Made by a program: the position numbers and the translations under genes. This document shows positions 1 through 64,000 of a stretch of 64,000 nt of DNA, in pieces. The notes beneath the pieces are model-generated. The model saw nothing but the letters and a program-made list of their open reading frames with translations, did not search any database and was not told where the DNA came from. The stretch is from Ectocarpus siliculosus (Eukaryota > Sar > Phaeophyceae > Ectocarpales > Ectocarpaceae). Positions within the stretch are counted from its first letter, which is position 1. Each line of letters opens with the position of its first letter. The DNA lies in NCBI GenBank assembly GCA_000310025.1, contig FN649744.1, forward strand, positions 1,193,845 to 1,257,844, in the 5' to 3' direction.

Positions 1-19
1 AGGCATCGTCACTGCTTAC

Positions 20-2880
20 GTACAACAACGTCGTCGACGATTCAGCACGCGCGCTCTCTGGAAACACCAAGAACACCCAACAGAGCGGCCCCGCCGCCAC
101 CCACCCCTCATTGATGCCCGGCGCCGACAGGATGCGTTCCAGTCCAACGACGTCGCCCATCGCGTTGTGCGCGTCTGGCATTTCGTAGCCGTACAGGTGC
201 TCGAACACCCCTGAGAGAGCAGAGGCGTTATCGCAGGGAAAAAGTGACCGGGTGAAGCAGACAAACAGCAAAAGGACAGGGCAATGGGGTGTCAGTACTG
301 CACGCGCAAAATCCATGCTCATGTAGAAATAAAAATGTCTCAAACTTCGAGCACTGAATCAGGCACCTTTGTTGGCCTACAAATCAGTCACATCACCTCA
401 TCACCTGCGCGACAGGCCCAGAAAATGAAGTCCTACACCCAAGCCCTCCTCCCTACAGCAATCCCAATCGATTTGCGACGGCGGCAAAGCCAACTAGCCA
501 CCAAGTCGCATCCTTGCCCAGGTCAGTAGAATTTTTGGTATCCAGTCGGGGCGTGTCAACGTGTGCGTGGTCACCGCCTACTTGCTTGCTCGGGCACGAT
601 ATACCGACCACAAGACTTGGTCTAGGCTGCGCTTGCAAGCATAGCAATATACCACGGTTGGAAGGGGGCTGGGCAAAACGAAGAACCAGGAAACGGCCGT
701 GACGCAAACTAACCAAACCCCAAACTATCGCACATCACAACCACGTCCCCGCTTCCCCGGGTCGTTCTCTCACCCCCGAGCTTGAAATTCTTGGGCCTCG
801 TCGGCATGTGAAAGTCAGAGGCTTTTTGTCTCCACAAGCTGCTCTCCTTCAAGCACCTCAGGGAGTCAACGATGCACACGACTCCCATGTCCTGGCCCAT
901 CATGAACCTTCAAGGCGGCCAAGCAAAACAACAGAAGCGCGGGGTTTCTACTAATACCGACAAGGAGAAGAGGAAGAGTGCAAGCACGCACCGCGAACTC
1001 ACCCGGTGCACGAAAGGGGAAAAAAACAACCCGAGGACAAGCTATGTTTCTTTCTAGGCATGCATAAAAACAGCACTCGATGCCCTGCCGAGCGCAAACG
1101 AACACCTGTCGTGGTCGGCCAACAACAACAACAACAAAAAATCCCCGACTATGTTACTCCCCTGGCTGCCAGCCTGACCGCACCACCCCGAAGCGCCATC
1201 CACAACGCCGTCCAAAATGACCTTTAACCCCAACCAGCATAGCCCAGCAGCCCCCGAAAAACCGCCCACACCTGCTGAAGCCGCATCGCGACACCTCTTC
1301 CTTGAGGAACTTGTGGTCGAACTGGGCGTTGTGGGCAACGAAGACGACGCCGCCCTCGCCCCTGCCCTCCGCTTGCTCTTCGGCCACGACCCCCGACAGC
1401 CACGCCGCGAACTCCGGCCACACTTGGGGGAACGGGCGCGCGCCGTTGGCGGCCAGGATCTCCGGCGTGATCCCCGTAATCTCTGTCCGAAAGACACACA
1501 GGGTTTGCCGTTTGGGAACACGCCGCGTTCGTGGTCATGCGGTGACGCAGAGACAGTAACGCTTGCCATAAACGGAGTATTTGCGGTGAGGGAGACGGTT
1601 AACGCTTTACCAACCACGTAGATGCTTACCAAAAACGGAGATTTTGCCGCACGGAACACAGAGATAAGCGTTGTCGAGGGCACGCCGTGAGGTAGACAGC
1701 AGTAACGCTCACCATAAACGGAGGTTTTGCGGTATGGAACACCACAGAAACACGCGTCATCGAGGGAATGCCGTGGGGTAGACAACAGTAACGCCTACAA
1801 TACGATAACTCAGAGAAAGCTGGAGCGTGCTACCTTTCTCCTGATTATACGGAACTCTCGCGGCAGCAAGCAAGCTGGCGTGTCCTGCGAGACAGAACTC
1901 TTGCAAGACCAAAGCTGGCGCGTGTTTGCTCTCGCCTGCTACACAGCCACGGCGACGCACCGCGCAGCTCCGGCGTTGGATCAGCGACGATGAGAGGCCC
2001 CGTCATTATATTAAGAGAGCTTGCCACCACACACACCCCACGCCAGGTAGGCCTTAGAATCACGCCTACACAGCGGCAGCCCAAAAAACACCAAAATATG
2101 TCACAGCAGGGCGTACCTCGGACTCTGGGAGGCACCCCCACTGCCCCCGGGTCGACGAACTCCGCGAACGAGTGCCTAGGATTCTCGCTGCCCAAGACCT
2201 GCAACGGACAGACAGGTGGCGGCGTCGGCGGGGGGGGGGGCGCAGGCGTCGGCGGGGGGGTTGGTTGACGCCCTCTTGGTATGCACACGTCCAGGTCGGC
2301 CAAGAAAACACGAGGGTGAGGAACACTCCTTGGCTTCACACTGGTGAGAGGAAACAATATTCAGGTGGATAGTATACACAGCATTACGGAGCTCGATCAA
2401 GTAGTGAGCTTGGTCACACAACAAGCTGGACTTTCGGGCCGGAACACGTCCCTTTACTACGCCCCACGAGTCACAAAAACATCGCGTTTAAGTTGTGTGC
2501 GCACAGCAGTCGCACGCCTGGTTCGAGCTTTGTTTTGAGACGAGGCGGCTCTGACCGCCCTTAGGGCCGCCATCGGTGCAACGCTGAAACTCTCGGCCTT
2601 CCTCGCCCAAGGGCCACGACGGTGACCTAGGGCATCCCGTCGGTTTGTCGGCATTTTTCACCCCGAAACAAGCGCTACGTACGGGCTCTCCGTGGAAGCA
2701 GCACGGAGCCACTGAATCGACCGGCGTCCATGGTGCAATACCGCAGAAAGAGAGCCGTTTCTCTCGACACAACGCTGCGCACTGCGAACCTTCGCCGCGA
2801 GCTGAATGACCCGGTCTTCCTTAGCCCGGAGCCCCGTCGTCTCGACATCGACCACGACTACCGTGTGCGTCCCCTCCGAC
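20..2880 (-). other. DEDDh (DnaQ/PolC epsilon-like) exonuclease domain of the RecG fusion
   Basis: This is the C-terminal part of the preceding gene, spread over five exons. Exo I is [20 protein letters not shown] at the end of the long exon (2790-3810). Then come [18 protein letters not shown] (2198-2117), [15 protein letters not shown] and Exo [17 protein letters not shown] (1482-1272), [15 protein letters not shown] and PKNFKLGG (907-774), and Exo [21 protein letters not shown] (210-20). The catalytic D, E, D, H and D expected of the DEDDh family are all present, and the histidine sits five residues before the last aspartate, as in DnaQ. Known family role: removal of nucleotides from single-stranded 3' ends, for example proofreading. 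In this protein it could trim 3' ends at forks remodelled by the helicase; that is inference. After residue [10 protein letters not shown] the frame meets a TAC|GTAAGC donor near position 20, so the end of the protein may lie beyond the window. Confidence 0.9.
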
Positions 2881-5800
2881 AAGTCCGCCCGGCGGATAAT
2901 CGCCACGCCCTCCCCCCTCGATGCACCTCCGTCAGCTCCCACCGGAGGCCCCGTCGGCGCCACCTCTCCTGAAGACCTTCTCTCGTGCTGCTGCTGCTGC
3001 CGCCCTGCCGGCTGCAAACGCGGCGGCGGCGGCGGGGGCGGGGGCGCGAAAGAGAACCCCGAGAGATACTCATCTTCCTCGTCCTGGCCCTCCATCATCT
3101 CCGCGTACTCCGAGGCCGACTTCTCCAAGAAGTCCGCCTCGTCGTCGAAGTACACCGCCGCGGGCACCGCGAGCTCCGGCCCCGGTTCTTTGCCACTGCT
3201 GCCCGGGCCCGCAGTCATCCGCGAGCCCGACACCCCCACCGCCGCCGTCGCCTCCGCCTCCGCTCTGGCTGCGAAGTCGGGGGCGGAGGAGGACGACGCG
3301 GGGGGGGCGTCAGCAGCGGGGGTGCTGGTGTTGAGGCTTTCCACATCATCAGGTGTTGCTGCCGCAACCGGGAACGACTGTGGAAGTTCCGTCGCTCGTT
3401 GGGGGGCGTGTTCCTTTGCCTCGCGCTCTCTCGCCGCCGCTCCTGCCCGGTCCGCGTCCCCGCCTGCCGCCACGCCGGCGGCGTCGCCGTCCGCCCCGCC
3501 TGGAGGGGGCGTTCTGGACGCGAAGCCGCTCAGCAGAGCCTTCGCATCGGCGCCCAGCCCGCAGAGCACCAGCAGCAGCCCGAGGCTCTCCGGCCGGCCT
3601 CTCTCCTCATCATAGTCAGCACCGGCACCCCCCTCTTTCAAAGCCACGGTGCCCCCCACTCGCGGAGCCCCCGAAGCGGCGGCTTCCTCGGCATCGGCGG
3701 CGGCGGCGGCGGCGGCGCCTCGAGGCGTCCAGCTCTCTACGAGACGGCGGGCGCGCTTGCTGGCGTGCTCGGCGAGGGACCCCTGTCGGGCGAGGTCGGC
3801 CACCTTGAACCTGTCGGGGGTCGCAGTTAGTAATCATCGCGCCGAGAGGGGTGTTGTTGTCATTGTCGTTAGGGAAAACGAGTGGTGAACCTTTTGGTCG
3901 CAGTTATCATCGCGACGAGGGATGTCGGTGTTTGTCATTGTAGGGAAACGGGCGGGGGGGGGAAAGAGGAGGGGGCCAACAGGACACCCTATAATAGGCG
4001 GAGCCGCCACAATTCGAAAGATAGCCATGACGTCACATCCTACTTTCGTGCTTCACAGATCAACCCTCGCCAACTTCAATCGGATTCGATGCGCCCATGC
4101 CCCAGCGGAGGACGGTAAACAGGCCTGGCCGCGAACAAGCATACGCGCAGCGACACTTCAAAGTCTGCGGCGGAGGGTTCGTAGCACGTCGCTTTGCGAG
4201 GAGCAAAAACGAGTTACCATTTAGGCTGCTGTATCCAACAACAACAACTTTGTAAAAAAAAAAATGCGTCAAGATAAAAAAAAAATATATATATATGACA
4301 CCTTCTTCGTGGGCGACAGACACGGCAGTTTACTTCATATACCGTAGGTGACGCAAGATACCACACCCCCTGCACCGACTGTCCAAGCTCGAGTACTCCG
4401 CGATGAAACAAAAAGGATGTTTACAACAAACCATACGGTTTCGGAAAGCTCTCGACGAGCCGGTTCCAACGCTGACATTCTCGACGCGGCCGCTCTTTCT
4501 GTGACTGTGGATTAATTGAGCTTTGGTCCAGGGGGGGGGGGTGATATCTTACGTCATTAATATATCGTGTACTCACTTTCCCTCGATGTACCCCTTCTGC
4601 CGCATCCCGAGCACCTCCCCGGGGCCCCTGAGGGCCAGATCCCTCTCCGCCAACAGAAACCCATCGCGAGTCTTTCGGACGGCCTTGAGCCTCTCCGTGG
4701 CATCGTTGCCTACGTCTGGCCCGTACAGCAGGATGCAGTGGGAGGTTTGCCTCTTGTCCTGCGACGGGTCCTCCTGGTCATGGGCGGGGAAGGCACGTGA
4801 TCGTCGCCATCGGCATAAGGAATACAGTAGTGCGGGGGATCGAGGCAAGCAACGGCATATCAAGTGTACATTTAGCTTTTACAAGACAAATATTTTACCC
4901 AAAATCTTTGGGAAATACAAAACGAAGATATTGCTTTTGTAACAGCTCAATTTTAAGCACACAAAAACATGCATTGTTGAAAACACTTGTTTTTTGCGCC
5001 GATCGCAAACCAAACTGCGTGGTGTGTATGGGAGGCTGGCGATCAAAATTCCCAGCACTTGGCGTACGTGCGCTCACTGCGGCGGAACAGCGGGGGGCCA
5101 CCGCTGCGGCAACTCACTGCGGGAGCACACACAGTCATCATTTACAAGCAAATGGAAGCATCGTCACAATCATCACAACAACGGACGGTGGGGATCCGTT
5201 CCAACTACATAGATATTATAGTACCACAGCTTCATGTTTCCTCCCACTTCAGTTGAACCACTGCTGTTGAAACCCCGTTGTCCGGGGAAACGTGCGAGTC
5301 ATCACGCACTTTCATATCTCACTTGCTCCACAGCCAAGAGACTGCCGGTGAGAAAAGGGCAGGGTGGTGTCGGGAAACAAAATCTCGCCGACAGCTTCCC
5401 CTTGCGCGTATTTGTCGGTTACCGCACCATGTGGACTTATCGGTTCGGGCTTTCTTCACTCATCCGAGGGTGCGTGGGCGATGACTGTTCACACTTTCAC
5501 GGTTTACATACCACACCCAAAAAAAAAAAACAAATGCCGTGTGGCGTTGATGGTGGTAGTCGCGGAACACCCGGACCGACTGCCCTCCCGGTCCCCGTTC
5601 GCAGCAGTGGCACAGTGGCACCTACCTCGGGGGAAGCAGGCTGCTGCAAAGATCCCGTCGGTGCTGTCGTTGATCGCTCCCGCTTCCCCCGGTCGGTCCT
5701 TCCGAGCCTGCCGCGGAGCTGGTGCAGCTGGCTGAGACCGAACATCTCGGCGTTTTCGACCACGCACACCCCTGCCCGGGGGACGTCGACGCCGACCTTG

Positions 5801-8800
5801 AGACACAAGCGGCGATCAGCAAGCAAGGGCAGCAGCAGTGCGACGGAGGAGGGGAGGAGAAATTTCCGTCGGCGGCCGGATCAATATCTTGCGGCAGGAT
5901 GAAACGTACTGTGAAGCCAACGCGGTGGTATCTCAAAGCGACCTTTAGTCATCGCCGAAAACACAAGGGGGATCAATGATGTCGATGAAACAAATCACCA
6001 AGAATCGTAGCACGTTCAGCCTGGAACAAACGCCGCCAATGTACCGCTACCCTGCACGCTCTTGATCTCCAGCCTGCATCAAGCCTAGCTTTTCCCCCAT
6101 CACTGCCGCTCGCATCATCGCCGTCCGTAGGCGGATCCCTGCGCAACTCCACCTGACGAATCTCACGCTCACCTCGATGATGCTGGTCGACACCAACACG
6201 CGGAGCCCCTTGCCCTTCTCCCCGCCGGAGAACTCGGAGAGGCGTTTGTTCTTCTCGGCCGAGGTCATCTTGCCGTGGAGGAGGGTCACCCTGCCGTCAG
6301 TCGGACACACAACACAAAAAGAAGACACATCATTGGATGGAAGAGACCACGCCGAATGAGCTTCTTGCGTTCTCTGATTGTTGCAAGGCGAAAAAAAAGG
6401 GGTGGGCGAAGCGCACATTGCCGGAGGATGGGTGGTCAAGCATGCATGGATTTTTCGTATTTGCTGGCACGTGGGTTCAGCTTTCTAGACGCCGTTTTTT
6501 TAATGTGCCGAGTACGGGGGGGAGGGAGGGAGGGAGGGAGGGAGAGGGAGGGAGGGTGCTACGCGAGGAAACCTGTTGGAGAGAAGATGAATGCGTGAGG
6601 TTCTTTCGAGCAGCATCTGTATCACCACAAACTTGATGCACTGAAACGTGTGGGATTTTACACACAAAAGAGAGTGAAAGCCAAGGGGCTCGTGGACCGC
6701 GGCGACACCTATAGCAGCTCTCACACCGACGCTGACGCTCTGTCAACTGCAGGCGACGTTCGGTCGCAAGAGCAACGTCGAAGGTATTTCGCAGCAAACA
6801 CCATCATCGACAACAACAACAAAAACAACAACACTGCCAACAAAAACGACAACAGAGCAACAGCAACAACATCATCATCATTGCCTACAACGACAACAAC
6901 AACAACAACAACAACAACGATGGACAACGAAGACGGAATGCGGAGGCCACACGACGGGGCTCACCTATCCTCTCCGAGCTCCTTCACGAGCGCATCGTAC
7001 CGCTCGGTGGCCGAAGCGAGGTGCTGTCTAGTGCTAGACTCAGACTTGTTGATTTTGTGGGAGAACCCAAAACACCTGGGTCCGCGGGTGGCCGGGGGGG
7101 GGGGGGGGGGGCGAGATGCAACCATGTTCATCCACGGGGGCTTTACGCTTCAAACAGGGTGTGGCCGAGAGGAAATGAAAAGCTGGGCTAGCACTTGTTT
7201 TGGGGCAAGGCTTGGCGATGGATACGCTGAGGCCGGCATACGCGTGGCAGAGCAGACCAAATACACAAATTCAATCACAAATTCAATCTCTTGTAGAGAG
7301 GGTGATAGCTTCAACGGAAGCGGGCGCCGAAAACAACTGACACAATCACCGAAAAAAGAAAAAAGGAAGAGTGTTTGATGAGGGAGCTTTGCAAGGGGGG
7401 GCCGCAGTCAAAACAAGGGGGATGATGGCGACACTACCCAGGGATGGCGTGAAACCTTTTCTTCGCGGCTATTGTATAATTTCAAGCCCAAGGGCGCAGG
7501 CAGCTTGCTGCATCAATCCTTCTCATGTGACGATTTTCGCCTTGTGAAACACAACTAACACAGGGGCTTCAACCAGCTAGGCAGGGTCGGACCTACAGAG
7601 GGGTGAGCACGAAGCACTCGCCCTCCCCCATCCCCACTGCCCTCCAACCCACAACGCACCTTGTCATCGGTGTCTTCCCGACCCTTGAGCCTGTCCATGA
7701 CTTCCTTCGCCTTGGCCACAGGGATGAGGGTCGTCTCGATGTTCGCGGTGCCTCGCGGCATCTCTCGGATCTGGCTGATCTGTTTCGCCGCCCAATAGGC
7801 GAGCGGGGGGGTTTTGACGAGCAAGCGGTCAAGGCCAAGCAGTTACCTCGTACCACTAACTTTGGCGGATAAGTTTACAAAGTTTGGCGTAAGTTAGCAC
7901 TGACGTTTATCCCATTCGGAGTGCGGGCACGGCCGCCATAACCCGTCCGCGCCTTGTGAAAGGAGGGTATGGGCTGCATGGTTGAACTGACTGCTGGAAT
8001 TTCTAGACTCCGTTGCCTCCGCCCGACGGTCCCCTCAACCGACTAAATAGCCGCCGGCACCTCCAGCACAAAACGACTCGCCTAAGTGCCTCAATCTTGA
8101 GAGACGGTGACGAGAACTTCGATCCCCCCCCCCCCCCGGTACCCCTCTATCAACATGCCTTCTGCACGTCCAGCACAAACTGACCCATTCTCCATTCCTC
8201 AATTCTTAAGAAGTGACGGGCACTTCGAGACCCCCATCCGCACCCCTCAATCAACATACCTCTGGCATGTCGAGCACCACATGACCCACCTCCATGCCTC
8301 ACTTTTGAGAGATGATGACGGGCTCTTCGAGACCACCATTCCCCCCCCCGGTACCCCTCTATCAACATGCCTCCTGCACGTCCAGTACAAACTGACCCAT
8401 CGCCATTCCTCAATTTTTAGAGAGATTGTGACGAGCAAATCGAGACCCCCCCCCCACCCCCCATGCGACTCGCCAAATACCTCACGGCGCTTCGCGCTTG
8501 GTGATGTGAGAGCCTGGTCCGGTGAGAACCCGGCGTGCTCCGTCCCGGCTTTGTAGGGATGCGAGGTCAATGGTCAAACGACTACGGCATGCACGACTAT
8601 GAGTACACCCCCCCCCCCACCCCCCCTCGCACCCCTCAAATAACATGCCTCCGGCACGTCCAGCATAACAGGACCCACCTCCATGTCGCCAAAGAGGGCC
8701 AACGTTAAGCTCCTCGGGATGGGGGTAGCCGAGAGATAGAGCACGTGCTGCGCAAAGCCTGCGGTCGACGAAACGCAAGACGCGTTATGGGGAGGGGCAA

Positions 8801-11800
8801 AGGTCGGGGAGCGGGCACGTAAGGGGTTTGCTGCGAGAAGGAGGCGTTCCTTCTTCAGGGAGGGTGTGAGAAAACCTCAATTTTCACAAAACGAGCTTGG
8901 TAGCTCGTGTCCGTGCCTGCGCAAGGTGATCGACAGCGGTGTGGTAAAACATCGACAGAAACCTCGAGGAGCGGTGGGGATGGTGGCGCACGCCAAAATC
9001 AACCTTGCTCGAGAGAAGGACCCAACCGCAACGTAGCCGGCAGTGGTATATTCGGGAAAAGGAACACCCTCTCACGGCGCACGGTTAATGCCGTGTGCGG
9101 TTGGTGTCGGCGCGGGATGCGTGAAGAAATAAACGCCTCTGAAAGTGCGGGAAAATGCTAACGTCCGACTCTCACCCCTGCGGTTGTCCACAGCAAGGAT
9201 GTACGGAACAGAACGGAAACGAACAAATGAGGGCGACAAGAGCGGTGACTCAAGGATAACAGCGAGAGGCTCACCAGTCAACTTGTCCCTCTGCTCCACC
9301 CCGAACCGCTGCTCCTCGTCCACTACGGCCAGGCCGAGATCTCGGAAAGCCGTAGACGCGCTCGTCAGCACCGCGTGAGTCGCCACCAGAATGTCCACCT
9401 GCAGGGGGGCCACCAAACACCGGCACGGCGGTAACTCAGGAAAGTCTACGAGTTTTTTTCCGGTGGTCCCGGTACTAGCGGTGATTACCGGCATACCATT
9501 CGGTAGTACCGGGGGGACCGCCGAAGGCGGCACCGCCGAAGGCGGCACCGCCGAAACACGAAAAAACGCTTACCGCCGCAAAAGCACCGGCGTGTTTGCA
9601 ATACCGCCACGCTGGTGACCTCCCACAAAACGGTACCGACGACAGCCCTGGTAACAAGGGTTACATGTTGACAAGGTTTTTGACCAAGATCCTCGTAGGT
9701 TGTGAGAGCCGTCAACACAAAAAATAATGCACTCTCCCCAATCACTGGGGAGGAAAAAAATATATAACACGAACACGCGGCATGGAGGGACCAAGCGAAA
9801 CCATAACGGGCGTTGTGGTTGGTGTACCCACGCGAAGGTACCCGTGGGTAAGGGGGCTCTGTCACAGCCGCGTGCCCCCCCTCCCCCTGCCTCTCCAGTA
9901 ATCTCGCTCATCCGCAAGATACTAAGTGCAGCGAGTTCGTCTTACAAACACAACCCGAACGACCCAACCGCACGTACCTCCCCACTCTTGACGTCGTTCA
10001 GCAGCTGCTGCCTCGCCTTCCCCTTAATGCTGCCCGTCAGCAGCTCCACCCTCAGGTTCCCCTTTCCATCCGGCCGCTCGATGCCCTCGGCCATCGACCT
10101 CAGAGTCTGGGAGCCCAAAAGTTCGTCGCAAAATTAAGTGGGTCTTGCGTTCAAGAGTTCGAGTGAAGCCTACCAAAAACGTTTCAAAACCCTTTTTTAT
10201 TGTTGCTAAACAGCACGAAAATCACCGGGTGTTTGTCGCAAAAAAAAAGTGGGCCTTGCGCGCGCCGCACGAGCACGGTCGAAACCTCCCGCAAAACATT
10301 TGCAAGTACTCTCTTGTTGATGCTGCTGCTACTGCCGCCGCTTGTCTTGGCGTGGACGAATGCCTTTGACCATCTGCCCAGCAGTGGCATGCCCTCACTG
10401 CTGTTGTCACCCCCCGCTTGCAAAGTTAACGACCAGTGCGGCCCGAAGGCAAGGGAGAACATTGCGACTACACGGTCTCTGCGACGGTTCCAAACCGAAT
10501 AAAACCCTTCCAAGCCCTGCTACGAGACAGAAGACGTCCTGGAACCGAACTACCGCATACACGTGGTCAAAACCCCCACCAGGGTATATATGACTTAGGC
10601 GACGCTGAGTCAGGAGTCACACGTTGTAGGGGCTAGAAAAGACTCTTTCAATGCTTCAACACACCCAAGGCTCTAGGCCACCCCGAGCACAAACCAGAGA
10701 AGCTGGTCGCCGCAGAAGCGGCCGTGACAAACTGGCGTGATTTCATCGCTCAGCCGGAAATGTACCGCGGTCGATGCCAACAACAACAAAAAAAATACAC
10801 GCACACACATACATACACACAACACACACCAACAGACTACAAGGCGAGCAAACCTCGATTGACCACATCGTCAGTAGCAGAACGAACGTACAAGCACATA
10901 TACCTGTAGGTGTTGCACCGTGAGCACCTCGGTCGGGGCGAGCATGCACGACTGCGACCCCTGTCCGGCGGCCCTGAGCATCGCCAGGAAGGCCACCGCG
11001 GTCTTCCCCGACCCCACGTCGCCCTGCAGCAGCCGAAACATCCGGAGGCTGCTGCAGCTGCCGCTGCCCTCCATGTCCTTCAGGACCTCGTCGAGAGCTG
11101 CAAGGTCGGCCGGGGCGGGAAGCATAAGAGTGACGGTGGGGGGGGGGGGGGGGGGGGGGGGGGGAACCTTTNNNNNNNNNNNNNNNNNNNNNNNNNNNNN
11201 NNNNNNNNNNNNNNNNNNNNNNNNNNNNNNNNNNNNNNNNNNNNNNGCGGGAAGCATAAGAGTGACGGTGGGGGGGGGGGGATACTCATGTTTTGCATGC
11301 CTTAGTTGTTAGAGCGTTCACAACGCGCCCTCGCGAGGACGCATGGAGCATTTGTTCCAACGAGAACGATCCCCGATGGACAATCGGTCCTTCTTACTTT
11401 TGCCAAAGGTGACCCAAAAATGGGGGGAGGCGGTTATGGTCCGGGGTATATGTCCGGCCAGCACAGAGAGATACGCTCGCTGGCAAAGCAAGGCGGCAAT
11501 CGACCGAACCAAGCGCTGACCCCATGTGTTGTGTGTTGGGATGGATACGGCAGGCAGTTACGGCAGGAGTGGCAAAGGGATGGCCTGTTGCCTTCGATTC
11601 TTTGGTATCGCACGAGCGCCACGCCAAAAAGACGACACACTTCTCGCGGAGCAACAGACGCACGGAGAGAAGACTTGTTTCTAGGCGAAAAGACAGCACC
11701 AGAAGCGGAGAAAACGCGCACTCGAACCAAGCAACCCCCGGCCGCACCTCTGAAACATGCCCCACCCCCTCCGTTTGGCACAGCACACGCAAGGATGATG

Positions 11801-14800
11801 ACCGCCTTCTGGTTCATCCTGGTGAAAGGTAGCCTGGGCCGGCGAAAACCCGGCATATCGCTCCGTCCCGGTGTTGCAGGGATGTGAGGTCAATGGTCCC
11901 ACGACCACGGCATGCTTTTACACGAGTACACCCCACACGCGGTCAATGGTCTAACAACTAAACTCATGCCGAACTGAGTACCCCCCCCCCCCCCTCCCCC
12001 CCCGTAAGCTGTTCACTTTATCGACGCACCTTTGTTTTGACTCGAAGTGAGGTCAAACGGTAATCGCCGCCGTCCCTCTTCCACCAATGCCGCTTCCCCC
12101 CGACCCTCGCCATACTCGCCAGCAGCAGCAGCCGCAGAGCCGTCTCCCTGATCCCCTCTATGGCCGCTAACGCCGCCACCAATGCCGCGAGTTCTGGCGT
12201 CTCCTGAGCGCGAGAACGATCTGGCTGGCGAGGAGCTCGTCGTACGCCAGGCGAGATCGGGTGGCACCGGAAGGTCTCAAGTCTTCCTGTTTTGTTGCAA
12301 AAAAAAAATCGCGGCGATATTTTGGTGTGTGGGTGTAGACTAGAAACTGCAAAGGCAGCAACAGCAGTAGCCGCAGCGGCAGCGGCGGCAAAGAAAAGTA
12401 GCGTCCAGCGAGCAAAGAGGTTCGATAGCACGAGAGGAGGGAGGTGCTACCACAAAAAGGGCGGCGGAGAGAGGGGTGTGTGTTTCGTCAGAGATTCTCC
12501 CGCAAAGCGCCCTAGGGGGGGAGGATCAACCAAGCCATCCACAAAACACCCCCCGCTGCTCCTGAAGCCATCTTCTCATCAACCGGTGTTCAGGATCGAT
12601 CCAAAGAACGCTTCGCTCGGGGCTATCTCGCAGAAATGGTGATCGGCGCGCTATGCTACACTCACTGCTGTAGGTGACATTACGTAAGATATCACGCTCC
12701 CTGGATTGGTTCTGCAAAGCTCGACTACACCACACGACGAAGAGGATGCCACGAGTCAACTGATACGTTTTCGGAAAGCTGCCGTTCCACCGCCGCCATT
12801 TTCGGCACCACGTCTCTCGCTCTCTCTATGCCCTGGAGTAATCGATCTTTGAAAAATCGGCCCAAAGGGGGGGGGGGGGGGGGTGATATCTTACGCCACG
12901 TACTCCGGCAGACATCCGACAAGACACGCCGTGTGTTAAGCAGAGGCACAGAGAGAGGGGGGGGCGTCGCGCACCTCCTGTTGAGGGCTGTGGGCCGCCG
13001 ATAGAGCTTCCCGAAGGCTTGGCCAACCGTGCTCCCGCATCGTTTCCTGGTCTATCCACTCCGGCGGAAACTGCGTCACCCCCTCCAGCTGGTCGAGCGC
13101 CAGGGCGATGACCGAGCGGAGGCTGGACCCGCTCAGACCGGCGGTGAGGGGGTACGTGGGCTGGATAACTAACACCTGAGGGTACATGGGTTGGGTGGGG
13201 GGGCGCGTGCTCATGTTTTGCATTGTTAGACCGTTGAGCACGCGTCCTCGAGAGGACGGAGTACTGCTGTTGCCGCAGGACCGATTGCCGATGGCCAATC
13301 GTTCCTTCCTACTTGTGCCAAAGGTGGGGGAGATCATCGGCAGCGACGGTGTGGGAAGGGGCAGGAGTGATTGAAAACAGTACGGGTTCGGTGGGAAGGG
13401 GGCTAGATGAAGAGTGTGGGGGGGGGAAGGGGGGCAGGACTAAAAAACGTCGCTCATGGGCTCGATGTTTTGGATTCCTTGCCTAGTGGACCGTCAAAAG
13501 GGTCAAAGTGACCCCGTTCCCGTAAGCACCGCAAAAAAACAACCAACCCCTGCACGGCGCCAACGCTTCATCTGCGGTGTTGCAACGTGGCTCTTGGTAG
13601 CAGAGAGCATGCACCAAACGGAAGGTATGCTCGTATCACCTGGCACATGCCAAGCTTGGACTCAAGAGACGGAAATCTAACCTTCGAGGCCACCCGCCCC
13701 AACGCGTTTCGTTTCGGGAATCCCCCCCCCACACGTATTCGCGCCGCTGGTCCTGACCCCCCTTCTCGACACCCAGCAACGACGTGGCCGTGGCCTGCCT
13801 CCCGAACTGTCCCCACACGATAATCCCCTTGCAGAACCCCAGGTTCTGTGCCCCAACCATGCAGTACACCATCCCGATCCCAAACTATTGTAGAGCAAGG
13901 TCCGGGGGGTTGTGGCTGCTACCAAGAAGACATGGCTCTACACACAAGAGCCAGAACGTGGCCCTCCCTCTAAAAACGCGACTCAATCGACTCATAACAC
14001 TTTCAGTTCCTAAAGCTCATCGACGCCCGTGTGCAACTCCGGAAATGCGCACTAATTGTAACACTTTCAGCTTCTAAAGCTCATCGACACCCGTGTTCAA
14101 ACTCCGGAAAGACGTGCTCCTTGATGGTTGGATCCCTCCCGAGAGGGCCGTGCTGCTCCCTTCCTGGCTCACCTTTTCAAGGTCGGCGGCAGGGGCTACG
14201 ACCTCTGGCGAATTCATCACCAGGGCTCCGCTGTACTTGTCCATGGTGACCTTCCCACTCACCACCTTGGTCTCCCCGGGCTCGTAGTTCTTGCACAGCC
14301 AGGACCTGCGTGTTCAGATTGGCCCAAGGCATGGACAGCAGAGGTGGTGGCTACGGCATAAGAGAGGGTTCGGACATGTCAACAACGCTCTCTTAAATCC
14401 AGTTTATCTTGAAAACCGTACTGCTGTACAATATGTGAAGTTGTCAAGGTCGGGACAAGCCAAAAACACCCTCTTAAAACTCGATTTTCTCTTGAATACT
14501 CTTTAACCCGCTACTGCACAAGTTTCGTAAAGATTCCGACCAACAGCACGTTTGCGTCCGGTTAGGTGGGTCCGGTTGGGTGGCCAATTCGAGGATTTCC
14601 CAACCAATACCGCGCGAAGAAGGATGAACACAGGGTTAAGTGGGGGGGGGGGAGGGGGCATTGCCGGGCCGGACTGAGAGGCGGCTGTCACAGGAGAAAT
14701 CCAGTTTTACCGTCTGGTCATGATCGTCCCTCACACGATGCCTGGATAAACACAACACCAACAAGCTCACACGTCCACGCCCATGTGGAAACTTCCGGTA

Positions 14801-16958
14801 GAATTTACCTAGTGTTGTCCACCGCCAACCCAAAACCGCATCAAAAACGAAACTTCTCCTAGGTGGGCGGATAAGGGGAGGATAGCTCTACTCCGGGGTT
14901 GTCTGCGGTGGACGCACGGAACAAACTACCTGAAGCCGGGTGAAAATGCTTCTCTTGCTCTCACCCGCCAAACATGACGATGTCTATCTTATCCTCCACC
15001 ACGTCAACGCAATGGACGCGTGTGATCCGAGGCGACCTTTTGCGGGGGTCGCTCTGCACCTTCACCACCTGCGCGCGGCGCAAAGCAAGCAAACCAGCCA
15101 ACCACGGGGCGGCGCAAAAGACAAAAACAGCAACCCAGAAACAACGTGAAACAACGAAGCGGCCGCACCACGCGAACGGGGAGAGACGAGGGGAACAAGA
15201 CTGGGACATATCACGGCGAGGAAGAGGAGCGTCGTGGCAACACAAGTGTCAGGCACCCAAGCCATAGTGTGGCGTCCCTGCTCGATTGATACAGCAGCGA
15301 ATGCCGACAGTGACCTACAGCTGCGGTGGCCACAGGTTCCCACCCCACGTCTGCGCGGGTGGAAACCATGGACGAGATTGACCACTTGCCACGCCACGCC
15401 AAAAACCCTACCATTCACTTCCACGAAAGATATAATAGGACGTTCGTCCGAAAGAGGGTACTCAACAGAAGCGCACGAGGAAAAAAAAAACATGATGAAG
15501 ACGTCTAGCAGAAGTAAGGGGTCGGTGTGCCAGACGGGACGACGGGCGTCACCTTGAGCAACAAGGTGGCAACCTCTCCCTCCACGAGATTCGCCACGCG
15601 GCTCGTTTCCCTCCTGTCCACCATCCCCGTCGGAAGGTGCCAGAGCAGATCCGCCACGGTCGTCACACCTGTTTGCCCGAGCGCGTTGGCCGCGCGGAGG
15701 CGGGCAAAGAAAAACAACGCGTAGCGGGTGGGAGAACGTTGGAGCAGCAGCGGATGGAAGAAGAGAGATGTGCGCTCGGGCAGCGGAGTGGAAAACGGAG
15801 CTACAGCAGACTCTACGCGGATACGAGTACGGACATGCACGCAACGACCGGGCAACCATCAGAGGACTTGGGGCAGTCAACAGCGCCGACACCACCAACA
15901 TTGCAGTAACTCCGCGATCGATCCCCCCTCCCCCTCCCATTTCACCTAGCTTGGCCAGCTGCTCGGCCTTCCGCGGCCCTACCCCCTTCAGGGCATCCTC
16001 AGGCGGGCTCGACAGGTAAGACAGGGTCTCCGCGTACGCGTACGACTCGTCCACGACGGCACCCTTCCCCCCCCGCCGCGCAGCAGCTACCCCCGTAGCA
16101 GCCTTCCTGGCTTGCCTGGGACCGCTGCCCTTCTTCCCGCCTCTCGTGGCCGACGTCCCGTCCCCCGTCCCCTTGTCGGCGAAATCATCGGAGGCGTTAT
16201 TGCCGCTGCTGCTGGTTTCTCGTCGCAATTCTCTTGCTGCTACCGTGCTGGTGGACGAGCCTCGTGTGGGGGCGCCGCTGCCGACGGCTGGCGCGCGCGA
16301 GAAGGGGAGAGAGTGGCCGCGAACGGGTGAAAAACACAGAGTCTGACACTTGGTGGGCAGTAAGGGGTGGATTAAGACACACGGCGCGTGCTCCCCCGAC
16401 TTGGAGTACGTGGTTTCGAGGTCACAGGACTATTTAGAACCTGGTTCACGATGCGCAAGTGCTGGGATGCAATACCGTTACGTGCTTCCGCACAGTCTCG
16501 TGGGGAGGCCGGGCCGGGGGTGTTGGTGGTGCTGGTTAGCCTCGAGTGGTGCAAAACACCAAACGTTGCTAGGGTACCGGCGGGCTTCGCCAAACCTGGC
16601 GTGCGGTGCATAAAAGCAATCTTTGCCGGGCGTGTCAACTGAGTTTGTAACGCACTGAGCGGCTTTCTCGCCACACGTCGAGCAGGGGACCCATCGTAAG
16701 CGCGGGAGCGGCTTCTTCTCTCTACACGTCGAACAAGCGGTAACGTCGGCAAACGAGCGGTTGGGTTCACGTTTGCTCACTTTGCAGGCGAGAGAGGCCG
16801 AAGTTTGGCCTCGTGAGCACCCGCCGAGCCGCGGCCGTCCTCCAGGCATGCAGCCCAAGCATGCTGCCTGCTCCTACGAAAGACGCCCGGGATGATGTTG
16901 TGGAAGCAGCAGTAGTAGCGCTGCTGTTCGGTTGCTGATTGCGTGAAGAGAGGGCCAT
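20..16958 (-). CDS. recG: RecG-type DNA helicase fused to a DEDDh 3'-5' exonuclease (21 exons found, 3' end may lie outside window)
   Basis: RecG remodels stalled replication forks and Holliday junctions. Exons in order (minus strand): 16958-16781 (tentative targeting peptide), 16239-15946 (HhH-like [15 protein letters not shown]), 15668-15553 (ends in ATLLLK), 15068-14965 and 14305-14173 (OB-fold wedge), 13160-12975 (PTYPLTAGL), 12286 to about 12180 ([11 protein letters not shown]), 11097-10904 (Walker A GDVGSGKT), 10106-9978 ([13 protein letters not shown]), 9398-9275 ([13 protein letters not shown]), 8758-8679 ([17 protein letters not shown]), 7770-7660, 7075-6965, 6290-6173 (TLLHGKM, STSIIEV), 5796-5626 ([15 protein letters not shown]), 4773-4577 ([18 protein letters not shown]), 3810-2790 ([10 protein letters not shown], linker, VDVETTGL), 2198-2117, 1482-1272, 907-774, 210 to about 20. 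Phases agree at all junctions except two defects listed separately. About 1,330 residues. Splicing is predicted, not measured; the start exon is the least certain. Confidence 0.88.
4348..4556 (+). mobile_element. MITE-like element, copy 1 (in a RecG intron)
   Basis: About 210 bases beginning GTGACGCAAGATACCAC and ending GTGATATCTTACGTCA, so the ends are imperfect inverted repeats (consensus GTGACGYAAGATAYCAC). The internal part shares blocks with the other three copies: CTCGA.TACTCC, a CGGTTTCGGAAAGCT-like block, and a G run just before the right end. No coding capacity. It lies between the RecG exons at 4577 and 3810. Confidence 0.7.
6519..6556. repeat. GGGA-type G-rich repeat (RecG intron)
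   Basis: Consecutive GGGA units on the plus strand (TCCC on the gene strand) within the intron between exons 6965 and 6290. Such runs can fold into G-quadruplexes; that is general knowledge, not shown here. Confidence 0.75.
6965..7075 (-). other. Apparent 1-nt frameshift in a RecG helicase exon
   Basis: This exon corresponds to the RecG segment between the ATPase and helicase lobes. From its acceptor it reads VFWVLP, then hits a stop after a few codons. The neighbouring frame, starting within the same ten bases (about 7053-7060), reads [20 protein letters not shown], which is the expected continuation (E. coli RecG has YWVCTLIEESE here). The exon is 111 nt long, but its flanking phases need 110 nt, so exactly one extra base would explain both observations. 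All neighbouring exons are intact, so a sequencing error or allelic indel is as likely as real gene damage. Confidence 0.7.
8050..8690. repeat. Tandem minisatellite (units of about 100 bp) at a RecG exon-intron border
   Basis: At least four degenerate units, near 8053, 8168, 8264 and 8379, share TCCAGCACAAACTGACCCA-, CATTCCTCAATT- and GACGGGC.CTTCGAGACC-like blocks, separated by C runs. A further partial unit (CGTCCAGCATAACAGGACCC) overlaps the real splice donor of the RecG exon 8758-8679. The block ACCCACCTCCATG, the donor junction on the opposite strand, recurs near 8284. Confidence 0.65.
8505..8615. repeat. Dispersed repeat, copy A (RecG intron)
   Basis: Shares the order GAGAACCCGG, CTCCGTCCCGG, GGGATG.GAGGTCAATGGT and ACGGCATGC, then GAGTACACCCC, with 11822-11935. 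Unrelated to any coding exon. Confidence 0.6.
11172..11246. other. Assembly gap (75 N)
   Basis: A run of 75 N lies inside a RecG intron. The sequence GCGGGAAGCATAAGAGTGAC followed by a G run is present on both sides (from about 11115 and from 11247), which suggests the same segment was read twice and not merged, or a local tandem repeat. The true length and content are unknown. Confidence 0.95.
11285..11430. repeat. Dispersed repeat, copy C (RecG intron)
   Basis: Begins with a G run and CATGTTTTGCATG. It then shares GTTAGAGCGTT, CGCCCTCGCGAGGACG, CCGATGGACAATCGGTCCTT and TGCCAAAGGTG with 13195-13340. Confidence 0.6.
11822..11935. repeat. Dispersed repeat, copy B (RecG intron)
   Basis: Second copy of the segment at 8505-8615 (GAAAACCCGG, CTCCGTCCCGG, GGGATGTGAGGTCAATGGTC, ACGGCATGC, GAGTACACCCC). 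Confidence 0.6.
12671..12898 (+). mobile_element. MITE-like element, copy 2 (in a RecG intron)
   Basis: Begins near TACGTAAGATATCACGCTCC and ends GTGATATCTTACGCCACG, with the shared internal blocks CTCGACTACACCACACGACG, CGTTTTCGGAAAGCT and AGTAATCGATCTTTGAAAAA, then a long G run before the right end. Same family and orientation as the copy at 4.35 kb. Confidence 0.7.
13195..13340. repeat. Dispersed repeat, copy D (RecG intron)
   Basis: Second copy of the segment at 11285-11430: a G run, CATGTTTTGCATTGTTAGACC, GCGTCCTCGAGAGGACG, GCCGATGGCCAATCG and TGCCAAAGGTG. It lies just upstream, in gene orientation, of the exon starting at 13160. Confidence 0.6.
13995..14115. repeat. Tandem duplication, about 60 bp, two units (RecG intron)
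   Basis: CACTTTCAG..CCTAAAGCTCATCGAC.CCCGTGT..AACTCCGGAAA occurs twice in succession (from about 14000 and about 14060) with a few base changes. Confidence 0.65.
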
Positions 16959-17085
16959 GGAGCAGAGGGTAGGGGAACAGCGGGGATAGCAGGGGGTGCG
17001 GCCGATTACATAGAGAGGATGCACGTGACTACGACCTCATGATATCGAATTGTGCACCATTGTGCAATGTACATCCCCTCGGTGG

Positions 17086-17307
17086 CATTAGATATCACGC
17101 AACAACAGTTTGGTCCGATTATCAGAGCGCGATTATTCACAGCCAACACACATGGCGGTGCCGAAAAGGACGGCGTTGGAATCGTGCCTTCCAAAGCTTT
17201 CCGAAAGCATTTCGTTCGATTCATACGTCCTCTTCGTCGGGGAGTGAAGCAGTCGAGCTTCCAAAATCGGTACGTGGCGTGTGGCATCCAATGTCACCTA
17301 CGCATTC
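17086..17307 (-). mobile_element. MITE-like element, copy 3 (reverse orientation, intergenic)
   Basis: On the plus strand it runs from AGATATCACGCAACAACAG to GCATCCAATGTCACCTACG. Read on the minus strand this gives the same order as the other copies, including a CTCGACTGCTTCACTCCCCG block and a TTTCGGAAAGCTTTGG block. It lacks the long G run. More diverged than copies 1 and 2. Confidence 0.55.
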
Positions 17308-17669
17308 TGTACAAAGCAGGAACACTGCGGGTCCTGTGAGTGTACTGTATGCCATGAAGGTACCACGTCCAAAGAAGATATCATGCCCCCCCACAGAATA
17401 CCACAGCCGGTGACAACTTTGCGGCTCAACATGAGCCCACACCTTTGAAATACTCTCAGATCCGGGTGACAGAACACCCCACACCCCACACCCCACACAA
17501 CACCATGTAACTTATGTTTTCCAACGCCAAAACTGTTATTGTCACCGGGCGTGGTACCTTCTGATGTCGTATACGGCACGTCGCTTTCAGAGGGGGTGAT
17601 TCTAGAGACGGTGTTCGACGAGAGAGGGTGCGCGGGGTGGGTAGCCGCCGACCGTCGAACTGGTCGTGG

Positions 17670-17696
17670 CAGCAGCAGCAGCAGCAGCAGCAGCAG
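17670..17696. repeat. (CAG)9 microsatellite
   Basis: Nine perfect CAG units in the divergent spacer upstream of both flanking genes. It is not inside any coding exon I can support. Confidence 0.9.
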
Positions 17697-18934
17697 TGCC
17701 TCGTTTCGGACGACGGGAAAAAAAAGGGGACCTTGTGGTGGCCGCACCCCACCGACGACGTCGGCAGTTACCGACACAAACGCCTACGGCATGTCTCGGT
17801 CACGTACACGGCGGGTTTCTACAGAGAGAGAGAGAGAGAGGCGAGAAGATGCATTGGTTCCGGGGACCCGAGACAACCCACGACGGCCGTCGCTCGCGGC
17901 TCGCGGAGTTTCTTTTCATCGTTGAGGGCGGCACCGCCGTTGTTGCATCCAACCCGACCGCATACAGTACATAGCGGCCGACACGAGTGCCCAACGGCAG
18001 TATCAACCCACCAACTTTCTTTTTAATCCTGGCTTTCGGAGTACGGTCCACCAGCGGACGACAGACAAGCGGTAGCCCTTGCTTGGCCTAGAGCAACAAC
18101 TGGTATACGTTTTGCTCGTAAATGGATCCCACGACGACTCAACGCTGCTCCTGGGTGCGACTCGCATGTTTAAACCGCTTGAATCTTCATTTTCTGCACT
18201 GCTGAGTTTCGGCTCTAGAATATTCACGGACTACTATATGGTGGACGCCACGGAAAGCTCTTACCTGGTTGCACACAAGTTGGTGGGATTTCCGTCCTCC
18301 TTCTCGGCCCCCGAAGCGCGAGCAGGTGCCTAGGGCACCTTCGCCCAACAGCGACAGCAGCAGCGCAAGCAATGCACCTCTCGCAGCAGCAGCAGTCCTC
18401 ATCAATTTACTGGCAGGCACACACGGTCCTGACAACAGCAACTGCCCCCAGAAGCTAAGTCCCGCAACGCTTTGTGTCTCGATAAACTGCGCACGGGAGA
18501 TACAGTGGACCTGCCGTGGCTGTGTTGCTCTTGTTGCTACCGCATTGTACTGCATGGGTGGGCTTGGTCCTGAGGGGGTCTGTGGAAAATATTTCACTTT
18601 GTATCGTCTCTTCGAATGTTGCATGATTCTACGGAGCTCAGCGAAATGTAACATGATTCGGCGAGCAGGCCACTCATTTCATCGTTGTCACATGCTCTTC
18701 ACCAGCCACGACTGCTGTACGACTGCTGCGCTTTGTGACGACGATAAACTTGGAGCACAACCTAGAATTTAGTAAGATCCGGGGATTGATAGCAGCTTGC
18801 GAAAAGGCCAGCACGGGTATATATCCCTGCTAAACATTCTACTCACCGAGTTCGCGAACAACAGCAACGAAGGTCAGCTACGCCGGGGGTCACGAGGTCA
18901 GCTGAGCTGGAGTTGGGGCATGCCCCCCGCTGAC

Positions 18935-19774
18935 ATGGTAAGGCTGACTCTCCCCCTACTGCTCTCCGTGCCTACAGCAGGCCTGGTAAGCCTGCCTTCA
19001 TCGTCACGGGGACTGGTCACGCACCGGTCATCACCGCTCTACCTTTCAACCTCGGCAGCCGCAAAAATTATGTTCGACTGCAGCAGCTGCAGTAGTGGTG
19101 GTGGGATATCATTACCATCTGCAAAAACCGGATGGCCAAGACGAGCGCAGAGATTGCAACGGGGAACCAAGAGCATCAAGCACCCGTCGTTGTCCGGGTG
19201 GGGAGTGGGCGTAGTTTGTGGGGCCGGTGGAGACTCAAACGGCGGCGACGACGAGAGCAGCGGAAGAAGAGATGATGACAGCGAAAGGGGAAATACTGAT
19301 GGCGCGAACAGCGCACCTATGGACGAATGGTCGCTCATGGCTGAGAAACAGGGCGCCAACAGCACGGGCGATGGTGACGATTCGTTGCAAACACCAGCGT
19401 TTTCTTTTTCGGCCCTCGCAGATGAACTTCAGGCGCGTGCAGCACAGAAAACGGCAACAACACGACGGGGTGGTGCCAGAAGCGGAGGAGGAACAGCGGA
19501 TGAAGGGGAAGACGCCTGGTTGCCGCGACTCTTCCCGCCACCGGTACCGGGGCAAGACGACGAAGAAGGAGACGCCATTCAGCCTTTGATTGAGCTCCCT
19601 CTGGACGGGATCCTTCTGCAGTTGTTCCCGGCTCTGCTGATAGGCGTGTTGGGTCTGTTTCTTACGGTCGCCATTCAAGTGGAGGCCGGCAGATTCGACG
19701 GAATGGTGGGCGAGGACGGCGGGGCCGTTGTTGTGACCGACCTTCGAGACACCAGAACGCAGGAGCAACCATGA
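18935..19774 (+). CDS. Hypothetical protein with secretory or plastid signal and one C-terminal transmembrane helix
   Basis: I do not recognise this protein. It is an uninterrupted frame of 280 codons including the stop when started at the ATG at 18935; the frame is open from 18797, with another ATG at 18920. I chose 18935 because it yields an N-terminus MVRLTLPLLLSVPTAGLVSL: one basic residue followed by a hydrophobic core, as in a signal peptide. The middle is low in complexity and acidic (Gly, Asp, Ser rich). Near the C-terminus is a Pro/Asp/Glu-rich patch, then one hydrophobic stretch around FPALLIGVLGLFLTVAIQV, probably a membrane helix, followed by a short acidic tail. A signal peptide followed by a Ser/Thr/Arg-rich stretch would fit plastid targeting through the ER in a stramenopile, but the usual Phe after the cleavage site is not obvious. 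An unseen upstream exon is possible. Confidence 0.6.
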   Translation: MVRLTLPLLLSVPTAGLVSLPSSSRGLVTHRSSPLYLSTSAAAKIMFDCSSCSSGGGISLPSAKTGWPRRAQRLQRGTKSIKHPSLSGWGVGVVCGAGGDSNGGDDESSGRRDDDSERGNTDGANSAPMDEWSLMAEKQGANSTGDGDDSLQTPAFSFSALADELQARAAQKTATTRRGGARSGGGTADEGEDAWLPRLFPPPVPGQDDEEGDAIQPLIELPLDGILLQLFPALLIGVLGLFLTVAIQVEAGRFDGMVGEDGGAVVVTDLRDTRTQEQP

Positions 19775-21608
19775 TGGCTCGGGGGGTGAAGCACAACGCA
19801 TTTATGAAACATGGACCTGGTAGGAGGTATCCCTAAATTCGTTTGAGGAGAACAGGCTAGGAGGTGAGAGGAGGTGCTCTCTCATAACCTCTGTTCTTTG
19901 TCGTGCGTTATTGCGAGAGTTGTTGGCGCTTGCCAGACTATACAAGGCATGGATAAGGTAGTTGAAAAGAGCGGCGGCAAATGCGACCGGGTTGTTTCGT
20001 AGCTTTGATCAGTTTGAACGTTCTGGACTACAATCTCATGGGTGTTGTTATGTAATACTTTCGAGCTTCCTGAGGTCCACCCATCCTTGTTCCTTGTTTC
20101 TTGGAGAGGAGACCGATTGTGTTGGGTACAAAACGACGCACGTGCGCACGTGTGGTTTATCTTGACAATAACCAAGCATAAAAAAATATTCTGGTGGTGC
20201 TTGGGCTGTGTTGCCGCCACAAAAAATACCTTCAATTCTCCGGTTGCTTGTGGTTGCCATGGGCGATGCTTTCACATGTTGGTTACTTTGTCTTCTTCAG
20301 TATCTGTAGTCTACACTTGGCCAATGATTATCTTTTCGACGTCTTCCTCGAGGGGGACATCGGTTGTTGTGTGGACGAATAGGATCAAATCCTGGCGCTG
20401 GGGATGGTATTATTCTCCCAGCATGCGAGAAGGTAGTCCTTCTTCTTGTGAATAACATCGTTGGAAGGCACTGAACGTCAAGTTACACACTTGACATGTA
20501 TTCTCTATTTTGTACGAGGAGAGGTGCATATACACACAAACACGCGCGTGTTCACGATGAAAACTACCACGTACAGTACTACAGCTGTATGATAGACTGC
20601 TTGCTGCCGCGTAGTAGATGATCCCGAGAACAAGATGGAAGTTCGTCGTTCTGAATGGAGTACGGTCAAGACGAAAATATCCTCCGTGGTGAAGCGAGCA
20701 AGTTGGAGTGCTGTTCGGTGTATTGTGCTGAACGTCGACATTGTCCAACTATAGATGGATGTAGCACGCACAGTGACGAGTGCGTGGACAACCACTGGCC
20801 CGATCGGTTTGCATCCATCCATCCATACATACATGAAGAATTATGGGGAGGAATGATCAAATGGCGTATTCGTCATTTGTCATTAGAACTCTCTCGGCTA
20901 TTTTCCCGCTCAGCACGCCCAATCCGCATCCTCAGAGGAAACATTCAACACGTCAAGTCCAGACACCTTGTACATGTAACAGCTGAAACGAGTTACCTAA
21001 AAAAAAATGTACGCAGTGTTGTCCCTCGTCCTGTACGTAGTCTCGGGCGAGAGTTTGCGAGGGTTCCTATATTTGTTTGTTTCACAGCAAAACGCGACAG
21101 CTAGTAGTCAGTCGTGTTGAGGTGCCATTTCATTGTGAGGAGAATATGCCTCCCGACGGACGGGTTGGTCACTACACCTTCGTACACAGCGGCCGTACCC
21201 GTGCAGTAGTTCTTTGAAAGAGATGGATGATTATGAGCTTAAGAAGAAAGGAGGGGTGTCGACACACACAGGCATGGGATTCCAGTTAAGCTTCCGGACG
21301 ATACAGAAAATAAACACCTCCACAGAATGTACGTGTGCTGCAAAACCAGTTGAGTTTTGAATCTGTGCCGAACGCGCTTGAAACCAACATTATTTGCTTC
21401 GAATTTGAGACACTCTGCACCACCCGATAGCTGGACTGAGTTCGCTCGGTCACGCTTGGCATTCCTCGCCACATCGAACCAAAGGAAATAACCAGCCTCC
21501 GGTGGCAGGTCATGGCCACCACACTCTGGACTCTCCGCTCACCCAGAGTAGAGGGCTCCATATTGGCGTTCGACGAAGCGTTTTCTCTTTACAATCTACG
21601 CACCAAAC
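19775..21608. other. Intergenic region with no recognisable gene
   Basis: This spacer lies between two plus-strand genes. I find only short, stop-rich frames with no family motif and no convincing RNA gene. It should contain the terminator of the upstream gene and the promoter of the ankyrin/BTB gene, but no specific signal could be assigned. Confidence 0.5.
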
Positions 21609-24600
21609 ATGGGAAATACAAGAAGAATGCAGCACCGCAACAGCCGCAGTAGCAGCCGAAGCAGCCGAAGCAGCCGCGTCCCGATGCTGCTGCGCCCACC
21701 GCGAAACCCGCGGCTGAGCCCCAAAACGGGACAGCCGAAACCGAAGCAACCTGGAGAAGCCGCCGGCGCTGCCGCGAGCGTAGCAACCCCGCAGAGCAGT
21801 AGCCACGGCGAATCCCGCGGGTACTACCGTGCACTGGCCGGTGAGGGTCGCGACAGCGATAACAACGGCAGCGCTGGCGACGGCACCAACAACGGTAGCG
21901 CTCACCCCACCGACGCGGACACACACACCGACCGCGACGCCGATCGCAACGACGACGACGGCGACGGCTACGACGACGGCAACGACGACTTCGCGCAGGA
22001 CATCCTGCGGAACCGCGCTGAAGCCGCCAGCCAGCAGAGCACGTCACTCCTGGTGAGCGGCAGCCCAATTGAGGCCGTCTTCGTCGGCGAGATCCAGAAG
22101 GCAGTCGATACGGAGAAGGCCCCGCCAGCATGGGTCCTCAACATGACCATGCCGGGAGCCGCTCACCAGCCGGATATCCCGCAGGTGAATCGGCGTTCGC
22201 TTGCCCATGATCTAGCAGCAGAAAATAGTTTTGGTATGCGCACAACAGCAAGTGTTCAACAGACCCCGGCTCAGAGTGCGTCTCTACCTCGACAGTTTTA
22301 CGCATCAAGAACCCGGTACACCACAACACGATAAACCAGGCCTCAACGAACCAAGGTAAACCAGCAAACGGTAAACCAGGACAACCCTACCCCGGTAACC
22401 CGTGCTTTGAGAGACGCTGTCTGCAGAGAACAGACCGATGTGTGCCCTGCAAAGTGCCATGTTTTCAGGAACATCTTGATGAGGCAGACCCTCGAGCTTG
22501 AGATCAGGAGGCAGGTCAGTGGCTTTTAAAGTATATCTCGCCGTGCTACTCACGTCCTGGTTTACCGTGTGGAGCCTTCGTGGACTCATTTTCCCATCCT
22601 CCTAAGGATTCATCAACCATTCGCAGCTGTTGGGAATCGCAAGAGTCATGGGCCATTCAGAAGAACAGAGGGATCTATTATCACACATCCCCCCACGATA
22701 CTCTCTATGTACGTGTGTCTGTGCTCCCTGAATCTCCATATCCTGACCTCCACAGCAGTCAGTCGCAAGAATTTGAAACAGATCAAATCTAAAACGAACA
22801 ACTTCAATCCGACGTATTGCCCGACGCCCTCTCCAGCCAAAGTCTAGTCTAAAAGAGACCGAGTCTCGGGCGAAACAAGACGTTCTTCGTGGTGACCGAT
22901 CTTGCATTGCTGTTGTAAGTGATTCAACCGGATCAGTTAGAGACGTCCTACGGATGGATGCGTACCAGCAGGTCTTCGACACGGCAGCGAAACCCTTACC
23001 ACTTTCAGTGCATGATCCTGTAACGAAACAATACATGCACCATACATGCACCTGGATAGAAAGTTGTGCGTTGTGCGCAGTCCATTTTCCCCACTATGCG
23101 CAGTGTGCGTGGTGGGGAACCACGGAACGACGACGCACGACGCGCACAAATTGTGAGAATGTGAGGTTCAGCGAGGTCACGCCGAACCAAAAAGAGCCGG
23201 TGCATCTATGTTCAAAACGGATTTCTAATTTTCGGAGGCATAGGGGCTCCTCGGGGAGCTAGTAACAACAGTCCTGTATCGATGCGCGCCTCGGCGTCTC
23301 GGCTTCTTCTGCCTCTCTCCCGAGCGTGGTCGTACGGGCAACCATCAAGCTCGCGTTGGCTACTCAACCCAACTCCAATCCATTCGCAAGGTTGATGAGG
23401 GAGAAGCCAAGGGATACCCCCGTGTCATCGTTAAACCCGCAGGCATCTGTGTTTGTCCCGTCAGCAGGGACAGCAAACCCACCGCCCTCGTCTGGCAGCA
23501 ACATCAACCACAGCAGCTCATCGATCCCGGTAGGACGACGCAACAGCCTCCCTGATGGTGGAGCAGGTCGAGATCACGTCCATGGCGAAGGGCTGAGGGG
23601 ACGGCGGGAAGCTCCGGCGCAGACTAGAAGCCGGAATAGGCAGGGGAGAGGAGCAGACACAAAGACGCACGCCAGCCGAAGACGCTCTCGGTCTGGACAC
23701 AATGGGCGTGAAGCTGGGGAAGGCGGAGGCTCAACCGAAGCCATCGAGGCGGCTTCTCGGTCCGAGAGCAGGAGAAGGCACGCTCCCAGGTGGGTGCCGC
23801 AGTAGAGTCTAGTCGAAAAACAGCTGAAAATACACAATACCCCAGTATACCGCAGAGGGAATTACCCCCGGCAGGTCAGCTGCGGAACGCTGTAGTCTAG
23901 ACTAATAGTGTGCCGGATGGTTCAGGGAGCATAAACAACCGTTTACGTTCTCCAAAGGTAGCAAACGTAAATAGCAAGCAATAAGTTGCGTAATCGAGCC
24001 AGTCTCAACTGCCGGCAGCGGAATACACGGCACAGCCGTGACATTCGTGCAAGGGCTGTGACATGAACTAACCTTATGTGTGTACTGTAGATGCAAAGGT
24101 ACATACGAGCATCTAAACTGCGGGCATTGAATTCCACGGAAAACCGTAGAGGCGCCATTGGTACATAGTGCAAGGGGTGTGACACAACATATTTATGTAT
24201 GCAGATGTATCGAGCAACTGGCTTATTTCTTGGTTTGCAGCTCTCCCACTACTGTTAAGTTCCAGTAGGCGTTGCTTTGCCGGTCATCTGTCAACAGCCG
24301 AGGAGAGGACAACAGCTAGACGTGAAACCTGCTATCCTGTAGACACCTCGAACCATTTCTGCTTCATCGAGAACGTTGCCATGTTAAGGCACAGCGCATT
24401 TGACAGCTGCGCGGAGGTTTTCAAGACGTATGCCATTACGTGTCCATTCCCCCGGTAGGGCCTCAACTACATCGCTCGCTACTTACAGCCTCTGCCGCAT
24501 GCTCGTGTCCCGCCTCACTCTCCGACCACCCCCTGCAACAACAATGGAAGCGCTGCTAGAGACTCCGTTCCGCAGGATGCGTACCGCGCGCCCCAGTGGA

Positions 24601-27600
24601 CACACCTTCGCGGACCCGGGCAAGCCCCTCCTGGGGGGCGCCCCCGAAACAGGAACAACCGACGGCGAACACACACACGAGACCAGCGACTCGACCCTGC
24701 GGATGGGCATGGTATGGATAATCCTCCCCACCCCCCGCGCCCAAAGCGCGCTGCACGTCAGAACGAGGCTGAGGCTTCTGATCTGCGAGGGAGCACTCTA
24801 CGCTGTCCTTGCGCTCGAGCTGACGCCCATACCGGTATGCGGAAGCGCGATGGAACGGGTGCCAGAGGACGCCCAGCAGGGGTTGACCAATCGGGAAGCA
24901 GCAAGGAGATCGGACCAATCCGGTCTCCGGTGGTTTCTCGTTTAGGAGAGGTGTCTGAGGTACCGCCGGTTTTGCCATCCACCCTCGCCGAAGATGGGGT
25001 GGACGAAGAAGACGACGAAGCGTTCCCTGCCCTTCCGCCTGCAAGCGGGCACCGCAACACGCCGGGAGAATTGTTGACACCGCTTCAGCCCCCGTCGGGG
25101 GTAACGGCGGCGGCAAGAACTGTCGGACTAAACTACTCTTCACTGGCCGATAGGTTAGCCACCGAGGCAGCGGCAGCGGCAAAGGCAGCAGCGGGATCAT
25201 CCGGTGCTCTTGATGGTACAGCAGCGGGAGATGGTTTCTCGCGGCTCAGCGTCCTACCAAGCTTCGGCAGTGGTCGAGGCGGCGAAGCGAAACCTGGGAG
25301 CACTAGCAGTGCCATTCTCCCAATCTCGTCCGATTTGCGAGTGCTGGAGGGGTCCTCGCCCGGGTCGATGGGCACTGATGGGGACGTTTCTCGTGGGATC
25401 TCGGCTCTACCTTCACAGTCACCAAAGCTGCCGTCTCCCCCTTCACGACAGGCGGCCGCGGCCAACAGCGTCACAAGGTGCGCTAGCGCGGAGACCGCTG
25501 CCCTGAGAACTAGGTTGCGTGACCGCTGGTTTCGGCTTGAGGCTGCGAGGAAGGCCCAGCGACAGCGGGAGGCAGCCGAAAGGGCGCTGATGACGGCGGA
25601 GGATTGCGCCACTCTCGGTAGCGCAGCCTCCGTGCTTGGCTGGAATGGTGGCGATGGTAACCACAGCAGCGCGGAAGAGGGCATACGTAGTGGCTCAGAT
25701 GAAAATCACGACGAAGGAGAAGCGAAAGATCGTCGTGACTCGTCGGCACACACGGCAATGACAAGCGCTACTGCAGAAGCCAGCAGCAGTGCTGTTCTAG
25801 GAGCGGGCGTGTCGCCACTACCCCCAAGAACAGTCTCCGCCTCGGGCATGGCGGCAATTCAGCGTGCCGAGGTCGCCCTCGTTTCCGTGAGCACAGCCAC
25901 GCTGCCGATGGGAACCAATACGTCGTCGCCACTCAACGAGGACGAGTCCCACCGGGACATTTCAGCGATTGTAAGCATACCAGCAGCAGACGCGGAGCTT
26001 AACGAAGCCGCGGGGCCGGCGTCATGTCGCCCGGAGACCACCAAAGTCGATTCGGAACTTTCCGAGGAAGATGGTGGACGTGATAGCTGCGGCGGCGGCG
26101 GCTTACCTGCCGTCACCGGGGAACACGTCTATGCGGCGTGCCAAGCGGGCATGGCTGGGCTTCTGAATGACCTTCTTGTGCGGAGTGGAGGCAGAGCGGC
26201 AGATGGCAAAGACAAGGTCCGAGAAAATGGGACGGGATTTTAATCAACGGTTCTTTAGGATCAGGAGCTCCCACGTTCTGTGCTGTTGGAGAAAGCCACA
26301 AGCAGCCGTGTATCTACTACTGAGTGGAATCCCACCCGAATATTGCCGAAATCCTTGCTACAGCGGCCTGCGCAATCTCTTACCGTTCTCGTGGACATCT
26401 TATGGACCGTGTTACCCTCCCTCCCCTTCCTCTGTTCACGTCGTCGATGACTCCTGTGATGGTTTACTCTGTTTCCAGCTGCGTCGGACGCCGTTGCATC
26501 TGGCTGCCGAGGCGGGATCCCTCGAGTGCGTGAACCTTCTGCTCAAGCAGGGAACGAGGGTAAGTGTGGTTTTGCCTAGAAGCGAGGTATAACAACTCTG
26601 CAGCTGGATTCCGACAGGTGTTGGGTCTTGACATTTTGCGCACAACAACGTACTACGGTACAGTGCGACGTGTCATTTTCCGTGACGGTGTGTTGCCTTG
26701 TCATGCCGTGAAGAGAAACATAGTGACTCCCTTTTCCAGGTCTGGTCCATTGTCGGTACGCTTGTTGCTTCCTGACATCAAGGTTTTGAACTTTGAGATC
26801 GTTCTCTGTGCGTTTCCCCTGCCTTCATGCCCTCGGTCGCGTCTTGCTCGTTATTGTACGCAGCTTGATCAGAGAGATCGCTGGCGCGAGACCCCTCTGC
26901 ACAAAGCTGCTCGCTCTGGCAAGTGTGGCATCGTAAAGGCCCTGTGTGCGGCACGAATGAAGGTATGTAAAGTGGGTAGACACCTGTATACCTTGGACTG
27001 ACAAGCAGATGTTTCGCTCCGCTTGGACACTCTGCTCTTAACGAGTAACTTCTGAGAACTCGATGAAAAATCTGGTTGCACGGTTACTGGCGCACACATC
27101 GGGGTGCACATGGTTTACAGATAATCAAATTCATGCCGCACGGATGAAGTCGGTGTGGTCTCTTACCAACCAAGAACCAAAGTGGGGGGAACAATGTTGA
27201 TAGTTGACACGTAAGCTGCCCTGCGTCCTTCCATGCCCACCCCCTTAACCAATTGCACCGCTATTCAAACCACTTGTCTCCCAAAGGTTAACGTTCGCAA
27301 CCGGCACCGAGAAACCCCGTTACTCCTGGCGGTGCGCTCAAACAGCGCGGATGCGGTTGCGGTTCTACTTGGCTTCGGAGCTCGCCTCGATGAACCAGAT
27401 CTGCACGGTGAGTCAGCTTTTGTTGTCTTGTCGCCGGGAAACTGAGCGGGCTGTTCCGCGGAACACATACAAAGCAGACGCTGCGTTTTTGGGCGCTTCG
27501 TTAAGGCAATAAGCGTCGAACTCTCTCCGTGTTGAACTCACGTTTGCTAAGACGTTCCCCCCCTTCTCGAGCGAATTTTCAACGACTCTGTCTTTGTGAC

Positions 27601-30600
27601 GTTTGCCCACGGCCCATGCTTCGTAGTGTTGTGGGTTGTGGAAATACTGTTTTCATTCACAAATTGGCCGGCCAAGTTTACCGTCGCTTTGATACTACTG
27701 TGATGCTTGATTTGCAGCAGCGTAGCGAGACGCCGCACCATTCCCCATTCCGTGTGATGCATTCCGTACCCGTTCCGTGCATGTGGATCGTTTTTTTACG
27801 CCGATACAGGCGTTACCCCAGTTGTGCAGGCGGCAAGGAGCGGCCAGGCGGAGCTCCTTATGACCATGGCCAACAGCAACCAGGCGTGGAAGAGCAGGTA
27901 CCATGTATGAAGGCAGGAGGTGTATGCCGCGAACCGCTTGAGGTATTTTGTATTTTGGTTGTTGCGCTGGCGTATGAAAGGACGTGGGCGCAATGGGCTA
28001 CCCTTCGTGTTCCTCCAGGATCATGACCGGCACGAGTATATCGAGTGCCAGACGCCACGCCGCGCATGTGCACCGCTTCGTCTGGGCATCGTTCTGGCTT
28101 TTGCCGGTAGGCGCGCAATGTTGTGCAAGACATTATGGACTGGTGTGCAATCCTTTCTAATGCCCGATGAAGTAAGAATAGGCCATCGCCCTCTCCCGTG
28201 TATCCCAACGGCGAGAGTCTATCTCCGACCCTCCCCTTTGTTTGCTGATTCTATTGCACACCTCCTGTACTGCCCCCAGCAGTCGAGATGATTCCGCGCC
28301 GTATTCGATGGTTGCCATGAGCGACCCAGCGAGTAGGGCTCGAGGAAATGCCACCGGGAAACGACGAGCCCTGCAGTCTCCGATGAACCCTGGGTCGAGC
28401 AACAGCATCAGAGCGAATGGAGGAAAGGGGAATGGCGTCCCCGTTTCGGCTCTTTCCCCATTGCACGAAGCTGCCGCTTCGGGCCAACCGGAAACGTTGT
28501 CGCTGTTGCTGCAACTCGGCGTTTCGTTGGAGGAGAGAGATGCGGCGGCGGGAGTCGGGGGGGACACCCCGCTCGGGAGAGCGGTTAGGGCGGGGCAGAT
28601 AGACTGTGCCAAGCTCTTGCTGGACGCTGGAGCAATGGTCGGTAGAGAGAATGCACGAGGGTAAGTTGAGGCAGGCTGGTGGGCTATAAGTGGGGGAGGC
28701 ATCGGGTGTTTTGGGTTTGCGGTTTGGATGCGACATGTTCACTGGCGTGGATGGTTGACAATGCTCTGATAATCTCAATAGCGATGGCTTTTACACCAAA
28801 CGAGGCGCCACCCGGCTCGTTTTCTCAATCTTTTCCCACTCGAATGAGTAGGAGGGAAACCAGCATGGCGAGTAAAATACGTTTCACGAGATTTTAAAAC
28901 TTGGCCTCATTGTATAATCCCTCTTTCTTGCTGCTTTTCGATGTGCTGGTTGGTCTCTGTGGGACATGCACAGAGAAACGCCGTTGGTGGTCGCGATCAG
29001 GGCCGGACAAGCCTCGGCAGTGGAACTCCTCTCTCAACACGGCGCGCCTCTTGACGGAGGAAAGTCGAACGGGAGGCTAACTGGCGCAGACGGGCGAGCT
29101 CCAACGGGGCCACGGGAAAAGATGATGGCTCGAAGGTTGGGTTGTGGCACTATTTTTACGTATCGCGGCGCATGAATGCAGAATGCAAAATATTCGTGGA
29201 CGCAGCCGTCGTTGCCGAGTTCCAACATGCGCACAAGCTGGTTCACGGAAATGATCCCACATTTCTCAACATCAACACCTCACGCCGCGGTTTTCGGAGG
29301 TATCCTCCGACATTTTGCACAAAAAGTACTGTTGTAGGGAAATCGCAAAACGCTGTCGTGACACGCCTTTTAGTTTCATCTGTTGCCACCGAGTTTCTGG
29401 GGTCCCAGAGGTCCCGCAGGTCGTATACCCTTCCCAGACCCCCGGAAATCCGGCAACAAAACCAAAAAGTAGCGCTTCACATTTACTCATTTTTCATGTG
29501 CGCAGAGTTTCTGGGTCTGACTCTGAAAGATATCCTGAGATTTGGCGATTGTATGTGAGTATGCAACAAATGGGTAGATTGTTCGTCGGGAAGCTTTCAC
29601 TGAAGTTTAGATCATTTCCGTTGATGGAATTGTACATAAGCAGGTCTGCATTCCTTTGTTCCCTTGAGTGCTTCATGGCAGCGAGTGTGTTCGGTGAAAA
29701 TCTGCGTTCCATGCCGGCATTGGATATGTGTGGCGGAGAATTGCTCTTCCGGGCCTAAAACTCTTATCAAAACTCCAATCATCATGCCGCTAGCCAAGCG
29801 TCACCCCCAACCGCCGGGCGCCTTTTTTCCATGCGCAGGAGAGTGGAGCCGCTTGAGCTTGCTCTGCGTGAGGGACAGCTTGCATGTGCCGCAGCGCTGA
29901 TCGAGGGTGGAGCACGCATCAATGAGCGGACGTTGCGGGCAGTAAAATTGGAACCTTCGGGCGCCGGGGCTACTGAGGACAAGAGGTGATACATGCAAGA
30001 CTCGGTCAGCATAATCTTGGGTCAATCCTTAGAATTGTGTGTGAATTCTGCTTACAGCGAGCTATCCTTGCTCCTTCATTTAGTTCTTGACCGTCATATC
30101 TGTGCACTGTCTACGCCTGGTGAGTAGAACAGCTTAGACCGAGAAGGATTCTGCGATACACGCAATGCGACATCGCCGACCTCCACCCAGGCAGAAAATT
30201 TCCTCGACCCATTCCAATGCATTTCTAAATGCGTCCTGCTTCGCGGTGCCTGACATGGTTGGAATCAGTGTCGCTCAAGGAAGACAAGTAATTTACGCCG
30301 GAACCAGCCCAGGCGAAAGCCACCGTGGCGGCGGTTGGAGCGGGAATGGCGGAGCGGGAAGCGCCACTACCCCTGCGATCACACTTCCTGTACAGGCGGA
30401 CATACTCAAGAGACTGTCCCCCGAGGTGTCTGAGATCTCCGACTCAGCTCCTCCTAATGGGGGTGGCCTCGAGGTCGACCCTGAGTACGACTGCGACATG
30501 TTGGACAGGGAGTCTGTGGACATCCGCGAAATGTGGCGAGAAAAAGACTTGGCACGTCGGGAGCCTAGCGCAGGCGGCTCGAAAGAGACGGCGGCGGAGG

Positions 30601-33600
30601 GAGAAGCGGCCACGAGGCCGGGACGTCCAGCGGAATACGTAGGGGGGCTCAGGCCCGCCCTCGGTGAGTGCGACATCGAGCTCGTTTTGGAAGACGGGTC
30701 GCGTCTGCCAGCCCATTCGTGTCTTCTGGCGGCGTTCAGCGGAACCTTCTGCGACCTGTTCCTTCGCCGGCACGGCCGCTGCTCTCGCCGCACATGTCCA
30801 GCAGCCCGCGGCGGCAGTTCTTCAAAGCGACAACCTGTACCTGGAGCATCGGAATTCGCCGCGGCGGCTGCCGATAGGCTTGAGATGGACCAACGCACAC
30901 GCTCGCGCGACGTACATCACCTCCTAGCCGGACACGACCCACCTGGTCAAGGACGAGGCGCGGCCTCAGAGCATCAACGCCAGACTTCACCATCAATCTC
31001 GGAAGCGGCGGTGGCTGCGGCGGCCTTTGCTGCCACCGCAACAGTGGAGAATGCGGCCTGGTGGGCACCGGCCGTCATAGACTGGGGGCCCGAAAGGGGG
31101 GAAGTTTCCGTAAGATTTTGGGGTGCGGGTACCATGTCGGCGGTAGTCAAGCACGTCTACACCGGCCAACCGCCATCGAACATGCACGCGGACGGCCTGG
31201 GGCGACTGCTCGTCGCTTCGGTATCGTTGAGGATGAACCGATTGATCCGGCAGGTGGAGCACCTCTTGTCTGCCAGGCTGTCGCCGCAGAAGGGGAAAGC
31301 TCGGTCTCTTCAGCACGACGAAGCGGCGAGGTTGCTGAGGGCGGCTCGCGTCCTGCGGGCAACAGACTTGGAGAAGCGGTGCACGCTGTACATGCAAGCC
31401 AACGGCGTGTTCCCTGCAGTCATGAAGGTGGATGGGGGATATCGTCTCGCGTTTTGCTTTTTCTCATCGTGTTCTAACCATACCCCAGGTTACAGTTAAC
31501 TTTTTCCGTGTGGTGTTGCGCAGAAGGACCAAACCCTGTTTTCGCGTTGAGGTTTATCGCAACTCGTTGCATTGCATGTACCGGGGTGCAAGTTAAAGAA
31601 TTATCATTGTGCACCACCCGTCTACCCCGTCTAACCTCGTCGGTTACATGTTGTACACGTCGCAGTTGCGCCGGGAGCTGGTCGTCCCTTCTCTCAACAC
31701 GTCGGATGTGACAAGGGGCTTGGCTCGGTTGAGCAACAGCGGGTATCTGGGATCGGGCCCTGCGCACGCGTGGTCTTCATCTGGGGCGGTGTCCACGTTT
31801 TCTGCTTCCGCTACAGTAGCGGCTGCCAAGCGAGCAGTCGACTTGTCACTGCGCAAGCGAGCTGTGGACTTTGATCAGCTGGTGCCTCTCCTGCTAGACA
31901 CGATCCGGTGAGGGTTGCGTGCTGCCTTGGCAACCACACTTGTTTTCCAAGACCATACTTCTACTGCGCCCTGTTTTTTTTTATGCGTAATCCTCGAAGA
32001 ACTAGTGAAGGTTCATCACATGGTACAACGCCTTTCTCAACTTTTAGCATTACACCCGGTGCATCCCATATAGGTGTACATCGACGCTTTCTATTGGGCG
32101 CCAGGAGCGCGCGGTTCTTCTCACGGCAGCCTTGGCCGACGCGTGTCCTCAAGAATCTCCACGCTGCCAGAACGAGGCGCCCGACCCACTCGCTGCTCCG
32201 CAGCGGTGGCGTCCGATTCCACCAAAGCTCCGAGGTTGCTGCGATGCGGTTCGTTGCGACGGGGACAGGTGGAACGCTGACCGACCTGCTGTTCCGCTCG
32301 TGTCGAACGTCTCCGCGTTTTCCCACGGTATGGGCTGGCTCCTCAGGACCGGAACGGTAGCCGACGCTGTCTTGGTCCTTCCCGGGCAACCTAGCCACTC
32401 ACACGCAATGCCGCCGGCGACGGTGATCGACAACGGGGAGGAGGACGAGAAGAACGACTCAGGAAATCGAGAGAGTCTCAGTCCGGGTGGCAGGGTTGGT
32501 GTACAGTCCAGCGAGCGGGATGCGCACTCAGCCGATAGCGCGGTTGATTCTCCCGCCAGAGTGTCGTCAGGAGGGCTCGTGAAGGACGAAGGCTCAGGAC
32601 GGCCGATGGCCGATTCGCCCAAAGTGGAACGGACCACGAAGGATCAACTTGAGAACAGCCAATTCCTGGCGCATTCCATGGTGCTGGCCTCTAGATCGGA
32701 AAAGTTCGCAGCAATGCTACGTTTTGTGCAACGACAAGACGGCGATAGCCGAACCTACGCAGACAGCGTCGACGGCAGGAGCACGGACGATGATTTTTCC
32801 ACCGATGCTGACATACCTGAGGGCGAACACAGGAATAGAGAGGAATCTCCATGGGGTGATGTGGAGCAAGGAGAACCTGTTGGTCACAACCAAGGCGAAG
32901 CTGTGGACAATAGTGGCCAAGATGGGGAGGTTTCGCAGCTCCCTCGAAGTGACAGCCGCCGACCCTCGCCACCCAGCGACCGGAGATGCCACCGTCGCCG
33001 GCGTCCCCGACGTAATCCGGCGCCAAGAGAAATAGAACTCCACTCTCCACTTCTCACCCCGCAGTCTCTCGGCCTATTTCTGGAGTTTTTGTACACTGGC
33101 GTGCTGGACACGTCGCTGTCCACGAGGGAGTTGTCCGAGCTCGCCCTCATCGCGGACGAATATCTCGTGCCCGACCTCACTCGGCAGGCAGAAGCTCTTC
33201 TGGTGGAGTGCTTGGTGAGACGTGGCGATGTGCGATACTCTTTGCATTTCACTTTATTGATGCTCGAGTCACTTTTTACACTGTAGTCTGGTGCCCGGAT
33301 GACCTTCGTGCTACCGTCCCTGCACCTCATGAACGAGCTTTTTTATTTGGATTACGGCTGCAATTTCTTTGGTTTTTGGTTCCTTCTGCATTCCCCTCAC
33401 TTCCCCTTCTCTGTGATGCAAGCACGGCACCCTGTCATGCTTAACCCTACCTTACGTCCTTTTCCCCCCTTCCTAGGCCATCCTTGCGGCGTGATGTGGT
33501 CGCGGATTTGTAGTTTTGCTACAGCAGTTGTCTTGACCCCTGCTGTTCTTCGAAATCCTAGCGATGACCCTCCGCAATCACCTCGAAAAACGCAGGCGTC

Positions 33601-33865
33601 ACGGAACGCTGGCGAGTATTTGTTCGACTCTACAACGTTCAACGGAACGACCACCATTCAATCCAAGAGAGAAGAAGACACAGCATCAGCACCGCTTGAA
33701 CTTCTGCAGCTGGGAGTTTCACTGGCGCTGCCAGATCTATCGGCCGCGGCAGCGCGGGCCGTGCTTCTCCAGCTGGACAGGGTTTCCAGATCGGAGGCTT
33801 TCGAAGAATCGAGCATGTCTAAGCGAGAGCTTGTCATGGCGGCTCTGGAGGCGATGTGTTCTTGA
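21609..33865 (+). CDS. Ankyrin-repeat protein with two BTB/POZ domains (ABTB1/BPOZ-like) and a PAM2 motif
   Basis: Probable CUL3 ubiquitin-ligase adaptor by analogy with ABTB1/BPOZ proteins. Exons: 21609-22184 (Ser/Arg-rich then acidic), 23350-23789 (PAM2), 24489-24711, about 24906-26216 (disordered, ends HVYAACQAGMAGLLNDLLV), ankyrin exons 26479-26559, 26864-26962, 27287-27407, 27810-27897, 28283-28660, 28974-29135 and 29839-29985. BTB exons follow: about 30.29 kb to 31427 (ECDIELVLEDGSRLPAHSCL), 31666-31907, 32074-33214 (SQFLAHSMVLASRSEKFAAM, LFLEFLYTGVLDTSLSTREL) and 33596-33865, ending in TGA. Intron phases match from 23.8 kb onward. About eight ankyrin units are visible (RRTPLHLAAEAG, RETPLHKAARSG, LSPLHEAAASGQ and others). 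Both BTB domains are split by long low-complexity inserts. Least certain are the join of the first two exons, the start of the fourth, and the first BTB exon's 5' edge. Confidence 0.82.
23425..23466 (+). other. PAM2 motif (PABP MLLE-binding) in the ankyrin/BTB protein
   Basis: Codons here read SSLNPQASVFVPSA. The PAM2 consensus, as in ataxin-2 and other poly(A)-binding-protein partners, has Leu-Asn, then an Ala, then Phe and Pro at fixed spacing; every one of these anchor positions is present. The motif lies in a Ser/Pro-rich, presumably disordered exon (23350-23789) whose donor at 23789 splices in phase to the next exon of the gene. Binding to the MLLE domain is inferred from the motif only. 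Confidence 0.75.
24005..24212. repeat. Diverged tandem duplication in an ankyrin/BTB gene intron
   Basis: Two units of about 105 bases share AACTGC.GGCA, the block GTGCAAGGG.TGTGACA and TTATGT.TG.ACTGTAGATG-like ends. Non-coding, between the exons ending 23789 and starting 24489. Confidence 0.45.
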
Positions 33866-34469
33866 CTTATCGGTTTCACTCTGTTTTGAGGCATGTTCGT
33901 CAGCTCCAATTGCTACTGCTACACCGTGGCAATCTAGATCGAGGAAGCTGTGGACCCACGCATAGGTACAATTGGCGTTTCGCGGGGTGTGTGAGTTTGA
34001 ATCCCGTCATGCGAGAGTTGCGGTCACGAAGCTGCAGTCAGCGTCGTGCATTGAGAGATAAAGGTGTCGATTTTGTTAGATCAACCAAGCACCACGGCTG
34101 TGTTGTGAGTGAATAGCAGTGTATACCCTCGCCAGTTTGGTGAAACCGTAACACACCGGATCCATGGTTCTCTTCCTTGGTTCGCCACGAAGACTTAGTC
34201 TCGTAGCACCGCATATCATTGCCATTCGCCCCGCAGCCACCAAATCACCTCAGCGTGTGTGACTTCATCAACAAGTGGTACCGGGCGAGCGATTTGTATT
34301 CCACGCCACCGTAAGTAAATCACTGTTGTGTGACTGCGCGACAATGCTGACGCCCGTATCGAATTCACTCGTAGGAACGATGCCACCCAATCTGGAAAAG
34401 GCCCCCCAAAACGAAATCAATGTCACGAAAACCCTGGTCTAAAGAATTTCACGAGTGCGCCACTCAACC
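33866..34469. other. Convergent intergenic region between the ankyrin/BTB gene and the cryptochrome
   Basis: About 600 bases between two converging gene ends. A short open stretch at about 34236-34313 follows a CAG acceptor and reads LSVCDFINKWYRASDLYSTP before a TAA. It could be an alternative last exon of the ankyrin/BTB gene, but no in-phase donor links it to the 33865 stop region, so I leave it unassigned. Confidence 0.4.
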
Positions 34470-37400
34470 TCAACGCTTGACTCTCTTACTAGACGCCGGC
34501 TGTGCTCCTCGAGCACGCGACCTTGCTCCGCCACCACTACCACCACCACTACCACCACCGCCACTGCCACTGCCTCCGTCATCGTGGGATTCTGCAGCCT
34601 GCGCCTCCTGGTGGGCATCGTAAGCGTCGTTCATCTTGGCCATGTTGGCCTTGGAGGTGTCGGCGTGGTCGACGATGGGCTTCGGGTAGTCCTTGCCGAT
34701 GATGCATCCGCAACCTCGTTGCACCTGAAATTTGTGGAAGAATGAGCTGTTAAGGGGTCTCTCTTTTGGGAGCCCGTTGGAGTGCGAATGAACAAAGAAC
34801 AAAGAACAAAGAGGCTAGATGAGGCGAATATGTTATCACGAGAGAGTGGGAGGAGGACATCCATCCAACACCACCTATCGGTGCTGCTGACGACCAGTTT
34901 CAAAATCCGACATGTAGACTAGACTACATCCAACACGTGGATTCCAAGGCAGTGGTACAATAATCTGCGGCTGTTCAATATATCTTTCACTTGCAGAGTG
35001 CAGCCTCAGTACGTGACTAGGTTGAGGATCTGACCTAGGCTGCCCAGCATCCATTGCTGCAGTCTCACCCATACAGACGCACATACTACGTGCCGACGTC
35101 ACAACAACGGCGCCTGGGCGTACCATCTCGAGTACCATCGAGAGGCACAGCCTTGCCCACTTGTCAAGGGTATCTCAGACGATGTCCACAATCGCGGCAA
35201 TTATTTCTGTTGCAGGGAGAGTAGAGCATTCCGCTACCATTCCACTTTGTGCTCCCCGGCTGGTTTTTCGTACCCGTCAATTCATCGATCACGATGGCAG
35301 CAGCAATATTCACCACAACGGTTCAGCAAATCGAGCACGTCCCTACTCACTCCGGTCATCGACTACACAGTTGCTCTCGTTGTGGCAACCGTTGAGTCAC
35401 CAGCCGTACCTGTAACGGTGCCGTCCATGGCTCGTAGATGTACTTCGACGGAAACTTTCGGAGGGCTGGCAAGTACTTCTTGATGTAGTCCCCATTTTGG
35501 TCTGTCTTCTTTCCAAAGGCAATTGGACTATAGCACCTGAAGTACTGCATGGGAAAGAGACAACATGCACACACAACGACAGATATTAGTGAAACGGGAA
35601 AAAAATAAAGCTTGCAAACACCAATGACTCGGCTCCTCTCTGGTAGTCGGTATACTCTTACTGACGTTAGGTGACACCTCACACACTGAGCTATCACAAC
35701 GCTAACAAGAATGACCGTATAAGTCTGCCACTCGCTTAACTTGTCAAATATCGCCAAGCCACCCAAGCGGTAGCATCTCCACACGTCCGCGGTCATGGGA
35801 GCACACCAATAGTACGACAGTATACGCAATTTATCGCTCATCAAGGGCTTACGTCCTCTCGCGGCATTCGTAGCCTTGCCCACCTTCGATTCACCCCTTG
35901 CACTCCCACGACAAACGCTAAAACTCTCCTCGGTAGGACTGCTTATCACAAGGGTACTCACAGCATGACAATGGTGGCACCCTGTCTAGGTGACCATGAG
36001 ACGACAATACGAATCATACCACACCACCATCCAAGCACGCTAGGGTACAAGTGATTGGCTTGAAAAGCGCAAAGAGACTTGCCTGGTAGAAAAAGGCCGA
36101 GCAGCTCAACCACTGCCAGTTGAAGTTGTTGATGCTCCAATCAGCGTCGAGCAACAGCTCGTCGAAAACGGCAGCTCCGTCCTCCCAGCTCTGCCACAGG
36201 TCACCCCGCGTCAGGAAGCAAGCCACTGCGTGGCGAGCAAGGTGGTGAATCCATCTGGGAGTGGTGCACAATAGAGCAAATTGGCAATCGCGTTGAGCAC
36301 CCAGTAGTCGTCAAATACGCATCATTCCGTTAGCGTTCCTCGCCTTGCCACCATTGTCAACAGTCTTCTTTTGAGAAGACTTTCGGCGCAGGATCATGGA
36401 CAAGGTTTCTCTACGTTTTTCTCCTTCGTTTCTCAACAAAGAAATAGCAACTCAGTCGTTCTTATTCTCCACCAAGGGCCCGCTGGTTTACGAACAACCA
36501 TGCGTTCAGCAGCTGCGGAGAACTGAAGACCATGTCATTCGTTGAGGATCGAACTCACCACCCTTCAGAACGGGTAAGACGGCATCGGCTGAATCATCGG
36601 GGCGACCTCATTTCCATCGTTGTGATGTGTAGGGCAGTATGAGGCCGTCACTTAAGGCGGTCATTTGTGCTGCGCCATCCGTGTCAATGGAGGAGGAAGC
36701 CAAGGTGGCGTACGATTGGCGCGCCCGGCCGGCGTGACATGATCAGTTCTTCGCCAACAGCAGCAGCAACGAAAAAACCAAAAAGCACGTGCTTCGAAGC
36801 AACGTGATTACCCCGAGGGATTCTAGAGGCATTTAACCACGGACTAGAAACTAAGGCGCTCATCGGTGTGAATCATTTTGGGATAAACTCGGAATATTCT
36901 TGAAGTGCGCATGTTCCCCAAAACGAATACACACCCTTCGTCCTTGAGCTGCGTCATAGCGGCGTCGATCCAAGGGAATCCGGTTCTGGCCTCTTTCCAC
37001 GCCATCAGCTTCTCCTCGTCCTTGTCCCACGGTATCTGCCTGCAGCGCTCCCGAAAAAGCACGGCGGGACAAAGCAGGTGCAAGAACCCTGACCGCGTCC
37101 CATGTACTTCTAAAAGAGATCATGGCGTGGACACGTTTATGAACCCTGAACATCAAACTGTGGGGGGGGTTGCAGTCATATTAAGCGTCGTGCACCTTGA
37201 GTAGGGACTCAGTCGTTCACCTGGTAACGTCGCAACCTCTGACGCTTGTTTGAATCTAAGTGCAGTCACACGAATTGCGCTTCTATCTCACATCATGCAC
37301 AAACCATGTGGAAAGCGATAATCTATTCGGAGGCGCAACATCGACTTCACGCCGGACGAAGGAAAGGAACGGTTGAATCTTCCTTGCGACAAATTTAGGC

Positions 37401-40400
37401 AAGCCCTCGCAAGGATATTCTCAAACGCATAGTGGTAGCGCAAAACGAGCGTCTGCGTTCGGAACGTTTTCTAACAAGGACAAAGACCTAGCCCCACCTG
37501 ATGACGGGATTGCCGACCATCTTGTCGAAGCTGGGGATGGAGTACCCACTGAAATAGTTAAACTCTTTCCACAATAGTTGGCCCTGTTTAACGGAGCAAT
37601 GATGGGGAGGCATTACGTTCAATGCATCAACAAAAACGCGTAACCAGACTCCGGAGCCATAATCACCCGAGTTGCGGCGAACTTGTGAGAATGTTGTCCC
37701 CTGAGAATACTCGATTTGGGAGAGGTTTTCATGCACGGACAAAATCTGGAATACGAGGGTCACGGTTGCGAAAGAGGCGCATTCGTCTACATAGCCGCGA
37801 ACGACTACCGTAACGCACAGGCTACTCAAAAATAAAAACCTAAAAACTTGTTTCAGTTGGTCTCGGATAGGGAACTTTGCTGCTCAGTCTGTTGCACACC
37901 AGAGGACCGACGACGAGAACAACGTTTAAAAGAGCGCGGGAGACTCTGGGAGGGTCCGAAAGCTGAAAACGCCCGACTCCGCGGTACAACCACCCGGGAA
38001 GCGGAACAATGTTTTGCACCCATCACCTCACGGCGAAGCCGACATCGTGCGATGATGACAACGTCGGACAGCCAGTCATTCGCTCGTATGTGTCGCTCGA
38101 GAAGTCGGCAAACATCACACGGTGAGAACAATCCAAGGCTGCGTCGCCCACCACAAGGCGGGTTACGGTGCGGTACAAATCACCTTGAGCGAAACCGGAG
38201 GCTTGGAGCCACCCTTTTTGGTGTAAACCTTGCAGAGGGCGTGCCAGAACCTCCGCGTGCTCAAGCACCCGTGAGAAATGTACATGCTGAGGACGGTTGT
38301 GCTGGGCTCGATCGAGTTCGGAGAGGTTTTGGGCTTCTCGAACTTTGATATCCAGTCCTCCCTTGCCTGGCTCAGCCACATAGCGCATCGCGTATTGGGA
38401 GGGAAAGAGGCGAACGTTGGCCGTCCAGCGGTTGAGAAAGTCTTTGAAAGAATCAGAAAATATTCACCGTCTTTCCGCCAAAGAGATATCCACGGCATTC
38501 AAGCAGTGTGGGAGGGTAAAGACCCGTGCTCGTGGCACATCTCAGCAAGCACACACACCATCACCGTTTGCTCAATGAACACACAACCCCGCGTTCAGTT
38601 TTCAAGATGTAGAACACTGCATGTGGTTACCGAGTGCTTGCGACGCTCGCTGCCGCGCAGATAATCGACCGTTTATTTCTTTGGACAGCTTTGATTCCCT
38701 AGTAATGATCATCACCCACCATGACGCGTTCGAGCCTGGCAAGAGCTTCTCTCTCGCCCCCTCGAAATTTCAACGCCTTTGCCAGCGGCTCCACGCCCAG
38801 GTCCGACAGAGAGGGAATCGAAAAGCGGTCGTACTCGGCATCGTCCGGCGATGCACCGGGGGCTGGCAAGTCTCCGGAGATGTCGGGGGCGCAGTCGGGC
38901 ACAGGGCCCGCGTTGTCGTGCAGCTGTGAGAGGCGACGGTAAGATGCATAGGGAGGGAAGGAGATAGTCGCCGCGGCGAAGGGACGTGGTAAGAGGTGGC
39001 GAGGAGAAAGCGAGGGTTGTTTCGCTTGTGCAAACTGACCATAGGGTACACCCAGCTTTTGCGAGCTTCCGGGGTTGCGCACGGCAAGGGTAACGCTCGA
39101 AAGCACGGCAAAAGGCAGCTTTGCTAGCACCCGACGAAGAGATCCAGTTAACTAGAAAATCCTGGTTTCCCTCCAGCTGCAAAGATCGTCAAGGTACGAT
39201 TTTCTGGTTTCGGCTCGAGCTGCAAAGATCGTTAAAAACTTTAGTACGATTTCCAGTGTGTGCAAAGATCGTCCACACAACAATGCAAATACGCTTGCCG
39301 AAAGCTCGAGGGAGAAACTCAAAAGACTGGTGACAAAAGAGAATGATTCACCGCCCGACCTTGAGGAAAGCCCCGTAGGTCTTCAGGTATGTGCCTTGCT
39401 TCTTGCCCATGAGCATGTGGTAGTTTTGAAGGTTTCGCAGAGTGGACGTTCCTCGAATCAAAACCTGAACCCCAGCTTCCTTCGCCAGGGAGCCCACCTT
39501 GTCCACCAAATCGACAAACGGAATGCAATAGATGCTGCAACGGCACAACACTTGAGTACAGGCTTGGGTGATATGTCATTTGGCTTATCGGGCAGCAAAC
39601 TTTAACACCGGAGGTAGACTTTGTACCGGCGAGGTTATCAACCCACCCGCTTGCAAGAGGGGTGATTTCGACTAATCCAAAAGGACGGTGAGAGTTCAAC
39701 GACAGAACAAAGGACAATGAACCTTCACCAGCCCACTTTCAACGACAGCGTCAACAGCACCCACCTCTCTATCGCGCGCGCGAGATCGCGGCTCCGAGTC
39801 TGCCTCGAACGTCAGCTTCTTGACGTTCCACTCCTCGAAGAGCTGCGGAAGAACTTCCTCCGGTTTTCCACGGACGACGAAGAGGCGTGACCCCTTCGCA
39901 CGTAGCTGCTCATCGAGATCTTGGAGCGATTCCAGAAGAAACGCCGTCCTCGAGTACGATGGGTGTGTGTATACATACGAGAAGAGCACGGTGATGCAGG
40001 TGCAACAACCAGCGTGTGCCTATTCGAGACCGTGGCTTGTACCTATTCGAGGAAAATCTGATAAGTTTCGCATAGATGTAGTTCAGACCATGACAATTTG
40101 TATGCAAAACTGAATTCCGGCGAAAGTAGTGATTTCTGTACGATGGGCTACTGGTCTCGCTAACAGCACAAACATGTATGGTCTTTTGGCCATCGCCTTC
40201 AAAAAGCATTAGACTATTTCACTTCTCCGCACCATGTGTGCGATGACTCAGATCTGGTATCGCCATAGACTAATTCAAATCCTCATGGAAAATACCAAAA
40301 ATACCCACGAGAGGGGTCCGTACGTTGAATGATGTGGAAAAGCTCCACGAAATCATGGTCGTGTAAAAAAGTGCTCGGAGATTCGAACTTCCGTCTTCCG

Positions 40401-40822
40401 TCCCATTGGGAATAAGGCTCATGCAACTTTGAGGCTCATGAAATTTCCTGGTTCCAATCTTGTCGCTGTTCGGTACGGTTTATGTCATAGGAGTGTGTGT
40501 GCGGGCTGACTCAGTTCTGCGTTTCAAACTTTCCACAGCAGTGATGGGACAACACCGACAGCAGCAGCTGTTGTCCTGGCGCAAACGACGAACACCACAC
40601 TCGAATACCAATCCTAAAACCCGCGCTCCCCGCCAGGTGAGTGCCCGTGCCTCACCTTAGAGGGCCCGCCCTTGACTCGGGTGATGCGGGGTCGGAGTCC
40701 AGCACAAACAAAGGGTACAAGGACGCTGTGCCATTGCACGCTTCCAGCAAAGCGCGGTTGTCGTGCAAGCGCAGCCCCTTTCTGAACCAATGAATGGAGG
40801 AGGGTTCCTTTGAAGAACTCAT
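34470..40822 (-). CDS. CPF1: Animal-type cryptochrome / (6-4) photolyase (complete, 10 exons)
   Basis: FAD-binding blue-light protein that repairs (6-4) pyrimidine photoproducts, acts as a photoreceptor, or does both. Exons: 40822-40656 ([20 protein letters not shown]), 39948-39765, 39497-39360, 38923-38720, 38366-38184 ([10 protein letters not shown]), 37583-37498 ([13 protein letters not shown]), 37039-36935 ([24 protein letters not shown]), 36254-36083 ([20 protein letters not shown]), 35544-35410 ([19 protein letters not shown]) and 34724-34470. All phases agree and the sum is 542 residues plus stop, the usual family length. The histidine pair in IHHLARH (needed for (6-4) repair) and the [20 protein letters not shown] block place it with animal cryptochromes and (6-4) photolyases rather than plant or CPD types. 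The C-terminus is a Gly/Ser-rich tail ending in a basic SSKRVKR, possibly a nuclear signal. The intron after 36083 begins with GC. An in-frame upstream ATG at 41008 could add 62 residues. Confidence 0.95.
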
Positions 40823-41043
40823 CGTCCCAGCACCGGTAACACCAACAGCGGAAGCGGAAGCAGCGGAAGAGGTAGCGCTAGCTCGGGTGCGGTGCACTAG
40901 GTTGATGGGGGCTTTTCGGGGAGCAGCGCGTACTGCTGTACCCACACGAGATACAGAACAGTTTGGGCGTATCAGTAGGAAGCCCAGGAGTGCTCCGCGC
41001 GTTTGCATGCAGCATACAACCCGCTGTGATGTGTGTGTGTGTG

Positions 41044-41071
<28 letters not shown>
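41044..41071. repeat. (GA)14 microsatellite upstream of the cryptochrome
   Basis: A perfect GA dinucleotide run preceded by a short TG run, about 220 bases upstream of the preferred cryptochrome start. It reads as CT on the gene strand and would fall in the promoter or 5' leader. Confidence 0.9.
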
Positions 41072-41077
<6 letters not shown>

Positions 41078-41605
41078 CAACGGCGATGCGATGGCTGTCA
41101 TGTGGATCGGATGTAGAAGGTTTGGGTAGAACCGCAACGCCACCCAGGGTACATGTATTACTGCCGCTGGAGGAAGTCTGCGCGCGAATCTGCCCAACGC
41201 GCATGCTTGGTTCACTTCTTTACAGCTCTCCGGCGGACGAACGCACGAGTTGTACGTAACCAATGATGACAACTCTACGGCATTACCTACAAGGCAGGAT
41301 GATGGACTAGTAGTTCTTCATCGGCTGACGGTCTTACCTCCGACAGAAGTGTCTCTCGCTCGGGATCACCGGCAGAACCATGTATGTGATCTTGAATGTG
41401 ATCTTCTACCGTCCATACATAGCACTGTCACATGTTCGCATACCGCATAGCGAAGCATGGTATCACTAACCACCTAGCGTTTGGCGCGTGCCCCCACTGG
41501 CTATACATACAAAAACGTTCTGGCCGCACTGGTCACGGATCGTGTTCGTTTTGTGCTTGGCCCTAGCCATGATCATGATGAGTGCTGAAACTTTCATGAG
41601 AACCT

Positions 41606-42214
41606 TCAAACCGAATACCGCCGGACGGCGCGAGTCGAAGTGGGGTTCCCTGAGTGATCCACATAATTCCACTTCGCCCCCTCCTTCAGCAACGTGCGTA
41701 GTACTCCGTCGTGGCCACGGAAATCAGCCAAGTGAATACGGTGAAAACCCTTGTTGCCCCTTGTGGGGATTGGCTCCGATTCACAGCGTTTTGCTTCCAA
41801 ATTTGCAAGTTTTGCAAGATCCACGTGTGGCGTTGACGGCGAATTGAAATAGAGTGTTGTTGTGTGGATGGCAAGAGTTCACATCCGCCCCAGCAAGCAT
41901 CAATGCTCCTGCAGCAGCGACCTTTCCCCTGAGTGCAGCACAATGGAGGGGTACAAGAGCGAAGCCAGAGGTTGTGGCCTCAGTACCTCCCCCAGCACCA
42001 GCCCTGATGAGCGCTGTCACCACCCCCTCGTTGCCGCCCTCGGCAGTCGCATGAGTTTTGTCATCACAACCCCGCCACCCCGCCACCCCGCACTCCCGTC
42101 TGCTCCAACTTCCAGCAACTTCTCTACCAAACCATGGTTACCCATGCCTGCTGGGTTCTCGAGAAGAGCCCTCAGCGACTTTGCCCACTGCTCAGGCGCT
42201 GACCGGTCACACAC
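41606..42214 (-). pseudogene. Ankyrin-repeat pseudogene fragment
   Basis: On the minus strand, ankyrin-like units follow one another but change frame: NHGLVEKLLEVGADGSAGW, then AEGGNEGVVTALIRAGAG, FALVPLHCAALRGKVAAAGA, LMLAGADVNS, and finally FHRIHLADFRGHDGVLRTLL. The first break coincides with an exact tandem duplication of the 8-mer GGGGTGGC (about 42070-42086), which shifts the frame; counting one copy only would keep the repeats in one frame. A second frame change occurs near 41820. No start, splice structure or partner exon is seen, so this is best read as a decayed copy of an ankyrin gene. Confidence 0.7.
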
Positions 42215-43973
42215 GAGATGGAAGATTTTTTCTCTCCCGCACCCTGCAGTTGTCGATCCTCGTATCCCTGATTGATTTGAGATACACGCTGCCTTTCACC
42301 GTACTTCGGTGTACAAGTGAGAACAGGTCTGGTGTTGGCGATGAGTGGTTCAGGGGAGTATCGGATGGGATGCGCGAGTGACGCACGCGAAATGGGGGAC
42401 ATCGGATGGGGAGCATGATGTGGGATGTGGGGGTTTCGGGGCGAAAACGTAAGGAGAGGTCGGGGTGATCGGTGTTCAGTCGCTTCGGGTACGCTACGGT
42501 GCTGCGTACACCGCGAGGTCCGACAAGATCGACAAATAAGTGCGTTCAGTTGTTGATTAAAATCATTGGACCCTCCCGCCCGTACATGAAAAGAGCAGTC
42601 GGTCATATCGGTTGGGGCAAACGAAGCGCTCCGCTTGTCGGTCGAGGACCCCGAGTCAGACTAAAAGGAAAGAATGCCTGAGATTGGCCTCAGAGATATC
42701 TTATTGGGAAGTTGATGGTGCTGTTTGTCCATAATAGGGCGATGTGCGCAACAGCTCGTACTCTTCAACTAAATCTGTGCAGCTACGCCAGCTCAAAATT
42801 CTCGCCCAATTACCTGTTGAACGAGGGTCCGACGGTGTTTGGTCGAAATAACGAAGAACCTGAGCCGCCAAGATATTCTTGCCTACAGTTTTGTTGTTTT
42901 TGTCCCGTACGGTGTGTAACATTATGTTCCCACCTGCTTTGCGGTCTCGCAACACTGATGTCTATTCATTGAATTCTTGAACAGAAGAGACCCATCTGCA
43001 ACAGGTCGGTTCCAGACGAATCGGGGAACGTCCCTCACATTTTAAGCCTCGGAATAATCACTGGTCCTGCGAATTTTTTCAAGCATCTTACTTCTATGCT
43101 ACGTACAGGCCAGTCCTTCATCCAACGAACATGGGCGTCCCGTTGATGGGAAGTCTGCGCCAACAAAACAGGGCAGGAGGATATCACAGCGCTTGCACCA
43201 GCCCAACCGACCCAATCCTGCACTCTGACGGTCAGCGAACGCAACGCCAAGGATATTTCGTAATTTCGACTTTCATTTGGTGTCTGGTGTCGAGCGTGCC
43301 TTCACGCCTGTTGTCGGTTTTCAGCTCCGAAGTCTCTTACCAAAATTCGGCAACACTCCATTGCCAGACTTTCTACAATTGTACGCAGAGGTGAAAACTT
43401 GAGTCTATGCCGCCCAAAACTTCACCGGAGTTACATGTCGCGTTCACATATCCCAAAATTTAGGGTTCTTTCTTCTGGCATCTTTGCCGCCAGGTAAGCA
43501 CCCCACTCCATCAACCCTGCTCGCTCTATATGAACAAATGTTCATGGCACAACACCAACAGCACTAACCTGCCATGGCAGAAACACACACACACACTCAA
43601 CATAATGTACACGACAAAATTATCGCCTGGAAGCTACGTATTTCCTGCGCCCTGTACACGGTTCCTGCGCCCTGTACACGAAACAACTATAATACCACCA
43701 GCGAAATCCCCGGCCGTAGTCTTGCGGCCAATGGACCCGAGACCACTCTCCCCCTGTGCTATGTCCCGATCATTTCGAATCCTTTGCGAACGGATTTTGG
43801 TCTCTTTCATGGCACAAGCCGTTCGCGACCAATACCGAAGCAGCGGACGGAGCCCGTACCAGTCAAGCCCCAACTAATCACATCCAACCAAGCAGCGCGG
43901 TCCCAAGTCTTCGGCCCCTGATCCGAACTGTGGATTAGGGATTCATCCAGAATTTCCGCGAGAGACGGGTTCT

Positions 43974-56884
<12,911 letters not shown>

Positions 56885-56911
56885 GCTGCTGCTGCTGCTG
56901 CTGCTGCTGCT
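56885..56911 (-). repeat. (AGC)9 run directly upstream of the HADHA start codon
   Basis: Nine perfect AGC units (GCT on the plus strand) abut the chosen ATG at 56884. The frame stays open upstream to an ATG at 57142, in which case the run would encode nine serines. I prefer the downstream ATG because it begins a typical Arg/Ser-rich mitochondrial presequence. Confidence 0.85.
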
Positions 56912-57497
56912 ACCTGCTGTTGCTTCGCTATGTGCTTGCTTTGCCGGTATTGCTCGGACTCTGTGCAGGGTAAACACACGGGCACGGTGTTTATAGGGGT
57001 TGTTGGAGGCGGGGGACAATGTGAGGGTGGGACTGCTGGGTGGAACAAACACAAGACAAACAAGGTGGCGGAGAGATTGAGCAACGCTCTCCCACAAGGA
57101 GCAAAGCACTGAGGAGAGGCCTCCTTGCCTGGAAAACCCCATCGGTTACAGTTTGTTCCAATTGCGCCGCACTTTACTCGGCATCTCCGCATCTCCTCAT
57201 CTCCTCCATATCATGCCCATGTTGCGATACGCACAGCAGTGCTGTGAGGTACATAATGGAGGCAGATTTCTGCGCGTAGTGTTACAGAGATCAGAAACGA
57301 ACAGGGACTGTGGGATACGGACCAGACGACCAGACACGCCGATAATATCAGCGCAACAACGTCCGGAGGACATGCGACACAAATCAATCCCGATCGCGGT
57401 TCTTTGTCTGATTGGCTGGCGGCGAGCAGACAACAGCAGCAGCATCCCCACCGCTAGCAAAAAACCAACAAATTAACTGCCGTGCTCTGTTTCGGAA
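56885..57497. promoter_or_regulatory. Divergent spacer between HADHA and the 57.5-kb ankyrin gene
   Basis: These 613 bases separate two divergently oriented start codons and so should hold both promoters and 5' leaders. No TATA-like or initiator element could be assigned with confidence. The AGC repeat next to the HADHA start lies in it. Confidence 0.4.
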
Positions 57498-60400
57498 ATG
57501 ATGGAGCGTTCCTGCCGCAATGGCAGCAATGTTGAGGAGAGTGACGACGAGGATGCGAAACACGTAGCATTCCTGAGAGCAAGGGTTGTCGAAGCGGCTC
57601 GCGAGGGAGATACGCCAGAGATGAAGTACCTGATGGGCATCACGGCAGCCAAAAGGCTCCTGGCTGCCACTGATGAGGTGACTAAATTACTTCTCTAGCA
57701 AACAGTCCCAGAAGAGAAATACTTGTACATGCTGATGAAACGTACATATACGCTTGTGCTTTCCCCTGAACTTTGAAGAAAACGTTGCCCACATACCAAA
57801 TCGTGTGTTTGCAGCACTACGTATGTAGTCTACAGCCTGTCGACTCTCCACTGGTGGCCAGAGGGGCAGGTTGGGCACCATCCACAACCTGGGGCGGGGG
57901 AGGTTGGGAGGCCGATTTCGACCTTGAACCCATTTTTCTTCAGGCTTGCAGCCCACCGTGTTGATTGGAATAACGCCACTATCCGAGATGTGGGATAACT
58001 TGCACGCTTTGGGCTGCAACCTCCGTGCAACCTCCCCCCCCCAGCTTGTAGTCGGTGCCCCAACCTACATCTTCTCGAAGCGCAGACTTGATCCAGTTTA
58101 ACCCTTTCACCCCCAACAGTGAGGCCAACGGACTCAAGCATTGATGCAGATGTATGCAACGTATATAATATACATAGACTACATACGTCAAAGAAGAATA
58201 TAATGTCGACCTCTTGTATGCCGGAAAATGTGGTCGCTTGTGTCTGTCCGCAAACCGCAACAACACGGTCAGAGCTCGCGGTGGGGCTTGTTACACTTCA
58301 GCTGCAGCCGGGGCTTTTTGGATATCACGACTATGTTGCTGGAAGCGGGAACTAAAGCTCTGAAAGCGGTCGACAAGGTGAGCTTATAAAGTTGGGGTTC
58401 AAGAACATGCGACTACCGTGGGCGTTTACCCAAAAGGCAGAGATCCGTACTCCAAATGTCGTGCTAAATAATAGGGGAATGCTTCGGTACGACCCCAGAC
58501 CGGAGAACTCTCCAGCTTTTTCAGGAGCGAAGGCCGTAGGCTAGCCAGAAGCTGAGAGCGACGGTGATAACTTGTTGGTCGCCTAGAGCACCATGCAATT
58601 GTATATCTATCTCCAGATTTTCTGTCCGTGAACTTTTGTATCGCTCACGTGAATTCTGTCGGCAAAAGTTTGATGGTGCAAGTATGGAGAACACAAATAA
58701 GTACTCCGGAGAACAGAAGGTACAAGAATCACAGCTCAGTGGAAATTTAGAGGGTCTATGGTGTTGGCGACGCAGACGGCACACAACATGTACACTCTAC
58801 CGAAACTACTGGTAATTGTCGAACCGAGGCCCCTCTTGCTCGTGATACCTTGAAACATTGCTAGCACGGCAAGACCTGCCTCCATGTCGCTATAGAGCAC
58901 GACTGCAGGGACGTCATAGAGCTCCTGCTGGACTGGTGAGGAAAACTCTCTTTTTTTTTCGCTTATGTTGCGAAGAGAATCTCCGAATTGAATGAGCTAC
59001 GTGATGTAATTCGAGCTCAACGAATGACCACGCAGAATGCGGTGGCATGGGCAAGTGAGAGGGGCAAAGCCCTGGTAACTCGAAGATAACACATACCACC
59101 CGCAGATACTTCGATAATTCGCGATATTATCTAGATTATACTCAAGACCGCCTTGGAGGCATTGCTACACGAGACGCTATTCCCGAGACAGGTTAACACT
59201 CTGCCAGCCATGTTCATGTGCTGGACAATGTATGGGAAAAGAAATTCACCCACAAGGCAGTAGTTCAGCCCAGACACTTGATTTGGCGCGTCGAGCTGTT
59301 GCAGGCACCCGGTTTGTGACTGGCCAAGACGAGCAAAGCTCGCGCTAGGCCAGACGGCCGCGCGAGCAGGAGGTCACGCCGCCATGCAGCTGCTCCTGCG
59401 AAACGGTCTTGACCCAAACGAGAAAGGGATAAGGAGAGAAACACCCCTGCACCAAGCGGCTAGGTGGGACTGCCACAGAACACAAGCTGCAGTTGTTTGA
59501 CGCAAGTGTATACGCATTCTCGGCTAATGCACCACAGAACTACGCCCGTGGTCCGCGTATCGATTGGAGAGACGAAAGGACATGAGAGTGTGTTCCATTT
59601 TTCAACCCATTTTTGAGGGCAAATACGTTGCTGGTAGCGTGTTTGTGAATTATCGTCATGGCCGACACCCCTCCGTCTTCGATCGAGTACACGTGTTGGT
59701 CACTGATAGTTTGTCTTTAACCAGTGCTTACATTGCTGTGTCAGGCACGGTCACGCAGAAGTCATCGAGCTTCTACTGCGGCATGGGGCGGATGTGACTG
59801 CTAGAGAGGCATGGGCTGGTCGAACCCCTCTCCACTACGCCTGTCAAGCAGGCTCCCTCAAGGTGCGTCCGCATCCAATGACACTGCTGCGCACCCCACC
59901 CACGTGTTTGCCACTAAACCGGGCATATATTGGTACAGGACAAGATTGTACAGCGCGTAGGGGACGAGGAACAGGAAAAATACCTCCCAAAAGTGCTCGC
60001 GTCACTGGAAGTTCAGCTATGCGCCAACCAAGGAAATGTTGGTCATATCTAGAGGTGCGAACCTCTATAGTGTCCACTATACGGTCCATTCGTCAATGTT
60101 GTGTGAGTTTTGCTCCTCGTCCTCGAACGTATCTTGTATTCAGTAAATACATTGCGCACGATAGTTTCCAACACCGACTATGGGCGGTTTCAAGAATCCC
60201 TAGAAATGCTCAGACTGTGTTATAGCACGCAACAGGAGAGCGGCACGGGTTCCCGTCCTGAACGCCCGACACATCACTCCATAACACGGTTTTGACAGGC
60301 AGCGACCGCCCTGATCATCAAGGGCGGAGCAGATCCTCACGTGCCCGACCTTTCTGCTGCGAGACACACTCCTCTCGAAGCTGCAGTGGTGTCCGGGTAC

Positions 60401-61566
60401 CGGGCACTTTCGCACCGCCTTGTTATCTTGGTGGACAGCCGCCAGAGAGCCGACGAGAAAAGACAAGCCATCCTCGAGGGCTTCGATATGGCCTCGCGCG
60501 AGGTACAGCCGGCTGAATGAATACCCCCGACGTAACCCCACAGAATAAACTGTACTAGCCCCGCAGATTGTTTTGTCGTTGTTCATCTTCTTGGCAAGAC
60601 GCGGGGTTCCGCCGAGACAACTTCGTCGTGCTCTTCCCTTTGACATCAGATGCCAACATTGTGCTTCCGACTGACTCGTGTGCGCGTTGCTCGTACCCCG
60701 TTGACCAAGTAACTTGATATGCACAAATGCGACAGGACTTTAATTATTTGGCATTCAGTTGTGTCATAGACCCTTCCAGCTCCCCATGCCTCATTTCGTG
60801 TTCTTCCCTCAAACCTTGAACAGGCAGTTCGCCGAGAAACGAAGCTGGTAAAAAATGCGGTTTCGTCTCTTAGAGGCAGAGTCGTGGGTAAACGCTCGCT
60901 GGTAAGGTGAGAAGCCTCCGGTGTGTGCAACAAAACAAGGACGCACCTACCGGGTGAAATTCTCGAGAGAGTTCGTTCACTGTTGCGTTTCTCATTGCCA
61001 GCATGCACTTGATGCTCTGAAGCTTCAGTTAATAATTGGAACGTAGTCACCTCTCGACAGACGTGGGCTTTAATTCTTCCGTTGTTGCTCTCGGTATGCA
61101 TAGATGATGCCCATGGACAGCCCTCGCTCTTCGCTTGAGTTTCTTCCTCGGTTCCCTCCAACCTGCACTGTCTTCGGTCACCCCTACCGTTTGTAGGTTG
61201 GAAAAACAACAGCTGACCGAAACTCTGAGGGGCCACCTATCCCGAGCCAAGACGCGCCTGCGCAACCTTCAATCTCAGCACGAGCGGCTCCATGCCAGGG
61301 AAGAGAAATGCAGTCCCGTTACCGCCGTGATTCCGGCTGCTTCTGTGCCAGACTGTCGTCCGAGCACGTGCCCAACGTTGTCTGCCACGGGTGGGCTCCG
61401 TGGGGGTAGTCGTATGGCACGCAGGCCTCTATTACCACCCGGGTCTGCTGGTGGAACCTTGAGCAGGCATGGCGTCCTTGGGAACCAAAGCGGGGTTCCC
61501 GGTATTATAAAGAGCCCGCCTGGCGAACGTTCCGTGCGCTTGGCCTGGGGAACAGGTCGTGGATAG
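57498..61566 (+). CDS. Ankyrin-repeat protein with C-terminal helical tail (8 exons)
   Basis: Probable protein-interaction scaffold; no specific function can be assigned. Exons: 57498-57677 (acidic start, ARVVEAAREGDTPEMKYL), 58273-58377 (LLHFSCSRGFLDITTMLLEA), 58865-58935 (GKTCLHVAIEHDCRDVIELL), 59305-59463 (AARAGGHAAMQLLLRNGLDP), 59745-59862 (GHAEVIELLLRHGADV, GRTPLHYACQAGS), 60299-60502 (ALIIKGGADPHVPDL), 60824-60847 and 61213-61566. Phases agree at every junction and the sum is 404 residues plus stop. At least five ankyrin units are visible. The C-terminus begins with a charged helical segment (LSRAKTRLRNLQSQHERLHA) that may form a short coiled coil, then a Gly/Pro/Arg-rich tail. The 24-nt exon 7 is the weakest element. 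Confidence 0.8.
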
Positions 61567-63558
61567 GGGGCGGTGCGTTCATGGAAACAAGGTGTTTGTC
61601 TCGAGTGTGCGGAGGAAAAAAATGTACGTATTTGATGAGGCAATGATCTGCACTCCCAGTGTAGGGAACAGTTGATCTCCCAAGGCCGGGTACGGATCTG
61701 GTGGGCCGACCAGTCACAAGTCGTTGGAAACAATATTGCTTACTCAGGCCTCACCATGACGTTGACACTGGGGTGGATCGTAGAGGACACTTTGCCCGCC
61801 TCGTCGGCAGAAGATGAACTTCATCCGGGACGGAGCGCAAAGCTTTGGTATTTCGAAGTACGACGTAGTTGGCGAAAACTTGACATTCGGCTGAAGAAAC
61901 CTGACTGAAGCGTGGTCTTCAGTTGATAATGAGCGGATCGCGATGGTGTGGCGACAGTTTGGATACTGGAGGGCACGAACTTCTACATGCTACAACGGAC
62001 GGTTTGTCTCGATGTAATCCCTTCCAAGAGTCTACGTTTTTGTGTAGCGTCAGGCAGCTGCATCAGAGAGCCAGATGTAGACATCGTGTGCAACAATTGG
62101 GTTGCCTCTGAGTGTGCCTCGAATGGACAACTCTCTGTTGTTAACAATGTGGTCGGCGAGGCCTTTCAATGCCCTTCGGTTATCCGAGCCAAGCTGCGAT
62201 ACCAATACTTTATATCAACACACATACATCCCTGTGAGGAGCAGTCTATCTCGAACGTTTCTTCCTTGAACAACGTTGTAGAGATAATTTATGTCCAAGG
62301 AAGGGGCGGGGAGTCGGAGTAGATGCGCGGAAACGTTTCGTTGGGCAAACACAGAGTAAGACAGCGCGATCCCAGAACAATGAAAAATGGATCCTCTACA
62401 CGAAAAAAGAAAAAACACTCCACCTCCTGTTGTTCATTTTCCTCTTGTCTGTCATGTCTTTTATGCTCGTCTCTTCTCAATCCGAACGTTAGAGTATACA
62501 TGGCACATGTTTGAGAGAAGATAGTGTAAGGGACACGCCATACCGAGTGACCAAACGTAAACGAAACGCTCGCTCGGGTTAATAGCTTACGAGATCAACA
62601 GCTCGGGCTGGCAGGACGAGCCGTCGCCGGCGGTATCGGCGACAACAAGACAGAGGCTGAAGCTCGCTTCATGATATGACTGCTGGGCCTTCGAACGAAA
62701 GAAATAAAACCGTGTTGCTCAGACGTCCCACCAATCAGAAAGTGCGCGTTGTGGGAGCCGAAAAGGCAAGATACTTCCACACACCATCACACCATCGGCT
62801 GAAGTCACGAGAAATTATTGTGCACACAATACGTGGATGATATCAAGGACTGCCGAAGCAATCCGCCGACAACTTTAGACAACAATCTAAGTACCACTTG
62901 TAGTGGTACATTCGTCGTCGACTCAGCGAGATTTATAAATATTCACGCACTTTTGTGCAGAAATACTGGGAAACAACATGCATACGTGAGAAACAGGGCA
63001 GACAAGCGCTACCATGTCAAATCGTCCGTGCGTGAAGTCCGTCTGTTTGCCCAACCGTTGTTCACCAACAACCACACACCCAAAACACCGCGAGGCGAAA
63101 AGCGACGATGGCCATACCCGCAAGGTCGCCAACACTAGCGACCGCCTGAAGATCGGGAGTTTTCAAAGGTGGTCTGACAAAGTAAGGCGAGCCATACTTG
63201 GCGCGGTCGACCCTCGTCCACGGCATACCAAAGTCGAGCCTACCGACGAGGACAAGACCTCCGCCTCAACGAACGACGGATCCAATCCCGACCATACCAG
63301 GATCGTGCGCAAAGCAGTGCCTGGTCAAGGTCACGACTCCAGGAAGAAGGCCGCAGCTCTGACGAGCCCTTTTCGTTCTCTCCGTGGTGGCCAAGTTCTT
63401 CGTGGTTGACCCCGCTGCTCTTGGTCGCATTATTGCCCGCAGTTGCACCGCTATCGTGGTGGGAGGAGTGAAGGGCCAGGCCCCATATGGTTCAGCTAGG
63501 GACACCATCGCGTAGCCCGTCCCTGATGATCGGTGTGCTTGTTGAGCCTAGGCCACGG
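61567..63558. other. Region without a recognisable gene
   Basis: Open frames here (for example 63014-63409 on the plus strand, 131 codons, Lys/Arg/Thr-rich) match no family I know and show no ankyrin or splice pattern linking them to the upstream gene. I treat the region as intergenic or decayed repeat. Confidence 0.4.
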
Positions 63559-63787
63559 GGCATCGCCGGTTTGGATCATTGCTCGACGGCCTCAAAATCA
63601 GTATTGCTGTGCTGGCACTTCTCGCTGCCGTGGCTCTTGGGAGGGTTTCTCCCAATTAGGTAGGTCCTCAGGACCCGTTGTCTAAATCGTCATTGGCAGA
63701 AACCTTCTCAAGAGCCACAGCAGCGAGAATGTCAGCCCAGCAAGGCTGATTCTGAGGCCGTCCGCGAAGAACCCAAGCCGGCGGTGT
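63559..63787. mobile_element. Hairpin-forming inverted repeat, right edge (first)
   Basis: Arms of about 90 bases: CGACGGCCTCAAAATCAGTA and CTCGCTGCCGTGGCTCTTGG on the left face CTCAAGAGCCACAGCAGCGA and GATTCTGAGGCCGTCCGCG on the right, with about 50 unpaired bases between them. No coding capacity. Probably a non-autonomous element or an end of a larger one. Confidence 0.7.
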
Positions 63788-63838
63788 CCCATGTTTCAGT
63801 TTCGTACAACACGTTATCTGCTCACGACTCCGCTACTA

Positions 63839-63977
63839 CAGGCTCCTCCGGTAATATAATAGCACGAGCGAACCCTCGAGTGATTGCGGACTCTTTCGGT
63901 AAGTACTTAACGAAATAATTACCGTTAGAGTCCGCAATCACTCGAGGGTTCGCTCGTGCTAGTACCGGAGGAGCCTG
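63839..63977. mobile_element. Near-perfect hairpin element, right edge (second)
   Basis: The left arm CAGGCTCCTCCGGTA plus AGCACGAGCGAACCCTCGAG and TGATTGCGGACTC is repeated in reverse complement at 63917-63977, with about 20 unpaired bases (TAAGTACTTAACGAAATAAT) in the middle. The arms are about 57-60 bases and differ by very few bases, suggesting a young copy. It begins about 50 bases after the preceding hairpin. Confidence 0.8.
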
Positions 63978-64000
63978 CCCCAGCGGCGTCGCTACCGGAG

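Follow-up and report, generated by a model that had tools for sequence, protein, structure and literature searches.

Helicases joined to 3'-5' exonucleases in one polypeptide are already known as such. The vertebrate RecQ protein WRN carries a fork helicase and a DEDD-type 3'-5' exonuclease in one chain, and differs from the protein described here in being RecQ and not RecG, in having its exonuclease at the N-terminus and in being nuclear. Bacillus DinG also combines a helicase-like part with a DEDD exonuclease in one chain; its exonuclease is N-terminal and its helicase XPD/DinG-like, not RecG. In E. coli, RecG and ExoI are products of separate genes, work on the bacterial chromosome and both handle 3' flaps. 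According to PMC6393302, the 3' flaps formed at fork fusion are thought to be cleared by 3' exonucleases, chiefly ExoI, or alternatively to be turned into 5' flaps by RecG, which is essential in cells without ExoI, ExoVII and SbcCD; in the same work the intermediates of RecG and of the exonucleases differ in part. Plant RECG (RECG1) is a nuclear-encoded organelle protein that restrains ectopic or repeat recombination of organelle DNA (PMC4358946 and PMC9129000), and we likened our protein to it by description, not by sequence. The exonucleases PolC and DnaQ/epsilon, unlike the one described here, are attached to or partnered with polymerases.

In the brown alga Ectocarpus we analysed a gene that almost certainly encodes RecG and a DEDDh exonuclease in one chain, the exonuclease being C-terminal. 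The encoded protein is like bacterial RecG in wedge, motor and domain-3 C-end; bacterial RecG ends there, whereas the fusion continues into the exonuclease. The D-x-E-T-T/S-G exonuclease motif was absent from the RecG frames of the 80 bacterial loci listed (median 707 codons, longest 920). Such a join looks undescribed: we did not meet it in the published literature as covered by the listed titles and starts of abstracts, subscription papers and preprints lying outside this search, and the two NCBI names seen on fusion proteins were "unnamed" and "hypothetical".

The gene is on the minus strand and runs from about position 18402 to beyond base 1 of the window (the whole analysed stretch of 64,000 nucleotides, from contig C19; the assembly has 189 Mb). 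Twenty-two exons lie within the window, and the last exon of the gene is outside it, at C19:1193644-1193480 of the same genome. We set the exons, all on the minus strand, from splice sites, phase and comparison with the database proteins P0001, P0002 and P0003. The first exon (18265..18402) has a hydrophobic, signal-peptide-like start, MRTAAAARGALLALLLSLLGEGALG..., and a gtaaga donor, and was placed by tblastn with the N-terminus of P0002 (E 6e-8), splice sites, phase and hydrophobicity. It splices in phase to a Ser/Thr/Arg-rich exon (16781..16934; same query, E 3e-9), which contains a conserved inner Met, also present in P0003, as a possible second start. The sequence-only reading had placed the start near 16958 (MALSSRN); this is probably wrong, since the P0002 N-terminus, from Scytosiphon, has its counterpart in exon 18402-18265, in phase to 16934.

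The RecG wedge begins in exon 15946..16287, which gave a RecG_wedge match, and continues through exons 15553..15668, 14965..15068 and 14173..14305 to exon 12975..13175, which covers the wedge end and beyond and whose last codon was extended to a gt donor. Exon 12030..12286 lies ahead of motor 1 and has a one-base frame break near 12200. Motor 1 includes exon 10904..11097, with Walker A (GDVGSGKT), a DEAD match and a run of N just upstream (near 11180-11245), and exon 9978..10106; next come exon 9275..9398, which holds a further motif, and exon 8679..8758, with motif III (SATPIPR). Exon 7660..7779 is between the motors. Motor 2 begins in exon 6965..7075, which has a second one-base frame break near 7055 and starts at about 7044 in the P0001 model, and continues in exon 6173..6290; exon 5626..5796 holds another motif. 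Exon 4577..4773 carries the RGPG motif and the beginning of the RecG domain-3 C-end, its acceptor having been moved three bases upstream by comparison with P0001. One intron of the gene contains a three-copy, 111-base tandem repeat (8135-8450).

The RecG exon ending at 4577 splices in phase to the exon starting at 3810, with agreement of donor, acceptor and phase, and this exon (2790..3810) contains, in one stop-free frame, the last residues of RecG (to RRLVESW), the whole linker of 289 residues and Exo I (DVETTG). A linker block of about 40 residues, at approximately 3035..3170, is common in the alignment to the window, P0001 and P0003 and absent from the P0002 model. Four further exons of the window encode the exonuclease, i.e. 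2117..2198, 1272..1482 (Exo II, AHNAQFD), 774..907 and 101..210 (Exo III, HNAMGD), the last of them within the window; the catalytic residues are complete, with the DxE, HNxxFD and HxxxxD motifs of DEDDh enzymes all there. The spliced protein has, in this order, RecG_wedge (PF17191, 59.4 bits against a cut-off of 23), DEAD (70.8 against 26), Helicase_C (66.1 against 23.5), RecG_dom3_C (PF19833, 37.2 against 26.8) and RNase_T (PF00929, 52.4 against 24), all above the Pfam cut-offs. Hence the splice junction, the open exon and the full set of exonuclease motifs claimed in the sequence-only reading are all borne out, and three lines of evidence (phase at the splice sites, domain scores, and the same order in 14 database proteins) argue for one gene, RecG first and DEDDh exonuclease second.

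For the helicase half, RecG models scored higher than Mfd models in all three fusion proteins scanned: 603.8 bits against 290.5 in P0003, 640.9 against 331.8 in P0004 and 462.3 against 251.1 in P0008. The RecG scores stay below the NCBIfam naming cut-offs (785, 785 and 718, respectively), which counts against the fusion RecGs, although these cut-offs are annotation thresholds for bacteria and archaea and not a defining trait of RecG. On the comparison with Mfd models, and with the wedge present, we rejected an identity with Mfd. Residues 94-766 of P0004 matched the solved RecG 1gm5 with E 4.7e-111, and 1gm5 was also the first Foldseek match of the P0004 structure model (weak on the whole, mean pLDDT 54, better in the exonuclease region); the model of P0006 (mean pLDDT 28.7) was set aside. 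RecG_dom3_C was weak in P0004 (21.5 bits) and missing from the precomputed Pfam lists of several diatom-side fusions. An identity with DinG was rejected as well, the order being RecG then exonuclease, with RecG domains instead of an XPD-like helicase; the exonuclease domains of DinG and of the fusion matched weakly.

We looked for the same order of RecG and DEDDh exonuclease in relatives by three protein searches, whose candidates were confined to 0.55-1.75 times the query length, and found it in brown algae and a diatom. The exonuclease part of the window protein gave seven matches, four of them RecG-exonuclease fusions; the exonuclease of P0004 gave 20 (five fusions, including the query) and that of P0008 gave 17 (ten, including the query). 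Altogether there were 14 distinct fusion proteins (P0001-P0004, P0008-P0011 and P0027-P0032), three of which carry species names, namely Ectocarpus sp. 6 (P0001), Scytosiphon promiscuus (P0002) and the diatom Thalassiosira profunda; over the exonuclease the window shares 99% identity with P0001 ("unnamed protein product [Ectocarpus sp. 6 AP-2014]"). P0034 has RecG and just the start of the exonuclease, the protein being cut short. By Pfam, the non-fusion matches were PolC-like (P0007, 12 from the P0004 query and six from the P0008 query), the remaining ones being P0020, P0022 and P0024 (P0004 query) plus P0005 and P0006; among the non-fusion matches PolC and DnaQ/epsilon are the nearest exonuclease domains. 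A relative with two separate genes, which the sequence-only reading had named as a refuting case, was not found among proteins within the length range, in which short stand-alone exonucleases could not show up, so the result stands for that range.

Counting P0034, there are 15 fusion rows. All 15 have the SF2 motor motifs (Walker A, DExx, SATPxPR and motif VI) and Exo I, 14 have Exo II, and 13 have Exo III and with it the full set of exonuclease motifs; the C-terminus of P0031 consists of unrelated letters. With P0002 or P0003 the window protein shares 78-81% identity in RecG, 64% in the exonuclease and 40-42% in the linker. We built one tree from RecG and one from the exonuclease, using 13 of these rows each time (all but P0031 and P0034). 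In either tree P0001-P0004 and the T. profunda group fall on opposite sides of a split with 100% bootstrap; the finer branching is not the same in the two. The division into a brown-algal and a diatom side is thus the deepest split of both part trees, for which a single fusion event before the split of brown algae and diatoms would be the simplest history.

Where algae have complex plastids, a protein that starts with a signal peptide and then a transit peptide may well be bound for the plastid. By simple residue counts, which is how we called N-termini targeting-like, a hydrophobic N-terminal stretch is present in P0008, P0010, P0028 and P0030 and not in P0003 and P0034. The fusion protein probably acts in an organelle, and the inner Met of the Arg-rich stretch could serve as a mitochondrial start. 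In moss, RECG shows dual targeting, for which the authors of PMC4358946 put forward two in-frame AUGs as one possible route; a RecG-like protein has also been reported in the apicoplast (PMC3228799). Among diatom-side fusions, P0009-P0011 and P0034 have an extra N-terminal region of 100-350 residues with a repeated pattern ending NPSSY/NPGLY...VLRN, of which P0008 has a single copy.

With moderate confidence, we propose that a targeting region, RecG, a variable linker and a DEDDh exonuclease act as one polypeptide in organellar remodelling of branched DNA and 3' trimming. Precisely, a nuclear gene would give a single chain with N-terminal targeting, RecG (wedge, two motors and C-end), linker and DEDDh 3'-5' exonuclease; the RecG half would recognise and remodel branched DNA such as stalled forks, D-loops and 3' flaps, and the tethered exonuclease would trim the 3' single-stranded ends laid bare at RecG sites, which would curb re-replication and repeat-repeat recombination. 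RecG tethered in this way would merge both E. coli 3'-flap routes, and ExoI is a DEDDh-type exonuclease as well. The E. coli flap routes and the organellar RecG of plants led us to place the proposed 3'-end trimming at organellar forks, flaps and D-loops. We infer from sequence comparison that the two halves are active and coupled, what they act on and where in the cell, and with this the single fork-processing enzyme in an organelle that the sequence-only reading had put forward. Against joint action counts the poor conservation of the linker (40-42%), and the partly distinct intermediates of RecG and exonucleases in E. coli would suggest the same by analogy.

A gene fusion is good natural evidence for the cooperation of two activities. 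Kept across the split of diatoms and brown algae, this one gives non-bacterial support to a shared site of action of RecG and 3' exonucleases; it offers a ready-made test case for their cooperation and hints at a way in which the organelle genomes of these algae may be protected. More speculatively, and in our view less likely than not, the fusion could be an ancient ochrophyte organelle enzyme equivalent to RecG and ExoI in one chain, which would clear 3' flaps where organelle forks meet and whose RecG half would later have decayed, in one lineage, to a non-catalytic platform.

That lineage would be represented by P0005 and P0006, which have the same C-terminal exonuclease (hhalign E 7.5e-42) and none of the helicase motifs. 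Their upstream parts, in a profile made from the two sequences, matched the RecG motors with a probability of 89.6% and P 1.9e-6, and ten column-shuffled controls gave P values from 0.018 to 0.79; with a profile of just two sequences, a decayed RecG upstream is likely and not certain. Since the exonuclease outlasts the helicase motifs here, the halves need not act together. This retention after apparent RecG decay, and the variable linker, are what can be said for two independent halves that are joined for targeting or level only, the exonuclease being a general organellar 3' exonuclease or proofreader. We consider this unlikely, because the join has survived on either side of the deepest tree split and the decayed RecG has not simply been shed.

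It is also rather improbable, in our judgement, that the exonuclease works mainly on RNA. RecG would then act at forks or R-loops, and the RNA strand would be degraded by the DEDDh domain, as Bacillus DinG is able to do. The B. subtilis enzyme degrades RNA in RNA-DNA hybrids as well as 3' ends at forks (PMC12525004), and the solved structures related to the exonuclease domain include RNase T; the best solved matches, however, are exodeoxyribonuclease III and PolC, which are DNA enzymes, and motif comparison is neutral as to the substrate.

The proposed joint action in Ectocarpus presupposes a working RecG half, and the two frame breaks, near 12200 and 7055, bear on it. Both fall outside the SF2 motor motifs, and P0002 and P0003 are intact at both sites. 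The P0001 model starts past the first break and, next to the second, lacks nine residues. The breaks may therefore be real features of Ectocarpus instead of mere errors, in which case its RecG half may be impaired. A RecG half in decay, like that of P0005 and P0006, in a gene which is now mainly an exonuclease would fit the two breaks and a model that avoids both; we regard it as very unlikely, given that the RecG sequence flanking the breaks is 78-81% identical to that of Scytosiphon and P0003, intact in both, and that sequence errors or unusual splicing could have produced the breaks.

A bridging of two adjacent genes by a chance open frame was rejected as next to impossible. Frames do stay open readily in G+C-rich DNA, and the strand opposite the fusion exon has two open frames of 269 and 285 codons. 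An 821-base part of exon 3810-2790 (72% G+C), on the other hand, kept its frame open in only 21 of 5000 shuffles. Independent and stronger evidence is that the same domain order recurs in 14 database proteins, that the linker block is common to the window and P0003, and that the frames of P0010 (1519 aa, contig of 4840 bases) and P0004 (1111 aa, contig of 3487 bases) nearly fill their contigs, with scarcely any space for introns.

A protein search of the genome with the fusion exonuclease matched only its own five exons, with no second copy. We based this on the protein search and not on the PF00929 genome search, which missed the exonuclease exons of the window altogether and is therefore insensitive to split genes; the latter also gave three PF00929-like stretches at C16:4448070-4461226, possibly separate exonuclease genes. 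Of the 12 matches of the RecG model in the genome, none is a full RecG other than that of this gene: five are in the gene itself, four on C33 and three in short helicase stretches, two on C14 and one at C19:40233; the best E among these three is 1.1e-8, and they cover only model positions 474-570 of 629. A second RecG at C33:1380220-1386717 was rejected, this being the gene of the transcription-repair coupling factor Mfd (410.8 bits for Mfd against at most 262.4 for the RecG models). In a tree whose rows did not include photosynthetic cyanobacteria, the fusion RecGs (14 rows, SH-aLRT 99) stood beside Alphaproteobacteria among the 80 bacterial loci listed; the node joining them is weak (79) and gives only a hint of a mitochondrial origin.

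Rfam gave no match anywhere in the window. Outside the fusion gene, the minus-strand open frame 40655-41317 matches the first part of PF00875, DNA photolyase (E 4.5e-11). Pieces of a BTB/POZ domain are in two plus-strand open frames (30138-33283 and 59710-60222), and we also noted an ankyrin-repeat exon.
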